Below are positions 1 through 64,000 of a DNA stretch of 64,000 bases, piece after piece. The notes below the pieces were generated by a model that had not been told where the DNA came from, searched no databases, and worked only from the letters and a program-made list of their open reading frames with translations. The translations under genes and the position numbers were made by a program. Source of the stretch: Roseburia sp. (GTDB taxonomy: Bacteria > Bacillota > Clostridia > Lachnospirales > Lachnospiraceae); assembly GCA_017937095.1 (NCBI GenBank), contig JAGBEG010000013.1, positions 124,001 to 188,000 of the forward strand. The letters are read 5' to 3'. The stretch's first letter is position 1, and each line of letters opens with the position of its first letter.

Positions 1-167
1 ACGATAAGCGCTCTCATGTAGAACTCAAAAGAAAGCACGCCGACTTCATGATCCAGAATACCACTTAAGAACTTCAGCCACCATGCAAATACATACGATG
101 CAATAATGACCAGCGCATCGATCAGTACATGCAGTTTGTTAAAATACTGCTGATTATCTTTTATCAT
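1..167 (-). CDS. Probable priming sugar-phosphate transferase, N-terminal fragment
   Basis: The N-terminal 55 residues of a membrane protein, cut by the window edge. It starts MIKDNQQYFNKLHVLIDAL and continues with a hydrophobic stretch (LVIIASYVFAWWLKFL). Exopolysaccharide polyprenyl glycosylphosphotransferases of the WcaJ/CpsE type often begin this way, with several membrane helices before the catalytic domain. That enzyme would attach the first sugar phosphate to undecaprenyl phosphate, which fits its place after three glycosyltransferase genes. The ATG at 167 follows AAAGGATAG at good spacing. The catalytic part lies outside the window, so the family is inferred from the N-terminus and context only. 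Confidence 0.55.
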   Translation of the reverse strand, partial: MIKDNQQYFNKLHVLIDALVIIASYVFAWWLKFLSGILDHEVGVLSFEFYMRALI

Positions 168-208
168 AATGCTATCCTTTTGCAAATATTAACTACCATA
201 TGATATTC

Positions 209-237
209 ATGATACAATAATTTCCATAAAAGCACAA
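209..237 (-). promoter_or_regulatory. Putative promoter for the priming transferase gene
   Basis: On the minus strand TTGTGC and TATCAT are separated by 17 nt, about 40 nt upstream of the ATG at 167. The -10 is one base from consensus and the -35 is weaker. It would allow expression of the last gene separately from the ugd operon. Confidence 0.4.
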
Positions 238-315
238 CTTCTTTTTCGCAAACATTTTGTAACAAATTCTTAATATTTTTTGTATATTTATTTGACAGTC
301 AAACTATTTTCTTTT

Positions 316-1281
316 TCAGACAGAAAACAAAATCCGAAAAATATTGCCCCAAAGAGAAAACTGTATGTGCGCATAATGCCCCAGATTCCGCCACAAAAAG
401 CGGACTTTCCGGCATTTTCTGCAAGTGCGGATTCCCTCGCCGATTCCATGCAGATATTCCCCCGCAAATCCTTTTTTTACAAAAAACAGCAGCTTTGTAA
501 AAATTCCGAAAAGAATCAACGGCAGATTTAAGAGCATCTGTAACAAGGGCATATTCTTATAGATCAGATACATGGAATTGCGCGCCGCCAGAAACACCTT
601 CTTCTCGTTATAACGCGTCCCTGTTGTCGCACTCCCCACATGATACACCTTCGCCTGCGGAATATACCAGTTCTCATATCCGAGGATGCGCGCACGGTAG
701 CCCATGTCCACATCCTCGAGGTATGCGAAATGCTTCTCATCAAATTCACCGATCTCCCGCAGAAGCTTTGTGCGGTAAATCGCCGCCCCGCCGCAGCAGG
801 AAAAGACCCTGCGCGCTTTCCCGTATGCCGAAACGGGCTTTCCCTTGCCTCTGGCAACCGCCCAGCCAAGCGCCGTATAGTAATCGCCCGCATTGTCGAT
901 GCGCGTTCTGTCACGATAGTCAATCATCATTGCACCCGCGGAAAAGATACGCTCCGAACTGCGGATTCCCGCAAGCAGCTTCTCCACGAAGTCTGCTTCC
1001 GCCTCCGTGTCATTGTTGAGCAGAATGACATACGGCGTCCTTGTCTCCCGGATGCCGACATTGACCGCGCCGCAAAAACCGGTATTCTCCTGCAGCGCAA
1101 TGACGCGGAGCGCAAGCGTATCGGACGTAAGCTCTGCGCTTTTGTCCGTCGATCCATTGTCCACCACAAGTACCTCAAAGTCCCGGAAGGTCTGTTTTTC
1201 CAGTGTCGCTATGCAGTTTTCCAAAAGCTGTTTTCCGTTATAGTTCGGAATGATAATCGTTACTTCCGGTGCTCCCCCCAT
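316..1281 (-). CDS. GT2 family glycosyltransferase
   Basis: An inverting glycosyltransferase of the GT-A fold, probably adding one sugar to a lipid-linked repeat unit on the inner face of the membrane. The N-terminus shows the GT2 opening (VTIIIPNYNG), the nucleotide-binding VVDNGSTD and a DXD-like LLNNDTEAE. The middle has the C-C-GG-AA and LEDVDMGYRAR acceptor and catalytic regions seen in rhamnosyltransferase-like members. A hydrophobic stretch (LLNLPLILFGIFTKLLFFV) near the C-terminus suggests membrane association. An in-frame ATG exists at 1293, but GGAGGA lies 5 nt before the ATG at 1281, which I prefer. It is the fourth glycosylation-related gene of the ugd-led operon, 17 nt after the upstream stop codon. 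The transferred sugar cannot be read from sequence. Confidence 0.9.
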   Translation of the reverse strand: MGGAPEVTIIIPNYNGKQLLENCIATLEKQTFRDFEVLVVDNGSTDKSAELTSDTLALRVIALQENTGFCGAVNVGIRETRTPYVILLNNDTEAEADFVEKLLAGIRSSERIFSAGAMMIDYRDRTRIDNAGDYYTALGWAVARGKGKPVSAYGKARRVFSCCGGAAIYRTKLLREIGEFDEKHFAYLEDVDMGYRARILGYENWYIPQAKVYHVGSATTGTRYNEKKVFLAARNSMYLIYKNMPLLQMLLNLPLILFGIFTKLLFFVKKGFAGEYLHGIGEGIRTCRKCRKVRFLWRNLGHYAHIQFSLWGNIFRILFSV

Positions 1282-1298
1282 CACTTCCTCCATCTCAT

Positions 1299-3296
1299 CT
1301 AACTGTTGTCCCGCAGGGAATAATTCGGATAAACCGACGATAAATTCGGGTTGTAATACGGATCTCCGTTTTTCAAAATGCCGATCCAGTGATTCCGCAT
1401 ATATTCAATTTCCCGCTGGAAGCGCGCCACCTTCTCCGGGGAATCCTCGCTTCCTCTGGATTTGGATTCATAATGATAAGCTTCCACGTTCGGACGGTAC
1501 ACCACGAGCAGCCCCGCCGCCCGCACTTTCAGACAGAAGTCCACGTCATTGAACGCGACCGCAAGCTTCTCCTCGAAGCCGCCGACCTGTTCGTAGACAC
1601 TTTTCTTTACCATCAAGCACGCCGCCGTCACCGCCGAATAATCCATCGTAAGCGACGCCTTGTGCAGATAGCCGCTGCGCTCTCTGGCAAGTCCCGTAAA
1701 CATATTCTGCCCGATGCCGCGTGCATTTCCTCCGATGCCGACCACGATTCCCGCGTGCTGCACCGTATTGTCCGGGTAATAAAGCTTTGCCCCGACAACG
1801 CCGACCTCTTTTCTCTGGCAGACGCCGAGCATGTCAGAAAGCCAGTCCGCGGAAATCATTTCTATATCGTTGTTCATCAGGACAATATATTCGCCGCGCG
1901 CAAAGGAGACGCCGAAATTGTTAAGCGCGGAATAATTAAATCCTTCCTTCCACACCGCCACGCAGATGCGCTGTCCGCCGCGAAGCACTCCATTGTAGCA
2001 GAGCGTTCCGTTCTCCTCCTGCTCGCCTGGCGCGATCCGGCGATAGAAATCAAATGTCTCCGGCGCGCTGTTGTTCTCGACAACAATCACCTCATAATTC
2101 GTATACGCCGATTTCTCAATCGACGCAATACATTTCTTTAGCGACTCCGTCTCATCCTTGCTCGGAATCACAATCGACACAAGCGGCGTTCCGCTGTACG
2201 GATAATCTACCGCATAAAAGCCCATGTCCTTCGTCGCGGTAACCTCGCCCGCCGTACCAACGCGTTTTAAGTGCTCTGCGATCGCCCTCCTGCCCGCATC
2301 GACTGCATACTGCTTGGAAAACGGATTTTCGGAGGTCGATTCCGTGTGGCTTCTCCAGTGATAAAGAATCCGCGGCACATGACCGACTGCCGCCGCCTGC
2401 TCCACACAGCGCAGAATAAAGTCATAATCCTGCGCCCCGTCGAAATCGGTGCGGATACCGCCGACCTTATCCGCAAGTGTCTTTCTTACAAGTGTAAAAT
2501 GTGTGATATAGTTGTTGGAGCGAAGCAGATCAATATTAAAATCCGGCTTAAGATGCGGCTGGAAATGCGCCTTTCCCTCCATGTCGATCTTATCCTCATC
2601 CGTGTAGATGACGTCGTACTGCGACACGCCGTCGCCGTACCCCGTCGCCTCCACGCCCGTGATATCCTTCGGTCCTCTCCGTATCAGAGAAACCGCCTCA
2701 AAGAGCGCGTCCGGCGCAAGCAGATCGTCGTGATCCAGAAATGCGATCCACTCCCCGCCCGCAAGCGCAATCGCCGCGTTCGTATTCCCAGCGATCCCAA
2801 GATTCTCCGAAAGCACCTTGTATACAATCCGTGAATCCGCATCGGCATACTCCCGCACAATTGAAGTAAGCACCGTTTTTAATACGTCCGAACCCAGTGA
2901 TTCCCTTCCCGCCGCTGCCAAAGCACTGGAAGTTTGCGCTCCCGCAAACTTCCGCCCGTCCGAACCCACTGGTTCGGACGGGCTGCCATCCGCCAGACAC
3001 AGCTCCCATTTCTCATAGCTCTGCGCCTGCACGGACTCGATCATCTCCCGAAGGAAGCGCTCATTTGTGCAGTACAGCGGTACTACAATACTGATAAGCG
3101 GCGCATCCTTCCACGCCGCAGACGTCTTTCTCTGACGCGCCAGCGTATCGTCCTTTGCCTTATGGCGCTCATACCACGGCTCATACGGTACATTTTCCGC
3201 TTCCATCTTTTCCTGCAGACGGATGATAAATTCCTTAAATCCGTAATGCCGCAGATACCGCAGTCCCTTTACGACCTTTTGTACTGTAATCTTCAT
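1299..3296 (-). CDS. Double-domain GT2 glycosyltransferase
   Basis: A 665-residue protein with two consecutive GT2 catalytic domains. The first starts near residue 80 (LISIVVPLYC) and has the DHDD metal-binding motif. The second starts near residue 385 (LVSIVIPSKD), with VVENNS and MNNDIE. Such bifunctional enzymes can add two sugars or polymerise alternating units. It is a paralogue of the 817-residue transferase two genes upstream but lacks that protein's N-terminal beta-rich domain. A longer frame opens at 3329, but the ATG at 3296 follows the stop codon of the small zinc-ribbon gene after 2 nt, so the two are probably translationally coupled. Relative to its paralogue the first domain carries roughly 28 extra residues, encoded by two perfect inverted repeats (separate entry). 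Confidence 0.88.
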   Translation of the reverse strand: MKITVQKVVKGLRYLRHYGFKEFIIRLQEKMEAENVPYEPWYERHKAKDDTLARQRKTSAAWKDAPLISIVVPLYCTNERFLREMIESVQAQSYEKWELCLADGSPSEPVGSDGRKFAGAQTSSALAAAGRESLGSDVLKTVLTSIVREYADADSRIVYKVLSENLGIAGNTNAAIALAGGEWIAFLDHDDLLAPDALFEAVSLIRRGPKDITGVEATGYGDGVSQYDVIYTDEDKIDMEGKAHFQPHLKPDFNIDLLRSNNYITHFTLVRKTLADKVGGIRTDFDGAQDYDFILRCVEQAAAVGHVPRILYHWRSHTESTSENPFSKQYAVDAGRRAIAEHLKRVGTAGEVTATKDMGFYAVDYPYSGTPLVSIVIPSKDETESLKKCIASIEKSAYTNYEVIVVENNSAPETFDFYRRIAPGEQEENGTLCYNGVLRGGQRICVAVWKEGFNYSALNNFGVSFARGEYIVLMNNDIEMISADWLSDMLGVCQRKEVGVVGAKLYYPDNTVQHAGIVVGIGGNARGIGQNMFTGLARERSGYLHKASLTMDYSAVTAACLMVKKSVYEQVGGFEEKLAVAFNDVDFCLKVRAAGLLVVYRPNVEAYHYESKSRGSEDSPEKVARFQREIEYMRNHWIGILKNGDPYYNPNLSSVYPNYSLRDNS
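2928..2983. repeat. Tandem perfect hairpins inside a glycosyltransferase gene
   Basis: Two adjacent inverted repeats within coding sequence. The first has 11-bp arms (GGAAGTTTGCG) around a 4-nt loop, 2928-2953. The second has 13-bp arms (GCCCGTCCGAACC) around a 4-nt loop, 2954-2983. The string GTCCGAACCCA also occurs near 2886. The segment encodes residues absent from the paralogous transferase at 3554-6007 and stays in frame, so it looks like an inserted palindromic unit. Confidence 0.65.
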
Positions 3297-3298
3297 AT

Positions 3299-3496
3299 TC
3301 AACGCTTCTTCTGATGGATATAGAGCCATCCGTCAGAATAATCTTTCCTTTCCTCTTCTGACATCTCCGTGTATTTTGCAAAATCCAGCTTTGCCAGAAC
3401 CATCTGCGTATCGTTGCATTTATAACATTCCACATCCTTGCGTCTCGATACCACCCGCATCCATCCGCACTTTGGACAGATATATACTTTCATCAT
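3299..3496 (-). CDS. Small zinc-ribbon protein
   Basis: A 65-residue protein with two CxxC pairs (CPKC near residue 6 and CYKC about 19 residues later), the pattern of a zinc ribbon. The rest is charged and contains an aromatic C-terminus. There is no signal peptide or membrane segment, so it should be cytoplasmic. The frame is open to a GTG at 3511, but AGGA lies 8 nt before the ATG at 3496, and a second ATG follows at 3493. It sits between two related double-GT2 transferases, with its stop 2 nt before the next start. A role as an accessory to one transferase is possible but unproven. Confidence 0.7.
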   Translation of the reverse strand: MMKVYICPKCGWMRVVSRRKDVECYKCNDTQMVLAKLDFAKYTEMSEEERKDYSDGWLYIHQKKR

Positions 3497-3553
3497 AAGA
3501 CTTTTCCTCACTCTTTCCCAGACCCTGTGTCTGTCTGCATCCCCTTGCCGCGC

Positions 3554-6007
3554 CTATCTCCGCAGTGAAAAATCAGAATTGTCAAGGGTCAGATTCGGAT
3601 TGTAGCAGGGGTCTCCTCCTTCAATCAGCTCCCGCCAACGGGACAGCAGTATTTCCACCTCACCGTTAAAGCGCTCCACCTTTCCCGGGGAATCCTCATA
3701 TCCCCTGGACTTCGATTCATAGTGGTACAGCTCTGCATAGGGATTGTAGACGACAAGCTTTCCCGTCCTGCGCACCTTAAGGCAATAGTCCACGTCATTG
3801 AACGCCACCGCAAGCTCCTCTGTCATTCCGCCGACTTCCTCAAAGACCGCCCGCTTTGTCATCATACACGCCGCAGTCACCGCCGTGTAATCCTGTGCGC
3901 AGAGAATCCGTCCGAAATAGCCGGTATCGTATCTCGACTTGCCGATAAAGGCATGTCCCGCCGTTCCTCCAAAGCCGACAACGACCCCGGCGTGCTGAAT
4001 CGTATCGTCCTCATACAAAAGCTTCGCGCCGACGATGCCGACATCCTCCCTCATGCAATAGCCCAATAGTTCCCGGATGGCGGAACCGTCTATCAGCTCC
4101 GTATCGTTGTTCAGAAGCAGGAAATATTCTCCCTTTGCCGCCGCAGCGCCAAAATTATTGATTTTAGAATAATTGAAGCCGCCCTCATAGTAAACGACGT
4201 GCACATTCTCATGCTCCGCTTCCAGTTTCTTATAATAATCGAAGGTCTTCTGCTCGGTGCTGTTGTTCTCCACGATCACAAACTCGAAATTGCGGTAATC
4301 GGATTTCTCATAAATCGAATCGATGCACTTCGCCAGATCTTCCGCGTGATCCTTATTCGGTATGATAATCGAGACGAGCGGTTCTTCCTTCCACTCATAA
4401 ATCGTGCGGTACATCCCGTAGAACTGCGCATTCTCCACGCGCGCAGGAATCCCAAGCCGCCTGTAATGCTCCTCGACTGCACGTCTGCCCGCTTCAAAGG
4501 CATACAGCTTGCTCTCCGGGTTCGCCGCCGTGGAATCCATATGACAGCGCCAGTGATACAATATCTTTGGCACATGGTAAATATGCTTCGCGCATTCGCT
4601 GCACCGCAAAATGAAATCGAGGTCCTGCGCTCCGTCAAATTCCGTCCGGAAACTGCCCGCGCGCTCTGCGACGTCACGCCGCACGGCAAGCAGATGACAG
4701 ATATAATTAACACTGCACAGCAGATCGATGTTGAAATCCGGCTTGAAATGCGGCTCGAAGTACTTCTTTCCATCCATATCAACCTTATCCTCGTCGGAGT
4801 AAAGCATATCTATGGATGCATCCCCATGCACCGCCGCCGCGAACTCATAGAGCGCATTTGCGGGTACAATGTCGTCATGATCGGCAAGCACGATATAATC
4901 CCCTGCCGCCATGGCAAGCGCTGCATTCGTATTTCCGGAAATCCCCTCGTTCTGCGGAAGCGTTATATAGCGAATCCGTGAATCCTTCGCGGCGTACTCA
5001 TCCAGAATCGCCGTAAGCTTATCATCCCCATCTCCCGAGAGCGCAAGCGCCATACACAGTTCCCAATTCGGGTAGGTCTGTGCGCAGATAGAGTCTATCA
5101 TCTCCCTAAGGTAAGCGGGCTTCGTCTTATAAAGCGGCACGACAACCGAGAACTTCCTGCCGTCCGCAAACGGCTCCTGCCTCTGCCGCTCCAGTTCCTC
5201 CGGCGTTACCATATATTTCTTCCGCCAGTTGTCGTAAGTATTTCCTTCTTTCTTTGAGAGCTTGCTCTGAATCTTATAAACGGTCGCCGACACACCGTTC
5301 CGCTTTAGATAGCGCACCGTATCGCCCGCCTTCTCCGTCAGATACTGCAGTCTTGTTCCCTCATCCCACCTGGTAAGACGGACACACGACCTGCGGTTGG
5401 CGTCGCGCATTTCAAGGAAAAATGCGCCCCTGTCCTTCTCTCCTACAGACGCCTCCACGAGAAAGCCTGGCTTTCCCTGCGCGTCAGCTTCCGGAAATAC
5501 AGACAGCAGATCCTTCCTGTAATAGTGCTCTACCTTGATAGGAACAGGCTGCCTGTTTCCGTCAAGAAGCTCCAGCTTGATTTCTCCTGCCGCCATACAC
5601 CAGCCTGCGACCGAGACTTTCCCCGGCTCTCTGTGGCACTTCTCAATATAATAGCCGACCTCCGCCTCACATTTCTTAAGCTTCCGGGTCGTAATACGAC
5701 ATGCCCGCCTGACCTCTCCTTCGAACGCCGACATCAGTGTCACCGCGCCACGGTCCCGCCAGTCCGCCGGAAGTTCGATGATTCCCACGACCTCTTCCTC
5801 AATCTCATTGATACTGCGGATATATTTCTGTCTGACCTCAGCTCCGCGGTTTATTCGAAGTTCCAGCGGAAGCTCTTTTCCGTCGAGATATGCTTTCAGC
5901 TCATGTCCCTTCGTACTTCCGTCAAAGAACCAGCCGACAAAAACCAGCGTATCCCTGTTCTTAAGATGGAACCGCAGCTTCTCGACAAAAAACTTGTGTG
6001 TATCCAT
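3554..6007 (-). CDS. Large double-domain GT2 glycosyltransferase with N-terminal accessory domain
   Basis: An 817-residue protein in three parts. Residues 1-230 form a beta-rich region rich in charged residues, resembling the accessory domains attached to surface-glycan polymerases. A first GT2 domain begins near residue 285 (FSVVVPLYKT) and has an ADHDD metal site. A second begins near 545 (LVSIIIPNKD), with IVENNST and LLNNDTE. It probably assembles part of the polysaccharide repeat at the cytoplasmic membrane. It follows ugd by 21 nt and shares its promoter. The sequence is clearly paralogous to the 665-residue transferase downstream, suggesting duplication with later loss or gain of the N-terminal domain. 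Confidence 0.88.
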   Translation of the reverse strand: MDTHKFFVEKLRFHLKNRDTLVFVGWFFDGSTKGHELKAYLDGKELPLELRINRGAEVRQKYIRSINEIEEEVVGIIELPADWRDRGAVTLMSAFEGEVRRACRITTRKLKKCEAEVGYYIEKCHREPGKVSVAGWCMAAGEIKLELLDGNRQPVPIKVEHYYRKDLLSVFPEADAQGKPGFLVEASVGEKDRGAFFLEMRDANRRSCVRLTRWDEGTRLQYLTEKAGDTVRYLKRNGVSATVYKIQSKLSKKEGNTYDNWRKKYMVTPEELERQRQEPFADGRKFSVVVPLYKTKPAYLREMIDSICAQTYPNWELCMALALSGDGDDKLTAILDEYAAKDSRIRYITLPQNEGISGNTNAALAMAAGDYIVLADHDDIVPANALYEFAAAVHGDASIDMLYSDEDKVDMDGKKYFEPHFKPDFNIDLLCSVNYICHLLAVRRDVAERAGSFRTEFDGAQDLDFILRCSECAKHIYHVPKILYHWRCHMDSTAANPESKLYAFEAGRRAVEEHYRRLGIPARVENAQFYGMYRTIYEWKEEPLVSIIIPNKDHAEDLAKCIDSIYEKSDYRNFEFVIVENNSTEQKTFDYYKKLEAEHENVHVVYYEGGFNYSKINNFGAAAAKGEYFLLLNNDTELIDGSAIRELLGYCMREDVGIVGAKLLYEDDTIQHAGVVVGFGGTAGHAFIGKSRYDTGYFGRILCAQDYTAVTAACMMTKRAVFEEVGGMTEELAVAFNDVDYCLKVRRTGKLVVYNPYAELYHYESKSRGYEDSPGKVERFNGEVEILLSRWRELIEGGDPCYNPNLTLDNSDFSLRR

Positions 6008-6028
6008 GCTTTGCCCTCTCTTACCGCA

Positions 6029-7213
6029 CTAATCCCGGAAATAGATATCTCTGGTGTAGACCTTCTCCTTCACCCCGGAAAGCTGCCCGTCCATGCGGTT
6101 CGCAATAATCACATCACTCTTGGCGCAGAAGGCTTCAAAATCCTTTACGACCGTCATTCCGTCAAACTCTTCCGTCTTAAGGCTCGGATCAAAAATCACA
6201 ATCGATACGCCCTTTGCGCGCAGGCGCTCCATAACGCCAAGAATAGAACTCTGTCTGTAGTTGTCCGAATTTGCCTTCATCGCAAGCCGGTAGACGCCGA
6301 CAGTCTTTGGCTTTCTCTCTAAAATCTGCTCCGCAATGAAGTCTTTCCTTGTCTTATTCGCCTCGACAATCGCTTCCACAATATTATTCGGAACATCATT
6401 ATAGTTCGCCAGAAGCTGCTTCGTATCCTTCGGCAGACAGTAGCCGCCGTAGCCGAAGGAAGGATTGTTGTAGTGCGTTCCGATACGCGGGTCAAGACCG
6501 ATTCCCTCGATAATCTGCTTTGCATCCAGTCCCTTCATCTCCGCGAACGTGTCAAGCTCATTGAAAAAGGATACGCGGAGCGCGAGATAAGTGTTCGCGA
6601 ACAGCTTGACCGCCTCCGCCTCCGTCAGGTTCGTAATCAGCGTCGGGATATCCTGCTTGATTGCTCCCTCCTGTAAAAGATGCGCGAATGTCTCTGCCGC
6701 TTTTCTCATCTTCTCATTGCCCGCCGGACATCCGACGATGATCCTCGACGGATAGAGGTTGTCCTTTAACGCCTGTCCCTCCCGCAGAAACTCCGGTGAA
6801 AAGAGGATCTGATCCGTGTGGTATTTCGCACTGACCGCCTCCGTATAGCCTACCGGAATCGTCGACTTGATGACCATAATTGCAGCCGGATTTACCTTCT
6901 GCACCAATTCAATGACTGACTCAACGGAAGAAGTGTCAAAATAATTCTTCTTCTCGTCATAATTCGTCGGCGTGGAGATAATGACATAATCCGCGTCGCG
7001 GTAAGCCGCCTCCCCGTCCGTCGTCGCAACAAGATTTAAGTTTCCGCCTGCAAGGTACTCCTCAATCTCCTTATCCACCAACGGCGACTTTCCCTGATTA
7101 ATCATAGTTACTTTTTCTTCTATCAGGTCAACTGTGTGCACCTCGTGGTGCTGCGCCAATAATATGGCATTCGAAAGACCCACATAGCCTGTTCCGGCAA
7201 TTGCAATTTTCAT
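6029..7213 (-). CDS. ugd: UDP-glucose 6-dehydrogenase
   Basis: Oxidises UDP-glucose to UDP-glucuronate with two NAD+, supplying an acidic sugar for the polysaccharide. The 394-residue length fits the short bacterial form of the family. The Rossmann motif [12 protein letters not shown] is at the N-terminus. [15 protein letters not shown] and the STIPVGYT region match the NAD-binding and linker parts. The catalytic cysteine lies in [14 protein letters not shown] near residue 255. The C-terminal UDP-binding domain contains [17 protein letters not shown]. It is the first gene of the glycosyltransferase operon, behind a near-consensus promoter. A related UDP-ManNAc or GDP-mannose dehydrogenase is possible, but length and motifs favour UDP-glucose. 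Confidence 0.92.
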
Positions 7214-7254
7214 CGGTTTTCCCCTTCCGTACTTTTATCATTATTTCGTATTCC

Positions 7255-7283
7255 ACTATATCAATTCCAACGATTTCCGTCAA
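7255..7283 (-). promoter_or_regulatory. Promoter of the ugd-glycosyltransferase operon
   Basis: On the minus strand TTGACG, 17 nt, TATAGT. Each hexamer is one base from consensus. The -10 is 41 nt before the ugd start codon. Confidence 0.75.
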
Positions 7284-7300
7284 GTTTTGGGGAGTTTACA

Positions 7301-7328
7301 TTCACAGGCTTTTTTGATATGGTATAGT
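7301..7328 (+). promoter_or_regulatory. Promoter of the metallo-hydrolase gene
   Basis: TTCACA, 16 nt, TATAGT, ending 41 nt before the ATG at 7370. It is divergent from, and close to, the ugd promoter, so one regulator could affect both. Confidence 0.55.
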
Positions 7329-7369
7329 TAATATCAGTATTTCGAGTGATTTACGGAAGGATTTGGACT

Positions 7370-8299
7370 ATGAATATGAAGAAAAAACAACTGCTGTCCG
7401 CCGGAATTACGGCGCTCTTTTTTTTGACGATCACAATTTTCTCCTGGTACGCGCTTAAAAAGAACGCGATGGATTCCACCGGCTACACGCCCGATCCCGC
7501 GACGGAATATATTGTCACCCAATACCCCGACGCCACCGGCGTACAGGGAACCTGCTATACTATCTCCAACGAGGACACGCTCATCATCGTAGACGGCGGC
7601 TGGGCAGAGAATGCCGATGCGCTCCGCAAAATCATTGCCGGTCACGGAAATCATGTCAACGCGTGGATCATCTCGCATCCGCACCGCGATCACGTCGGCG
7701 CCTTCAATGTCATCTATGCCGATCCCCAGGGCATCACGATCGACGCCATCTATGACAACGGCTTCGACTATGATTTCATCGAGTCTGTCGGCGAACCTTA
7801 CGACGACATCACCGTAATGGAGACATACTATGCGCTCACCAAGGACGCCGGAAATGTGACGCACTTAAAGCGCGGCGACGAGCTTTCGCTCTGCGGCCTG
7901 ACGCTTTCTGTATACAACGCCTACGACGATATCGTTTTAAATACCGTGGGGGATGAAAAGGATTATCAGAATAACGCGTCCCTTCTCTTTAAACTCAGCA
8001 GTGAAAACAGCAGCATCCTGTTTTGCTCCGATATCAAGTATGATATGAGCGAAACCCTGCTCGCCTCCTACGGGGACGCTGTTTCCTGCGACTATGTACA
8101 GACCGGGCATCATGGGAACTGGTCTTTTTCGGACGCCTTCTATGACAAGACCGGCGCATCCGTCTTCTTCATCGACGCACCGGCGGAAATCACAGAAAAC
8201 CCGGACTTTCCTGCAAGCATCTTAAAGGAACGCCTTCTTGGACAAAAAAAGACGGTACTGGATTTCAGTACCGCCCCAAATACAGTTACCCTGAAGTAA
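7370..8299 (+). CDS. Membrane-anchored metallo-beta-lactamase-fold hydrolase
   Basis: A 309-residue protein with a single N-terminal membrane helix (about residues 8-27) and an extracytoplasmic metallo-beta-lactamase domain. The zinc-binding motif is SHPHRDHVG near residue 105. Further metal ligands are suggested by FCSDIKYD and by TGHHGNWS. It resembles the stand-alone ComEC/Rec2-type hydrolases, whose substrates are usually unknown but include phosphodiesters and nucleic acids. The ATG at 7370 follows GGAAGG by 9 nt and is preferred over upstream in-frame codons. It converges on the BlaI-type regulator gene. The substrate cannot be inferred. Confidence 0.8.
   Translation: MNMKKKQLLSAGITALFFLTITIFSWYALKKNAMDSTGYTPDPATEYIVTQYPDATGVQGTCYTISNEDTLIIVDGGWAENADALRKIIAGHGNHVNAWIISHPHRDHVGAFNVIYADPQGITIDAIYDNGFDYDFIESVGEPYDDITVMETYYALTKDAGNVTHLKRGDELSLCGLTLSVYNAYDDIVLNTVGDEKDYQNNASLLFKLSSENSSILFCSDIKYDMSETLLASYGDAVSCDYVQTGHHGNWSFSDAFYDKTGASVFFIDAPAEITENPDFPASILKERLLGQKKTVLDFSTAPNTVTLK
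8244..8273 (-). terminator. Rho-independent terminator of the BlaI-type gene
   Basis: CGGTACTG and CAGTACCG form an 8-bp stem with a 5-nt loop. On the minus strand it is followed by TCTTTTTTT. It lies inside the 3' end of the convergent metallo-hydrolase gene, downstream of the regulator stop at 8305. Confidence 0.7.
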
Positions 8300-8304
8300 A
8301 CTGT

Positions 8305-8679
8305 TTAGCCAAGTTCTTCTAACTTTTTCTTAAGCTTCTCGATATCCTTGGCTTCAAGAACCGTGTCACATAAATAACATGCCAGATCGCCTATGTCACC
8401 CTTGGTAAAGAATCTCGCGTTCTCATTCACTGTTGCACGCCAGAAAGTATCTTTGCTGACAAGCGGCTGATAATAGCAGTATCTGCCCTTGCGGTACATG
8501 CTTAAGAATCCTTTCTTCACCAGTCTGGACAAAAAGGTGGAAACTGTCTGCGGCTTCCAGTTCTTGCCGTTCTCCTTGTTCACGCCATCCATAATCTCCT
8601 GCAGCGCCAAATCTTCCGTAGAATCCCAGATGATCTTCATAACGAGTCTTTCGCATACTGAAATATCGTTCGTAACCAT
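8305..8679 (-). CDS. BlaI/MecI/CopY-type transcriptional repressor
   Basis: A 124-residue winged-helix DNA-binding protein. The N-terminal two thirds match the BlaI/MecI fold: helix ERLVMKIIWDS, then the DNA-contacting QTVSTFLSRLVKKGFL and the wing YRKGRYCYYQPL. The C-terminal part would dimerise. Family members repress beta-lactamase, copper or other stress genes and are usually inactivated by a BlaR-type membrane protease. No such protease gene is next to it here. AAGGAG lies 8 nt before the ATG. Its targets are unknown; a neighbouring gene or its own promoter is likely. Confidence 0.85.
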   Translation of the reverse strand: MVTNDISVCERLVMKIIWDSTEDLALQEIMDGVNKENGKNWKPQTVSTFLSRLVKKGFLSMYRKGRYCYYQPLVSKDTFWRATVNENARFFTKGDIGDLACYLCDTVLEAKDIEKLKKKLEELG

Positions 8680-8725
8680 AAATCATTCTCCTTCCTACGT
8701 CCGCAGCATTTCTACGCACGTAATA

Positions 8726-8754
8726 ACTTTATCATTTTTTCTTATGCTTTGCAA
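8726..8754 (-). promoter_or_regulatory. Promoter of the BlaI-type regulator
   Basis: On the minus strand TTGCAA, 17 nt, TAAAGT, 46 nt before the start codon. An imperfect dyad (TACGTGCGTA) lies just downstream and could be an autoregulatory operator. The rest of 8755-8933 is AT-rich and holds nothing I recognise. Confidence 0.5.
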
Positions 8755-8933
8755 TTATTTCCTGCACCCACGGTTCTTTTTCTTACAAGTGCAGTACTAT
8801 AATTCTCGTCTTTCTGTACAACGAAGAAAGCTATCGCAACTATTATATCTTAATTTCGCGCACAAATCCATCTTTTCTCGATAATTTATGCATATTTTTT
8901 TATTTTTGTAGATTTTTCCCTATTTTCCGGGGT

Positions 8934-10274
8934 CTACACCTGTTCGCGGATGATAATTTCGTCCTCATCCGTTTCTCCGAGACTGACCTCAATCAGCCTT
9001 AGATCCGAACCGAGCGCCCGGATCGCATGTGCCTTTCCCGCCGCAATGCTGACGGTGGAGCCAGCGAGAAGATCTACTTCCGTTCCCTCAAGAATCAGCT
9101 TGCCCATGCCGGAGAGCACCGTGATCGTCTCCGTATGCTTTTCATGCATATGATACGGCATCGTCTTTCCGGAAACCACCTTGATTCTCCTCGTAACGCT
9201 CTTTGTGCCGTCATCCTCATCGCTGTCGATGGTCTTGATCGTTCCCCAGCGCCGTTCCTCATAGCGGGAGGTGTCCGCAATATGCGCAAGACAGTCCTTG
9301 ATGTACGAGCTCTGGTGCTTGTCCGCGACCAGAATACCGTCGTGGGACGCAGCGATCACCATATTCTTTGCTCCCATGACTACCATCGGCACGCCCAGCA
9401 CATTGATCGCGTGGCTGTTCTCACAGGTATCATCCCATGTCACATCCCCGATGCTGTTCTCCTTCATCTCCTCCGTGAGCGTATTCCACGTGCCCAGATC
9501 CTTCCAGATATCGTCATAGCAGATTGCCGCGATATGCTCCCAGTGCTCTAACACCTCATAGTCAAAGCTCTTCTTCGGAAGCTTCTCATAATCCGCCACC
9601 ATCTGGTCGTAATCTGTGCCAACGCCGTACTTCGCCATCCAGCCTGCCGCCATGGAAAGCTTGAAGCAGAACACGCCACAGTTCCAGAGCGCGCCGTCCG
9701 CGACAAGCTTCTCCGCCGTCGCCTCGTCCGGTTTCTCACGGAAGCCCGCTACCTTAAGCAGTTCTCCTTCTCCCTTCTCCGGCACGATATAGCCGTATTT
9801 GGTCGACGGATAGGTCGGCACGCCCCCGAGCAGACCGATTGTCTGCTCCATAGATGCAATGTGCTCGCCCAGACGCTTGATGCGCGCAAAGAACTCGCCT
9901 GTCGTATACGGATCGACCGGAAGGAACGCGACCACATCCTCCGGCTTCGCCCCCTTCTTCGACAGAAGATACGCACAGGAGAGCATGACCGCCGGAAATG
10001 TATCGCGACGCATCGGCTCCACTGCGACCTCGGCAGCGCCGTTTAACTGGCTCTCAATCAATTCCACCTGTGCATTGCTCGCGCAGACAATCGTATTGTC
10101 TGAAAGCCCTGCCGTCTTAAGCTGTCCGAAAACACGCTGGAGCATCGAGCACTTTTCATCCGCCTCTTCCTTTGTATCGTGATTCATCAGCTTAATATAC
10201 TGCTTGGAACAGAGGTCATTGGACAACGGCCACAAGCGTTTTCCGGAACCTCCTGATAATAATACGATATACAT
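8934..10274 (-). CDS. manC: Mannose-1-phosphate guanylyltransferase
   Basis: Makes GDP-mannose from mannose 1-phosphate and GTP, the precursor consumed by Gmd and Fcl. The N-terminal nucleotidyltransferase domain begins with the signature LLSGGSGKRLWPLSN and contains FLPVDPY, GYIVPEKGEGELLKVAGFREKP and NCGVFCF. Residues about 345-446 form a cupin domain typical of the bifunctional ManC/AlgA type (MPYHMHEKHTE, LEVSLGE-like end), which in some members carries mannose-6-phosphate isomerase activity. At 446 residues it is slightly shorter than AlgA, so isomerase activity is uncertain. It is the last gene of the gmd-fcl-manC operon, 61 nt after fcl. A short hairpin with 7-bp arms lies in the gap. 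Confidence 0.92.
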   Translation of the reverse strand: MYIVLLSGGSGKRLWPLSNDLCSKQYIKLMNHDTKEEADEKCSMLQRVFGQLKTAGLSDNTIVCASNAQVELIESQLNGAAEVAVEPMRRDTFPAVMLSCAYLLSKKGAKPEDVVAFLPVDPYTTGEFFARIKRLGEHIASMEQTIGLLGGVPTYPSTKYGYIVPEKGEGELLKVAGFREKPDEATAEKLVADGALWNCGVFCFKLSMAAGWMAKYGVGTDYDQMVADYEKLPKKSFDYEVLEHWEHIAAICYDDIWKDLGTWNTLTEEMKENSIGDVTWDDTCENSHAINVLGVPMVVMGAKNMVIAASHDGILVADKHQSSYIKDCLAHIADTSRYEERRWGTIKTIDSDEDDGTKSVTRRIKVVSGKTMPYHMHEKHTETITVLSGMGKLILEGTEVDLLAGSTVSIAAGKAHAIRALGSDLRLIEVSLGETDEDEIIIREQV

Positions 10275-10335
10275 AAGCTCTATCCTTTCTTAAGTCTCCT
10301 GCCTGATATACGGCAGGCAGAAAACCGGTAACGTC

Positions 10336-11280
10336 CTAGCGCTCCGCACGCATCGGATTGTTCAAAAAGTCCTCGTAGGCAAGACGGATTCCGTCGCGAA
10401 GCTCTGTCTTGTACTTCCAGCCGAGACTCTCAAGCTTGCTCACATCAAGAAGCTTGCGCGGTGTTCCGTCCGGCTTCGTCGGGTCCCACTTGATCTCACC
10501 CTCGTATCCGATTACCTCTGCGACCAGTTCCGTCAGCTCCTTGATCGTCAGTTCCTTTCCGGTTCCGAGGTTTACCGTCTCATTGCCGCTGTAGGTGTTC
10601 ATAAGATACACGCACGCATCCGCCAGATCATCTACATACAAGAACTCGCGCAGCGGCGTACCCGTTCCCCAGCAGGTCACTTCCTTTGCCCCGGATACCT
10701 TTGCCTCATGGAAACGACGGATCAGCGCTGGAAGTACATGGCTGTGTTCCGGATGATAATTGTCATTCGGTCCGTAAAGATTCGTCGGCATTACCGAAAT
10801 GTAATCCGTTCCGTACTGTCTGTTTAAGAACTCACAGTATTTCAGACCGCTGATCTTCGCAAGCGCATACGCCTCATTCGTCTTCTCCAGCTCGCTTGTC
10901 AAAAGGCAGCTCTCCTTCATCGGCTGCGGCGCCATACGCGGATAAATGCAGGAGGAACCGAGGAACATCAGCTTCTTGCAGCCGTTCTTCCACGCCTCAT
11001 GGATAACGTTCATCTCAAGCACCATATTCTCATACATAAAGTCCGCGAGCGCCTCGCTGTTCGCCATAATACCGCCCACCTTCGCAGCGGCGAGGAATAC
11101 ATAATCCGGCTTCTCTGCGGCAAAGAACTTCTCCACCTCATCCTGACGGCAGAGATTTAATTCTTTGTGCGTTCTCGTGATAATGTTGTGGTAGCCTTCC
11201 TTTTCCAACTGACGGACAATCGCAGAACCTACCATTCCTCTGTGTCCTGCCACATATATTTTCGCTTCTTTTTCCATCAT
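10336..11280 (-). CDS. fcl: GDP-L-fucose synthase
   Basis: Epimerase-reductase that converts GDP-4-keto-6-deoxymannose to GDP-L-fucose with NADPH. It has the short-chain dehydrogenase Rossmann motif [12 protein letters not shown], the LGSSCIYP catalytic serine region, the YxxxK-type active site within [17 protein letters not shown], and [11 protein letters not shown]. About 315 residues is the usual length. The frame runs open to 11361, but the ATG pair at 11280/11277 precedes the conserved N-terminus and follows AGGAAGGAAG, so I start there. It lies directly after gmd, and the product feeds the fucosyltransferase genes at 18.4-21.9 kb. Confidence 0.93.
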
Positions 11281-11378
11281 GATTGTAAACTTCCTTCCTG
11301 TTTTCACAGCGCTGCCCCATCCGGCAGCGCGCAGATTCTTATTTTGATCAGGGCATCGCACCTTTTGATACCCGAATC

Positions 11379-12413
11379 TTAATTTTCCTTCGCTACCAGC
11401 TCCATGTCGTGTCTTACCATGATCTTTACCAGTTCCTCAAAGCTTGTCTTCGTCGGATTCCAGCCGAGTTCTTTCTTCGCCTTAGACGGATCGCCCCAGA
11501 GATTTACAACGTCGGTCGGACGGTAGAAGTCAGGAGACACCTCGATGACTACCTTTCCGGTCGCCTTGTCGATGCCGACCTCGTCCATGCCCTCTCCCTT
11601 AAATTCAAGCTCGATGCCGACCTCGCGGAACGCATGCTCACAGAACTCTCTGACGGAGTGCTGCTCTCCGGTCGCAATCACGAAATCCTCCGGCGTGTCA
11701 TGCTGTAAAATCAGCCACATGCATTCTACATAATCCTTCGCATAACCCCAGTCGCGCAGGGAGGATAAATTGCCGAGATACAGCTTGTCCTGCTTGCCCT
11801 GTGCGATTCTTGCAGCCGCAAGGGAAATCTTTCTGGTAACAAAGGTCTCGCCGCGGCGCTCGGACTCGTGGTTGAATAAGATACCGGAGCAGCAGAACAT
11901 ATTGTAAGCCTCGCGGTACTCTTTCACGATCCAGAAGCCGTACTGCTTTGCGACCGCATACGGGCTGTACGGGTGGAACGGAGTCGTCTCTTTCTGCGGA
12001 ACCTCCTCGACCTTTCCGTATAACTCAGAGGTGGATGCCTGATAAATGCGGCAGGTCTTCTCTAACCCGCAGACACGAACCGCCTCTAACACGCGGAGCA
12101 CGCCGGTCGCTACCACATCCGCGGTATATTCCGGCACGTCAAAGCTGACCTGTACGTGGGACTGCGCCGCAAGGTTATAAATCTCATCCGGTCTTACCTC
12201 TCCGACAAGCTTCACAAGGCTCATGGAGTCCGCAAGGTCCCCATAATGCAGATGAAAATTCGGATTGCCCTTCAAATGGTCGATACGCTCTCTCTTCTCT
12301 GTGGAGGAACGGCGCACCATGCCATGTACGTCATATCCCTTCTCCAGCAAGAGCTCCGCCAGATAACTTCCATCCTGTCCTGTTACACCTGTAATCAATG
12401 CCTTTTTACTCAT
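11379..12413 (-). CDS. gmd: GDP-mannose 4,6-dehydratase
   Basis: Catalyses the first step from GDP-mannose to GDP-L-fucose. The 344-residue protein has the NADP-binding [19 protein letters not shown], the gmd-specific MVRRSST segment, [12 protein letters not shown], the active-site region [11 protein letters not shown] with [10 protein letters not shown], and the C-terminal [11 protein letters not shown] and [13 protein letters not shown]. All are diagnostic for Gmd rather than other sugar dehydratases. The ATG follows AAAAGGAGAGAAG. It heads the GDP-fucose operon and is divergent from an AraC-type regulator. Confidence 0.95.
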
Positions 12414-12477
12414 TCTTCTCTCCTTTTTCTTTGATTTATAATTATTTTGCTAACACTCAGATTCAAAGCCGTTGTCT

Positions 12478-12506
12478 AGTATAATTCAATTTTCGCGATT
12501 TTGTAA
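12478..12506 (-). promoter_or_regulatory. Promoter of the gmd-fcl-manC operon
   Basis: On the minus strand TTACAA, 17 nt, TATACT. Its -35 directly abuts the -35 of the divergent AraC-gene promoter, so a regulator bound between them would affect both. Confidence 0.65.
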
Positions 12507-12535
12507 TTGAATATATTGCCTAAAAATAGTATTAT
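12507..12535 (+). promoter_or_regulatory. Promoter of the AraC-type regulator
   Basis: TTGAAT, 17 nt, TATTAT, 41 nt before the ATG at 12577. It is back-to-back with the gmd promoter. Confidence 0.6.
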
Positions 12536-12576
12536 ATTGCCATGAACTTCACTCTTTGATTCGGAGAATATAACCC

Positions 12577-13518
12577 ATGAAAGATGTTTTTTTTGAAAAA
12601 TATAAAACCTCAGAGGTTACGAGCACAAGACGCGTCATCAACACGCCGTCCCCTTTTACGCGCGAGCACCTCTTCTACATCCAGGAGGCAGGCTACTTAA
12701 AGAGCTTAAAGCCGCATCTGAGCCGCAGAAGCGGGCTGAACTCCTATCTGTTTCTGCTCGTACTCTCGGGCAGCGGGGAAGTAGCTTACCGCGATTCCGC
12801 TGCAAGGACCGGGAACATCGAGCGGGCGCGCGCGAAAAACGCTTCTGTCACGCAGGAAGAATCCGGGCTGCTCCACGCCCACGCATCTGCGGGCGACTGC
12901 TTCTTTCTGGACTGTACGAACGAGTACACGCATATCAGCAGCGAAGACGATCCCTGGGAACTTTTGTGGCTTCACTTCTATGGTCCGCAGACCGGCGCCT
13001 ACTACACGCTGTTCCGCGAGCAGCATGACTTTCATTTCCGCTCCGCGCATTTTGCCGAACTTTCCTCCGCCATCTGGTCTGTCATCCATTACCACGAGGA
13101 GAAAACGGACGACGCCGACCTTCTGACCGCCCGGCAGATCATGGAGATCTTAACCGTCATCTGTACGGAATCCGCAGAGACGAACGCCGCCGCTTCCGCT
13201 TTAAGCGGCAAGCTAAAAGACGTCGTGCACTATCTCGACGAGCACTACACGGAAGATATCACCTTGGACGGGCTTGCCGAGCAGTTCTATATCAGCAAGT
13301 ATTATCTTTCCCGGGAATTTAAAAAGGAATTCGGAACAACGATCATCCAGTACATTCTTTCCAAAAAAATCACCAACGCCAAAGAGCTGCTCCGTTACAG
13401 CAACGCCTCCATCGAGGACATTGCGGGGCTCTGCGGCATTGGTGACGCAAGTTACTTCAATAAAGTTTTCAAAAAAATCGAGGGCTGTACCGCCTCGGAG
13501 TACCGGAAACGCTGGTAG
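12577..13518 (+). CDS. AraC-family transcriptional regulator
   Basis: A 313-residue regulator. The N-terminal part (about 1-190) resembles the cupin-like sugar-sensing domain of AraC proteins (HASAGDCFFLDCTNEYTH, PWELLWLHFYG). The C-terminal 100 residues hold two helix-turn-helix motifs: ITLDGLAEQFYISKYYLSRE and ASIEDIAGLCGIGDASYFNK, followed by the family end FKKIEGCTASEYRKRW. It is divergent from gmd with adjoining promoters, which suggests control of the GDP-fucose operon. The sequence does not reveal the ligand. It converges on an acyltransferase gene with only 3 nt between the stop codons. Confidence 0.88.
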   Translation: MKDVFFEKYKTSEVTSTRRVINTPSPFTREHLFYIQEAGYLKSLKPHLSRRSGLNSYLFLLVLSGSGEVAYRDSAARTGNIERARAKNASVTQEESGLLHAHASAGDCFFLDCTNEYTHISSEDDPWELLWLHFYGPQTGAYYTLFREQHDFHFRSAHFAELSSAIWSVIHYHEEKTDDADLLTARQIMEILTVICTESAETNAAASALSGKLKDVVHYLDEHYTEDITLDGLAEQFYISKYYLSREFKKEFGTTIIQYILSKKITNAKELLRYSNASIEDIAGLCGIGDASYFNKVFKKIEGCTASEYRKRW

Positions 13519-13521
13519 CCG

Positions 13522-14580
13522 TCACGCCTTTATAAATTTCCGCTTTACGGCGCAGCCAGCCGCATAGATCCGGTCGCCAAGAAGATTCTCCAGCCATCCG
13601 AGAAGCAGGATGCGCAGACAATCGATGAGTGTTCCAACGACGATGAGCAGCGCTCCGATGGCAAGCATCAGCGGCACATACCAGGTGCGGTCGACCCACT
13701 CGAGATACGGAATCACATAATGCCAGGTGATGCCGCGGATCGTCCACTCCATGATAAAGATTGCCGGGACGTGCTTTGCGACGGCATTCACAAGCTTATT
13801 CTCGAAATGGAAATTCCGGAAAATCAGGAACGCACATACCGCCTCGGTAATCGTAAAGAGCGTACAATCTCTTGCAAAGCGGTTCTGCACGCTTCCCGTC
13901 AAAAAATAAAGCGCGAGGTTCAGCCCAAAATTTACAAAGAGCGTCGCCGCAAAAATTCCCGCCAGCTTTCCAGTCTTAATCTTCTTATCCTGCCAGTACA
14001 ACCCGATATAGCGTCCGATGAGATAGAGCATAATCATATGGACGATGCCCTTGCCGCCGTCCTCCATGATATCGAAAAAGCACACCGTCGTCACGCCGGA
14101 GAAAATGACAAGCATCGTTATGATAAGCTGCTTTAAGCGCAGTCTCCCGATTTTCTCAATCATTTCATTTAAAAACGGGCTTAAGAACGCCAGCACAAAA
14201 TAGCAGGTAAAATACCACGAACGTTTTCCGATGACCGGGAAAATATAGGTGAGCTGCGTCTCCATCCCAAGATCCGCTCCCCAGAACTGCTGGAAGAAAA
14301 GCCCGATCCAGCAATAAAATACCAGCATCAGATCAAGCTTTATCAGCTTCTTTACATTCAGGCGCAGCCCGAAATATCCCGTAATCAGAATAAAACAGGA
14401 AACGCCCATATTTCCGATTGTTTCCGCAAATATGCTAAGACAGATTCCCGTCTGGTTATCCGTAGCGTTGCCCGACCCGTGCATCCAGAAAATCACAAGC
14501 AGCGCCGCTATGCGAAGCAGCTCAATACTGGAATTGCGCTCTCTTTTCTCCACCTGCATCGTATGTTCCATTTCATTCAT
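13522..14580 (-). CDS. Acyltransferase family 3 membrane protein
   Basis: A 352-residue protein with about ten membrane helices, of the acyltransferase-3 family that transfers acetyl or other acyl groups to surface sugars. The opening ERNSSIELLRIAALLVIFWMHG carries the family's conserved arginine and histidine. GVSCFILITGYFGLRLNVKK and FTCYFVLAFLSPFLNEMIEK are typical. It is closely related to the protein at 23931-24989 (same NSS-ELLR start and FLISGYFGIR motif). The start is uncertain: ATG codons at 14580, 14571 and 14559 are all possible, with GAGAGG just before the first. It is the last gene of the long glycan operon. Confidence 0.85.
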   Translation of the reverse strand: MNEMEHTMQVEKRERNSSIELLRIAALLVIFWMHGSGNATDNQTGICLSIFAETIGNMGVSCFILITGYFGLRLNVKKLIKLDLMLVFYCWIGLFFQQFWGADLGMETQLTYIFPVIGKRSWYFTCYFVLAFLSPFLNEMIEKIGRLRLKQLIITMLVIFSGVTTVCFFDIMEDGGKGIVHMIMLYLIGRYIGLYWQDKKIKTGKLAGIFAATLFVNFGLNLALYFLTGSVQNRFARDCTLFTITEAVCAFLIFRNFHFENKLVNAVAKHVPAIFIMEWTIRGITWHYVIPYLEWVDRTWYVPLMLAIGALLIVVGTLIDCLRILLLGWLENLLGDRIYAAGCAVKRKFIKA

Positions 14581-14684
14581 ACCTCTCTTTTAGGGAATGC
14601 ATTTTCTTCGACTGTACTCTCTCCTCTGCACTCCTTCGACTATGCGCTCCTGTCTGCACCTTCTCTTCTGCGCATTCCCCTTTT

Positions 14685-15713
14685 CTACGCTTCCTTCTTC
14701 CTACAACCGCCGATCTTTGCTTTTACAAGCTCAAGCAGCTTTCCGAAAATCAGCAGACCGCACACCACGACAACAACGCGTACGGTATGGTATACCGCAA
14801 AGCCCACGCCCGTCAGTGCGTGCGGATCCATGAATCTGCCCGCGATCCGCTCGAACATTTCCAGCCCGAAAATATGGAGCGACAACAGAAGGATCGTATG
14901 CTGTCCGATATAGGAAAGCACGCGCCCTGCCGCGAGCTTTTCAATCAGCTTTCCAAGCCAGATGCAGAGCATCGAACCGCCAAGTCCGATTGCAAGAAAC
15001 AGCGGCACACTGAACGCCCCGTACGCCCCGTATTCGCGCAGCGACATATTGATCCCCGGGTTGACTGTGCTAAGCGCAATGTACCCCACAAGAACCGCAA
15101 GAATCAGCGGAATATTCCACTTCTTCTCAAAAAACTGCGCCCTGCCGAGCAGCGTTCCCGCCAGCATAAAAAACACCGCCGCCCCGATCAGGTCGATACT
15201 CCACGGCAGAAGCACCGGAAGCGCATAAAGCGCCATCGTGACCACCGTAAGAATCACCAGACAACCCACGAGAAAACCACGGCTCTTTAAACAGCGGTCC
15301 ACGACAAGATGATACAAAAGCCCCGCCACGAAGAACGCGGTCAGATACCACATGGCGCCGTTTGCAATCGTAAACAGATATACATTCTCTTCCGCCGCTG
15401 CCGGATACAGACAGAACCGCGAATAGAAGACGCCAAACAGCGAGAGCTTCATCTCCTCTGCACTCCGCCCTGTCAGCGCGTAAAATGCAAAAAGCAGCGC
15501 GCTGTAGCCAAAATACGGGACGAGGAGACGCTTCGCCTTGCGCGAGACATTCTCCGCGTAGCTTCTGCCCGGCTTATAGACATAGCCGGAAAGCACGAAA
15601 AACAGCGGTATATAAAAATTAATCAGATAGGAACTTAAGCCGCTGCTGTGGGAAATGATGACAAGCATCAGTCCGATTCCGCGGGCAATGTCCAGATATT
15701 TGTATCTTTGCAT
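14685..15713 (-). CDS. Acyltransferase family 3 membrane protein
   Basis: A 342-residue polytopic protein of the acyltransferase-3 superfamily. The N-terminus has the family motif YLDIARGIGLMLVIISHSSG with the conserved histidine. FFVLSGYVYKPGRSYAENVSRKAKRLLVPYF is the usual helix 2-3 region. About ten hydrophobic helices follow. It resembles the fucose 4-O-acetylase group more than the two other acyltransferases of this window. AAGGGG lies before the ATG. It probably O-acylates a sugar of the polysaccharide at the membrane. Confidence 0.87.
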   Translation of the reverse strand: MQRYKYLDIARGIGLMLVIISHSSGLSSYLINFYIPLFFVLSGYVYKPGRSYAENVSRKAKRLLVPYFGYSALLFAFYALTGRSAEEMKLSLFGVFYSRFCLYPAAAEENVYLFTIANGAMWYLTAFFVAGLLYHLVVDRCLKSRGFLVGCLVILTVVTMALYALPVLLPWSIDLIGAAVFFMLAGTLLGRAQFFEKKWNIPLILAVLVGYIALSTVNPGINMSLREYGAYGAFSVPLFLAIGLGGSMLCIWLGKLIEKLAAGRVLSYIGQHTILLLSLHIFGLEMFERIAGRFMDPHALTGVGFAVYHTVRVVVVVCGLLIFGKLLELVKAKIGGCRKKEA

Positions 15714-15755
15714 AACTTATCCCCTTTATTGTGCGAAATTCTGCAAAGCAAAATC

Positions 15756-17627
15756 CTATTTCACAGGATTCTGCGTTATCATAGCCCGCTCCCACAAATA
15801 CGGCTGTACACGGTTCCAGATTTCAGACGCCGCATGGAAGGTCGCGTTCTCTCCTGCCAGGAATTTCTTTAAATCCTCACGGACTGCACCCGGGTCGTCG
15901 ATCAGGTCACAGTTTGCAAACGCCGCAGAATTTACCGTGTCCTCGAAGAACTCGCGGTACGGTCCGCGCATCCAGTCGAGAATCGGCGCGTTAAAGCCGA
16001 GCTTCGTCCTGCGGTAGCAGACCTCCTGCGGCATAAAATCCGCGCAGGCGTCGCGCACGATCGACTTCGACCAGCCGCCATGAAGCTTCGACTGCCATCC
16101 GATGGAAAAGGCGAGTTGCACGATCCGGTAATCAAGAAACGGCATACGGATTTCCACGCTTGACGCCATGCTGTCCCTGTCGTAATTGCGCAGAAGCGTC
16201 GGCAGAATCGTCTCGTGCGTGGAAACGAACAGCGTCTTATTCAGATTGTCAAGCTGATTCCAGTTCGGATGATCGGCATAGGCGCTCTTTACGTCCGCCC
16301 TGCCGAGCAGCTTCTTCGCGCGGTACTTAAGCATATAATTCCGATAGAGTTTATTCCTCTGGCGTTTAAACTCCGCAGATCCCACCGGGATGCCCTGCTC
16401 GCTGTTCTGATTCAGATAAGCGGTCGTAATCATATTGATTTCTTCTTCGCTCTTCGCATCCGGGTACGCTTTTAAGATGTCAAAGCCGTACCCCGCGAAC
16501 AGCTCGTCCGCCGCGTGACCGTCCAGAGATACGCGCGTTCCGAACTCGCGTTCCTTCTTGTAAAGCTCCATCATCGGCACCTGCGTGTTGCTCCAAAGCT
16601 CCTCAAAGCAGTAAATCTGACGCAGGAACTCGCTCTCGGAAATCGCGGTATCAATATTCATAAACGTATGTTTGATTCCGAGGTAATCCGTCACTGCCTT
16701 CGCATACTTCGTCTCATCTAAATCCGTTCCCGGGAAGCAAGCCACATATGCGTGCTGCCAGTCCTTATTGACGCGTTCATCCTCCTCACGCCCGGAAATA
16801 TGCGCCATACCGCAGATGACCGCCGAGGAATCAAGGCCGCCGCTAAGTCCCGTACCGAGCGTCACATCGCTTCTCATACGGATCTTGCAGGCGTCCAGAA
16901 ACAGTTCCCGGAACATCGCGACCTGCTCCTCGTAGGACGCCGGAACGGCAATCAGATGGTCTAACGTATTCCAGTAGCGCGTCAGTTCCAGCTTTCCACC
17001 GCGATACCACGCGTTCGTTCCCGCCGGGAAACGCTTAATTCCCTTGATCAGGCATTCCGGCTGGCTCTCATAGTGGTTGTCCGCAAAATAGCGGTCAAAC
17101 ATCGGCTTGTTCGCCTCCACGGACGGCAGAAGCGGAAGCAGCGCTTTCATCTCGGACGCAAACGCACATCCCCCATCCGCAAATTCCACATAGAACAACG
17201 GCTTTACGCCAAAACGGTCGCGGGAAATAAAAAGACTTCTCTCCTGCTTATCCCAGATGGCAAAGGTCCACATACCGTTGAAGCGGTCGACACATTTCTC
17301 GCCCCACTCGCAGTAAGCCGCCATAATGACCTCGGAATCACTGTTTCCGCGGAAGGTATAGCCCTTCTGCTCGAGTTCTTTCCTGATCTCGACGAAATTG
17401 TAGACCTCTCCGTTGAACGTCATCCAGTAACGTTCATTGGCATAAGACATCGGCTGGCTTCCCGCAGAGGAGAGATCCAGAATGGAAAGTCTCCGGTGTC
17501 CTAACGTCACACCGTCCTCCTGCCAGAGCCCGAAGCCGTCCGGACCGCGATGCGTCATCGTGTTCAGACATTTCATCGCAAGCTCTCTGTCAATTTTCTT
17601 TTCAATTACTCCGTAGATTCCGCACAT
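15756..17627 (-). CDS. asnB: Asparagine synthase (glutamine-hydrolysing)-like amidotransferase
   Basis: A 623-residue protein. The N-terminal glutaminase domain keeps the nucleophile Cys2 (MCGIYGVIE) and HRGPDGFGLW. The C-terminal synthetase domain has the PP-loop LGTGLSGGLDSSAV near residue 262 and the LDGHAADELFAGYG pyrophosphate loop. It may make asparagine from aspartate. Homologues inside polysaccharide clusters often amidate a sugar carboxylate such as a uronic acid, which would fit the ugd gene here; that role is inference. It follows the GT26 gene by 26 nt. Confidence 0.9.
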   Translation of the reverse strand: MCGIYGVIEKKIDRELAMKCLNTMTHRGPDGFGLWQEDGVTLGHRRLSILDLSSAGSQPMSYANERYWMTFNGEVYNFVEIRKELEQKGYTFRGNSDSEVIMAAYCEWGEKCVDRFNGMWTFAIWDKQERSLFISRDRFGVKPLFYVEFADGGCAFASEMKALLPLLPSVEANKPMFDRYFADNHYESQPECLIKGIKRFPAGTNAWYRGGKLELTRYWNTLDHLIAVPASYEEQVAMFRELFLDACKIRMRSDVTLGTGLSGGLDSSAVICGMAHISGREEDERVNKDWQHAYVACFPGTDLDETKYAKAVTDYLGIKHTFMNIDTAISESEFLRQIYCFEELWSNTQVPMMELYKKEREFGTRVSLDGHAADELFAGYGFDILKAYPDAKSEEEINMITTAYLNQNSEQGIPVGSAEFKRQRNKLYRNYMLKYRAKKLLGRADVKSAYADHPNWNQLDNLNKTLFVSTHETILPTLLRNYDRDSMASSVEIRMPFLDYRIVQLAFSIGWQSKLHGGWSKSIVRDACADFMPQEVCYRRTKLGFNAPILDWMRGPYREFFEDTVNSAAFANCDLIDDPGAVREDLKKFLAGENATFHAASEIWNRVQPYLWERAMITQNPVK

Positions 17628-17653
17628 AGTCCCCGCTTCCTTTCTTCCATCTC

Positions 17654-18382
17654 TTACTTCTTGTGAATCAGACGCAGATAGCGTGTATTTGTCACCAGAT
17701 AACGTTTAAACAGGCGCTTCGGGTCCTGAAACAGGCGGTACAGCCACTCAAGGCTCAGCTTCTGCATCCACATCGGCGCGCGTTTAATATTTCCCGCATG
17801 ATAGTCAAAGCCTGCCCCGACGCCGATCATCACGCCGTTCACCCTGTCCATATGCTCATACATCCAGTTCTCCTGCTTGGGCGCGCCAAGTCCGACCCAG
17901 ATAATATCTGCGCCGGACGCGTTGATCTTCTCTACCTCCGCAGCATCCTCCGCCTCGCTTAACGTGCGAAACGGCGGCGACACCATTCCCGCGATCTCAA
18001 GATGCGGATACTGCGCCGTCATCTTCTGACGCAGCAGCGCCAGCGTCTCTTCCTTGCTTCCATAGAAATAGTGGCGCAGCCCGTTTCTCCTCGCAAAGAG
18101 CGCAAGCATCAGATCCGGTCCTGTCACGCGCTCCGCCTCCGGAAAGCCGTGCTTTTTGCTATAGACAGAAAGCGGTCTGCCGTCCGGCAGAACAAACGCT
18201 GCATTCTTCTGCACCTCGTGATACTTTGCATCGTCATGCGCCATCACCGTCGTATGCACATTTCCCACACAGATATATTTTCCCCGAAGCTCCTCGATAT
18301 TTTCCTCGATCAGCGCGACGGTTTTTTCCATATTCGTCACGAGAATATCTGTTCCTATGATGTTACATTTCGTCAATTCCAT
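17654..18382 (-). CDS. WecG/TagA/CpsF family (GT26) glycosyltransferase
   Basis: A 242-residue GT26 enzyme. Members add N-acetylmannosamine or related sugars to undecaprenyl-linked GlcNAc as the second step in teichoic acid or polysaccharide assembly. Seen here: the N-terminal TVNVHT-like VGNVHTTVMA, the catalytic LPDGRPLS, VTGPDLM, and the family signature IIWVGLGAPKQENWM followed by GVGAGFDYHAG. The basic, helical C-terminus (PKRLFKRYLV) is the membrane-docking appendage of the family. It is in mid-operon, 55 nt after the fucosyltransferase-like gene. Confidence 0.92.
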   Translation of the reverse strand: MELTKCNIIGTDILVTNMEKTVALIEENIEELRGKYICVGNVHTTVMAHDDAKYHEVQKNAAFVLPDGRPLSVYSKKHGFPEAERVTGPDLMLALFARRNGLRHYFYGSKEETLALLRQKMTAQYPHLEIAGMVSPPFRTLSEAEDAAEVEKINASGADIIWVGLGAPKQENWMYEHMDRVNGVMIGVGAGFDYHAGNIKRAPMWMQKLSLEWLYRLFQDPKRLFKRYLVTNTRYLRLIHKK

Positions 18383-18437
18383 ATGTTTCTCTCCCCGCCC
18401 ATTCGCACGGCGCGTAACAGTTCAGCCTTCTGCTTCC

Positions 18438-19259
18438 TTACTTTCTTACTACAACCTCCAGCGGAATATTACCGATGTAGGACGGCAGCAGACTGAACGT
18501 GCTGTTATAGCTTCCCAGAATCTTCCGGCACTTAGAGAGCGCGAGCATCTCGATCAATGCATCCTGCAGCCCTTCCTTCGAATCGCGGTCAATGATTCCC
18601 TTTTCATAAAAAATCAATTTCTCGGGCGGGAGCGCCTCACGCAGCTCCTGTTTCACCGACGCATCATCCGTCGCCACATAGAAACGGGCTGACGCATCCG
18701 CCGCAAGTTCTTCCTTCATCCGCTCCACGAACAACGTCAGAGGGCTGTTCGCAATCGACTCCGTATGGTCAGTTCTGCGCACATGCACGCCGACGGTGTG
18801 CGCGTCAATCTGTGAAAACAGCGGCCCGCCCTTGGCGAGAACCGCTGCGCCCGGCTTTAGGAATGCGTAGCTCTCCGCTCCGACCTCGCAGATCGGTCCA
18901 AACGCTTTGATATAGATACACGGCTCTTTCGCAATGATGGCAAGCAGTGCGTCGTAGCCTTCCTCTCTTGTGATGCGCTCCACATCGTCACAGGAGAGAA
19001 AGCGGCCCGCCTTCGCCATCCATTTCTTCTTCTCGCGTTCGCCCATCATGCGGGCAATCGGCTCCTTTTTATAGCCGTTCTCGCTGATCTCAACGACCTG
19101 CATCGGCAGGTCGAACAACTCGTCCGCGCGGATATTACATCCCGTCTCCCGCTTCCAGATAATCACCAGCTCACGGTTTAATTTCTGCGCCGCCGCATAG
19201 GCGGACGCCATTCCAAGCAGGCGGTTTCCCAGTCCTGCACAAGGCTCTACAATTATCAT
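18438..19259 (-). CDS. Fucosyltransferase-like GT-B glycosyltransferase
   Basis: A 273-residue protein opening with IVEPCAGLGNRLLGMASAYA, the glycine-rich N-terminal motif of fucosyltransferase-clan enzymes (GT11, GT23 and O-fucosyltransferase relatives). GVHVRRTDH is the clan's HxRRxD donor-binding motif, FYVATDD follows, and GSYNSTFSLLPS is the usual C-terminal motif. It is not a standard GT11 sequence. With GDP-fucose made from genes 7 kb away, it is most likely a second fucosyltransferase, though another GDP-sugar donor is possible. Its stop is 4 nt past the following intergenic border with the upstream ABC transporter gene, so the two are tightly coupled. Confidence 0.7.
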   Translation of the reverse strand: MIIVEPCAGLGNRLLGMASAYAAAQKLNRELVIIWKRETGCNIRADELFDLPMQVVEISENGYKKEPIARMMGEREKKKWMAKAGRFLSCDDVERITREEGYDALLAIIAKEPCIYIKAFGPICEVGAESYAFLKPGAAVLAKGGPLFSQIDAHTVGVHVRRTDHTESIANSPLTLFVERMKEELAADASARFYVATDDASVKQELREALPPEKLIFYEKGIIDRDSKEGLQDALIEMLALSKCRKILGSYNSTFSLLPSYIGNIPLEVVVRK

Positions 19260-19263
19260 TGAC

Positions 19264-21006
19264 TTATGCCCGCCTTTCCTTCCTCGTCACACTTCCGTTC
19301 TCTACCTGATATACAATGTCGCAGTTCTTGATCGTCGTCAGACGGTGCGCAATGATGAGCATTGTCATCTTACCCTGCAGGCTGTCAATCGCCTCCATGA
19401 CCGCCGCCTCCGTCTCGGTATCAAGCGCCGACGTCGCCTCGTCGAGCACAAGCACCTCCGGCTTCCGGTAGAGCGCGCGTGCGATTCCAATTCGCTGGCG
19501 CTGTCCGCCGGAGAGACGCACGCCCGCCTCACCGATCATTGTGTCAAGCCCCTCGTCAAGAGACGCTACGAACTCATCCAACTGCGCCTGCTTAAGCGCC
19601 GCCCAGATTTCTTCGTCATTGATGTCGCCCGCCTGTCCAAACGCGATATTGTTGCGGATCGTATCGTCCAGCATATAAATCGTCTGCGGAATATATCCGA
19701 TCTTATCATGCCATCCGCGGTAGGACTCCGCAATATCCATGCCGTCCACGGAAATACGTCCCTCCTGCGGCTTTAACACGCCGAGAATCAGATCTACCAT
19801 CGTCGTTTTCCCTGCACCGGACGGTCCGATGAATGCGACCGACGCATTCTTTGGAATCGTCACATTGATATGGGAAAGCACCGCTTCCTCGGTATCCGGA
19901 TAATGGAACGTCAGATCCTCCACACGGATTTCCTTCTTAAGCTGTACCGGTTTGTAATCCTTCTTCTCCGAAACCTCGATTTCCATATCGCGGATGGCCG
20001 CGTATTCCTCCCCGATCTTGTGAATGACAACGCCGTTGTGGATAATCGAACCGAGGTACTCCGACATCTTGTTCGCAGACGGCAGCAGCGCAAACGCCGC
20101 AGCCGCAAAGACGCCGAGCGTCGCAACGAACTGTTCCGGACTTGTGGACGTCGCATTGATGCGGATAATGATCGCCGCCATCAGTCCTGCGATACAAAGC
20201 GCCTCCATGATAGGCTTCGGAATCGAACTTAAGAAAGAATTTTGTTTGATGACATACGTGTAAAGCCCGTTCTGCTTGCAGAACTCTCCCTCGAAATACG
20301 CTTCGCGGTTCGCAATCTTGATTTCCTTGATTCCGCCAAATGCCTGCTGCATACACTGTAAAATATTGGCGTTATATTTTCTCCGCTCGTCACCGAAACG
20401 CGCAAGCGTGCGGCGCAGCTTCTTCATGAAAATAAGAACCATCACGACCATTGCGAACGCAACGCCGAGCGTTAAGATCGGGTCCTTGATCATCAGATAT
20501 ATGACCAGGATTCCACAAACGCACACCTCGGAAGCAAGCTGGAGCATATTTAAAACAGCCGCATAGAACATTTCCGGATCTGTATTGATGTCGCGCATCA
20601 GTTCCGCGCTGTTATGGTTGAGGAAAAACGTGTAGTCCTTGCTGATGTAATACCGCATCATACGGTCCTGCATCTCGCGCTTGCCATAGTAGGAAAAGCG
20701 GTACTGCATATTGTTCATGAAAATAAGGAAGGCGTTCTTCGCAATATATACGACAATGATCGCCACCGCCAGCAGTGTGACCAGCTCATTCGTATTTTTA
20801 AGGCCAAGCGCCTCATAGAAAAAGCGTATGATATCATTTTCCAGCAATTCTTCCGGGTTCATGACCGACTGGATGAACGGCGACAGCACCGACACGCCCA
20901 GCAGGCTGACGCCCGAATTGATCAGAATCAAAAACAGCATTCCGACCAGCTTGCGCTTTTGTTTCCCGTTGAATACCTTAAGTACACTCTTAATCAAATC
21001 CTTCAT
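19264..21006 (-). CDS. ABC transporter, fused permease and ATPase (lipid-linked glycan flippase type)
   Basis: A 580-residue half-transporter. The N-terminal 330 residues contain about six membrane helices of the exporter type. The C-terminal ATPase domain has Walker A GPSGAGKTTMV near residue 375, the Q-loop at IGYIPQTIYM, signature LSGGQRQRIG and Walker B VLVLDEATSALD. Organisation matches PglK/MsbA-like flippases, which turn lipid-linked oligosaccharides across the membrane. An alternative start exists at 21033, but GGAGAG lies 6 nt before the ATG at 21006, which also avoids overlap with the upstream gene. I see no separate Wzx or polymerase in the window. Confidence 0.9.
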   Translation of the reverse strand: MKDLIKSVLKVFNGKQKRKLVGMLFLILINSGVSLLGVSVLSPFIQSVMNPEELLENDIIRFFYEALGLKNTNELVTLLAVAIIVVYIAKNAFLIFMNNMQYRFSYYGKREMQDRMMRYYISKDYTFFLNHNSAELMRDINTDPEMFYAAVLNMLQLASEVCVCGILVIYLMIKDPILTLGVAFAMVVMVLIFMKKLRRTLARFGDERRKYNANILQCMQQAFGGIKEIKIANREAYFEGEFCKQNGLYTYVIKQNSFLSSIPKPIMEALCIAGLMAAIIIRINATSTSPEQFVATLGVFAAAAFALLPSANKMSEYLGSIIHNGVVIHKIGEEYAAIRDMEIEVSEKKDYKPVQLKKEIRVEDLTFHYPDTEEAVLSHINVTIPKNASVAFIGPSGAGKTTMVDLILGVLKPQEGRISVDGMDIAESYRGWHDKIGYIPQTIYMLDDTIRNNIAFGQAGDINDEEIWAALKQAQLDEFVASLDEGLDTMIGEAGVRLSGGQRQRIGIARALYRKPEVLVLDEATSALDTETEAAVMEAIDSLQGKMTMLIIAHRLTTIKNCDIVYQVENGSVTRKERRA

Positions 21007-21017
21007 ATCGTTCTCTC

Positions 21018-21851
21018 CTATAAAACAATCCATCCCGGAAGCCGCAGATATTCGCCCAGCTCATGCTCCGGCATGATGACTACCTTATCCTCATTCGGGT
21101 TCAGATACGCCGCCCAGGTCGAGTAGGTGCTGTTTGAAATAATCTGATTACGGCATGCCGCCATCAGGAAAAATTCATCAACATCCGAAAAAGTTCCCAT
21201 ATCCGCAATGTAAGAAACGCCCTCCTTGGGCAACGCCGCCCTCGCGCTTTCCATGTCGTTCGTGAACACAATGAACCGCACGCCGGGGCACTCCTGCTTC
21301 ATGCGCGCAAGCGCTCTCTCAAAAAACGCTCTGCCCGGCCCTACGATATCGCCGCCGCGGACATGCACCGCGCAGGTGTCCGTCGTCTGAAATTCCGCAA
21401 TCAGACGCTTTGTCTCTTCACTCTGCTCATACGCAGGTGTCAGCATCCCGCAGATTTCATCCAGATATTCCTTAAAATAAACGGTGTTCTGCCAGTAGCC
21501 GTGCAGATATTTACTGCGCAGCCGCTTCTTCTGAAAGACGCGCATATCTACATTTGCAGGCGTGTGGTTCTTTTTGCCGGGCGCGTAGACGCTCCTCTCC
21601 TTTAGCACATGATATTTGATATCCCTGCGCAGACGTTTGTAAAGCTTCTGCCACAATGTGCCATTCGGAAAGGATTCCTTTGCATCGTATTTAATATGGA
21701 AGTTATCCAGTTCAAAATCCCGCAGTGTCGAATTGTCGCACTCCGATGTGTCGAGCATCAGCGGCTCCCCATCCCTGCGTGCCGTCGCATAACCGCACGC
21801 GTAATTGTAGAGCTGATTGCCCATCCCGTCTCCGATCTTTACTACAACCAA
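21018..21851 (-). CDS. Alpha-1,2-fucosyltransferase (GT11)
   Basis: Transfers L-fucose from GDP-fucose to a galactose-type acceptor. The N-terminal KIGDGMGNQLYNYACGYA is the GT11 signature, CAVHVRGGDI is the HxRxGD donor motif, and ISNSTYSTWAAYLNP is the conserved C-terminal motif. I choose a TTG start at 21851: AGGAG lies 7 nt upstream, the signature begins five residues later, and 14 nt then separate it from the upstream stop. A frame without a good start continues upstream to 21920. The length (277 residues) is normal for the family. Confidence 0.88.
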   Translation of the reverse strand: MVVVKIGDGMGNQLYNYACGYATARRDGEPLMLDTSECDNSTLRDFELDNFHIKYDAKESFPNGTLWQKLYKRLRRDIKYHVLKERSVYAPGKKNHTPANVDMRVFQKKRLRSKYLHGYWQNTVYFKEYLDEICGMLTPAYEQSEETKRLIAEFQTTDTCAVHVRGGDIVGPGRAFFERALARMKQECPGVRFIVFTNDMESARAALPKEGVSYIADMGTFSDVDEFFLMAACRNQIISNSTYSTWAAYLNPNEDKVVIMPEHELGEYLRLPGWIVL

Positions 21852-21865
21852 AACGTTTCTCCTTT

Positions 21866-22798
21866 TTATTTCCCACGTTTTCCAAGTGACAGCAGCTTCT
21901 GCCACCGCTTTGCAATCCACGCCGTGCCTCTCGCCCAGTCATAGCTTAAATTGCTTTCTTTTCCGCTCCTTAAAATACCCATATATTTCTTCGAACCGCC
22001 CCACGCGTGGATCACGAGAACAGGCACCTTTTTTCCGTCCTCTGCACGGGTAAAATAAGGGGTTACACCTACAAACGAAATTTCTTTCATCCCGTACCGC
22101 TCCCGCATGACATAAGCCACCGCATCGATCTTCGGCTCATTGATATTATAATCGATGACCGGCTCGGTGCGCCTGCTGAAATTCTCCACGGGAAGTGCGG
22201 TCTGCTTCATCCACAGGTACAAAAGCGTCATGTCGCAGATGCCGCCCGCCGTGTGGTTGTCCTGATGGAACTGATATTTCTCCCGAAGCGGCTTCATCCC
22301 CTCTTCATCCGTGTAGCTTGCAATGCAGAATTTAAGGAAATCCAGCAGTCCTTCCCTCGTCCAGTAAGTGAAGTGCGGGCAGACGGACCACTGATACTGC
22401 TTCTGCTGCTCATACCAGCAGCTCGCCATCACCGTGCCGTCCGCAATCAGCTCCGACGTGACCTCTCCGAACACGAGCGCGTCGCTGTCGATCATCACGC
22501 ATTCTGTGAGCTCATGTGTGATAAGATATTGATATACATAAAAATATCGCTGAAAACAAATCAGTTCAAAAAATTCTGAGTTGGACGACATGTGCACATA
22601 GCGCCCGGTAAATTCCGTGAACAGTTCGGATTCACAATCCTCACAGGAAATCCATCCCTCGCACATGCCCCTGTTCTTCTCATCTCCGATCAGAATGACG
22701 TTGTTGCCATGCTCTGCGGCGCACGAAATACAATTTTTCAAATATTTCTGATTGCCCTTATGCACGACGATCACGGGAATCTGTCTCTTATCCGACAT
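21866..22798 (-). CDS. Putative glycosyltransferase of the glycan operon
   Basis: A 310-residue soluble protein starting IPVIVVHKGNQKYL with CVMIDSDALVFGE near residue 105, which resembles the DXD metal-binding segment of GT-A transferases. PHFTYWTREGL and a HQDNHTAGGICDM segment follow. Several cysteine pairs occur near residues 24-55. I could not assign it to a CAZy family by eye. It is the first gene of the long minus-strand operon and is followed 14 nt later by the GT11 gene, so a role in sugar transfer is likely. Confidence 0.6.
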   Translation of the reverse strand: MSDKRQIPVIVVHKGNQKYLKNCISCAAEHGNNVILIGDEKNRGMCEGWISCEDCESELFTEFTGRYVHMSSNSEFFELICFQRYFYVYQYLITHELTECVMIDSDALVFGEVTSELIADGTVMASCWYEQQKQYQWSVCPHFTYWTREGLLDFLKFCIASYTDEEGMKPLREKYQFHQDNHTAGGICDMTLLYLWMKQTALPVENFSRRTEPVIDYNINEPKIDAVAYVMRERYGMKEISFVGVTPYFTRAEDGKKVPVLVIHAWGGSKKYMGILRSGKESNLSYDWARGTAWIAKRWQKLLSLGKRGK

Positions 22799-22959
22799 AT
22801 CGTCACCCTTCCTTTTCTATCGTTTCTGCTGTTATCTGCTACAAAAAACTTATATGATTCTACCATATGCGGGGGGAAAAGTATAGTTTTTTTGCAAATT
22901 ACACGATTATATGTTAGGATTGTATTGTGAAATCCGAAGACAGACAGGAGTAATTTTCT

Positions 22960-23934
22960 ATGGGAAATATTATCGGGGAATCCTATTACTATCTCAAATA
23001 TTTTGCGCGCAATAAGATCAAAGCAAGAAACGACGCTTCCGACTGGGTGTATGAGCATTACGTGAAGCAGCCGTTCTGGGATACGGACACGGCGAACCGC
23101 AGCGTCGCCAAAATGATTTCCGAAGGCTCGCCCTTTATGATGGGACGTTTCGGCTCGGTGGAGCTTTTTAATATGCGCGTCAGCGAATTTCATCAGAACA
23201 GCAAAGCAGACAAGGCGTGCGAACAGCTCAGTACCTGCGCCGGCTTTTTCCCGCAGGACGTCTCGCTGCTTCCGCGCTTTAATGAGATCATGAAGGACGC
23301 CTGCCGCGAGGTGGACGTGCTCGGCGTATGGCAGCAGCCCTGCGAGGATTATTATATCAAAAAATATTGTACCAGTTTAAAGGCAACGGCAAGACTTATT
23401 TCCATCGAGCCGTGGCGCAGCAAGTTCCCGTGGTCGTCCGCCTTAGAGGGCAAGACAGTTCTTGTGATTCATCCCTTCGAGGAGTCGATCCAGAATCATT
23501 TTGCCAACCGCGACAAGCTTTTTCCCGGAACATCGATTCTTCCGCCGTTTACGCTAAAGACGCTAAAAGCGGTCCAGACCGCCGGGAATGCGACGGACTC
23601 CCGCTTTGCGACATGGTTCGACGCGCTTGACTGGATGTGTCAGGAGTGCGAGAAGATCGATTTCGATATCGCGCTGATCGGCTGCGGCGCTTACGGTTTT
23701 CCGCTCGCCGCCCATATCAAGAAGATGGGCAAACAGGCGGTTCACCTCGGTGGGTGCTTACAGATTCTCTTCGGCATCAAGGGACGCCGCTGGGATGAAA
23801 TGGAGCCGGATATTGTCGCCATGTACAACGACTATTGGGATTACCCGCTCGCCCACGAGATTCCGCAGGGCAGCGGAGGCGTTGAGGGCGGCACTTACTG
23901 GAAGAAGGAAGAAAACGAGGATCAAACACTATGA
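22960..23934 (+). CDS. GT-D fold glycosyltransferase (DUF1792-like)
   Basis: A 324-residue protein. The MMGRFGSVEL segment near residue 66 matches the RFGxxE motif of GT-D (DUF1792) transferases first known from streptococcal glycoprotein assembly. Near the C-terminus IALIGCGAYGFPLAAHIK and HLGGCLQILFGIKGRRW are strongly conserved in this family. It probably adds a hexose to a surface glycan. CAGGAG lies 9-10 nt before the ATG. It is transcribed away from the long glycan operon and overlaps the next gene by 4 nt (ATGA), so the two form a small operon. Confidence 0.8.
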   Translation: MGNIIGESYYYLKYFARNKIKARNDASDWVYEHYVKQPFWDTDTANRSVAKMISEGSPFMMGRFGSVELFNMRVSEFHQNSKADKACEQLSTCAGFFPQDVSLLPRFNEIMKDACREVDVLGVWQQPCEDYYIKKYCTSLKATARLISIEPWRSKFPWSSALEGKTVLVIHPFEESIQNHFANRDKLFPGTSILPPFTLKTLKAVQTAGNATDSRFATWFDALDWMCQECEKIDFDIALIGCGAYGFPLAAHIKKMGKQAVHLGGCLQILFGIKGRRWDEMEPDIVAMYNDYWDYPLAHEIPQGSGGVEGGTYWKKEENEDQTL

Positions 23935-24989
23935 AACCAGAGAGAAATTCAAGCTTTGAGCTGCTCCGCCTGCTGTGCATCTATGGCATCATCGTGATGC
24001 ATATCTGGGGCAGCATAGATTCCGCCATGACGCCGGCAAACACTGCGTGGCATGTTCTGGCAAATTCCATCGGGAATGTCGGCGTGACCTGTTTTGTTCT
24101 GATTTCCGGCTATTTCGGAATCCGGTTCGACTTAAAGAAGCTGATCCGTCTGGATCTGATGGTCATTTTCTTTACGCTGCTTGGCACGCTTGCCCTCGGC
24201 GATTTCGGTGTGAAGGCGCTGATTAAGGCGTGTATTCCGGTGATTTCCAGACAGTACTGGTTCATCACCTGCTACTTTGCCCTGTGCATTCTCGCACCGT
24301 TTTTAAATCAGATACCAGAACGTTTGTCACGCGGGTCTTTCCGCAATCTTCTGCTTGTGCTGCTGCTGCTCTTTTCCGTGATACCGACGTTTACGACCTA
24401 CGATATCATGCAGGATGCCGGAAAAGGGCTTGCGCATTTCGTGATGATCTATCTGCTCGGGCGTTATCTGGCGCTTTACCATGGAAACGCAGGCTACCGC
24501 AGGGGACGGCTTGTATCGGGCTTTCTGCTTTCCACCGCGATCATCTTCGCGCTGGACGGAACGCTTACGTTTCTGCACGACGGCGTGGTCTATGGCACAT
24601 TCGCCAGAGACTGTTCGCTGTTTATCATCGCTTCGGCGGTATTGCTCGTGCTCTGTTTTTCACAGATGCATTTTACGAACCGCGTCATAAACCGCGCCGC
24701 AGGGGATGTGCTCGCCGTCTATGTGTTGGATTCTTTTATCCGCGCGCTGCTTGAACGCGCGGTGGATTTGAGCACTTATCTCACCGAATGGTATCTGCCG
24801 TTTCTCGTATTGGGCTATGCCGTCGTTGTTGTTGTGACCGCCATCCTGTTAAACGAGGTGCGCAGGCTTACGATCGGACGCATTGAACCGTGGCTTTCGG
24901 GAATCCTTGCAGCAGTCTGGGATAAGATACAGACTGTACTGCTTGCTGTCGCCAACCGACTCCTTGGCGTTTTCCTGCAGAAACGCTGA
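23931..24989 (+). CDS. Acyltransferase family 3 membrane protein
   Basis: A 352-residue polytopic protein very like the acyltransferase at 13522-14580. It begins ERNSSFELLRLLCIYGIIVMH with the conserved arginine and histidine, followed by VTCFVLISGYFGIRFDLKK, WFITCYFALCILAPFLNQ and about ten helices in total. It would O-acylate a glycan residue from the membrane. Translation is probably coupled to the GT-D gene through the ATGA overlap. A strong bidirectional hairpin follows. Confidence 0.86.
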   Translation: MKPERNSSFELLRLLCIYGIIVMHIWGSIDSAMTPANTAWHVLANSIGNVGVTCFVLISGYFGIRFDLKKLIRLDLMVIFFTLLGTLALGDFGVKALIKACIPVISRQYWFITCYFALCILAPFLNQIPERLSRGSFRNLLLVLLLLFSVIPTFTTYDIMQDAGKGLAHFVMIYLLGRYLALYHGNAGYRRGRLVSGFLLSTAIIFALDGTLTFLHDGVVYGTFARDCSLFIIASAVLLVLCFSQMHFTNRVINRAAGDVLAVYVLDSFIRALLERAVDLSTYLTEWYLPFLVLGYAVVVVVTAILLNEVRRLTIGRIEPWLSGILAAVWDKIQTVLLAVANRLLGVFLQKR

Positions 24990-25064
24990 ACTAAACCAGA
25001 CGAACGAAGTGTGCAGCACACCCGGCAGTTCCCTTTGTCAACGCAGCCGCACCCTTTGTTTCCG

Positions 25065-25115
25065 CGACAAAAGACCGCGTGTCCCGTGCGCCGTTTTAAC
25101 GGCTGCGCACACGAG
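25065..25115. repeat. Degenerate upstream copy of the terminator hairpin
   Basis: The sequence GACCGCGTGTCCCGTGCGCCG with its partly complementary CGGCTGCGCACACG repeats, imperfectly, the hairpin at 25124-25179 about 60 nt downstream. The two look like a tandem duplication in which the upstream copy has lost part of one arm. Confidence 0.5.
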
Positions 25116-25123
25116 CAATAAAT

Positions 25124-25179
25124 AAAGACCGCGTGTCCTGCGCGCCGTTTCATCGGCTGCGCAGACACGCGGTCTTTTT
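25124..25179. terminator. Bidirectional terminator between convergent operons
   Basis: AAAGACCGCGTGTC and GACACGCGGTCTTT form a perfect 14-bp outer stem. CTGCGCGCCG pairs with CGGCTGCGCAG inside it with one bulge. T-tracts occur on both strands. It separates the plus-strand acyltransferase from the minus-strand GtrA gene and overlaps the latter's stop codon. Confidence 0.8.
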
Positions 25180-25609
25180 ACTGCTTATGTGCAAATATCA
25201 CTAATTTACTTGCGATATAATTAACCACAATGACAATCACATTTGAAATGCACTTCATCAACATACTATTCCATGCCATCACATCAACTGTCACATACAT
25301 AATCGCAAGATCGAGCAGACCTGTCGCAAGCCTGCATCCGAAAAAGGACGCCGCCTCTCTAAGCAGAACCGGAAGCTCTGTGGACTTACTGTCAAACACC
25401 CAGATCTTATTTGTGACAAAGGCAAACAGCACCGATAAAATCCATGCCGTCACATTGCTTGCCACATTGCTGATGCCAATCCGCTCATAACAGAGCGAAT
25501 ATACTACAATATTAATCAGTGTTGTGAGTACTCCGAATATCCCATATAACAGAAGTTCCCTGTATTTTTCAAGATATTCCCTGCACTTATTGAACCACTT
25601 CCCAAGCAT
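25178..25609 (-). CDS. GtrA family membrane protein
   Basis: A 143-residue protein with four membrane helices and the family pattern LLYGIFGVLTTLINIVVYSLCYERIG, then FVTNKIWVFDS. GtrA-like proteins are small flippases or partners that help bactoprenol-linked sugars cross the membrane. Its ATG overlaps the stop of the upstream lipoprotein gene by one base (TAATG), so translation is probably coupled. A GtrB-like GT2 lies at 26850-27797, which fits a glucosylation module. Confidence 0.88.
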   Translation of the reverse strand: MLGKWFNKCREYLEKYRELLLYGIFGVLTTLINIVVYSLCYERIGISNVASNVTAWILSVLFAFVTNKIWVFDSKSTELPVLLREAASFFGCRLATGLLDLAIMYVTVDVMAWNSMLMKCISNVIVIVVNYIASKLVIFAHKQ

Positions 25610-26721
25610 TACTCAACCACCAGATCAAGCCAATCGTCTACCGGAACAAGCGCTACATAAGTCTTTCCGGTATTCAGTTCGATTTCATTGCCTTCCATAT
25701 CGTAGTAATGTGTCGGGGAAGTCATTCCTTCCTTCTTCCATGATACCGGGATTGCCTTGCCGTTGGTCACATAGTAACCGCCGCCTGTCGTATTGTAGCA
25801 GTCGAAGATCATATATCCGTGCTCGTCATACTGCTGATAGCCGCAGCTCTGGATCAGAAGATTCTTAAAGCAAAGCTGTGCGTTGTCATTGCCCGGATCT
25901 ACATGAGCTTTTCCGTACTCGAAATAGTTATATACCTGATTCTCCTCATCGTATTCCAGATAGGAACCGTTGTGCGGGAACGGAAGATCTACTAACGACG
26001 CATCGATTGCATCCGACGCATCCGACAGGTCGACCGGGTTGTCCTCATTTGCAAACTGATAATGCTCTCCCTCATAGTAGGAGGTGTACTCTCTCTCGAC
26101 GCCGGAGCTCTCGAAGTTCTTCTCCAGATCGCCCGGAAGAATATACTCGGTGTACTCTCTCGACTTACCGTTGTTCACGCGGGAGAATGTTCCGCTGAAA
26201 TGATCGGAAAACGGCTCTGCCAGATACTCATCAATATAGAACGGACCGCCGTCATGACAGATGACTGCGTTCCACTCTGCCGCAAGGATCACATTGGTCG
26301 GTCTTACGCTTCGGATACTTCCGAGCTGTTCAATCTCCTCCCAATCCTTCACAAGTACCATGAATCTGGTGATACGGCCGTTCATCGTACTGTTCATCAT
26401 CTCATACACTACATCCGCCTCTGATAAACCGTAATGCGGAAGGGCAATCGACTCGTTGTCTACCATGACTGCGATCGGTCTCTGATCCTTAATATCATCA
26501 TCGATCAGCTCATTGGTCAGCTCACTGCGGTATTTGCCCGCGGGAAGGTCCTCTTCCTCCTCAGCCTCGGCCGTCTCTGTTCCGTTCTCTGTGCCCTCAG
26601 CCGCCGCGGTCTGCTCTGTCGTGTTCTCAACACTACCTTCTTCTGCATCGCTGCCGCCGCATGCCACAACACTTAAGGAAACGGCAAACAGTGTCAGCAA
26701 CGCAACTGCTCTTTTCTTCAC
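25609..26721 (-). CDS. DUF3048 domain lipoprotein
   Basis: A 370-residue exported protein. The N-terminus has a lipobox signal: KKRAVALLTLFAVSLSVVACGGS, with the lipidated cysteine near residue 21. A Glu/Thr-rich linker follows, then a DUF3048 domain (YerB-like) with QRPIAVMVDNE, YGLSEADVVYEM, GSIRSVRPTNV and FDCYNTTGGGYYVTNGKA. The biochemical role of the family is unknown. I choose the GTG at 26721 because GAGAGG lies 9 nt upstream and the signal sequence starts there. The frame is open to 26769. It is co-transcribed with GtrA. Confidence 0.85.
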   Translation of the reverse strand: MKKRAVALLTLFAVSLSVVACGGSDAEEGSVENTTEQTAAAEGTENGTETAEAEEEEDLPAGKYRSELTNELIDDDIKDQRPIAVMVDNESIALPHYGLSEADVVYEMMNSTMNGRITRFMVLVKDWEEIEQLGSIRSVRPTNVILAAEWNAVICHDGGPFYIDEYLAEPFSDHFSGTFSRVNNGKSREYTEYILPGDLEKNFESSGVEREYTSYYEGEHYQFANEDNPVDLSDASDAIDASLVDLPFPHNGSYLEYDEENQVYNYFEYGKAHVDPGNDNAQLCFKNLLIQSCGYQQYDEHGYMIFDCYNTTGGGYYVTNGKAIPVSWKKEGMTSPTHYYDMEGNEIELNTGKTYVALVPVDDWLDLVVE

Positions 26722-26849
26722 TGATGTATACCTCTCAATATCTGTATTTTCGGGTAAAATGCGCCGCATTCCGGCACGCCCATATTTGTATCATACCATA
26801 ACTCGTCTTATGGGGAAAGTATTTTTTACCATAACGGCGCAGAATACCG

Positions 26850-27797
26850 CTATTTGATGCGCTTCGTGTCCTCCCGGTTGGTCTCCGACACGATATAGTG
26901 CGGTCTCTTCTTTACCTCCAGATATGTCTTGGAAATGTACTGTCCCATAATTCCCATGCAGAAAAGCTGAATCCCCCCGATAAAGGTAATGATGCATACC
27001 GTCGACGCCCAGCCCGTCACCGGGTCGCCAAACGCCAGTCTCCGCACCACAATGAAAATAATCGCCACGAACGACAAAAACGTCATCAGCATTCCAAACC
27101 AGGAAGCAATCGCAAGCGGTGCCTGCGAGAAATTGATAATGCCGTCAATCGCATACTTAAGCAGCTTCCAGAAGCTCCATTTCGTCTCGCCTGCGACGCG
27201 GTTCACATTCTCATAGGCGAGCCAGTAGGTCTTAAATCCGATCCAGCCGAAAATCCCCTTGGAAAAACGGTTGTACTCCCCCATCTCCACGATTGCATCG
27301 ACCATCTCGCGCCGCATCAGCCGGAAATCACGCGCGCCGTCCACGATGTCAGCATCTGAAATCTTATTGATGATGCGATAGAACATCCGGGCAAACCAGC
27401 TTCGGATCGGCGGTTCTCCCTTTCGCGTCATGCGGCAGGTCGCCACACTGTCATACTCCCCGTCCGAAAGCTTCTCGAGCATCTCCGGCAGCAGAGACGG
27501 CGGGTCCTGCATGTCCGCATCCATCACCGCCACATACTCTCCGTGCGCGTTGCAGAATCCGGCATACATTGCCGCTTCCTTCCCGAAATTGCGCGAAAAG
27601 GACAGATAGGAAACCTTTTCGTCCTTCGCTGCCAGTTCCCTTAAAATCGGAAGCGTCCCGTCCTTCGAACCGTCGTTGACAAAGATCAGCTCATGGTCGC
27701 ACTCCATGCCTTCCAATACCTTCTTCGTCTCTCTATAAAAAATAGGCAATGCCTCCTCTTCGTTGTAGCAGGGAACAATCAATGAAATCGTCATCAT
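26850..27797 (-). CDS. GtrB-like GT2 glycosyltransferase
   Basis: A 315-residue GT2 enzyme of the bactoprenol glucosyltransferase / dolichol-phosphate mannose synthase-like group. It has ISLIVPCYNEEEALP, the FVNDGSKDGT nucleotide site, MDADMQDPP as metal site and the basic RGEPPIRSW segment. Two C-terminal membrane helices (about residues 228-252 and 262-288) are typical of GtrB. It would charge undecaprenyl phosphate with a hexose, for flipping by GtrA. GGAGAAATGT precedes the ATG pair. It is separated from the DUF3048-GtrA pair by 128 nt. Confidence 0.9.
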   Translation of the reverse strand: MMTISLIVPCYNEEEALPIFYRETKKVLEGMECDHELIFVNDGSKDGTLPILRELAAKDEKVSYLSFSRNFGKEAAMYAGFCNAHGEYVAVMDADMQDPPSLLPEMLEKLSDGEYDSVATCRMTRKGEPPIRSWFARMFYRIINKISDADIVDGARDFRLMRREMVDAIVEMGEYNRFSKGIFGWIGFKTYWLAYENVNRVAGETKWSFWKLLKYAIDGIINFSQAPLAIASWFGMLMTFLSFVAIIFIVVRRLAFGDPVTGWASTVCIITFIGGIQLFCMGIMGQYISKTYLEVKKRPHYIVSETNREDTKRIK

Positions 27798-27935
27798 ACA
27801 TTTCTCCTTTGAAATCGCATACTGACTTTATTCTACATCATTTCCCCAAAGAATGCCATACACAGGCATACATTTTCTACAAAAGAGGGCGCAATGCCTA
27901 TCTCTCTTATCCTATTCTGCTGCGGGATTCTCCTC

Positions 27936-28187
27936 TTAATACTCCTCCTGCCATCCCAGCGCAACATAGTATATGTCTTCTCCCTCGTCCTTGTGCTCCG
28001 CATAATCCATATCGACCAGTAATTCCATCTGATCCTTCACTTCCTCCTGCGTCAAAGACATGGAGTACTCACTCACAAGCCCCTCTGCCAGCTCTTCCAA
28101 TGACATTTTCCTGTCCCTGTCCCACAGCAGATTCAACAGATGATTTGCTTCCTCCGGTACATTTTCTAACTCTACATATTGCATCAT
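27936..28187 (-). CDS. Small winged-helix-like protein
   Basis: An 83-residue acidic protein without signal or membrane segments. Helices LLNLLWDRDRKMSLEELAEGLVSEY and QEEVKDQMELLVDMDYAEHK followed by a possible wing resemble a short winged-helix domain. I cannot name a family. GAGGAGG precedes the start. It is divergent from the small secreted peptide gene, and its promoter carries the same 18-bp box at the same distance from the -10. It is thus probably a member of the same regulon and may modulate it. Confidence 0.65.
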   Translation of the reverse strand: MMQYVELENVPEEANHLLNLLWDRDRKMSLEELAEGLVSEYSMSLTQEEVKDQMELLVDMDYAEHKDEGEDIYYVALGWQEEY

Positions 28188-28258
28188 ATGCTTCAGACCT
28201 CCTCATTTATTGTCGTACATCCGTCCGGATATTCCGACAAAATCTTCTAAATATATGT

Positions 28259-28302
28259 ATTTTATCCCACTTTCGACAAAAAGACCATTCGATATGACGT
28301 AA
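28259..28302 (-). promoter_or_regulatory. Box-dependent promoter of the winged-helix-like gene
   Basis: On the minus strand the 18-bp box TTACGTCATATCGAATGG (28285-28302) is followed by 20 nt and then TAAAAT (28259-28264) as -10. There is no good -35, suggesting activation by a protein bound at the box. Confidence 0.6.
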
Positions 28303-28339
28303 TTTTTATCGACTTACGTCATATCGAATGGTCTTTTTG
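28277..28339. repeat. 26-bp perfect inverted repeat between divergent promoters
   Basis: Arms 28277-28302 and 28314-28339 are perfectly complementary over 26 bp around an 11-nt loop. Each arm contains one copy of the 18-bp box. The element lies upstream of both neighbouring genes rather than after them. It therefore looks like a double operator, although transcription through it would also form a hairpin with a U-tract. Confidence 0.75.
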
Positions 28340-28357
28340 GAATTTTTCGTATATGAT
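28314..28357 (+). promoter_or_regulatory. Box-dependent promoter of the small secreted peptide
   Basis: The 18-bp box TTACGTCATATCGAATGG (28314-28331) is followed by 20 nt and TATGAT (28352-28357). The -35 position (TGGTCT) is poor. AAAGGAGG lies about 8 nt before the ATG at 28383. Confidence 0.65.
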
Positions 28358-28382
28358 AACCAAAAAGAAAGGAGGTTATATC

Positions 28383-28514
28383 ATGAAACGCAAATTTTTC
28401 GCATTGATGCTTTGTCTGTTCTTGTCTTTCATTCCGGTTGCCGGAGCAGCATCTTCCGGTGATGACGGTATTGCACCGTGCTACTACTTTGAAGATGAAA
28501 ATGATGCTGTCTAA
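28383..28514 (+). CDS. Small secreted peptide, candidate signalling pheromone precursor
   Basis: A 43-residue peptide. A basic start (MKRK) and hydrophobic core (FFALMLCLFLSFIPVAGA) form a signal peptide, probably cleaved after AGA or AGAA. The mature part would be about 20 residues, acidic and aromatic, ending YYFEDENDAV. The ribosome site AAAGGAGG is near perfect. It converges on the XRE-TPR regulator gene with the two stop codons overlapping (28511-28514). RRNPP systems (PlcR/PapR, Rgg/SHP) pair such a precursor with an adjacent TPR regulator that binds the processed C-terminal peptide after re-import. That role is inferred from layout. Its promoter shares the 18-bp box. Confidence 0.7.
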   Translation: MKRKFFALMLCLFLSFIPVAGAASSGDDGIAPCYYFEDENDAV

Positions 28515-29422
28515 ATTTCAATTTGGTAATGTTCTTTGCACAGTTCGGCTGCTTTCTTTACACGCTCTTCTTGCTTTGTCACATCAAAAAGGACAACCGA
28601 CTGTTGAAAGAACCTCTTTGCCTCCTCTTTCTGTCCAAGTTCCGCGAGTGCACATCCTTTATTAAAGACAAGTACCGGCAATGTCTGCAAGCATCCATAC
28701 TCCACACAGAAATCGATTCCTTCCTGCGCCTCCTGCAAGGATTCTCTTGGTTTCCCCATTCTTCCGAACCAGTTGCTCAGATTATACAGAATCATCGGAT
28801 ACTTCGTCCGCTTCTCGCTTTCGTCAATCACCTTCTCCGCCATATAGAGCTTGAGCCAGCCTCCCAGTGTAATCGCCTGCTCAAAATGCCCCTTCTTTGC
28901 ATGCATAATCGCAATATTATTGATGATTGTAATCTCATTAAACGTCAGAAGATTCGTTTCCAGCGGCGTCACGCCGTCAAACTCCGGCAGGGTCATCCGG
29001 ATTGCCTGCATATACATCTCCATGACCTTCTCATCCGAAGCTCCCTGCTTCGCTTCCAATAGTCCCTTTGCAAAAGCAAGGTACTGATGCTGCGGTTCGC
29101 ATCCGTCACCGATCAGTTCCTCTAACTCTCCTATATGCTCCTCTAACTTGTCATACTGATGATATGCAACATCATGCACGACTGCATCAAGCATACGGTA
29201 GGTCTGCATTTCCTTCTTGCTTTCAAATACGTCAAACAACCGATCCTCGACGCCGAGTCTCTGAAGCAGGCAGTCCAAAATAGCCTTTCCCGGCATCTGG
29301 GCTCCGTTTTCAATTCGTGATAAAGACGCGGGCGTACAGATGCCCAAGCATAACTGCTCCTGTGTATAACCTTTTCTTATCCGCGTATCCTTAATAAAAT
29401 CTCCTATGTAATAACTTGGCAT
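28511..29422 (-). CDS. XRE-family regulator with TPR-like repeats (RRNPP-like)
   Basis: A 303-residue regulator. Residues about 6-60 form an XRE helix-turn-helix (IKDTRIRKGYTQEQLCLGI, then TPASLSRIENGAQMPG). The remaining 240 residues are helical with TPR-like pairs (ILYNLSNWFGRMGKPRESLQEA, LVFNKGCALAELGQKEEAKRFF), as in PlcR, Rgg and other peptide-sensing RRNPP proteins. The ATG at 29422 and one at 29434 are both possible, with GGAAAGAG before the former. It is convergent with the secreted peptide gene and is the best candidate to bind the 18-bp box found at three promoters, including that of the giant operon. Confidence 0.82.
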   Translation of the reverse strand: MPSYYIGDFIKDTRIRKGYTQEQLCLGICTPASLSRIENGAQMPGKAILDCLLQRLGVEDRLFDVFESKKEMQTYRMLDAVVHDVAYHQYDKLEEHIGELEELIGDGCEPQHQYLAFAKGLLEAKQGASDEKVMEMYMQAIRMTLPEFDGVTPLETNLLTFNEITIINNIAIMHAKKGHFEQAITLGGWLKLYMAEKVIDESEKRTKYPMILYNLSNWFGRMGKPRESLQEAQEGIDFCVEYGCLQTLPVLVFNKGCALAELGQKEEAKRFFQQSVVLFDVTKQEERVKKAAELCKEHYQIEI

Positions 29423-29486
29423 ATCTCTTTCCATTTCCTTTGTGCTTTGTAATTGGTAATTTTTTCCATATGATTATCTTTGTCTT

Positions 29487-29515
29487 ACATTAGCACAAGA
29501 AACGCGTATTGTAAA
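29487..29515 (-). promoter_or_regulatory. Promoter of the XRE-TPR regulator
   Basis: On the minus strand TTTACA, 17 nt, TAATGT, about 65 nt before the start. It lacks the 18-bp box, so the regulator is not obviously autoregulated through it. Confidence 0.6.
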
Positions 29516-29584
29516 GAGAGGATTTTGATTTTTGGGTAATTTGTACCAATTTATATCAAATATTGATAAAATACTATCGATACA

Positions 29585-30148
29585 TCAACCCTTTACTGTC
29601 TCCAATTCACCAACAATATGTATTCCATCATCCTTAAGTGCATTCCGCAAACTCGCATCATGCGTTACTACTTGGAAATTCTGTTTATCATAGCAGCACG
29701 CTGTACCTGCGATTACTGCGTCCAACGATGCGAACTTGTACTTAAATGCGTAATTAATAAACCTCTCTGCCTCCCTGATTACATCCTCCGTAACTGGCAG
29801 AACCTTAATTCGAAACACCTGACTGTTTCCCTCCAAAATATCCTTTACCAGCTTTCGCATTGCAGCGGTCTGCTTATTTTTCCATCTTTTTCTTTCCGGG
29901 TTAAAATATCTTGTGGTGCAGCGTGTTCCATCCTCCTTGATGACGCGATTGCACAATTGCCACTGCGCCTGCTCACCCCTTGCATATTTCCCCATAACTG
30001 ACATGATTTCCACCTTAGTAATCTCAGAAATATAGCAGTCTCCTCTTTTTATCTCTTCTATATCAAATCTTTTTCCCTTCGCTGGGATGCCTGCAATCTC
30101 ACATAATATTTCCCAAAATGCATTCGTATCTATCAGATATTTATTCAT
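29585..30148 (-). CDS. PIN-domain protein (probable ribonuclease)
   Basis: A 187-residue protein with the four acidic PIN residues visible: Asp7 (LIDTN), Glu47 (TKVEI), Asp143 (SLDAVIAGTA) and Asp164 (VVTHD). PIN domains cleave RNA with a metal ion. A segment with Cys66 and Cys77 and many basic residues (about 64-100) is longer than in typical VapC toxins. No antitoxin-like gene is adjacent. Instead it follows the receiver-domain gene by 10 nt and is probably the third gene of a kinase-receiver-PIN operon. A function as output of that signalling pair is inference. Confidence 0.8.
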   Translation of the reverse strand: MNKYLIDTNAFWEILCEIAGIPAKGKRFDIEEIKRGDCYISEITKVEIMSVMGKYARGEQAQWQLCNRVIKEDGTRCTTRYFNPERKRWKNKQTAAMRKLVKDILEGNSQVFRIKVLPVTEDVIREAERFINYAFKYKFASLDAVIAGTACCYDKQNFQVVTHDASLRNALKDDGIHIVGELETVKG

Positions 30149-30158
30149 ACAGTGCTCC

Positions 30159-30581
30159 TTATTTTGTCGGTAGATTGTCCATATTCCCCATCAGCTCCTT
30201 AACTCCTTCTTCATCAAGAGGATCCAGCTTTTCCTTTACTTTATCAATCAGCTCCTGCAATTCCGCATCCGGTCCCTTGTTTACGTAACCATCAATTCCC
30301 ATATTGGCAAGTTCTTTTACCTCTTCGAACTCACCGTAATTTGTATAGATTATCACATAGACATATGGATCCATTTCACGTATTTTCTTTAAGACCTCTT
30401 CCCCTGTCATCTTAGGCATCTTCAGATCAAGAAGCACCAAATCATATGTGTTTTTGGCAAACATCTCTACCCCCATCACACCATCCGACGCAATATCAGC
30501 CTCATATCCATATAATCGCAATGCCTCCTGCACTGGTGCTGCGGTATCCTTTTCATCTTCTACTATTAAAATCCTATACAT
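30159..30581 (-). CDS. Receiver-only response regulator
   Basis: A 140-residue CheY-like receiver domain. The acidic pocket EDE (8-10), phosphoacceptor Asp52 (LLDLKMP), Thr80 (IIYTNYG) and Lys102 (YVNKG) are all present. After the receiver comes only a short acidic tail, with no DNA-binding or enzymatic output domain. It overlaps the histidine kinase gene by 8 nt and is followed by the PIN gene. It probably acts through protein contact, perhaps on the PIN protein. Confidence 0.88.
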   Translation of the reverse strand: MYRILIVEDEKDTAAPVQEALRLYGYEADIASDGVMGVEMFAKNTYDLVLLDLKMPKMTGEEVLKKIREMDPYVYVIIYTNYGEFEEVKELANMGIDGYVNKGPDAELQELIDKVKEKLDPLDEEGVKELMGNMDNLPTK

Positions 30582-32325
30582 TCTCCATCTCTCCCTTCGG
30601 AATCTGAATCAAAAACTCAGCGCCTTCTTTATACGCCGTATTCACTCTTATTTTTCCCCCATACATTTTCAATATATTCCATACAATATAAAGTCCGAGA
30701 CCTTCTCCGCCATCCGACTTCTCTTTATCCTTCGTCGAATAGAACGGATTAAATATTTTATTCACGATATCCTTGGGCACGCCACGTCCATTGTCCCTGA
30801 AATGAATATTAAGCACATTGTCATGCTCTTTGCAAAGCACGGATATACGCTTTGGTCCGTCCTTTTCCCGAAGTTCATCCGCCGAATTGCTTACAAGATT
30901 ATATATCACCTGCTCAAACTGGAGGCTGTCTCCATACAGCGTAAACTCCTGAATCCCATCAATCTGTGTCTCTATGCCAATACCATCCAACCGCATCTGC
31001 ATATCCAGAAACACCGCCTTGATATGCTCGATGCAATTAAACCGGGAATTGACACTCTTGCTTGAGACAATAGGTGCAAAACGTTTTAGCAGACGCTTTA
31101 CACGAATCGTCTGCATTAAAATATTATCCAGCAGTTCTTCCAGATTCTCTCTATCATCCAGATTTCGCTCCATTTTCATCTGGTAGAGCTGAACACCGTA
31201 TCTGATATTGGTAATCGGCTGTCCCAGCTCATGTGAAAAGCCTTTGAGCAGCTCCTTGATTGCAATCAACTGTCTGTTGTGCTCCTGCTCCGACACCATA
31301 TCCTTTATGGTATCCCAGAATGCCTCTTCTGTTTCCCTCTCCTCCTGTGTTCCTTTAATCTTATTTCCGGCTCTGTTATACCCTTTTTTGCTCTGCTCCA
31401 ACTGACTGATATGCCTTCGCATCTCCACCGCATCATCAATCATTCCAAGCTTCACATAGAAATTCTGTAATGTCTTACTTATTGGAATACTGCTTGTAGC
31501 ACTATTCCGTATCTTCTTTAAGGTGTCAAGAAGACTCGTCTCATCCCCTTTATTCAAATAGTAATATACGAATTCATACTGTATATTAAATCCCGCCCGT
31601 TGCCGTACTTCCGGATGACTTTCGATATACGCGTCCGCCCTTGCGTAATCATCCAGTTTTCTGCACAATCGGAACAGCGTTCGAATCACTATATCATTTT
31701 GGTTATAGTCCAACATCATCTCTGTAATGTCGAGTGCCATTTCATAGAACTCATACTTCTCTATAATCGCCACAAGCTTTATATCCCGCGGAACAGTCTG
31801 TCTTGTATGAACAGCATGTTTCTTCTCCCAATAAAGAAAACAATAAATATTCCACAGATTTCCGTTCTTTTCCTGACTATTTATCCAGTTTGCCAATGAA
31901 TCCTGATTTTTCTCAACCTCGATGAATATGCAGTTTTGCTTCTCGTCAAACTCAAACAGCACGGAAGCAAGGCTCTTTTTGAGTTCCACTGAAAAGGAAT
32001 CCCCGTCTACCAGTTCCACAATACGGTTATATACCTCTGTACAGTCAGCTTTATCTGCCTTTTCCTGATAACGCTCCCAAAAATTTACAAAGTTCTTAAA
32101 ATGACGTAAATTTTCACCAATCTTCGTCAAAAAGTCCACATACGCGCTGCCTGCCAGCCTATAATCCTCTTTGGACATGGCAAGATCCCCCAGTATCTTG
32201 CAAAAGAAACTGGAGTCCGGGAAACGTTCGATTGCATTCTCAGTTACTTCTATCGCTCTCTCTGTCTGACCATGTCTGCGGTAAAACGAAATCTCCTGCG
32301 ATACATGATATTCTTCTTTTTGCAT
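30574..32325 (-). CDS. Soluble histidine kinase with helical-repeat sensor
   Basis: A 583-residue kinase without membrane helices. The N-terminal 330 residues are helical and TPR-like (ERAIEVTENAIERFPDSSFF, YARADAYIESHPEV). The catalytic half has the H-box GFSHELGQPITNIRYG near residue 364, the N-box YNLVSNSADEL, G1 RDNGRGVPKDI, F-box NPFYSTKD and G2 GEGLGLYIVWNI. The frame continues to 32439, but GGGAGA lies 7 nt before the ATG at 32325. It overlaps the receiver gene by 8 nt. A cytoplasmic kinase with a TPR sensor suggests detection of an internal protein or nucleotide cue. Confidence 0.88.
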   Translation of the reverse strand: MQKEEYHVSQEISFYRRHGQTERAIEVTENAIERFPDSSFFCKILGDLAMSKEDYRLAGSAYVDFLTKIGENLRHFKNFVNFWERYQEKADKADCTEVYNRIVELVDGDSFSVELKKSLASVLFEFDEKQNCIFIEVEKNQDSLANWINSQEKNGNLWNIYCFLYWEKKHAVHTRQTVPRDIKLVAIIEKYEFYEMALDITEMMLDYNQNDIVIRTLFRLCRKLDDYARADAYIESHPEVRQRAGFNIQYEFVYYYLNKGDETSLLDTLKKIRNSATSSIPISKTLQNFYVKLGMIDDAVEMRRHISQLEQSKKGYNRAGNKIKGTQEERETEEAFWDTIKDMVSEQEHNRQLIAIKELLKGFSHELGQPITNIRYGVQLYQMKMERNLDDRENLEELLDNILMQTIRVKRLLKRFAPIVSSKSVNSRFNCIEHIKAVFLDMQMRLDGIGIETQIDGIQEFTLYGDSLQFEQVIYNLVSNSADELREKDGPKRISVLCKEHDNVLNIHFRDNGRGVPKDIVNKIFNPFYSTKDKEKSDGGEGLGLYIVWNILKMYGGKIRVNTAYKEGAEFLIQIPKGEMENV

Positions 32326-32416
32326 AAATGATTCTCCCGCCACACTCTGTGCTGATTTGTTGTAGACAAAAATAGTATAACGCATACCAAAAGAAAAGGG
32401 AAGTGAAAGTTGTTTA

Positions 32417-35400
32417 TCAGCCGACCCTGATCCCGCCAAGTCTTACAACAGGTATTCCTTCTTCCTTAAGCTCCGTCGAAAATACGGTGACCTCGATCCG
32501 CAGATATCTGCCCCTCACAGGGGGCTTGTGCTGCCGCTCCCAGCGCACAAGCCGCTCCACCAGCCCACCACACCATTCGTCACTATATCCGGTCCTTGGC
32601 TGCAAACACACCGGCAGCTCCACGCAGGCAGTTGTGGTTTTTCCAAAACGGTAGCCGTAAGAGACCTGACAGGCAAGCTGCACCTTCTGTCGTCCCATGC
32701 TTAAAACATTTTCAAACAGATACCGGATTGCCCGCTCCTGAAAGCCGCACTCTTTCCTGTATTCCTCCGGAACGGCAACCGTCACTTCCTTTTCGCTGCT
32801 TACCAGCGCATGGAGCGAATGCGCAAATGCCGTTTCCTCCGTACGATACAGGAAACGTTCATTTACCGGATGCATTGTATCGGACAAATCCTCATTTCTG
32901 ACGACATAGCTTTTCGCATAAACGCTCTGATATGTAAAGATGTCCAATTCCTCCAGCGTCAGCCGGAGTGTGATTTCGGATGCGGTTTTCTCCTCCCCTG
33001 CGCAAAAAAGCCGGTAGCGTCCGCCTTTTTCCGTCCTCTCCGCTTCCATCTTCTGCTCTGTGCCGTCCGGCAGGACATAGTGAATCACCGGGAGCTTTTC
33101 CTCCCCGGTAAACAATTCGATTTGAAATTCGTCCCCCGCAGACCATGTCCGGAAATGGCAGCCATATGTCTTTTCCTCCAGTTCCTTTCTGACCGCAGTT
33201 TCTTCGAACATCTCCCAGTGTGCCGCAGTTTCACACACAAGCTGAACAAACGTCCCGTATGCCTTTGCAAATTCTTCTCCGTCTCCGTGCAGCAATGACA
33301 GCAGACCGCCTCTTGCCACGCTGTACTGTGCGAGACAGTCGAACACATCTTTATCCGTGTTTTTCTGATAAAGCTCCGGCTTCTGGTTGAACACCACCGT
33401 CACATACATCATATCCTGCCCCGTCATCTCATGGCTTAAGGTCACATGATAGTCATAGCGCAGCAGTTCCGAAATATTCTTCCCCTCTTCCGGCTGTTTT
33501 GTGGTGATCCTCTGATCCTTCAGCACCGGCTGTGCCGGATAAAAGCGGAGCGGAACCGGAACGGGAAGACCGCAGGAGAGATCAAGGTGCATATTTCCCC
33601 CGGCGCGCTTTCCGTCCACAGGTCTTGCCAGAGAGAACCATTCCGGTTGTCCGTCCGTTTCGCTCCCGAAAGACGGCAGACGCTCGAGCTCCCTGACATG
33701 ATACTCCGCCGTTTCCAGCAAAAAGAATGCGTTCTTAAACCTCTCCGCCTCCGCGAATATGTGCAGATATGCGCCCTGATTCGCCAGTTCCAGTTTTCCC
33801 GCTTTGAAATTGACAGATTCCGTAAAACCGTTTACAGCAATACTGCCTGCAATACGGTAATTGTAGTCCGCCTGCTCCTCCATTTCCACCGTGCCCGGAT
33901 ATTGCAACAATACATGTTTTCCATAAGCGCGGGTCAGTGAAGCGCCAAGCTGTTCTAAAACCGCCTCTCTCGCTTCGTCCATTCCCGCCCCGTCTGCATC
34001 CTCCAGGGGCTTTAGGACATGGCACAGACGCATGGGGATTTTCTCCGCGAGGAGCTGCTTTTGGGCAAGCAATTCCTCCATAAGCGCGCCGCAGTCATAC
34101 CGGAAGGTCTTCTCCACCATCTTAGGACAGAGCATGTCCTCTATATCCTGCAAGAAGCCGACCGCCCAGCGTTCCGTATCAATTCCCGCAAAGCTTTGCG
34201 GCGCTTCCTCCCCCAAGGTGCCGTCTGCCGCAAGCGGCGCAACTGCTACGTTTTCCCTGCTCACTGTCTTTGTTGCGATCGGCGCCAGCGCATAGAATGC
34301 CGGCGTCTTTATCGTTTTGTCATAATAGCAGGACGGTCCTGCCCCGATATTTGCAATGCCCTTTCCGCCCTCTCCTTTCGCGATCCACAGATACAACCCG
34401 TTCTTCGTCCCCCACTCCGCTTCTCCCTGCAATACATAGGCAAACGTCAGCGTCTCCTCCAGTCTCTGTGCAAATTCTTCCACCGAAGTCTGCCCGCCGC
34501 CGCTTCCGGGAAGAACCGGAGTCCATGCATGATAGATTTCCTCCGGCGGATCGGGAACGCCCTCTGACGCCCGGTACAGATGAAGCTTCGTGTCCAGTTT
34601 TGTTAAAATGTCATTTTCAGTTCTAAGCCATCCCATATCGAGCTTCTCGCCGTACTGTATTCCTTCCGGGAGAAGCGGCAGCGTGATTCCGCCGCGCACG
34701 ATTGGCGCATCCATAAGAACTTCCTCACTGTCAATTCCCAGCTCCTTAAGCTTCCGCCCCACACTCTCCAACGTGTCAAAACGGCTGACCATAACCGTCC
34801 CCGCTTCTGTTTTTATCTGTGTTCCTTCTATTATAATGTCATTCATCCTGCGATAAAACCACAGGCTGTTTTTACAATTGTAATTATTGCATACCCATGC
34901 CATGCGATAGCCCGCGCCGCCGTTTTCCTCCAGCGTAAAAGAAGAAGCATACGCCGTCCCGGGGAACGCGATCCGAAACGGTATCGAAAGCTGTTGAGGC
35001 TGCGCCAATTTCATGTTTTTATTTGCATCATAAAACTGCTGCGGCGTAATTCCATATACCTCGCAGAGACTGCGCAGACTTCCCGCTTCCTTCGCCGGAA
35101 CGGTTTTCGTACTGCACCAGACAGCCGTACCGCTTACCAGCAGGTCTTTCGTTTCCTTATTATAATGCCACAATTTCTCTGCCGGACAGCCCAGATGATT
35201 TTTAAGAAGCGTCTCGCCGGATAACGCCGTCAGCCTGCGGTAAGAAAGTACCGCCCCCTCTGCAAGAATCCCCGTCCGCTCCTCCGCCACCAGTTCCATC
35301 GGCGTCACGTTCACAGAAAAAAACTGCTGGAAGGCAGCGCACACATCATTTAACGACGCGGTGACGCCATCCTCGCTTCCGACCTCCACCTCGTAGCCCT

Positions 35401-38400
35401 GAAATGTAAATTCATAGTGTTCTAAGAGTATGCCCCGTTTCTCCCGGTTATCCTCCACCAGAGAAGCCGCCTGACAGCCGATCGCATCCGCCGCAAGCGC
35501 AAACGTACGCGCATCTGCCGGGACCGTGTAGCTTCTCCCGGCTTCCCCGCTTATTATCACGTCAGTTCCCTCGCGCAGTATGACATTTTTATTTTTCTCC
35601 CAGCCCTCTCCGGGCAAAAGCGCCGCAAGCGAAGCGCCGCTGTAAAAGCTTTTCATGACAGGAACCGCCAGCTCCTGTTCTCCGAACACCTGTGACAGTT
35701 CCGCATCCAGATTCTCCCCCAGCAGTTCCTCCGGCGTCAGCGTATAGTCTGTCACCGCATCTGCAAGCGTTTCCGAAACACACATGGCGGCGCTTAAGGC
35801 GTCGACCCATAGCAGCCAGCCCTGTATCTTCTGATACATAGCAAGTATATCTTCACGGGGCAGACTTATCACCTCCTTAAGCAGCGTGCTCTCAAGGCAA
35901 AGCTCAGTTCCCGCCGCCTGTATCTGGTCCATGGATTTCTTTAGCGCAGATAAAACCTCGCTTCGCTTTTTTGTCTCCATAGCCCCCTGCAAAGACGGCT
36001 CGATCGCAAGCACAAGCTGTCCTTCCCGCACCATATAACTCACGGAAACCGCGCCGGACTGATGAATTGCAAGCAGTGCATCATTGTATCTTGGCGTTAT
36101 TTCAAGACGGAAGCTTTGCATCGTTTCGCAGACGGCGTTTCCCAGCACATCCCGAAATTCCAGATCAATGCTCGCCGTCCTACCGACGTTATCATATGGA
36201 TTTCCGCTGCCGCTTAAAAGGAAACGGTCCAAGGGCACGCTCTGACTGTACTCCCAGACCTTCGCATGATCCTCCGGCTCTTTCGGCAGCAGCGGCATTC
36301 CCGTTTCACAGTCCTCATAGCCCTCCCCATGCATCCGGTAATTGATAATACTGTAGAGATTGCGCACCGCATCCCGCTTATCCTCATCGGGATTCTCCGG
36401 CTGTGCGAGCGTTGCCGCAAATCCCGCGCTTCCCGGGTTTAGAACGCTCTTTACGGCATATTCTCCGGGATGTTCTCCTGCCTTTTCCTCTTTTACCTCC
36501 AGCCATGCGTACTCATTTTGCCAAATCTCCTGTGCGTCGATGACACAATTACATCCGTCTCCCGCAGTCTCTGCCGTCACGAGCAGCCATAATTTTCCCG
36601 CGCCGGAGGAAGAAAACAGGCTCGATTTCAAAATCCCCTCGCCTTCCAGACAAATGTAATATCCGCTGCAATTCTTCACACTAAGCTGCTGCAATAGCAT
36701 GAGAAACGCCGTTGGCTCCGACATAGATGCAACAAAAATAGCTTCCTTATTTAAAAGCGCATCCGGGCTGCTCTTTGTCTCCCCTGAAAGGTTCGTCCTG
36801 ACAAGCCTTGTCTTCTCCTGCGTAAGCGGCAGACGGTATAGCCCGCTTTCCATGCCCTCCACCGCAGACGGCTCATACAAAAGATCGATCCGCACCGCCT
36901 TTTCGCATATGGCGTCAAGCGCCCTGCCGCTTCCCTGCTCCGCCACGGCAAGCTCATAGATAGGAAGCTTTTCCTCCGTCCTTTGCAATGTCAGTGCGAG
37001 CAGCAATCCAAAGCTTCCTTCTCTCTCCTGCCCGGTCACATTCTGTCCCATCGCCCTGCCGAACCCCGACAGCATCGAATCCACCTTCCATGTATAGTCT
37101 GAGAAATGTCCGTCTGCAATCGTCATAAATTCTTCTGTGAAGATGAGAATACTCTTTCTCTTATCCTCCGCCAGATACAGCCGGTATTCTTCAAACGGAT
37201 GCTGTCTCCTCTCCAGTACATACGGCGCGATTTCCCGCAACGGCTGTTTGAACACAGGCGCAAAGAGCGCCGAAGGGACGCGGGAATTGATTTCCTCATT
37301 GGAAATTGTAAGTTCGCAGCCTCCCCCGGTCTCAATCCAGTCCTCATACCCCGCCGCTGCCGTGACCGCAAGACGGTGGCGCAGGAAATCCTGTGCTGCT
37401 TCCTTCTCATAGCACAGCTTCTTCTGCTGTCCAAGTATCTCATACAGCCCCGCCCAATTCTCTTTTCGCGAAAAAAGAGAGGAGTTTCTTCCTATTATAA
37501 TAGCAGTTGACGGGCACGGCAGACGCAAGCCCTGAAGGAAGAACCGGGACACCATTCCCGCCGCCTGTCTTATCGTCTCCTGCGAATGTAAAATCCTGCA
37601 TACCTCTTCCCGCTCCAATACCGGAACATTTCGAACAACGATCACATCTTCTGCAAGCACCGCGCGCGCATCCTGTATTGCCTGCACGAGCGCATCAAGA
37701 GAAATGCGGTTCTGGCGCATCACCTGTTCTACGCTTCTTCCTGCTGTCGCACATTCTTTCCCGTCAACCGTAATTGTATCTGTCAAAAAAAGCCATCCCG
37801 GATTGTCAAGTAAAATGGAATGCGGCGTCACGCCCACCGAGAGCCAACGTTCTGCCCCGTCAGCAGTTTCCTCCATTTCCCTGTGCATACTGTTTTTATA
37901 GCGCAGTGCGTCTGCCGGCATTCCAAGCGCATCCGCCGCCGATTCCCATGTCTCGCCGTGCCGTTTTCGAAATAGAACGCGCACATCCCGGAAGCTTCCC
38001 GCAAGCTCCCGCAGGGTTTTTCCTCCGGTATGCAGGCGCACTGCACGGATCTGCTCCTGCGCTTCCTTTGTGACCGCCTGCAAAATAACGGCAAGATAGT
38101 CCTCAAACAGCACTTCCGCAAGCGCCACCCGCTCATTTCTGCCGTACCTGCCGCATCCGCCCGCAGAAGCACCTACGGTTCCTGATTCTGCTTTCGCCTG
38201 CATCTTCGAAGCGGTTTCCGGCGCCGGATTTAATCTCGCAAAATACGCTTTTAACATTTCCATGTATGCGCCGTCCACCATTGGCGCATCCGCAAACGAA
38301 ACAGACGTATCTTCTATGATTTCCCCTTCCTCCCCATAGGTCAGCCACCTGAAAATCAGCCCCGGAACCGCCGGGAAAAACACGCCGTCTTCCTCTGCAC

Positions 38401-41400
38401 AATTCGCCGCATCCGCCGGAACAGGCGTAAGCACCAGTCTTGTCCTCTCTCTGAAATAAGCGGCAAAATCTTTCGTCTCCTCCCGAAGCTGCTTCGCGAG
38501 CCGCTCCAGCGTACCAAGACTCACCGTTTCATCCAGATGATCTGCAATCCATTCCTCCGCAATTTTGACAATCTGTCCGAATCCCGTTTCCCCCTGCCCT
38601 ACAAGAAGCAAAAATGCGGCACATGGCTCTAAGGACGGCTGAAGTACCGTGTAAAGCGGCAGCACCCGCACTGCAATATCCGCTTTTTCACCTCCGTTCG
38701 GCGGCTCCCGCTTTCCCTTAAACGCTTCCTTTTGTCCCGCGTCTCCCACCAAAGCACGCATGATCTGCGGCCGATAACCTCCTATGTACCCGATTCCCCT
38801 GCCGCTCCTTATTCCTCTGCCGCCTCTTATTCGTCCCGTTATTCCATCCGCCAGTTCCCACGGTGTTTTCTGCGCCTCCCCGATCGAGAAATCCATGTGC
38901 ATAGAGAAATGAAAGGAAAACGAAATTTTTACAAAGAGAATCTTAATGGAAGCGCCCACTTTCAAATCCAGATCCACCGCGAACAGCATCGGCTGATACG
39001 ACTCAAACACCACGGACGCATACGCCCTGACTTCGGCGTTGGCAGAAACCGAAAGAATCCCAAAATCCACCGACAGAAACAGCCGTCCGTAAATTCCCGC
39101 CACCGCCTTCGCCGCGTAATAGAAATCCTTTTTCTGCCTGGTATCCGATGGCGTGTACACCGCAAAAATTCCCTCAAATATCGCGAAAAATTTCAGAGAC
39201 ACCGCGCCTTTTGCCACCGCAAAGTCAAAGTTCCTGCCAATCCCAAGCGACAGTCCGACACCGATTGCAATCACAGGCGCAAATCTGCCGTTTCTGATTT
39301 CGGGCACCTGCGTGCAGGTCTCCTGACTTAAAATGCCAAAAGAAACACCGCCCCTGCCGGTATAATAGCCTGCTTCTACCGCAAAGCTGCTGCTAAAATC
39401 CTGCCCCTTGGGGAAGCCTAAATCCAGATAGAAATTGCCGTTTGTATACAATTCCAGATAGAACCTTCCAAGCGTGATCTGCAGCGCGCCGAAGTTCAAC
39501 ACCCGAAACCGCTCGGGGACTGTCAGTTCTGCGGAAAACATCCCGATATCATCCGTAATCTTCCGATAAAGAAGCTCTAATTCCAGCCCGGCAAGCTGCG
39601 AGAGCGCGTTGTCCTCCCCCTTTTTCACAGTAATCCGTATTCCGTATAAAGAGGGATCGTTTAGCACCAATTGCAGTCTGAGCATTCCACGGTAAGTCAT
39701 ATCCGCCCCGAACAGCCAGTTCACCCCTTCCGCATAGGAAAGCACCGGACGTTCCCCCGCCCCGATCGGTCTGATTGCCCCTTTTAATGCTTCCACCGCG
39801 TCTGTAATGTTCTGCGCCGCAAGCAGCTCCTCCGTTCCAAAATGCTGTCCCATCCCCAGATAGTCAAGCTGTATGATTTTTCCGTCCGTTCCGCCGATAT
39901 CGGGTGGAGCATCGTCGATCGCATCCCATGCCAGCGGTGCTTCTTCCGTATATTCCTGCCCCAGAACGGAACCGGTCAGAGCAAATTCTACTTTTGCAGT
40001 TTCTTTTCTGCTGTAGCGGATGCCGATCTGCCTGATTTCCACCAGACCAAACAGATTCAGCTCCGCCGCATACAGCATCGTCACGGTCCGCTCCTGCATA
40101 TCAAATTCCAGAGAGAAATCGTCAAGACGGATGCGCTCAAGAATATCCCACGGCGCGGACAGTTTAAAATCCGCATTCGGATTTACCATATGTACAAATC
40201 CGCTGACCAGTCCGTAAAGCGTCATCCCTTTGAGTCCCAGAATGAGCAGCTCATGCTCCCCCCGTTTTTCATAGCGCGCCTCCAGATAAGCGTTTTCATA
40301 CCAGATCAAAAAACGATAGCCTGCTTCCTGCACCAGCTCATAACATACCCTGATTCCAAATGCATTCAGCTTAAAGCCTGCCGTCAGCGTTCCGGTCACC
40401 TCTCCCGTGACCGCCTTTGTCAGATTCACACTGCCGAAAAGCACCAGATTCACGCCGAGGAGCTTCGTGTTCCACGGCTGCTCTAACGCCGCCCGTATCG
40501 TAAACGGTCCCCTGTCATTGCTGTAGAACTCCGCTGCAAAGTCCGTAAGCTTCAGGTCGAACAACGGCTCATCCCGCAGCGCATCCATCCGGAACAGTTC
40601 CGAGAGCACTGCGGCGATACTTACCTCTCCCGCAACCAGCTCCGCCTTAAAGTGCCAACCGCTTTCTGCTGCACAGTCATAGTCAAATTGCAGCCCCAGT
40701 GTAAACGGACTTGCTCCCCCGATCTTCAGCTCCCCCGCCAGCATCAGCGCCAGCGCATCCGGCTCATAAGAAAACTCCCCGGAAATCTCTGTTATTATGA
40801 TCGGAAGTCCCAGAATAGAAAAGGAAAGCAGTTCGCCGCTTCCTACTACGAACTGCAGCCAAAAAGCTCTGCCCGGTACAGAAACTGTATAGCTTATATC
40901 TGCGACCGTCAGCTTCCCCACATCGGCTGACGGAATTCCATAGGTCGTCAGAACATCGCTTAACGTGGCAGCTTCCTGTCCTCTCTCCTGTTCCGCCAGC
41001 AACGCCCCGCTTATGACAAGCGCCGGAACATCGCACCACATGTCAAGCCGCAGCTTAAAATCTGACTTTACCGGTATGCAAAATGTCCCGAATACACCGC
41101 AGGCACAAGTAACCCTCTCCTTTGTCCACGCATTTCCTCCCGGAACGCAAAAGTACAGAGAAATGCCGATTTCCTCCGCTGTAAAATAAGGAACGGCAGG
41201 CTTCCAGTCCTCCGGGACGGTCAGCCGTATCCCGATTCCCTGCAGCAGATGCGCTGGCGAAAGAATAAACCTTAGCCCGCCCAGCGCCAGAAAATCAAAT
41301 CCTCTGATTCCCTCCGGCAGCGCAATGGTATCTGTAATCTGCGGCACTCCCACAAGGCTCCCGATAAATTCCGCCACGCTTCCTACATGCAGGACCGGTA

Positions 41401-41938
41401 AAAAATCAACGGAAAACTCCCATGCATTGCCGCGGAAAAGTCTGTGTCTTACATCCGTCTTTCCAATCACCTCAAGCTTCACGCAGCAGACCAGTTCCGC
41501 AAATGCCTCGCTGCGCTGTGTTTCCTCTCCCTGTCCCTGCCAGCTTCCTTTCAGATAAAGCGACATCTCGTTTTGTCCCGAAAACGGAAGAGGGGCAGTT
41601 ATTTCAAAATCGATGCGATATCCCCGTTCCATCGCGGCGCAGAATGCATTTCCATAAAAGCCGGAGATTCCTCTCACATATGCCCGGTAGCTTTCCCACC
41701 CTTCCGGGAGCATGAGCGCTCCCGTCACGCGATAGCGGTTCTCTTCCTTCTGCTCCTTTTCTATCACGGTCTCTGTGAAAGAAACAGCACCGATCAGCCG
41801 TTCATTTTCTTCTTGTCTTCCCGTCGCAGAATCAATCGTTACGGCTTTTCCGAACAATTCTTCCAATGTGTACCCGGTCAGTCTTCCCGAATTATGCCTG
41901 CCCTCTTTTTCCATCCGAACCAGATACGGTTCCGCCAT
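32417..41938 (-). CDS. Giant 3173-residue protein with beta-rich N-terminus and LysM-like segments
   Basis: Last gene of the 18-kb operon; I do not recognise the family with certainty. Residues 1-1030 consist of repeated amphipathic beta segments (for example LLGVNLVLFGSVNLTKAV, GILSVSANAEVRAYASVVF), suggesting a very long beta-sheet or solenoid. This resembles large DUF6603-type proteins, but that is a guess. A glycine/arginine-rich linker follows near 1050. Between about 1330 and 2420 several stretches resemble LysM repeats, the clearest near 2280-2315 (SLRSLCEVYGITPQQFYDAN). The C-terminal 650 residues are mixed. There is no signal peptide, membrane helix or LPXTG anchor. AGAAGG precedes the ATG, 3 nt after the metallo-hydrolase stop. 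A structural or scaffold role seems more likely than enzymatic. Confidence 0.75.
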   Translation of the reverse strand: MAEPYLVRMEKEGRHNSGRLTGYTLEELFGKAVTIDSATGRQEENERLIGAVSFTETVIEKEQKEENRYRVTGALMLPEGWESYRAYVRGISGFYGNAFCAAMERGYRIDFEITAPLPFSGQNEMSLYLKGSWQGQGEETQRSEAFAELVCCVKLEVIGKTDVRHRLFRGNAWEFSVDFLPVLHVGSVAEFIGSLVGVPQITDTIALPEGIRGFDFLALGGLRFILSPAHLLQGIGIRLTVPEDWKPAVPYFTAEEIGISLYFCVPGGNAWTKERVTCACGVFGTFCIPVKSDFKLRLDMWCDVPALVISGALLAEQERGQEAATLSDVLTTYGIPSADVGKLTVADISYTVSVPGRAFWLQFVVGSGELLSFSILGLPIIITEISGEFSYEPDALALMLAGELKIGGASPFTLGLQFDYDCAAESGWHFKAELVAGEVSIAAVLSELFRMDALRDEPLFDLKLTDFAAEFYSNDRGPFTIRAALEQPWNTKLLGVNLVLFGSVNLTKAVTGEVTGTLTAGFKLNAFGIRVCYELVQEAGYRFLIWYENAYLEARYEKRGEHELLILGLKGMTLYGLVSGFVHMVNPNADFKLSAPWDILERIRLDDFSLEFDMQERTVTMLYAAELNLFGLVEIRQIGIRYSRKETAKVEFALTGSVLGQEYTEEAPLAWDAIDDAPPDIGGTDGKIIQLDYLGMGQHFGTEELLAAQNITDAVEALKGAIRPIGAGERPVLSYAEGVNWLFGADMTYRGMLRLQLVLNDPSLYGIRITVKKGEDNALSQLAGLELELLYRKITDDIGMFSAELTVPERFRVLNFGALQITLGRFYLELYTNGNFYLDLGFPKGQDFSSSFAVEAGYYTGRGGVSFGILSQETCTQVPEIRNGRFAPVIAIGVGLSLGIGRNFDFAVAKGAVSLKFFAIFEGIFAVYTPSDTRQKKDFYYAAKAVAGIYGRLFLSVDFGILSVSANAEVRAYASVVFESYQPMLFAVDLDLKVGASIKILFVKISFSFHFSMHMDFSIGEAQKTPWELADGITGRIRGGRGIRSGRGIGYIGGYRPQIMRALVGDAGQKEAFKGKREPPNGGEKADIAVRVLPLYTVLQPSLEPCAAFLLLVGQGETGFGQIVKIAEEWIADHLDETVSLGTLERLAKQLREETKDFAAYFRERTRLVLTPVPADAANCAEEDGVFFPAVPGLIFRWLTYGEEGEIIEDTSVSFADAPMVDGAYMEMLKAYFARLNPAPETASKMQAKAESGTVGASAGGCGRYGRNERVALAEVLFEDYLAVILQAVTKEAQEQIRAVRLHTGGKTLRELAGSFRDVRVLFRKRHGETWESAADALGMPADALRYKNSMHREMEETADGAERWLSVGVTPHSILLDNPGWLFLTDTITVDGKECATAGRSVEQVMRQNRISLDALVQAIQDARAVLAEDVIVVRNVPVLEREEVCRILHSQETIRQAAGMVSRFFLQGLRLPCPSTAIIIGRNSSLFSRKENWAGLYEILGQQKKLCYEKEAAQDFLRHRLAVTAAAGYEDWIETGGGCELTISNEEINSRVPSALFAPVFKQPLREIAPYVLERRQHPFEEYRLYLAEDKRKSILIFTEEFMTIADGHFSDYTWKVDSMLSGFGRAMGQNVTGQEREGSFGLLLALTLQRTEEKLPIYELAVAEQGSGRALDAICEKAVRIDLLYEPSAVEGMESGLYRLPLTQEKTRLVRTNLSGETKSSPDALLNKEAIFVASMSEPTAFLMLLQQLSVKNCSGYYICLEGEGILKSSLFSSSGAGKLWLLVTAETAGDGCNCVIDAQEIWQNEYAWLEVKEEKAGEHPGEYAVKSVLNPGSAGFAATLAQPENPDEDKRDAVRNLYSIINYRMHGEGYEDCETGMPLLPKEPEDHAKVWEYSQSVPLDRFLLSGSGNPYDNVGRTASIDLEFRDVLGNAVCETMQSFRLEITPRYNDALLAIHQSGAVSVSYMVREGQLVLAIEPSLQGAMETKKRSEVLSALKKSMDQIQAAGTELCLESTLLKEVISLPREDILAMYQKIQGWLLWVDALSAAMCVSETLADAVTDYTLTPEELLGENLDAELSQVFGEQELAVPVMKSFYSGASLAALLPGEGWEKNKNVILREGTDVIISGEAGRSYTVPADARTFALAADAIGCQAASLVEDNREKRGILLEHYEFTFQGYEVEVGSEDGVTASLNDVCAAFQQFFSVNVTPMELVAEERTGILAEGAVLSYRRLTALSGETLLKNHLGCPAEKLWHYNKETKDLLVSGTAVWCSTKTVPAKEAGSLRSLCEVYGITPQQFYDANKNMKLAQPQQLSIPFRIAFPGTAYASSFTLEENGGAGYRMAWVCNNYNCKNSLWFYRRMNDIIIEGTQIKTEAGTVMVSRFDTLESVGRKLKELGIDSEEVLMDAPIVRGGITLPLLPEGIQYGEKLDMGWLRTENDILTKLDTKLHLYRASEGVPDPPEEIYHAWTPVLPGSGGGQTSVEEFAQRLEETLTFAYVLQGEAEWGTKNGLYLWIAKGEGGKGIANIGAGPSCYYDKTIKTPAFYALAPIATKTVSRENVAVAPLAADGTLGEEAPQSFAGIDTERWAVGFLQDIEDMLCPKMVEKTFRYDCGALMEELLAQKQLLAEKIPMRLCHVLKPLEDADGAGMDEAREAVLEQLGASLTRAYGKHVLLQYPGTVEMEEQADYNYRIAGSIAVNGFTESVNFKAGKLELANQGAYLHIFAEAERFKNAFFLLETAEYHVRELERLPSFGSETDGQPEWFSLARPVDGKRAGGNMHLDLSCGLPVPVPLRFYPAQPVLKDQRITTKQPEEGKNISELLRYDYHVTLSHEMTGQDMMYVTVVFNQKPELYQKNTDKDVFDCLAQYSVARGGLLSLLHGDGEEFAKAYGTFVQLVCETAAHWEMFEETAVRKELEEKTYGCHFRTWSAGDEFQIELFTGEEKLPVIHYVLPDGTEQKMEAERTEKGGRYRLFCAGEEKTASEITLRLTLEELDIFTYQSVYAKSYVVRNEDLSDTMHPVNERFLYRTEETAFAHSLHALVSSEKEVTVAVPEEYRKECGFQERAIRYLFENVLSMGRQKVQLACQVSYGYRFGKTTTACVELPVCLQPRTGYSDEWCGGLVERLVRWERQHKPPVRGRYLRIEVTVFSTELKEEGIPVVRLGGIRVG

Positions 41939-41941
41939 ATG

Positions 41942-43090
41942 CTACCTTCTTTCCGCCAGTCCCGGCTTCGCAACGGCACGCCATGGTCTGCTTTGCTCCT
42001 GCACATTATGTTCCGCAAGATTGTAAGGTGTTCCGGCGTGCTTTTCGATTGATGCGGTACTCTCTTCCATTCCCTTCGCACTCATCTCATAAATATAATG
42101 CTCGTATGCCCCCTTTATGGCGCCCCCTATATATTGAATTTCCGGTACAAATGTTGTATACAGGCTCTTCGCTGTCTTTTTTATGCCATATTTCCTGTCG
42201 TCCCTCCCGTCTGTGGTGTTGTAATAACAGGAATGCGCCTCGCATTTGCTCCTGATCTTACTTTCTGCAATTTCCATAAAGGTCTTATGCGGATGACCAT
42301 AGCCGTTGTTTTCCCCGGCGCTCACAACCATCTCCCTCACTTGCAGCTTCGCAAGGAAAGCGTCCAATGAATTGCGGTCGCAGGTGATAATCGAACCGTG
42401 ATGCGGCGCCGACATATAGTCAATCTCATACCCCTTCGGCAGTGTCAAACCGGAAATCAGATTCATGGTCTGCGTTGTCGGATCTCCCGGAAACAGAAAA
42501 CGGTAAATGGGCTTCCCCGGAAAGCGAAGCTCTAATTGTATGACTGCGGAAACCGTATTATTGCTGTCTCCTCCCCGTGCATTTGCGTACAGATAGGTCA
42601 GGCACACTTCATCCGAAGCATACAAATGCCACAAAAGCGTTCCATCCTCACCATAGGCGCTCCCATCCGGCAAAGTGCAGACATTATCCGCTTCTGTAAC
42701 AGCCTTTATCGCATCCCGGCATTCTATATAAGAACGCCGGGGTCTGCAATACCACTCATCAAATTTCCAGTACTCTCCGACAGAAACCGTACCCTTGCTC
42801 TGTTGTTTGAGTATTTCCTTTATGATCGAATGATGATCCTTATCCTGATGGGAGAGAACCACAAGGTCGATATGTCTGTGCTCGCTGCTCTTTCCCATTG
42901 CCATGGCACGTTTTTTCATTGCCAGAAAAATCCTCCAGATGCAGTCTCTGACATGCGGATATTGCGCTCCGTCTCCTCCGCAGTCCACCAGCATGAGCTG
43001 TTCCATTTTCCCGTTCGCATCATAGACTTCAATCAGATTGCTCATCCCCTGCCCGACTGCAAGCATGGTCACCTTCACCTTTGCCGCCAT
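41942..43090 (-). CDS. ComEC-like metallo-beta-lactamase-fold hydrolase
   Basis: A 382-residue cytoplasmic protein with a metallo-beta-lactamase fold of the ComEC/Rec2 type: MLAVGQGMSNLIEV, LMLVDCGGDG, the zinc site VVLSHQDKDHHS (HxDxDH variant) and SAPHHGS with a later C-terminal domain. Stand-alone relatives can hydrolyse nucleic acid or nucleotide phosphodiesters, but the substrate here is unknown. It lacks membrane segments. The ATG at 43090 follows AAGGAGGAG by 4-5 nt and is preferred over the open frame reaching 43189. It overlaps the upstream gene by 62 nt. It is the only clear enzyme in the giant operon. Confidence 0.82.
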   Translation of the reverse strand: MAAKVKVTMLAVGQGMSNLIEVYDANGKMEQLMLVDCGGDGAQYPHVRDCIWRIFLAMKKRAMAMGKSSEHRHIDLVVLSHQDKDHHSIIKEILKQQSKGTVSVGEYWKFDEWYCRPRRSYIECRDAIKAVTEADNVCTLPDGSAYGEDGTLLWHLYASDEVCLTYLYANARGGDSNNTVSAVIQLELRFPGKPIYRFLFPGDPTTQTMNLISGLTLPKGYEIDYMSAPHHGSIITCDRNSLDAFLAKLQVREMVVSAGENNGYGHPHKTFMEIAESKIRSKCEAHSCYYNTTDGRDDRKYGIKKTAKSLYTTFVPEIQYIGGAIKGAYEHYIYEMSAKGMEESTASIEKHAGTPYNLAEHNVQEQSRPWRAVAKPGLAERR

Positions 43091-46000
43091 CGTTCTCCTC
43101 CTTCTGATACGCTGCATACCAGCCAAGACCGCTGCCATTTTCCCCGAACAGGTAAATGTTATTTTTTCCCGGCGGAAACGACATGCCAAGCGCGCTGAGT
43201 GTGAAATTCCGAAAACAAAGCTGGTAATCCGTTTTCTCCTCCGTGTAATATACCAGCATCTCCACCGATTTGAAATCCAGCTTCAATATGCCCTGAAGAT
43301 TCAGCGTGACGCCGTCCGCCCCAAGCCCCGGCAGCATAATTCCTACAAATACCGGAGGATTCTTTTGTGCTTCCCCAGGCATTCCCCACGCATATAAAAG
43401 CTTTAATTCCAATACCTCCACCGCTGCATTTGCCCCGGGCGATCCAAGCGGAACCGTATAGAAAAGCCCGTACCACTGCGACTTTATCTCTCCCTGCTCC
43501 ACAGGACACGTCATGCTGCGATATCCCAAGGTTTTCGGCGTTCCTTCGGACAGATTGTATCGCAGCAACGCCTGCGGATGGGCGGGCAGACACGCCGGAA
43601 GCGAACTGCGGCGCGGAACGCTCTGTGCCTCATCCAGCGTCAGCGTTTCGTACCTTACTGCAAAATGCTTTTCTTTCGCGCCCGCCAGTTCCATGGACAT
43701 ATCAACCATAAGACCATCGAACGCCAGATATCCGTCCTCCCCTGTATCGGGATCGCTTCCATACGCCGGAATATCGCAGGCTGCATCCCGCAGAAAACGC
43801 AGCTTCCCGGTCAGCCCAAAGCTTCCGGTCAACATTCCATCCGTCTCCCATGCTTTCATCCGCACTGCACTGACCTCAACGGTTTCTGGCATACTCCCCT
43901 TTAATGCAAAAACCGTATTTTGCCGCAGGGCAAACACATACTGCCCCACACCGCCGCTGTTCTGGTAGCTTCCGTCCAGCACAAGACAATTTCCCGCCTC
44001 TCCTGTCACCGCCTGCGCTTTGGTGTCAAATAACCGGTTGATCAGCACCTCCGCCTCCGCCGCAAACTGTACGATTGCAGAGTTGCGTATTTCTAACAGA
44101 ACACGTTTTGTAAGGAAATCGTAGTCCTTGCCGTCTATATCCTCGTTCACAAGCGCCCCGTTATCCTGATAATCTACCATACCAAAATAGCTCGAGCGCT
44201 TCATGACAAGACTGCCATCCTTTACGATAATGTCGTTTGCATGTATTCCCATGTGATGCGCATAAAGCGCTTCCCCGTCAAGCCCCGCAAGAAGCAGCTT
44301 CAGTTCCTCCGGCATCCGATCCGCCAGAAGCGGGCAATTTAAAACCAGGACTCCGGAAAATGCCGGGTCATGTATGATTTCATGGAAGTTCCGGTAATCG
44401 GCAAGCACATTTCCGTCCCTGTCGTATGCACGCGCCGCCGCACTTTGATAAATCTTTGCGATATCTCCTGCCAGTCTCTGCTCCTTAAAGTCAGTCTCCT
44501 CCATCAGTTTATCGATAGTTTTGTCTTTTGCATACTTAAATATAATCGCCGTATTACTTTTGTCTTCCCTGCCGCCGCGCAAGTGCTCCGCGTCCACAAG
44601 AAACCGCCAGTCTCCGACTGCAAAATCAAGCTTCCAATGCTGCACCTCCGCCGAAACCGCCGCGAAATCCGCCATCGGCAGAAAGAGCCGGCTGTCATGA
44701 AATTCCATCTGCAGCCGCTTTGACATTCCGGCAAATCCAGAATCCGGCTCTTCTTTATCGTGATTAGCTGCAAGCCCGATCCAGTTCCATGTATTTCCCA
44801 AAACACCCACCAGCCACCCCTGCGGCGTCATGGCAATCCGCTCTGTATTTTCTGCATTTTCAATGACGTTTGCCGCATCTAAAAGCAGACGCGTGCGCGT
44901 CGGCAGGATTCCCGCAAGCTCCATCCCCAAAAGCAGCTCTTCCTCCGTCGTCTCCTCCGATAACTGTTTTACCGGGAGCACCGGCACAGCCGTTTCTCCC
45001 GCAAGCTGCGCCACGGGCAGTTCCAGATACGCTAACAGCTCCGAAGTCCTCTCCTGTATTGTATACAATGCCGTCTGCGCCGCACTGGAATAATAGCTTA
45101 CCGCCTCCTCTGACGTGCCAAAAGAAATCCACGCGGTCGTGGCGATTTCTCCGAGTCCTTCTGCTTTCCCGTCAAGCGCACAATACGCAGGCTTTCCCGG
45201 ATGAAAGCAGATTGGAAGAAGCCCTGCTGCGCCGCACCGGAGGTACTCTGTTCCCATCCTGCCGCAAAGAATCGCATCCTCCGATATTTCGCCGCAGAGA
45301 GCCGGAGCTGCCTCCCTCACTTCGCCGCAGAGAGCCGGAGCTGCCTCCCTCACTTCGCCGCCGAAAGCCGGGGCTGCCCCCCGCTCTTCGCCGCAGGCTG
45401 TGGGGATGTCCGCTTCTATCCGAAGATCGAACCTCCCCGTATAAGTCAGATAATATTCAGATGCCGCTCCCAGCTTACCGCCCTCCGTCGTAAACCAGCG
45501 GATTCCTTTTGCAAACACAAGCCCCGGGCGCTCCTCTTCTCCGGTTTTTGCATCCGCTCCGCCAGTCGAAAACCGCATCCTTGCATAGACCCTGCGTCCA
45601 TAAAGCGTCGGTATATCACAGGGAATTTCAAAAGAAACACTTTCGTCAAAGAAAAACTGCATTCCCTCCTCCGGCTCTTTTGCAAAATCCAGCCGTCCCC
45701 GCAGACGCATATCCTGTCCGGGACGAAACAGCGCTGCCGTCGCCCGGTACGGCTGTCCGCCTTGCATTGAATCATACCGGATTCCCGCATCGATCCGCGC
45801 AAAGATATCCGGCTCCCCGGGAAGCAGGAAATCCACCTCCCAGACACCCGCATCCTCTCCGGTAAGCCAGAGTTCCGGCTTTCCTTCTCCATAGAGCGTA
45901 ATCCCCGGCGTCCGCAGCCAATGCTTTTTTCCCGCTGTCTCTAACCGGACCGCCGTCTCACCGGACGCCTCTTTTTCCCGCTGCGCTCTTTCAGACGCCG

Positions 46001-46460
46001 TCAAAGCGTTCTCCTTCTCCGCTGTGAAGTCGTCCAGCACCATCCGGCTGCCGCCCGGCAAAAAGAGCGCGTAGCGCTGCCAGTCAAATTCTCTTCCCGT
46101 CAAAAGTCTGTGCGCGTCTCCGCTGCCGCTCTCCCGCAAAAGAAGCTGATACTTCCACTGCCGCATCGGAATGTTCGGATTACAGATCCATCCGAAAAGA
46201 ATATTCCCCCCGCAGGATTTCAAAAGCCATACGGCGGAAATCAGAAATTCTGAAGCCGCATCGGGCTTTAACGCTTCGCCCAAAAACAGGTAGCTGCCCG
46301 TTTCCATTTCCCATGTCTGCGCAGCCGTCTGCACATCCGCCGCCTGCTGCCCCGCAGTGCAAAAAACGGTTCTGCCGCACTGATAGCCCGTGAGCCCTCC
46401 GGCTGTTCCGATCTTCGTAAACTGCGCTGTGTTTTCATTTTCCTGCCACCGCTCTCTCAT
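43029..46460 (-). CDS. 1143-residue protein of unknown function
   Basis: Third gene of the giant operon. It is beta-rich, without signal peptide, membrane helices or recognisable catalytic motif. The central region has many Trp/Phe/Gly-containing strands (WVGVLGNTWNWIGLAAN-like). The C-terminal 250 residues (VRYETLTLDEAQSVP, LNLQGILKLDFKSVEMLVYY) resemble strands in the neighbouring 3173-residue protein, suggesting shared architecture. A tandem 11-residue repeat (GEVREAAPALC) occurs near residues 357-392. GGGAG lies 5 nt before the ATG at 46460, which overlaps the preceding stop as ATGA. It is co-translated with its neighbours and is probably a partner of the giant protein. Confidence 0.7.
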   Translation of the reverse strand: MRERWQENENTAQFTKIGTAGGLTGYQCGRTVFCTAGQQAADVQTAAQTWEMETGSYLFLGEALKPDAASEFLISAVWLLKSCGGNILFGWICNPNIPMRQWKYQLLLRESGSGDAHRLLTGREFDWQRYALFLPGGSRMVLDDFTAEKENALTASERAQREKEASGETAVRLETAGKKHWLRTPGITLYGEGKPELWLTGEDAGVWEVDFLLPGEPDIFARIDAGIRYDSMQGGQPYRATAALFRPGQDMRLRGRLDFAKEPEEGMQFFFDESVSFEIPCDIPTLYGRRVYARMRFSTGGADAKTGEEERPGLVFAKGIRWFTTEGGKLGAASEYYLTYTGRFDLRIEADIPTACGEERGAAPAFGGEVREAAPALCGEVREAAPALCGEISEDAILCGRMGTEYLRCGAAGLLPICFHPGKPAYCALDGKAEGLGEIATTAWISFGTSEEAVSYYSSAAQTALYTIQERTSELLAYLELPVAQLAGETAVPVLPVKQLSEETTEEELLLGMELAGILPTRTRLLLDAANVIENAENTERIAMTPQGWLVGVLGNTWNWIGLAANHDKEEPDSGFAGMSKRLQMEFHDSRLFLPMADFAAVSAEVQHWKLDFAVGDWRFLVDAEHLRGGREDKSNTAIIFKYAKDKTIDKLMEETDFKEQRLAGDIAKIYQSAAARAYDRDGNVLADYRNFHEIIHDPAFSGVLVLNCPLLADRMPEELKLLLAGLDGEALYAHHMGIHANDIIVKDGSLVMKRSSYFGMVDYQDNGALVNEDIDGKDYDFLTKRVLLEIRNSAIVQFAAEAEVLINRLFDTKAQAVTGEAGNCLVLDGSYQNSGGVGQYVFALRQNTVFALKGSMPETVEVSAVRMKAWETDGMLTGSFGLTGKLRFLRDAACDIPAYGSDPDTGEDGYLAFDGLMVDMSMELAGAKEKHFAVRYETLTLDEAQSVPRRSSLPACLPAHPQALLRYNLSEGTPKTLGYRSMTCPVEQGEIKSQWYGLFYTVPLGSPGANAAVEVLELKLLYAWGMPGEAQKNPPVFVGIMLPGLGADGVTLNLQGILKLDFKSVEMLVYYTEEKTDYQLCFRNFTLSALGMSFPPGKNNIYLFGENGSGLGWYAAYQKEENDGGKGEGDHACSRAGDEQSD
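45288..45386. repeat. 33-bp in-frame tandem repeat
   Basis: Two identical 33-bp units (45288-45320 and 45321-45353) and a diverged third (45354-45386). They encode repeats of an 11-residue Ala/Glu-rich unit in the 1143-residue protein. The copy number could vary between strains. Confidence 0.75.
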
Positions 46461-48739
46461 ACGCACTCCCGGCAGAATGAAATCCGGTCACCCGGCAAAA
46501 GCGGCAGTTTCAGCCACCCGGAATCTTCCGGTTTTTCCGGAAAATACACCGGAAGATACCCCCTCGCTCCAAAGCTGCTTCTGCGAAACATTGCTACTCC
46601 CACCGCCAGTCCGTCAATGCCTGTTCCTTCCTGCTCGAGCAGATTTTGAAGCGTCGTCCCAACCGAGACAAACATAGTGGAACCGTCCACCGCGACGGCA
46701 ATCTTTGGAACCATCACAGCCCTTCCACGGAAATAAGATAACGTCACCCCCGCCGTCGTTACCTGCTGCTCCTGATTCATGCTTGTTGTCGCCTCCACAA
46801 GCTGCCCATAGGTGTCCGCACCGATCAGACATACATTTCCGGGAGCATAGTCCGTGCCCGGTTCCTGACTTTGCTGCATCCGCACCGGATAATGAAGGCG
46901 GTACAACGGTTTTCGCGCCGCAGACCGGAACAGATCGATCAGCCCGCCCTCGCCGTTCTGCCGCTCGAGCGTACCGTCGCTCTGCTGCACCGTGTATTCC
47001 TTTATCCCCGCAAGGAACGCGTCAAACCCAAGCTTCCACGCTTCCCCGCCGCCATAGGAGTGTACCTGATACACAGAGGATGCTCCGAGATAATAGCCCG
47101 GCAGATATGCTCCCGCTTCTCCCGAAGCCGAAATCCCGGCAGGCGGTTTGTAACCTTCCGCCTCGACGAACAGCCTCATGCCTTTCTTCACATCCACGCA
47201 GCGCCCTTCTCCACTGTAGCCGCAGGCGCAGAAAAGCAGCTCCTCATAAGATGCGTCCGCCATCTGTGCCAAAAGCTCCTGTACCTCCCCCGCAAATTCC
47301 GGCAGGATAGACGTCACCGTCTCCCCTTGCGGCGGCTCGTCCTTCGACGTATCTTCCGTCACCGAAAACAGCGCTGTCAGAAACGTCTCATAATCTGCAT
47401 TTGCCCGCTCCGCCGGATTGATAACCGTAAGTACATAGCCACCGTCCTTTGGCGCAAGCTCGATTCCTTTTCCCGAAACACTCCCCTTGGGCGGACGGTT
47501 AAATATTTCCTGTCTGATATGAACAGACAGCGTCTGAGGAGATCCGCCGCCTGCGCTCTGACAGATGCGCCATTTCCCGTTCTGCTGATACAGATAATAT
47601 CCTGCCGGATCAAGCGCCGCCGCCTCTGACGGCAGCCCTGCCTTTGCTCCGAAATACGGACGGACCGTTACCGTGCCCATCCTGCGCCCAGTGAGCACCG
47701 CTCTGCTTTCCGCCGTATTCTGCGTTTTCCCGTCAGAAAAGGTAAGTTGATAATGCGACGTCATTTCTGCGCCGCAATATGTCCACGTGACCTCTGTTCC
47801 CGCTAATCCCGGCATGGCTCTGACCGCTTCCACCGTCCCAAGTGCAATCTGCTCATCCTGCTTTGCTCTTCTGCCCGAAATTGTCACAGATGTAGTCCCT
47901 ATTTTCTCACTGCTTCCCGTATAGAGCACCGCTGCAGCCCGCTTGAGCATCTCTGCGCAAACGCCCTCCCCGGCAAAAGTAAAAGTAAGCTTCTCCCCCG
48001 AAGCAGCGCCCGCCGCCTTCGCCGTCATCCATTCCCGCCCCTGATAACACAGGCAAAGCTCCGGCATTGCCATACCGCTTATATCCGTCTCGTAATCATG
48101 GCTCTGTCGAATCGACACCGCAATCCCATTATCCGACTCATGTAGTTCCATAACTTCGTCCAGCCGTATCTGCCAAGGCAGAAAATGCAAAGACACCTCT
48201 GGTCCTCTCGAATGTTCCTCTATATAGGGGATCAGCTTTACCGTACCGGCACGCCCCGCCTTCATCCTATCCATATGAATCGGAATATCCAGATAATTAT
48301 CCCCGTACTCCCCGATAACCACGCTCCCGTCCGGCGAAACCGCCCGCGCAAATACGACATACGCTCCCGCGAAGGAAATATCCTCCCTGAAGTCCCAGCT
48401 CAGATGGAGCGTACTGCCGTCAAAGTTCCCCCTCACGGCTTCAAAGCCAAAGAACAGCACCGCCATGCTTTCGCTATACACCGTGTTCCCGCCCTCCGTG
48501 CCTCCGATCTTGACCCGGTAGGGAATATCCTTTTGAATCTCGATATCCACCTGCTGCATACAGCTTGTGCCGCTGCCCACATTCCAGCTTTTTAACGCAG
48601 TCTCTTCGTTCATCAGAACCAGCTCATAGGAGCCGTGATAAGGCGTTCCCTCGCTGGTGGTCTTCCAGCTCACCCCAATCGTATATACGTTTGTCTCCTT
48701 TGCAACACTGATCTCTCTTATCTCAATCGAATCCAGCAT
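46457..48739 (-). CDS. 760-residue protein with fibronectin-like beta domains
   Basis: Second gene of the giant operon. The first 350 residues look like three or four fibronectin type III-like units (IREISVAKETNVYTIGVSWK, FEAVRGNFDGSTLHLSWDF, GTEVTWTYCGAEMTSHYQLTF). The C-terminal half carries YLPGYYLGASSVYQVHSYGGG, and a short segment (VSVGTTLQNLLEQEGTGIDG) near residue 695 resembles part of a ubiquitin-like or SLBB-type fold. No signal peptide or anchor is seen. Its stop overlaps the next start by 4 nt. I do not recognise the family. A binding or structural role is likely. Confidence 0.7.
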   Translation of the reverse strand: MLDSIEIREISVAKETNVYTIGVSWKTTSEGTPYHGSYELVLMNEETALKSWNVGSGTSCMQQVDIEIQKDIPYRVKIGGTEGGNTVYSESMAVLFFGFEAVRGNFDGSTLHLSWDFREDISFAGAYVVFARAVSPDGSVVIGEYGDNYLDIPIHMDRMKAGRAGTVKLIPYIEEHSRGPEVSLHFLPWQIRLDEVMELHESDNGIAVSIRQSHDYETDISGMAMPELCLCYQGREWMTAKAAGAASGEKLTFTFAGEGVCAEMLKRAAAVLYTGSSEKIGTTSVTISGRRAKQDEQIALGTVEAVRAMPGLAGTEVTWTYCGAEMTSHYQLTFSDGKTQNTAESRAVLTGRRMGTVTVRPYFGAKAGLPSEAAALDPAGYYLYQQNGKWRICQSAGGGSPQTLSVHIRQEIFNRPPKGSVSGKGIELAPKDGGYVLTVINPAERANADYETFLTALFSVTEDTSKDEPPQGETVTSILPEFAGEVQELLAQMADASYEELLFCACGYSGEGRCVDVKKGMRLFVEAEGYKPPAGISASGEAGAYLPGYYLGASSVYQVHSYGGGEAWKLGFDAFLAGIKEYTVQQSDGTLERQNGEGGLIDLFRSAARKPLYRLHYPVRMQQSQEPGTDYAPGNVCLIGADTYGQLVEATTSMNQEQQVTTAGVTLSYFRGRAVMVPKIAVAVDGSTMFVSVGTTLQNLLEQEGTGIDGLAVGVAMFRRSSFGARGYLPVYFPEKPEDSGWLKLPLLPGDRISFCRECV

Positions 48740-48756
48740 CTTCCCCCCATCGGCGC

Positions 48757-50349
48757 TTATCTGCCGTTCTGCACCCCAAAATCACCGACGACAATTCCGT
48801 TTGCCAGCATCCTGCCGCCTCCCCCGCCATGCTCCAGCTCAAGGCTGTAGACAAAACCTCCATAAGGCGCTGTTCCTGCCGCTGCAACGGTCAGCTTCCT
48901 GCCCGCTTCACCATATACCGTATCTCCCGGCTTTAGTTCGCCCGCACGTATAAATCCATTTCCCTGATAGACCGGATGCTCCTTTGTCATCCGCACAACA
49001 TCGCCCTCTTCCGTTCGGATCAGTATAAGAGCTTCTTCCATGCCCTTCCATATGTTTTGCACCTTCACCGGTCGTCCGTCCTCCGGCTGCATGATCATCT
49101 CCCCGATGCTTATCTCTGAAATGCGTTTCTTGCTTCCATCCGCCATGCAGATCTGCGTGTCCTCCGCCAGACATCCCCACATCAGCGCGATTGGATACAG
49201 CCTCATCTCCTCTTCGCAGAAATCAGACGGGATATTGCCGTTTCGGCTGCTCAAATCCAGAAACGCTGTTTCCGTATGTTTTGGATTGTCCTTCTCCTCC
49301 ATCACAAGTTCCAGATGAAGATCCATATCGTAGAAAAACTTCTTCATATCTCCCGGCTGCAGCGTATGTTCCTTCCAGGGCGAGATAAGGCTGACCGTCG
49401 CAGTCCTTCGATCCTCCGACGCCTTAAATACAAATCCGCTCTCTATGTAATTCTCATGCAATCCCGCTATCAGCCTTACACCGCCGGATGTGCCGCTCTT
49501 ATCCGTAAGCGTGCAGAAAGACTGCGCCGCCCACAGTTCCCGGAACCGCCAGTTCTTCGCCGCGGTAAGCCGACACAAAAAAGGCACTTCGATGTGCGGC
49601 TGTCCTGCCTCCTTTTGTACATAGCAGACATAATCGCAGTCATGCAAATCCTCCGGTCTCCGGAACAGCGCAACCAGAACGTAACTGTCCGGATTGCTCT
49701 CCGAAAATGGCGGCGGCGTCTGTCCGCTTCCGTATACCGGAACCGGAGCGGGCTTTGCCGGATCGAATATCTGCGCTATGCACTCCTTTTTCGGCCATGC
49801 GTGTTCGTACTTTGAAAGCAGCTCGTCCAGCCGATACCGGAATCTGCTTACCTGACACGCGCTGTGTGTCCCCGCCTGATTCGTCCATAAAAATTGCGCA
49901 TAGGGTATGTAGTCTGCAATCTCCTCCTCGTTTCCCGCAAACTCCCACATAACGTCACAGCGAAGACTGCCTGTATCCGTTTCCTGCACGCTTCGCAGTT
50001 CCCGAAACGTCCCTTCCTTCTCCTCATACACCCAAAGCCGTATCGCAAGCTCACTGCACACTCCCTGCATATCCGCGCGGGCGCTAAAATATATGTGATA
50101 CCCTCCATCCGTCTCTGTCCCCGGCATATAAAAACAGCGGTCAATCAGACAATGACTGCTCCAGCCTGCGGCGGCAGGATTATCATTTTCAAGCAGCAGC
50201 GGTGCCCGGTCGTCATTTGCCTGCTGACGCAGCATTCCACACTTCCCAGCCTTTCCTGCACGCAGTCTTCCATCCGCCGCCAGCTCCGGCAATCTGCGGT
50301 ACTCATCCATTGCGATAACGTCTTTGTTCTTTCCGTTCGCTGTTTCCAT
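48757..50349 (-). CDS. Hint-domain protein, first gene of the giant operon
   Basis: A 530-residue protein. Residues 1-390 are mixed beta with no signal peptide and no known family. From about Cys393 to the end is a Hint (hedgehog/intein) domain: CLAEDTQICMADGSKKRISE, VRMTKEHPVYQGNGFIRA as the block-B region with its conserved histidine, and ANGIVVGDFGVQNG near the C-terminus. Such domains can self-cleave through the N-terminal cysteine. Here almost nothing follows the domain, so cleavage would release the N-terminal part rather than a C-terminal toxin. It starts about 48 nt after the predicted transcription start. Confidence 0.8.
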   Translation of the reverse strand: METANGKNKDVIAMDEYRRLPELAADGRLRAGKAGKCGMLRQQANDDRAPLLLENDNPAAAGWSSHCLIDRCFYMPGTETDGGYHIYFSARADMQGVCSELAIRLWVYEEKEGTFRELRSVQETDTGSLRCDVMWEFAGNEEEIADYIPYAQFLWTNQAGTHSACQVSRFRYRLDELLSKYEHAWPKKECIAQIFDPAKPAPVPVYGSGQTPPPFSESNPDSYVLVALFRRPEDLHDCDYVCYVQKEAGQPHIEVPFLCRLTAAKNWRFRELWAAQSFCTLTDKSGTSGGVRLIAGLHENYIESGFVFKASEDRRTATVSLISPWKEHTLQPGDMKKFFYDMDLHLELVMEEKDNPKHTETAFLDLSSRNGNIPSDFCEEEMRLYPIALMWGCLAEDTQICMADGSKKRISEISIGEMIMQPEDGRPVKVQNIWKGMEEALILIRTEEGDVVRMTKEHPVYQGNGFIRAGELKPGDTVYGEAGRKLTVAAAGTAPYGGFVYSLELEHGGGGGRMLANGIVVGDFGVQNGR

Positions 50350-50403
50350 ATACGCCCGCCCTTCTTTAGTGTGGTTACTACAGTGACATATTTACTTATT
50401 TTT

Positions 50404-50446
50404 ATTATAACTTCATTTTCTACAAATGCCATTCGATATGACGTAA
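50404..50446 (-). promoter_or_regulatory. Box-dependent promoter of the giant operon
   Basis: On the minus strand the 18-bp box TTACGTCATATCGAATGG (plus-strand 50429-50446) is followed by 19 nt and a perfect TATAAT (50404-50409). No TTGACA-like -35 is present. The box is identical to both copies in the inverted repeat at 28.3 kb, 22 kb away. Confidence 0.7.
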
Positions 50447-50484
50447 GCTGAAAAATGTGCCCATCATGCTATTTCCTATAGAGT

Positions 50485-50526
50485 AAAAAACCGGAGATAA
50501 ACGGCTTTTTAAAACCGTATCTCCGG
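50485..50526 (-). terminator. Rho-independent terminator of the methylase-TIR operon
   Basis: CCGGAGATA...TATCTCCGG forms a 9-bp stem, extended by CGG/CCG past a 2-nt bulge. On the minus strand a TTTTTTACTC run follows. It lies 7 nt after the TIR gene stop and before the giant-operon promoter. Confidence 0.8.
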
Positions 50527-50532
50527 TAATAT

Positions 50533-51294
50533 TTACAGTTTCACAAGATTGCTCGGATAAATATTTCTCGCCTTTCCTATGTCGTTAAATGTCCTTACCT
50601 CCGTCTTGGAAATCTGAAATTTCACATGGTCTCCGACCTGCAAATCGTCGTACATTCCCGCCCAGAAGAAAATCCACTCGCTGTCTGCCTGTCCGTTATC
50701 CAGCGGCTGATCTATCTGCCCCTTGATTTTATAGCAGCGGTATTTTTCCTGTACATGTCTGATTTCCGTGATGACCGTGTGATACCAGCCATCCGTATCT
50801 TTTTCCAGAATCGCATTTCCCGCTGTCAGCTTTTCAAACGTAGTCACATATTCCGGCAAATGTCTTGTAAATTCCGTGACAATCTGTGCATCGCAGATTC
50901 CATACCCGATAAACTCTCCAAAGACAGCGCTCAGTCCATCCCGGTCCAATTTCCGAATCTGCACTCCGGCAAGCGGCATATCCTTAAGCCGCTCAAACGG
51001 AAGCGTCGTCATCGGGATAAACCGTTTTCCCGCCATACTCCACCCGGCTCCCATTTCAATGAGGCACATTTTACTCCCCAGATACTCCTCGGTAATCAGG
51101 GATATGACTGCCGTAGAGTCCTGCAATTCTTTTCGAATGCGTTCCATAAAATTCTCCCCGGTATACAGATCTTCCACCGCGATCGTACAAAATATGTCGC
51201 TTCTGGGAATCCCCAGCGCCAACTGCAGAAATTCGATAAAATTTTCAACCAGTTCCTTATTCTTCGTGCTGTGACTCAGAAATATTTTCGCCAT
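50533..51294 (-). CDS. TIR-domain protein
   Basis: A 253-residue protein. Residues 1-140 form a TIR domain: IFLSHSTKNKELVENFIEFL, the AVISLITEEYLGSKMCLIEM segment with candidate catalytic Glu80, and IPMTTLPFERL. Bacterial TIR domains cleave NAD+ or make cyclic ADP-ribose isomers during anti-phage defence. The remaining 110 residues form an unassigned beta-rich domain (YRCYKIKGQIDQPL, HVKFQISKTEVRTF) that could be the sensor. AAGGAGG precedes the ATG. It follows the methylase-like gene by 31 nt and is ended by a strong terminator, so these two genes form one operon. Confidence 0.87.
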   Translation of the reverse strand: MAKIFLSHSTKNKELVENFIEFLQLALGIPRSDIFCTIAVEDLYTGENFMERIRKELQDSTAVISLITEEYLGSKMCLIEMGAGWSMAGKRFIPMTTLPFERLKDMPLAGVQIRKLDRDGLSAVFGEFIGYGICDAQIVTEFTRHLPEYVTTFEKLTAGNAILEKDTDGWYHTVITEIRHVQEKYRCYKIKGQIDQPLDNGQADSEWIFFWAGMYDDLQVGDHVKFQISKTEVRTFNDIGKARNIYPSNLVKL

Positions 51295-51325
51295 CTTCCC
51301 ACGCCTCCTTCTGTCATTCTTTCTT

Positions 51326-53128
51326 TCATTCTTTCTTTGATGCTTCCTTTAATTCCTGTTCCAGTTCCTGCTGCTTCGCCAGAAAACGAACCGTAAGCTC
51401 TCTCTGCTGCCTGTCGAACTCCAGCCGGTTCTGCCGCAGTTTTTCTCCGATTCTCTCCATCGCATCCATCGGATATGCCGGAATATCCAGATTCTTTAAA
51501 TTTGCATTGTTCAAAATCCGGATGGTCGTTCCAGACTGTATACTCTCCAGCGCCCTGCGCCCTTCCTCCGACTGCAGATAATCGTACAGCACATACGGAT
51601 GATACATCTGCCTGTCCACCCGGAGAATCGTAATGTTTCCACTGATATAGCTTACCATTTGCGGCGCATCTGCTATGGCAAGCTTGATCACCGTCCCCTT
51701 CGATGTAAGCAGGATGTCGTCCTCCCTGATTCGAAACTGCGGCTTCTCTATAAGCCTCGCCTCGTCAACATTTTCCGCCGATTCGTAGAGAATGTGCTCA
51801 TTCTGGATATCTTTTACATTGATAAACTTCACGCCGCCCTCGCTGACTCTGATCTCATCCGGCTTAAGCTGCGCGCCGCGCACAATCGCCGCCGCCTGCT
51901 CCAATTTCAGCGTCCTTGCGCCCGTGTCCGTCTGCGCGAGATAAGAAAGCGGCTTCCACGAAACCGTCTCCCGGTTCAGTTCTTCTCTACCGCAAATTAC
52001 GCTGATTCCTTCCAACTGGCGAAATTCACGAAACGCTTGTCTCGCAGCGTTTCTTCCTTCAGCGGAAAGCTCCCATGCGCCACGGTTCTGACGGCAGGAA
52101 AAGCGGCTGATGTCTATGAACAGAATCCTGTTCTGTCTCTCTATGGTCTTTCCTTTATGAAAAATCAAAAGCTCCGTCGTCGTATGTACATTGGCGTAAA
52201 GATTGGCAGGCAGCGTGATCACTGCTTCCAGCCAGTCATTTTCTATCACCTGCTGCCGCAACTGCTTCTCGTTTTCCCGGATCAATCCCCCGGTCGTGAC
52301 AAGCGCGCTCCCATAGCCTCCCTGCCGCAGCCTCCCAAGCATGTCCTCAATGAAAATCCAGTCCGCATATATTTTCTTATTGCAAAATCCTTTTATGCGG
52401 GCGTCCCTGCCATCGCACACAAGCGGTCTGTTCGTTCCGCGCGGAAGATCCGCTGTGATAAAATCGTACCGCTCCACCGCTTCGTCCGTTACCGTCTCTA
52501 AAATATTGCGCCGGATCACTTTACTCTCCCTCGCACCTGACAGATAAAGCCATACGCGCGCAATGCTGCAAAAAACAGGGTCTATCTCCTCGCCCGTATA
52601 AAACGCTTCCGGATTTCCGGCAGTCAGCCGCTCCCAAAGCTCATAGCCCGCATATGACATACCGGAGCACATATCTAACATATCTTTGAAATATCCGTCC
52701 TCGAAAAGGTCCCCCAAAAGCGTTTTGATGCAGTCCGGCGTAGTTGTAAACAGCCCCTCCCGCTCTGCCAGCACACAGAGCTGACGCTGCAGTGCATACG
52801 AGCTTTGCCGCAGCTCTCCCGTTTTCCACGCCTGTCCTAAGCTTCTGTGCAGCCAGGTCTGCAACGCCCTCACATCCTCTGCGTTCTTCCCCTGTTCAAG
52901 AAGCTCCCACGCAACCCTTTCACTGATCTGCAGGACGCTCTCCTTAAAATCATAATCCGGTACGCCTCGCACCGCCGCCGCCACATTCTCTCTGCAAAAG
53001 GAAATCTCCTCACCCATGTTCTGTTCCGCCCGTACCGTTTCCCAAAAGATGAGCAGGAGGATTGTGTAAAATGCCTGTTCGGGTGAAATATCGCTTTTTA
53101 TTTGCTTCCAATCGTATTCCAATGGCAT
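51326..53128 (-). CDS. N6-DNA methylase/specificity-subunit fusion with degenerate active site
   Basis: A 600-residue protein resembling type I HsdM joined to an HsdS-like target-recognition half. An N-terminal helical region (1-140) precedes the S-adenosylmethionine-binding segment MLDMCSGMSYAGYELW. The catalytic N/D-P-P-Y/F motif is replaced by ADLPRG near residue 226, so methylation may be lost. The ALVTTGGLIRENEKQLRQ and LPANLYANVHTTTELLIF segments are typical HsdM. From about 420, VKFINVKDIQNEH and REDDILLTSKGT resemble HsdS, with a coiled C-terminus. No restriction subunit is adjacent; its partner is the TIR gene. It may recognise DNA without modifying it. Confidence 0.78.
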   Translation of the reverse strand: MPLEYDWKQIKSDISPEQAFYTILLLIFWETVRAEQNMGEEISFCRENVAAAVRGVPDYDFKESVLQISERVAWELLEQGKNAEDVRALQTWLHRSLGQAWKTGELRQSSYALQRQLCVLAEREGLFTTTPDCIKTLLGDLFEDGYFKDMLDMCSGMSYAGYELWERLTAGNPEAFYTGEEIDPVFCSIARVWLYLSGARESKVIRRNILETVTDEAVERYDFITADLPRGTNRPLVCDGRDARIKGFCNKKIYADWIFIEDMLGRLRQGGYGSALVTTGGLIRENEKQLRQQVIENDWLEAVITLPANLYANVHTTTELLIFHKGKTIERQNRILFIDISRFSCRQNRGAWELSAEGRNAARQAFREFRQLEGISVICGREELNRETVSWKPLSYLAQTDTGARTLKLEQAAAIVRGAQLKPDEIRVSEGGVKFINVKDIQNEHILYESAENVDEARLIEKPQFRIREDDILLTSKGTVIKLAIADAPQMVSYISGNITILRVDRQMYHPYVLYDYLQSEEGRRALESIQSGTTIRILNNANLKNLDIPAYPMDAMERIGEKLRQNRLEFDRQQRELTVRFLAKQQELEQELKEASKKE

Positions 53129-53154
53129 GTGTGTTATCTCCTCTCTTGAGATTT

Positions 53155-53183
53155 ATGATACATGATTCGGGGGTGGTTGTCAA
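53155..53183 (-). promoter_or_regulatory. Consensus promoter of the methylase-TIR operon
   Basis: On the minus strand TTGACA, 17 nt, TATCAT: the -35 is perfect and the -10 one base off. GAGAGGAG precedes the ATG at 53128 by 9 nt. This separates the pair from the RADAR-like operon. Confidence 0.8.
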
Positions 53184-53271
53184 TTATTAATTATAATTCA
53201 TTTACATTAATTTGTGTTATTATTATACTGCCATGCGATAGACAGTGCTTCTGTTTTCTCCCTCTACCAAA

Positions 53272-54717
53272 CTAATCAATACTGTTCAATTCCTGATACA
53301 ATGTCTTTGCAAAGGAATCCGTCATTCCACTGATGAAGTCAGTTACCATCAAAAAACGCAAATACAAATTTTCCGCTTCATCCTCCGACTTCGCATGTTC
53401 GTAATCCTCTTTATAATTGGCGGAAATAATATTGACATACTTGCGGTCTGCTTTCGACATTTTGTAATCGTCTGTCTCCTCTCCCCAATACAAAACTGCA
53501 TAGATAAAGTCATTCAACAGACCACTGATTATTTTCTTCGCAGCCAGCTCGAGTTTTAAGATTTCTTTGTCGTCGTAAACAAACTCTTTCATAGCCCCTT
53601 TCAAAATCTCTATTGTGTCCTGATGAAACGTGTCGTAAAACATATCTGCCTCATATTTTCCACTCATAATTGCCTTATAACTATTTGAGAATCGAAACGC
53701 TACAACATACATTAACCACTTACGAACAAGTACCATCCATTTCTGAAATGCCACCAAATCGTTTTCTACACTTCGTTCCTTCTCAGTCATTCGACGTTCC
53801 AGATCATCTAAAAGCTCCTGTGGATATTTTACCCTATTCTTAGGAAGCATCTTAACTTCCCTCTCAAAATAACTCACAAACTCATCCAAAGTAAACAACC
53901 TCTTTTTCAAAGCATCTTCTAAATCTGCAGTTGCATATGCAATATCATCCGCTGCCTCCATTAAATATGCCAATGGATGCCGCAAATATTCTACACCATT
54001 GATTGTTCCTGTTGCCGTGCAGATTGTCTTCATATTTTCTCGTTCTGCATAAAAATAGCCCAATTTATGCTTTTTCGCATCCTTATCATCTTTATCGAAT
54101 TCGACGGAACTTGTCGGATATTTTATCAGCGCATTCAGCACCCCATAAGACAAGTTAACATCATATCCCTCAGCATTATTTCTTGCCTTTGACAAAATCC
54201 TTAACGCTTGTGCATTACCTTCAAAGTTCTCCAAATCCTTACGCATCTGTTCACTCAGCAAATCCTTTATCAGCTTTCCTTTAAATGAAAATTCGTCCTT
54301 TTGAAATTCCCTTTGAAACCATTCTCCGATCACCACCTCCCCAAAATGTCCAAATGGAGGATTTCCAATATCATGCAGTAATCCTGCGCACGATAGCACA
54401 ATCGGAATATTCCTTACCAAAAATGCGTTGTTCTTAAATTCCTCTTTCAAATACGCCGTCTTATCTACTGTAATCATGATTCCCAGTTGTCTGGCGATTG
54501 TGGCTACCTCCATCGAATGTGTCAGACGCGTTCTCACAAAATCACTCTTATCCAGCGGAAATACCTGCGTTTTATCCTGCAATCTCCGAAATGCTGCACT
54601 TGATATAATTTCCTGATAATCCTTTTCCACTTCATCAATCGGATAGCGGTCAAACTGAGGAGGTTCTTTTTCTTTCGCCACCTGTCTCTCTAAAGATAAT
54701 AAATTCTTCCATTCCAT
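53272..54717 (-). CDS. dGTPase-like HD phosphohydrolase
   Basis: A 481-residue protein of the deoxyguanosinetriphosphate triphosphohydrolase family. It begins with the family region YPIDEVEKDYQEIISSAAFR followed by LQDKTQVF. HD-type metal ligands are His67 (RLTHSMEV) and His115-Asp116 (LLHDIGNPPFGHFGE), with EGNAQALRIL and the AADDIAYATADLEDA segment carrying the last aspartate. Such enzymes cut dNTPs to nucleosides plus triphosphate, and defence versions starve phages of dGTP. I use the ATG at 54717 because AAGGGAG lies 9 nt upstream and the family N-terminus begins there. The frame is open to 54789. It follows rdrB by 75 nt. Confidence 0.88.
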   Translation of the reverse strand: MEWKNLLSLERQVAKEKEPPQFDRYPIDEVEKDYQEIISSAAFRRLQDKTQVFPLDKSDFVRTRLTHSMEVATIARQLGIMITVDKTAYLKEEFKNNAFLVRNIPIVLSCAGLLHDIGNPPFGHFGEVVIGEWFQREFQKDEFSFKGKLIKDLLSEQMRKDLENFEGNAQALRILSKARNNAEGYDVNLSYGVLNALIKYPTSSVEFDKDDKDAKKHKLGYFYAERENMKTICTATGTINGVEYLRHPLAYLMEAADDIAYATADLEDALKKRLFTLDEFVSYFEREVKMLPKNRVKYPQELLDDLERRMTEKERSVENDLVAFQKWMVLVRKWLMYVVAFRFSNSYKAIMSGKYEADMFYDTFHQDTIEILKGAMKEFVYDDKEILKLELAAKKIISGLLNDFIYAVLYWGEETDDYKMSKADRKYVNIISANYKEDYEHAKSEDEAENLYLRFLMVTDFISGMTDSFAKTLYQELNSID

Positions 54718-54792
54718 AGTATTATTCTCCCTTCTTGACAACCTCAAATCACTCTTTTTGAATACCTTTGCTACACCAGTTCTATACAACGT

Positions 54793-57453
54793 CTAGCCCC
54801 TATCTTCCGCAAAACTAAATTCCAACCCCATTTTCCTCACGTTGTCAATCCATTGATATATCATTGTTCGATTATACTTGTTATTTCCATTCTCATCTTT
54901 TGCCTTCTCCAGCGCTAATGCCAACATTGCATATTCATTTTCCAGATACGTAGAGAAAATTCCTTGATCATCCGTGTTAATACATACTGGAAGCTGCGGG
55001 CAATTTTCCAGTTCGTTCTGGGAAGTCACCAATCCCAAATTGTAAAAACCAAAGATCGGATGCTTATCATAACGCTTAAAAGGTCCTATCAGATAGTTTG
55101 ACGATGGGTTTGTTTCTATTCCTATTCCCAGCTTTCCAATCCACTTCTTCATCTCATGCTGTACTTCCTTGACGCATTGAATCAAACGATAATCTGCCCG
55201 TATCTCAATTACCTTCTCCCCCTCCTTCTTTGCCTCTCCACAGTAATGATATAAGTAATACAAATATGCACATTCCGGATTATATCTGATTTGATAATCC
55301 GTCGGTTCCTGCCGATTCACAGCATAGCGATTCCATTCTGATATATCCTCATGTTCCTTAAAATATCCGTTAATATAGTATTCCGGATTATCTCCCCGCA
55401 ATTTCCACGCTGCATAATACTCTGAAATTCTAAAATGGAAATTACTATTACAATATCCCTCTACAATCACCTCATTATCTTTTTTAAAATGCTCTCTGGC
55501 TGCTTTTATCGTTTCTTGAAAAGTTCCGTCGCAAACATGATTTCCATAAATCAGCCTAAAATATTTGCTATATTCCTGTTCAATAAAAAGCGTGACATCC
55601 TCATATCCGTTTAATTTAAACTTTTTAATTTTATAGTATAGCCAAACCAAATTATCTAAATAATCCTGTTGGCCAATTAGTATTTTTCTGTTCTTTACCT
55701 GATAATATTCTTCAACGTCAATTCCAAGCGCCAATGCATGTCCGATTCTTGAACCGCAATCCATCTGCAAGAAACGTATCATTTCATCAATCGCCCGCAA
55801 CCCATCAATAATATCAAGGCAGTCTTCTCCAATATGATATGTCAAGTGTAGTTGTTCAAGTCCTTCATTATCAGAGTTTTCTCCAAAGTTCTCTTTGGGA
55901 TACACGATATGATTTCTCAGATAACGGTATGTCTGCGCAAAAACCTCCGGTCTGCATCCAATTTCCTTAGCACATGCATCAATCCCCTTCAGCCTCTTCG
56001 CCTCTTTGGGGTACTTTTCCCGTAATTCCGCAATAGCCTGCGCCTGTTTTCGCAAGGATTTTCGTTTTTCGAAATGACGACACATAATGTCACTTTGCAG
56101 ATTCTTTTTATTATCCTTTTCTTTAATAAAATGGAATACATAAAAATATCTTTTCTGCAGTTCCTCATCATTGCCAAGCATTCTTTCAAACTTTCTAATA
56201 TAGTCACGATTCTCCTCTGCTGAATTTTTAGGTGCAATACGTGCTTCCAGATGAATAATGTTCTGATTTAGAATTGTTCCCTTGACCGCCATTTTAACAT
56301 AGCTCTCTTCAAATGGCGTACCTTCTATAAAATCCTCCTTTCGATCCTGATATCTCGCAAAATTATCAAATCCCATGTTGTCATTTGTCTGCACTAATTC
56401 CGAGCGAATATTCTCTTTAATCACAAGATAAGCATAAAATAAATTGAAATATTTTTTTAATTTCTGATTCTTCGAGTATATCTTTTGAAACATGCTATAC
56501 ATGAACCATCTTTCACCGGATAGTACCTCATTTACCTCGTCATATCCCGTTACATGATGATAATTTCCACTTTGCGCATAATCAAGTACACTACATTCTC
56601 CGAACTCGAGATTTCTGTATAAAGAAATATTACGTTGTAACTGAGTTCTATAAAACAATATCTCAGTTTCATCCTGTAGCAGAAATTCCACGAGCTCGTC
56701 TGATTCCTCATCCTGCAGCAAAAAAATTCTGTTTGTCAATTTAGCGAACAAAAAACACCGGATAAGAGCCGCTTTCAGATAAGAAACATATAATTTTTCT
56801 TCTCCACTCCCAGTATTATAAGTTGTTGACAGACGTCTTTCCTCATACTCCTCTAACAAAGTACGAAAATTCTTTTTTACTACATCGTTCATCATGCTGA
56901 TCCATGAGAGCGGAAATTGCGGCGCAGATCCTTTTAAGTGAAAATGATTGTCCGCCATTCCCTGTGACAGCAGCCTATTCAAATGAATATTATTGTGCCT
57001 GATTACGGGACGCCACGAGAACTTTCTATTCACATTAATATAACGAATATCCTTATATGCCAAATACGCCGTGGTAAACACATCCTCATCCAATTCATGT
57101 GAGGTCATTCTCCATCTGAGCATATGTTCATACTGGCATACCGGCTCCCCGTCAATCTCCTGCAGCACGCGGACTGCAAACAGCAGAATGGCGTCAAAGA
57201 TACTAAAGCTGCCCCTATGACCGCTTGTCCCCCTTTCATAGCCTCTGACATAATCCGCCTGTTCCTCGTATTCATTTTGGATATAATAGAACAGATTTTC
57301 CAACTCATCATTAGAATAGTTTTTCACATAATATCCGGCAAGCTTAACAAAATTCTCCTCTGTTATATTGTCATACTGCACCTTTTCATTCAGTATTTCC
57401 CGTGACGGGATTTTGCTTAAAACTATACTTAACACAGACCGAAGATTGTCCAT
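54793..57453 (-). CDS. rdrB: RADAR adenosine deaminase RdrB
   Basis: An 886-residue protein with an adenosine deaminase core. Zinc ligands appear in DNHFHLKGS (about residues 169-171). The catalytic acid is in LTYHIGED near 537, GSRIGHALALG near 570 carries another ligand, TNPSSNYLIG is the substrate loop, and INTDDQGIFSTY near 823 completes the metal site. Size and order match RdrB, which forms large assemblies and deaminates adenosine nucleotides (ATP/dATP to ITP/dITP, and RNA adenosines) during phage infection. AGGAGG lies 6 nt before the ATG at 57453, which shares one base with the rdrA stop (TGATG). Coupling to rdrA is therefore strong. Confidence 0.88.
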   Translation of the reverse strand: MDNLRSVLSIVLSKIPSREILNEKVQYDNITEENFVKLAGYYVKNYSNDELENLFYYIQNEYEEQADYVRGYERGTSGHRGSFSIFDAILLFAVRVLQEIDGEPVCQYEHMLRWRMTSHELDEDVFTTAYLAYKDIRYINVNRKFSWRPVIRHNNIHLNRLLSQGMADNHFHLKGSAPQFPLSWISMMNDVVKKNFRTLLEEYEERRLSTTYNTGSGEEKLYVSYLKAALIRCFLFAKLTNRIFLLQDEESDELVEFLLQDETEILFYRTQLQRNISLYRNLEFGECSVLDYAQSGNYHHVTGYDEVNEVLSGERWFMYSMFQKIYSKNQKLKKYFNLFYAYLVIKENIRSELVQTNDNMGFDNFARYQDRKEDFIEGTPFEESYVKMAVKGTILNQNIIHLEARIAPKNSAEENRDYIRKFERMLGNDEELQKRYFYVFHFIKEKDNKKNLQSDIMCRHFEKRKSLRKQAQAIAELREKYPKEAKRLKGIDACAKEIGCRPEVFAQTYRYLRNHIVYPKENFGENSDNEGLEQLHLTYHIGEDCLDIIDGLRAIDEMIRFLQMDCGSRIGHALALGIDVEEYYQVKNRKILIGQQDYLDNLVWLYYKIKKFKLNGYEDVTLFIEQEYSKYFRLIYGNHVCDGTFQETIKAAREHFKKDNEVIVEGYCNSNFHFRISEYYAAWKLRGDNPEYYINGYFKEHEDISEWNRYAVNRQEPTDYQIRYNPECAYLYYLYHYCGEAKKEGEKVIEIRADYRLIQCVKEVQHEMKKWIGKLGIGIETNPSSNYLIGPFKRYDKHPIFGFYNLGLVTSQNELENCPQLPVCINTDDQGIFSTYLENEYAMLALALEKAKDENGNNKYNRTMIYQWIDNVRKMGLEFSFAEDRG

Positions 57454-59933
57454 CAAATGCCTCCTGACCACTCATCTTCATCCGATTTCTGTGTATATGG
57501 CACAGTATGTGCCATAATACTCACTGCCAACATCTTCAAGAATTCCATATCTTTTTCATTTCCCAATATTTTTTGCGTCAGTTTAAATTCCAAAAATCGT
57601 TCTTGATACCCGGTTTCAAACATAGTATCATATTCTTTCAAACTACTACTCAGCACCTCGAAAAAATTCTGAATCTGCGCAATAACTGTCTCGGCACATT
57701 CCTGCTTCACCGCTCCTGTTCCCAGACGATTTTGCAGCGTTTTCCCCAACTTTATCACATATTCCAAATTATTAATCGGTAGTAACGGTTCATTTTGATA
57801 TGATTTTAACTCTTCTATAATGGAGTACGCCTTGGGCAATACATGTTCTACATCACCTTTCTTTCGAGTAGCTGGTCCTTCATAAAGCAACTGTGGCACT
57901 TCTTTTACAAATTCTTCAACCAGTTTTGCCCCATTCATAATATTAAGAACAAATCCGGATAAACTAAACACCCCCTGATATTCTCCGGAAAGATCTAATT
58001 CATTCTGGCTTACCTTTTTCCATTTATGTACGTCAATCAGTTCCTCATTATCCCTCAATTGATAAAACAACAGCATATACTGATAATTTATTAGTTTAGG
58101 ACCATTTTTCGCAAATAAGTTGGAAACTGACTTCCATTCCTTATTATTATACTCTCCCTCAAGTGTCAGTTTCAGGCAGCCATTCATTTTCTTTATATCA
58201 CTTCTTGCAATCCTTAAAAACTTTCCACTTTCCTTGTCATCTTTTCTCATTGCAATCATTGGTGGTAACATCATTTTCTCCCAACCCCCAAATATGCCAT
58301 CCTGATAGTAATGTAAAAGCTGTTCCCTCTCTTTTTCCAATTCTCCCGCATTAACGCAACCCTTAATTCGATTTATCCTGGCAGAAATACAAACACTAAA
58401 GTAGATTATACTCAAAGCAGAAAACACCTGTTCACTCAAAGTATTGTAGATCGAATCTGCCAATATCTCAACCAACGGCCGATTCTGATTTGTCTTTTCG
58501 CTTTTGGCAAAATAAGCCTTCACTTGATGTATCTGTCCTTCCGTCTCCAACAATTCTATCTCAGTAAACATTTTCTGCGCCTCGGAGCCCAAATATTTTT
58601 TGCACAGCCACGGAAATTCCTCATTCAAAAACCACTTCAAGTTGTCGTTGCACGCATCATTGTAGTTTTCTTTCCCAACCTTTTTTAAGCTTGACAGTTC
58701 ATTCATTTTATTTATCCATGTATTTAGCTCCCGCATTGTATCCGGCGTCAAATAATATAAACATTTGCTTTTCTCATAAAAACAGACTCCCAGACACTCC
58801 TCCATCTGTTTACGCACAATTCTTTGCAGCGTTCCCCCCTGTGAAATTTTCGGTGCTCTCGCTTCCTCTTCTGCAGCATAAGATATCTCCACCTCTTCCT
58901 GCTCGAAGAATTTCCACTTCTTTCCTGAGTTTAACATAATCCGCCGCTGTGCCGGAACAATTTTCTCCAGATATTCCCTTGATAAGTTTACAATGTATTC
59001 CCGCTTCTCCGTTACATCAATCATCTTTTCAAATTCTTCGCTATAATGATTGATACATATTTTTTCCAACTGCTCATAATTTGCCGACATTAATACGATT
59101 ACATTAGGAACCATCAAATATTTTCTGATTTGATCCAAAAGTAAAAATCCGTTTTTAATGTTCATATCCAAATCATCAATCGAAATAATTAAAAAATGAT
59201 TTTTCTTTGTTATCTTTCCGTTAATTCCCGAATACGTCATAATCTCCAGATACTGCTCAATCAATTTTTCAAAGGATTGCTTTAAATTCGAGGTCAGCGA
59301 CATTTTCTGTAATGTGTCAATATACGCATCACTGTCCTTCTCCATAAGATCTCCCTTACTCCGCACATTTTTCAAGCATTCATACACCTTGCTGAACTGC
59401 ATCTGAATCTGTCTTTTCTTAAATGCATAATCTTCGTTTCGTTCAAGTCCAATATTTCCATAACTCCGTTTTTCTTCATTTCTCCATTTCTCCAGCATTT
59501 TAGACAATACATTATCCAAAATCCCTTCCTTACCATCCATCAAAGACGCATCTATATACTCTATTCCGGTAAACATACAAGCCTCACCGTCAAATTGCAG
59601 TCCGGCTAATTTCGTATCCCGCTCTTGCGATTCACTGTTTCTATAGTAATCCTTCAAAAACTCCATGTAACTTAGCATCACAGACGTCTTCCCAGTTCCC
59701 CGATCACCAGTAAAAAACAAAATATTGCAAATCTGTTTTTGATTTCTCAGATTTGTTCCATTTCCTGTTTTTCCTTCCTTATTATCCCAATATTTTTTTG
59801 TTTCTGAAACTATCTCCTGAGTCCTTTTATGCGCATTCTGGTAAGTCTCATAGTGTATTGAAGTCTTGAAATCCTCCGAAGCTTCATATTTTATACTGGG
59901 TGTCCTGTCAATACCTAATTTAGGCTTTTCCAT
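57453..59933 (-). CDS. rdrA: RADAR P-loop ATPase RdrA
   Basis: An 826-residue ATPase. Walker A is FTGDRGTGKTSVML near residue 77. Walker B is IISIDDLDMN near residue 249, followed by a sensor-like VIVLMSANYEQ. These features and the size fit the AAA/KAP-like RdrA of RADAR, which forms a ring that loads the deaminase RdrB. The long C-terminal half is helical and has no recognised motif. GAAAGGAG precedes the ATG. Codons are AT-rich compared with the polysaccharide region, consistent with horizontal transfer. Confidence 0.86.
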   Translation of the reverse strand: MEKPKLGIDRTPSIKYEASEDFKTSIHYETYQNAHKRTQEIVSETKKYWDNKEGKTGNGTNLRNQKQICNILFFTGDRGTGKTSVMLSYMEFLKDYYRNSESQERDTKLAGLQFDGEACMFTGIEYIDASLMDGKEGILDNVLSKMLEKWRNEEKRSYGNIGLERNEDYAFKKRQIQMQFSKVYECLKNVRSKGDLMEKDSDAYIDTLQKMSLTSNLKQSFEKLIEQYLEIMTYSGINGKITKKNHFLIISIDDLDMNIKNGFLLLDQIRKYLMVPNVIVLMSANYEQLEKICINHYSEEFEKMIDVTEKREYIVNLSREYLEKIVPAQRRIMLNSGKKWKFFEQEEVEISYAAEEEARAPKISQGGTLQRIVRKQMEECLGVCFYEKSKCLYYLTPDTMRELNTWINKMNELSSLKKVGKENYNDACNDNLKWFLNEEFPWLCKKYLGSEAQKMFTEIELLETEGQIHQVKAYFAKSEKTNQNRPLVEILADSIYNTLSEQVFSALSIIYFSVCISARINRIKGCVNAGELEKEREQLLHYYQDGIFGGWEKMMLPPMIAMRKDDKESGKFLRIARSDIKKMNGCLKLTLEGEYNNKEWKSVSNLFAKNGPKLINYQYMLLFYQLRDNEELIDVHKWKKVSQNELDLSGEYQGVFSLSGFVLNIMNGAKLVEEFVKEVPQLLYEGPATRKKGDVEHVLPKAYSIIEELKSYQNEPLLPINNLEYVIKLGKTLQNRLGTGAVKQECAETVIAQIQNFFEVLSSSLKEYDTMFETGYQERFLEFKLTQKILGNEKDMEFLKMLAVSIMAHTVPYTQKSDEDEWSGGI

Positions 59934-59963
59934 TCCGATTTTCTCCTTTCGTTTTCAAAAAAA

Positions 59964-61202
59964 TTAACAACAAATCACATTGAATTTTTCTAATATTTCT
60001 TCTATAATTTCATCTCTTACTTCTTCGTTCTTCGGCAGCATACAATGAACTAATTTATCAAAATCTTTTCGTGTTTTCAGTCCTTCATACAAATCATTCA
60101 ACTTCACATCATATCGTTTGATCAATTCCTCACTATCAATATTGCTTCTGTATAATTCTCTCATTTTTTTACATGTTTTATATTCATACTCTATTTCCCT
60201 GATTGAAATACGGCTATCCCCTGTTCTTCCATCCAATATATTCATTATTTTTCCGTAACCAACTAGTGCCTCCATCCATTTTCCACGCAATTCCAGCGAA
60301 ACAGCCAGCTTATATATTGCCCTATAGTATCTACGATCACAATCATATGCCTTCTTATAATACTTAAGCGCCCTTTCGTTATCTCCATACACCTTCTCGT
60401 ATATATGCCCAATATCATACAGAATTTCCGGTCTTTCTTCATATTCCGTTGCCTCCTTATAATATTCCGGAGCATATTTGCTTTCGATGGGGCTCATCGT
60501 CGAAATCTTCCCCGCCAGAACGTAAACTGACGGTGTCCTGCCACAACACCTAACAAGTTCCTGCCACTCCACCATCAATTCTTCTACAGCAGTAATCCTG
60601 CTCATAAAACTTCTGTCTCTTACACCAGCATCAACATACTTGCAATAAAGTCGTATAAATAGGATATGTCCTTTTTTATCATTTCCACCCTTACTTTGAG
60701 GCATCTGTTTCAAATCAGCCAAGGTACTCTGGCAAATATCAGAAATCATTCCGTCCCAGCGCCCTTTTCCCTGCTGTGCCACTTCATGAAAAAGCCACGA
60801 AGCACTCCACATTCTATTCCTCATAAAAATATCCAGGAATTTTCGAAACTGCTGTTTTTCATAGTGGACGGGAACCAGATAATCAATTACTTTTCCAAAC
60901 CCTTCTCCTGCTTCATCCCATCGTTGTACCTGAGCCACGTCTTTTCTCTTTTTCTTTACGAACGAATCAAATGTCTTGTTCTTTTTTACAAGATAAAAGT
61001 AGTTTGGAAATATGTCCGGCAATAACTGCTTGACATCCTCCGATCCGAGGATAAATAAGCATGGTTCTTCTGTGGATAGCCTCTGCCAATCATGCTCTAT
61101 CTCCTGTGCTGACACCCATACTCCACACGCTTCAAAAAAATATTTCCAGAAGCAATAGGTTACATTCTCTGTACTGCTGTAAGAAATGAATATTCTGTCC
61201 AT
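59964..61202 (-). CDS. TIR-like/TPR protein
   Basis: A 412-residue protein. The first 130 residues look like a diverged TIR domain (RIFISYSSTENVTYCFWKYF, then a CLFILGSEDVK strand), but I cannot place a catalytic glutamate with confidence. Residues about 225-340 contain two or three TPR-like helical pairs (PEILYDIGHIYEKVYGDNERALKYYKKAY). It lies between the HAM1-SIR2 gene (59 nt) and rdrA (30 nt) in the same orientation. It may be an adaptor or second effector, with the TPR part recognising a phage or RADAR protein. The function is inferred. Confidence 0.7.
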   Translation of the reverse strand: MDRIFISYSSTENVTYCFWKYFFEACGVWVSAQEIEHDWQRLSTEEPCLFILGSEDVKQLLPDIFPNYFYLVKKNKTFDSFVKKKRKDVAQVQRWDEAGEGFGKVIDYLVPVHYEKQQFRKFLDIFMRNRMWSASWLFHEVAQQGKGRWDGMISDICQSTLADLKQMPQSKGGNDKKGHILFIRLYCKYVDAGVRDRSFMSRITAVEELMVEWQELVRCCGRTPSVYVLAGKISTMSPIESKYAPEYYKEATEYEERPEILYDIGHIYEKVYGDNERALKYYKKAYDCDRRYYRAIYKLAVSLELRGKWMEALVGYGKIMNILDGRTGDSRISIREIEYEYKTCKKMRELYRSNIDSEELIKRYDVKLNDLYEGLKTRKDFDKLVHCMLPKNEEVRDEIIEEILEKFNVICC

Positions 61203-61261
61203 CCAAATTTTCCCTTTTCTGTTATTTTATGACGGTAAACCTAAAAGGATTTCGTTCCCCC

Positions 61262-62641
61262 TTAGTCTGTGCACAACGCCTTCAAAAATTCCAGTGTCCC
61301 CTCTTTCTTATCTGCATTCTCACCCGAAAATGCAATAATGTCATTTCCCATAAATACCTGTTTTTGTATTTCGTTCGGTGTAGCTGTGAAAATATATGCT
61401 GTTTTTGTGCTGTTTCCCCAATTTCGCCTAATACGATAGAGCAGCAGTTTAATATTTATGTCCGACATACTATATCCCAAAAACAACACATAATATTTCA
61501 GCATATCCGCTTGAAGCTGTATATCCATAAACGACTGAAAATCCATCCTCTCAAAATACTGGCTTTCCGTTAATATTATTGTCTTCTCATCTGTAAAATC
61601 CCCATGAAATTTCATAATACGCGGATTCCCTTCTTTCACCTTCTCCATGTCATCAATCACCGCCACCTTCGCGTACTCCCGCCCCTTTATCTCATAGTAT
61701 TTTTCAATAAGAGCGTCATAATTTGTAGTATATATAACAGGGAAATCCAATTTTTCAATCATCTGATATATTTCTGAGGTTTCTAATTTTTTCAACACTT
61801 CTGGTTCTATGTTTATGTCAAATCTCTTTCTTAAACTTTCATACAACCGTTCTGGTGACTTCTTCCTCAAGAATTCTGCCAGCATCATATTATCTCCGTA
61901 ACTCTGGAAAAGTTCTCCCTCATATCCCTCCTCGCTTCCTAAATCCTCAATCAGTTTATCCCACGATGGTAAACCAAGAGATGCGGAAATACCTGCTCCA
62001 ACAAACAGCATCACCTTCTTCTTTCTAATCAATTCTTTTAATTCACATATCTTGTCATTCTCTGTCTCATAATCCAGATTAGGTCCCGTCAGGAAACCTC
62101 TCAGTTCATCCCACGCCTTCTTTCTCATTGATCTTTTACATTTTTGATTTCCCGGACTGGCATAGGTCTTTTGCTCCGGATTATTTTCCTTCGGCACAAA
62201 AATCCCATCCCATCCAAAGCCTTCTTCCACCTTATCTACACTCTCAACAATTTTTCCCGCTTCCATGCCTTGCCCAATGTACATTTTCTTTCCGTCACAG
62301 TAACAAAAAGCAGATATCGCTTCCGCTCCGAACTTATCTTTGAAACAACAATATTTTACAATCTCCTCATTTCCTATGCTGTTGCAAAAATAACTGGTCT
62401 GCAAATCGGGAAGGTTCTGATACGCCTCAATCCTTAGTGCTGTATGTTCTACAAGAACAGGACGTTTTAATTCCTTAAATGCCTCCATAGCCTTGCGTCG
62501 GATCAATGTTTCTATATCCTTTGCCTGAATCTCCGGGATTTCCATTCTCTTCCAATCTATCTGTGGACAATCATCCTCTATGATTTCTTTTATTTCTTCG
62601 TATTTCTTTTCATTGCCCGAAACAAAATATATCCTCTGCAT
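61262..62641 (-). CDS. HAM1 (ITPase-like)-SIR2 fusion protein
   Basis: A 459-residue two-domain protein. Residues 1-183 form a HAM1/RdgB inosine-triphosphate pyrophosphatase-like domain: SGNEKKYEE at 8-15 (SxNxxK), and FGWDGIF at 141-147. The family's E-D-T/D-D-S acid is E64-H65-T66 here, and the S-H-R motif is S170-M171-R172, so hydrolysis is doubtful. Residues 200-459 form a SIR2-like NADase: GAGIS at 214-218, TTNYD with Asn306 and Asp308, and FHGDF with His345. It probably binds (d)ITP and consumes NAD+. The ATG at 62641 is better spaced from AGAAGG than that at 62650. It is the first gene of the operon. Confidence 0.85.
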   Translation of the reverse strand: MQRIYFVSGNEKKYEEIKEIIEDDCPQIDWKRMEIPEIQAKDIETLIRRKAMEAFKELKRPVLVEHTALRIEAYQNLPDLQTSYFCNSIGNEEIVKYCCFKDKFGAEAISAFCYCDGKKMYIGQGMEAGKIVESVDKVEEGFGWDGIFVPKENNPEQKTYASPGNQKCKRSMRKKAWDELRGFLTGPNLDYETENDKICELKELIRKKKVMLFVGAGISASLGLPSWDKLIEDLGSEEGYEGELFQSYGDNMMLAEFLRKKSPERLYESLRKRFDINIEPEVLKKLETSEIYQMIEKLDFPVIYTTNYDALIEKYYEIKGREYAKVAVIDDMEKVKEGNPRIMKFHGDFTDEKTIILTESQYFERMDFQSFMDIQLQADMLKYYVLFLGYSMSDINIKLLLYRIRRNWGNSTKTAYIFTATPNEIQKQVFMGNDIIAFSGENADKKEGTLEFLKALCTD

Positions 62642-62687
62642 ATTTTTCATACCTTCTTTTGTTTAAAATTCTCTTTTCAGTGCGCAT

Positions 62688-62699
62688 GGTTTACAAACC
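62688..62699. promoter_or_regulatory. Short dyad in the RADAR-operon leader
   Basis: GGTTT and AAACC flank two bases just after the predicted transcription start of the operon. The position fits a small operator. No regulator is known. Confidence 0.3.
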
Positions 62700-62713
62700 T
62701 AGTTCTAATATAA

Positions 62714-62742
62714 AGTATATGCACACCGTCTATGTTTGTCAA
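62714..62742 (-). promoter_or_regulatory. Consensus promoter of the HAM1-SIR2/RADAR operon
   Basis: On the minus strand TTGACA, 17 nt, TATACT. The -35 is perfect and the -10 one base off. Transcription would start near 62707 and run into the HAM1-SIR2 gene. Confidence 0.8.
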
Positions 62743-62777
62743 TACGATTCGGTGCAAATTCCACATGAACTTGTTGT

Positions 62778-62885
62778 TTATGCAATGTTGAACCACAACA
62801 TGGAGGAAACAAAGGCAAACCATATATGGTCATGTGTTTTAAACCGTCCACTAAGATAATGCCCAGAACATTGGATTTTTTCCAT
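62778..62885 (-). CDS. Possible 35-residue small ORF
   Basis: An ATG at 62885 follows TTGGAGG by 8 nt, an excellent ribosome site. The frame encodes 35 residues (MEKIQCSGHYLSGRFKTHDH, then a hydrophobic end) and stops just upstream of the RADAR-operon promoter. It may be a small protein, or the start of a gene truncated when the island inserted. I do not recognise it. Confidence 0.3.
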   Translation of the reverse strand: MEKIQCSGHYLSGRFKTHDHIWFAFVSSMLWFNIA

Positions 62886-63406
62886 AAATAAAACCTCCAA
62901 CTGAGTAATTTTATCTTACATCAGTTCGAGGTCAGATGTATGCCCTATAATCTTTAGCCACATAATCCATAATAACATTGATAAATCATTCTCCCAAATC
63001 GGAATCATGTGCTAACCATACTGTACAACAACAACATCTTCACTACGCTTCCCAACACCACTTATTAAGCTTCGGATAATTTTCTCAATGATTGAAAAAT
63101 ACTAATTTTATTGCAATACCTTTGCCCTACCCTCTTTTTTATATCCGGCATCTGCTAATTGTCGACTTTTTTAGTTAAGTCACCAGCAACATATACTTGA
63201 TATCGCGATATATATTCCCTGACCTTATCTAAAAATTTCTTTCACCGCTCATATCGCTCCTGAAAGCAATATAACTTTGACTTTTTTACAAAATTGGAGC
63301 AGACCTGCATGGTAAAGCAAGATTTGCTCCAGTTTTCTTTCTCTTCGTTTTGTTCCTCGTAGCCTTCAAATATGCATTATACCATTACCGCTTGCTATGA
63401 ATCAAA
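62886..63406. other. Unassigned AT-rich stretch, possibly decayed coding sequence
   Basis: About 520 bases without a convincing gene. Both strands have short frames broken by stops. Minus-strand fragments read like remnants (for example EYISRYQVYVAGDLTKK) but I cannot assign a family. TACATC and GATGTA arms occur near 62930. No terminal inverted repeats or transposase motifs are visible. Confidence 0.4.
63295..63331 (-). terminator. Possible terminator after the 63-residue gene
   Basis: TGGAGCA and TGCTCCA form a 7-bp stem around a long loop. On the minus strand ATTTTGT follows. It lies 76 nt past the stop codon at 63407. The U-tract is short, so the call is weak. Confidence 0.3.
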
Positions 63407-63598
63407 CTACTTCCTCTTCTTCGGGATAGTGCGCCCACTTTCGCACACGTGTTCATAGCCAAAAAAAGATTTCGTCAGCCCCGGCATCTGATCTCTTTCC
63501 TCCGCCTGAATCCCCATCGTTACCTGCTGCGGCGAATCAATCTGCGGTACCTGCCCATTCTGTAACCCGGCAATTAAATTCAAAAATTCATCATCCAT
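63407..63598 (-). CDS. 63-residue protein of unknown function
   Basis: A small soluble protein starting MDDEFLNLIAGLQNGQ with a glutamine/proline-rich middle and a basic end (TIPKKRK). GAGGAGGGAG lies 5 nt before the ATG at 63598, which I prefer over the in-frame ATG at 63619. It follows the two-helix membrane protein by 24 nt, so they are probably co-transcribed. No family was recognised. Confidence 0.55.
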   Translation of the reverse strand: MDDEFLNLIAGLQNGQVPQIDSPQQVTMGIQAEERDQMPGLTKSFFGYEHVCESGRTIPKKRK

Positions 63599-63622
63599 TA
63601 TATCTCCCTCCTCTCTCATTTA

Positions 63623-63970
63623 TTACGTCATCATATAGAATATATAAAATAAAAAGGAAACACCTACCATGACCAATCCCATTTTATATTGCTTTATGCG
63701 GCTGTCATTCACTGCTTTATTTTGTTTTGATGCAATGATAATATACTTTATTATTGCGCCGCAAAACATTTCTTCCTCTAACGCCATATATTCCGGCTTA
63801 TAAAAATCTTCTACTTTTAAAATCGTATACTCATTCGTCTTTATGGTCATAAACATAAACACCATCGAGACTATTGCAAATAAAACAATTAATATCAACA
63901 ATCCTATCTGTAATTCTGTATTCATTATACCATTATTTTTTATTTGATTTCCGTAATCAGATATATTCAT
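63623..63970 (-). CDS. Two-helix membrane protein of unknown function
   Basis: A 115-residue protein with membrane helices at about residues 22-43 (GLLILIVLFAIVSMVFMFM) and 96-114 (MGLVMVGVSFLFYIFYMM), separated by a charged loop of about 50 residues with CGAIIKYIIIASKQNKAVND. A start at 63925 is also possible; neither has a strong ribosome site. The layout of helix, loop, helix resembles small membrane effectors of defence systems, but I cannot place it in a named family. It may belong to an operon continuing beyond the window. Confidence 0.55.
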   Translation of the reverse strand: MNISDYGNQIKNNGIMNTELQIGLLILIVLFAIVSMVFMFMTIKTNEYTILKVEDFYKPEYMALEEEMFCGAIIKYIIIASKQNKAVNDSRIKQYKMGLVMVGVSFLFYIFYMMT

Positions 63971-64000
63971 TCTATCCAGTACCAGAAAAACGTATGTAGC

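Follow-up and report, generated by a model that had tools for sequence, protein, structure and literature searches.

The window analysed here, a 64 000-nucleotide stretch of contig JAGBEG010000013.1 from the gut-type bacterium Roseburia sp., carries five consecutive open reading frames on the minus strand between positions 53272 and 62650, which form one gene array. In array order they encode a fused HAM1-SIR2 protein, a TPR protein, a divergent RdrA ATPase, a divergent RdrB deaminase and a dGTPase; no KomA gene is present in the array. The HAM1-SIR2 and TPR genes are separated by 59 bp and the TPR and RdrA genes by 30 bp; RdrA and RdrB share a stop/start overlap, and 75 bp separate RdrB from the dGTPase gene. 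A promoter-like site (TTGACA-17-TATACT, minus strand, 62714..62742) that matches 11 of 12 consensus positions lies upstream, with the first start codon 63 bp further on, in agreement with the initial annotation of a single minus-strand array behind a consensus promoter. This site and a second one at 53183-53155, ahead of the next gene beyond the array, were the two best (11/12) within 50300-64000; the scan overall was not enriched (44 sites versus 37.7 in shuffles, s.d. 6.4), and the site at 62714-62742 is to be read as a consensus match only. N6-methylase/specificity and TIR genes adjoin the array.

The first gene (61262..62650, minus strand) encodes 462 residues and was assigned using Pfam, PDB sequence matches, an AF2 model and Foldseek. 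Its earlier identification as HAM1-SIR2 was upheld and its start was revised, the 459 residues given before being counted from the second ATG at 62641 rather than from 62650. Pfam matches were obtained to Ham1p_like (residues 7-184, E 3.7e-27) and SIR2_2 (residues 305-430, E 1.4e-26), and the boundaries were placed at about residues 5-187 for a KomB-like domain and about 200-460 for a KomC-like SIR2 domain. The best PDB sequence matches were KomC (E 2.6e-54) and, for the HAM1 half, KomB (E 6.2e-23). The predicted structure (pLDDT 85.5) was matched by Foldseek to KomC 8zsf (TMt 0.87), dITP-KomBC 9xvc (0.87), 8zsi (0.88) and KomB 8zsg (0.83). That the N-terminus is HAM1, a point on which the proposal had been staked beforehand, is borne out by the Ham1p_like match and by KomB as the nearest solved relative. 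Judged by its sequence and modelled fold, the protein is a single-chain counterpart of the Kongming pair KomB and KomC.

The position of the ITPase catalytic Asp, which is D in human ITPA, in PDB entry 1b78 and in the canonical RdgB encoded by the same genome, is His69 in the window HAM1. It is H in 4/4 other RADAR-linked and 20/20 KomA-linked HAM1 rows, and the other 17 SIR2-linked rows have H (13) or Q (four); the Asp is absent from all 41 other SIR2-linked HAM1 sequences compared (counts that include some near-identical loci, taken from an alignment with shortened HAM1-only rows). The His of the SHR motif is replaced by Met in all five RADAR-linked copies, and in one of these (locus L134) the Asn of the first motif is missing; dITP-contact residues were compared through motifs. 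In the SIR2 half, the Asn and His are retained in 5/5 RADAR-linked loci, the His aligning with His146 of KomC. Two of the features that mark Kongming, the KomB residue signature in HAM1 and a KomC-type SIR2 with its catalytic His, are found in the window protein. Since the catalytic Asp is absent, the HAM1 half probably serves as a receptor without catalytic activity, which reads inosine nucleotides rather than clearing them. The opposite role, a detoxifying ITPase that guards the cell from the ITP and dITP made by RADAR, with SIR2 as a separate effector or guard, would accord with the family names (ITP/dITP pyrophosphatases) and with the toxicity of overexpressed RdrB described in the accessible text of PMC9994260. 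As the main reading it was rejected because of the Asp-to-His change; the Met in 5/5 RADAR-linked copies, the presence in the genome of an RdgB with the Asp and the relationship to KomB also speak against it, and it is regarded as highly improbable.

The RdrA gene (57453..59933, minus strand) encodes a divergent AAA+ ATPase of 826 residues (NF041743 E 6e-19; PADLOC RdrA E 5.5e-12) that retains the Walker A and B motifs in invariant GxRGxGK and DD.D columns. The adjoining divergent deaminase gene (54793..57471, minus strand) encodes 892 residues from GTG 57471, the probable start being ATG 57453 (886 residues), which overlaps the RdrA stop; it matches RdrB (NF041744 E 3.7e-55; PADLOC RdrB E 1.4e-33) and retains the zinc and catalytic residues (HxH, H, E, H and DD columns). 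Both earlier gene calls are therefore kept, and the 886-residue protein, whose deaminase nature had likewise been made a refuting test, belongs to the deaminase family. An RdrA-family ATPase with Walker motifs thus adjoins an RdrB-family deaminase with zinc ligands and Glu, as is characteristic of RADAR. The pair is termed divergent RADAR rather than an NCBIfam equivalog because both scores fall below the curated cut-offs (68 bits versus 600 for NF041743 and 188 bits versus 800 for NF041744).

The TPR protein (412 residues; 59964..61202, minus strand) gives weak TPR matches and has an N-terminal alpha/beta domain, predicted with moderate confidence as an alternating alpha/beta fold from a model with three sequences behind it. 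It had been labelled TIR-like/TPR: the TPR part agrees with the weak matches, and the TIR-like part was not confirmed. The N-terminus alone gave no Pfam match up to E 1; hhalign against the TIR protein of the window gave a probability of 0.4% (a weak test, with alignments of two sequences and one); the 50 listed Foldseek matches in the PDB correspond to the TPR part, and there was no TIR match among those listed for PDB and BFVD. Three RADAR loci of the same genus, all lacking HAM1-SIR2, have a homologue at the corresponding position, and locus L060 carries two. By this distribution of homologous sequences, the TPR gene belongs with the RADAR core of the lineage of the window and not with the HAM1-SIR2 module; the protein is possibly an infection sensor or an RdrA adaptor. 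The last gene (53272..54789, minus strand) encodes an HD-family dGTPase, as first annotated, with a match to PRK01096 (E 8.9e-139) that exceeds the cut-off; the probable start is ATG 54717 (481 residues), and the genome contains one further dGTPase gene outside the array.

The gene set was compared with known systems. Published text on RADAR (PMC9994260) describes ITP and dITP in infected cells within 5 min, dITP at more than 15 times dATP at 15 min, an E. coli RdrB that acts on ATP and dATP and not on AMP, and a giant RdrA-RdrB complex in other RADAR systems; the cause of abortive infection is left open in the accessible text of this structure paper. The accessible text on Kongming (PMC12774641, PMC12948488) describes activation of KomBC by dITP and a KomA that works from dAMP together with a phage kinase, and bears out the link between a deaminase, a HAM1-like protein, SIR2 and dITP that had been put forward initially. 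The window resembles Kongming in that its HAM1 and SIR2 are homologous to KomB and KomC, in the Asp-to-His change and the Met for the RdgB His common to its HAM1 and KomB, and in co-encoding a gene of an adenine-nucleotide deaminase family. It differs in that HAM1 and SIR2 form one chain, in that RdrA-RdrB take the place of KomA, with the TPR protein and dGTPase as extras, and in the starting nucleotide, E. coli RdrB taking triphosphates. RADAR is matched by the RdrA-RdrB pair with its Walker and zinc-site residues; the window sequences differ by their divergence below the curated cut-offs and by the addition of a HAM1-SIR2 effector, a dGTPase and a TPR protein, all three absent from the standalone, Csx27-associated and SLATT-associated subtypes named in the available text of PMC7699616. 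A HAM1-SIR2 RADAR type was not among these three named subtypes and was not found in the accessible open-access literature. The dGTPase recalls anti-phage dGTPases and Clover CloA as an HD-family enzyme in a nucleotide-centred defence operon; its best match is nevertheless the Dgt equivalog PRK01096 rather than the antiphage_dGTPase model, and, unlike in Clover, no nucleotidyltransferase was detected by Pfam among the operon genes. With Thoeris ThsA and other SIR2 NADases the protein shares the SIR2 NADase fold; its partner domain is HAM1, however, and its sequence and fold are nearer to KomC.

HAM1 and SIR2 were found with RdrB in a same-strand array in four further genomes (Lachnospiraceae, Marinisporobacter, Rahnella and Enterovibrio), with no KomA in the stretches examined. 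L060 repeats the order HAM1SIR2-TPR-RdrA, with an RdrA 54% identical to that of the window. In the Enterovibrio locus, which has four genes, HAM1 and SIR2 are separate genes that come after RdrA and RdrB. RdrA and RdrB both exceed the curated NCBIfam cut-offs in Rahnella (L076) and Enterovibrio (L088) and fall below them in L060 and L134, the RdrA-like gene of the latter being short and weakly matched (590 residues, E 2.7e-15). The profiles (ham, sir, koma, rdrA, rdrB and tpr) were built partly from loci that were later scored, so that their E-values are inflated at those loci; the RADAR loci were independently supported by BLAST and NCBIfam. Of 342 genome matches the best 80 were examined, and the 33 HAM1+SIR2 loci in this set comprised four with RdrB, 14 with KomA, none with both and 15 with neither deaminase in the examined stretch (some cut by contig ends, several with more than 9 kb on both sides). 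RdrB accompanied 4/33 HAM1+SIR2 loci versus 0/46 SIR2 loci without HAM1, a difference of only modest significance (Fisher p 0.027); L055, in which the contig ends inside HAM1, was counted among the 47 loci without HAM1 and labelled HAM1-bearing in the tree. From the RdrB side, the examined flanks of 16 other RdrB loci (12 with an RdrA match) contained no HAM1 or KomC-like SIR2. The co-occurrence count called for initially thus shows an association that is recurrent, yet rare on the RADAR side.

The merger of two defence designs in one operon, as first proposed, agrees with KomB and KomC as closest relatives and with the recurrence in four other genomes. HAM1-SIR2 as an independent two-domain defence unit, a chance neighbour of RADAR in a defence island drawing dITP from another source, is favoured by the 15 of 33 loci without KomA or RdrB in the examined stretch, by the methylase/specificity and TIR neighbours of the array and by HAM1-SIR2 genes beside 5'-nucleotidase or purine-type genes. 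It is opposed by the shared strand, the 59 bp gap and the single promoter-like site, by the repeated gene order in L060, by the lack of any locus with both KomA and RdrB among the 33, by the rarity of RADAR itself (270 of about 38,000 genomes in the available part of PMC9994260) and by the scatter of the pairing over different parts of the SIR2 tree, and is considered unlikely. In that tree, into which 12 of the other 46 SIR2 loci lacking HAM1 were taken, a single clade of the five RADAR-linked SIR2s was rejected (AU p 4.9e-14) and the RADAR label was not more clustered than shuffled labels (500/500 shuffles as low); single positions are unsure because of long branches. HAM1-SIR2 is likely to be a portable inosine-nucleotide receptor-NADase that was taken up by RADAR several times (about four on the SIR2 tree, gains and losses of the link not being told apart), and in these operons RADAR would act as second-messenger immunity, with the deaminase as the source of the signal, either instead of poisoning the nucleotide pool or in addition to it.

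In wider searches, RdrB was found in 5/62 genus genomes (not including a weak fragment in G402, which would be the sixth); HAM1 and SIR2 were both matched in the genome of the window only, and six others matched SIR2 alone (26-30%). HAM1-SIR2 as a fixed part of the genus RADAR was rejected on these counts. HAM1-SIR2 queries matched 4/391 class genomes, the three others being SIR2 with no nearby HAM1 match, and 5/397 family genomes, with HAM1 besides the own genome in G719 only; at E 1e-30, RdrB was confined to the own genome among 398 phylum genomes. A KomA search of the own genome gave no match at E 0.01, in a search run without a positive control. In viral contigs a single-protein scan gave no match, a SIR2 alignment scan gave 11 loci (KomA in five, RdrB in none) and an RdrB alignment scan gave one RADAR locus, which was without HAM1; one weak SIR2 match was obtained in phage records. 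HAM1-SIR2 matched 311 plasmid records, of which two were inspected (Pantoea, no deaminase within 6 kb; Vibrio, KomA), and was absent from the four inspected of seven RdrB plasmid records (the two Rhizobium records and that of Pantoea At-9b being left out). The Rahnella query matched 82/5426 E. coli genomes, over HAM1-SIR2 among the matches listed, and the one inspected was a KomA locus. Elsewhere, HAM1-SIR2 adjoins 5'-nucleotidase or purine-type genes.

The operon is best described, with a probability of roughly three in four, as a RADAR system equipped with a signal-gated killer of its own, in which RdrB would produce (d)ITP and HAM1-SIR2 would respond with NAD+ loss; this model is preferred because RADAR makes dITP and Kongming uses dITP as a signal. 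What the present data contribute is the gene content, the conservation of active-site residues, the homology to KomB and KomC and the repeated occurrence of the pairing; that other RADAR systems produce dITP and that KomBC is activated by it comes from the papers cited above. By analogy, dITP production and a dITP-gated NADase would both reside in the protein set of the window. Phage infection would lead RdrA, perhaps aided by the TPR protein in the part of a sensor or adaptor, to activate RdrB, which would convert ATP and dATP by deamination into ITP and dITP. On binding the inosine nucleotide (dITP being the likeliest), which it would leave unhydrolysed, the HAM1 half would switch on the SIR2 half, so that NAD+ would be cleaved in a dITP-dependent manner and the infection aborted. 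RADAR would here substitute for KomA, and since the substrates of RdrB are triphosphates, the pathway would do without a nucleotide kinase from the phage. The dGTPase may contribute nucleotide depletion or keep the signal in check, its role being, like that of the TPR protein, putative.

HAM1-SIR2 could instead be a fail-safe that RADAR holds off and that kills only when a phage blocks RADAR. Layered guard logic of this kind occurs in other defence systems. The product of RADAR is, however, the activating ligand of the homologous KomBC in the available text on Kongming, which makes direct activation the simpler explanation, and a fail-safe is given very little weight. On the preferred reading of direct activation by (d)ITP, a dITP-receptor NADase inside RADAR operons would provide a direct answer, for part of the family, to the question of how infection is aborted. 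Two defence systems that have been described separately may then have a messenger in common and exchange deaminases, and dITP would become a candidate for a general alarm molecule of bacterial immunity.

Five consecutive minus-strand genes (window 53272–62650) encode a fused HAM1–SIR2 protein, a TPR protein, RdrA-like and RdrB-like proteins and a dGTPase, in agreement with the array read in the initial annotation. The HAM1, SIR2, RdrA, RdrB and dGTPase labels were upheld by Pfam, PADLOC and NCBIfam between them, and the TPR label was backed weakly. The genes are spaced by 59 bp, 30 bp, an RdrA/RdrB stop/start overlap and 75 bp up to the probable dGTPase start. Of the consensus promoter claimed for the operon, an 11/12 match 63 bp before the first gene stands, but the scan as a whole gave no excess over shuffles; this site and a second one directly ahead of the next transcription unit after the operon are consensus matches only. 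Further defence-type genes of the same island encode an N6-methylase fused to a type I specificity protein, which has a promoter-like site of its own (51326–53128), and, after it, a TIR protein matching an SpbK model (50533–51294). The C-terminus of a 530-aa ORF (48757–50349) resembles a Hint/intein-type domain by eye, from the translation.

In the fused protein, HAM1 spans residues 7–184 and SIR2 makes up the remainder. Its best relative of known structure is KomC (E = 2.6e-54; entries 8zsf, 8zsg and 8zsh); the HAM1 half searched alone gave KomB (E = 1.2e-23) ahead of PDB entry 1b78 (Mj0226) and human ITPA, confirming the HAM1 identity proposed for the N-terminus. An AlphaFold2 model (mean pLDDT 85.5, pTM 0.68) matches KomC (TMt 0.87) and dITP-bound KomBC (9xvc, 8zsi), and its HAM1 half matches KomB (0.83).

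Genome contigs were scanned with a KomC-type SIR2 alignment, yielding 342 relatives, and the best 80 of these 342 were analysed. Among these best 80, HAM1 as a gene or domain adjoins SIR2 in 33 loci, with KomA (14), RdrB (4) or neither (15) in the surrounding stretch; 47 are without HAM1, including L055, which is cut inside HAM1. The 46 with no HAM1 neighbour (e.g. L068, L080, L098) include many from Mesorhizobium. RdrB is present in 4/33 SIR2 loci with HAM1 versus 0/46 without (best 80 of 342; Fisher p = 0.027). The suggested merger of a RADAR deaminase with HAM1 and SIR2 recurs in four further same-strand loci (best 80 of 342). Rahnella inusitata (L076) and Enterovibrio (L088) have RdrA–RdrB–HAM1–SIR2, with 148 and 303 bp, respectively, between RdrB and HAM1, and both Rdr proteins lie above the curated cut-offs (NCBIfam NF041743 and NF041744). 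Both lie below them in Marinisporobacter (L134; HAM1SIR2, a weak RdrA-like gene, an unknown gene, RdrB) and in Lachnospiraceae UBA11962 (L060; TPR–RdrA–RdrB–HAM1SIR2–TPR–RdrA, then the contig end). The second L060 unit has the window gene order (identity to the window: HAM1 48%, SIR2 55%, TPR 35%, RdrA 54%); directly ahead of it lies a more distant TPR–RdrA–RdrB unit (126–6817), giving tandem RADAR modules.

Going by the starred branches of a 51-sequence SIR2 tree, the RADAR label must have changed at least four times, whether by gain or by loss. A single clade was rejected for the five RADAR-linked rows (window included; AU p = 4.9e-14) and for the three from Bacillota (p = 1.1e-05). The window sequence groups with those of L060 and L055 in a single, well supported set; as the tree contains long branches, individual placements are less certain than the rejection of a single clade.

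ITPA, 1b78 and the RdgB of the same genome all have the ITPase-family catalytic Asp, which is His69 in the window HAM1. His also occupies this position in the 4/4 other RADAR-linked rows, 20/20 KomA-linked rows and 13 of the remaining 17 (Gln in four), some rows being near-identical loci. The SHR-motif His of RdgB is replaced by Met in 5/5 RADAR-linked, 19/20 KomA-linked (one row is cut there) and 13/17 other rows. The first-motif Asn and Lys, Glu-x-Gln and Trp-Asp are retained in the window; L134 is without the first-motif Asn. We infer that the HAM1 half would act as a receptor rather than an enzyme. The SIR2 half retains TTNYD and KFHGD, the His of the latter aligning with KomC His146, the residue mutated in 9xvc.

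In each of the five RADAR-linked loci RdrB has retained HxH, H, E, H and the DD pair, bearing out its placement in the deaminase family, and Walker A and B are kept in 6/6 RdrA rows (one cut by a contig end). The window RdrA and RdrB both fall under the curated cut-offs, which marks the system, as judged from sequence, as a divergent RADAR; the available text of Duncan-Lowey et al. (PMC9994260) gives 24–28% identity for the RdrB C-terminal part among distinct systems. Since three same-genus genomes (G412, G431, G450) carry TPR–RdrA–RdrB without HAM1–SIR2, the TPR gene belongs to this RADAR lineage, and HAM1–SIR2 and the dGTPase look like additions. In excerpts of the Clover preprint (PMC12265719) a dGTPase acts as a regulated defence effector.

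Counted from the RADAR side the HAM1–SIR2 link is rare: in 16 further RdrB loci, 12 of which had an RdrA match, the flanks covered, some of them short, contained neither HAM1 nor KomC-like SIR2. In Escherichia coli HeN100 (L148, 5399–8152) a solitary rdrB, 76% identical in DNA to Enterovibrio rdrB over 1.1 kb, is flanked by IS1 and IS3 elements. Several of the 15 HAM1–SIR2 loci without either deaminase have a contig end <3 kb upstream; others reach >9 kb in either direction, which makes further partners or signals acting in trans probable. A PF06189 5'-nucleotidase, possibly a third nucleotide-metabolising partner, lies beside such pairs in Alcanivorax and Chitinimonas (L058, 8409–9380; L094, 10964–11914). 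In [Clostridium] polysaccharolyticum (G719; L050/L063) genes of purine-synthesis type flank SIR2 and HAM1, the latter having Gln in place of the catalytic Asp: an AIR-carboxylase gene stands on one side and one of the AIRS family on the other.

In infected cells RADAR needs only minutes to turn (d)ATP into (d)ITP, and what then aborts infection is left open in the sections available (PMC9994260). The Kongming link made in the initial annotation is supported by the accessible text of PMC12774641 and PMC12948488, in which dITP activates KomB–KomC and NAD+ is destroyed; for the CRISPR deaminase Cad1, ITP is reported to rise and dITP not (PMC11645235, in part). Unlike the window system, the three RADAR subtypes named in the consulted portion of PMC7699616 carry no HAM1–SIR2, and among the papers listed by searches of the open-access literature, which covers few preprints and no subscription papers, none described HAM1–SIR2 with RADAR in its title or the opening of its abstract, nor did the text consulted mention it; within this scope, the combination is not previously described. 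A RADAR variant with a Kongming-type effector is real and recurring, and the two chemistries together suggest that its RdrB would make (d)ITP on infection, which would activate HAM1–SIR2 and lead to NAD+ loss.
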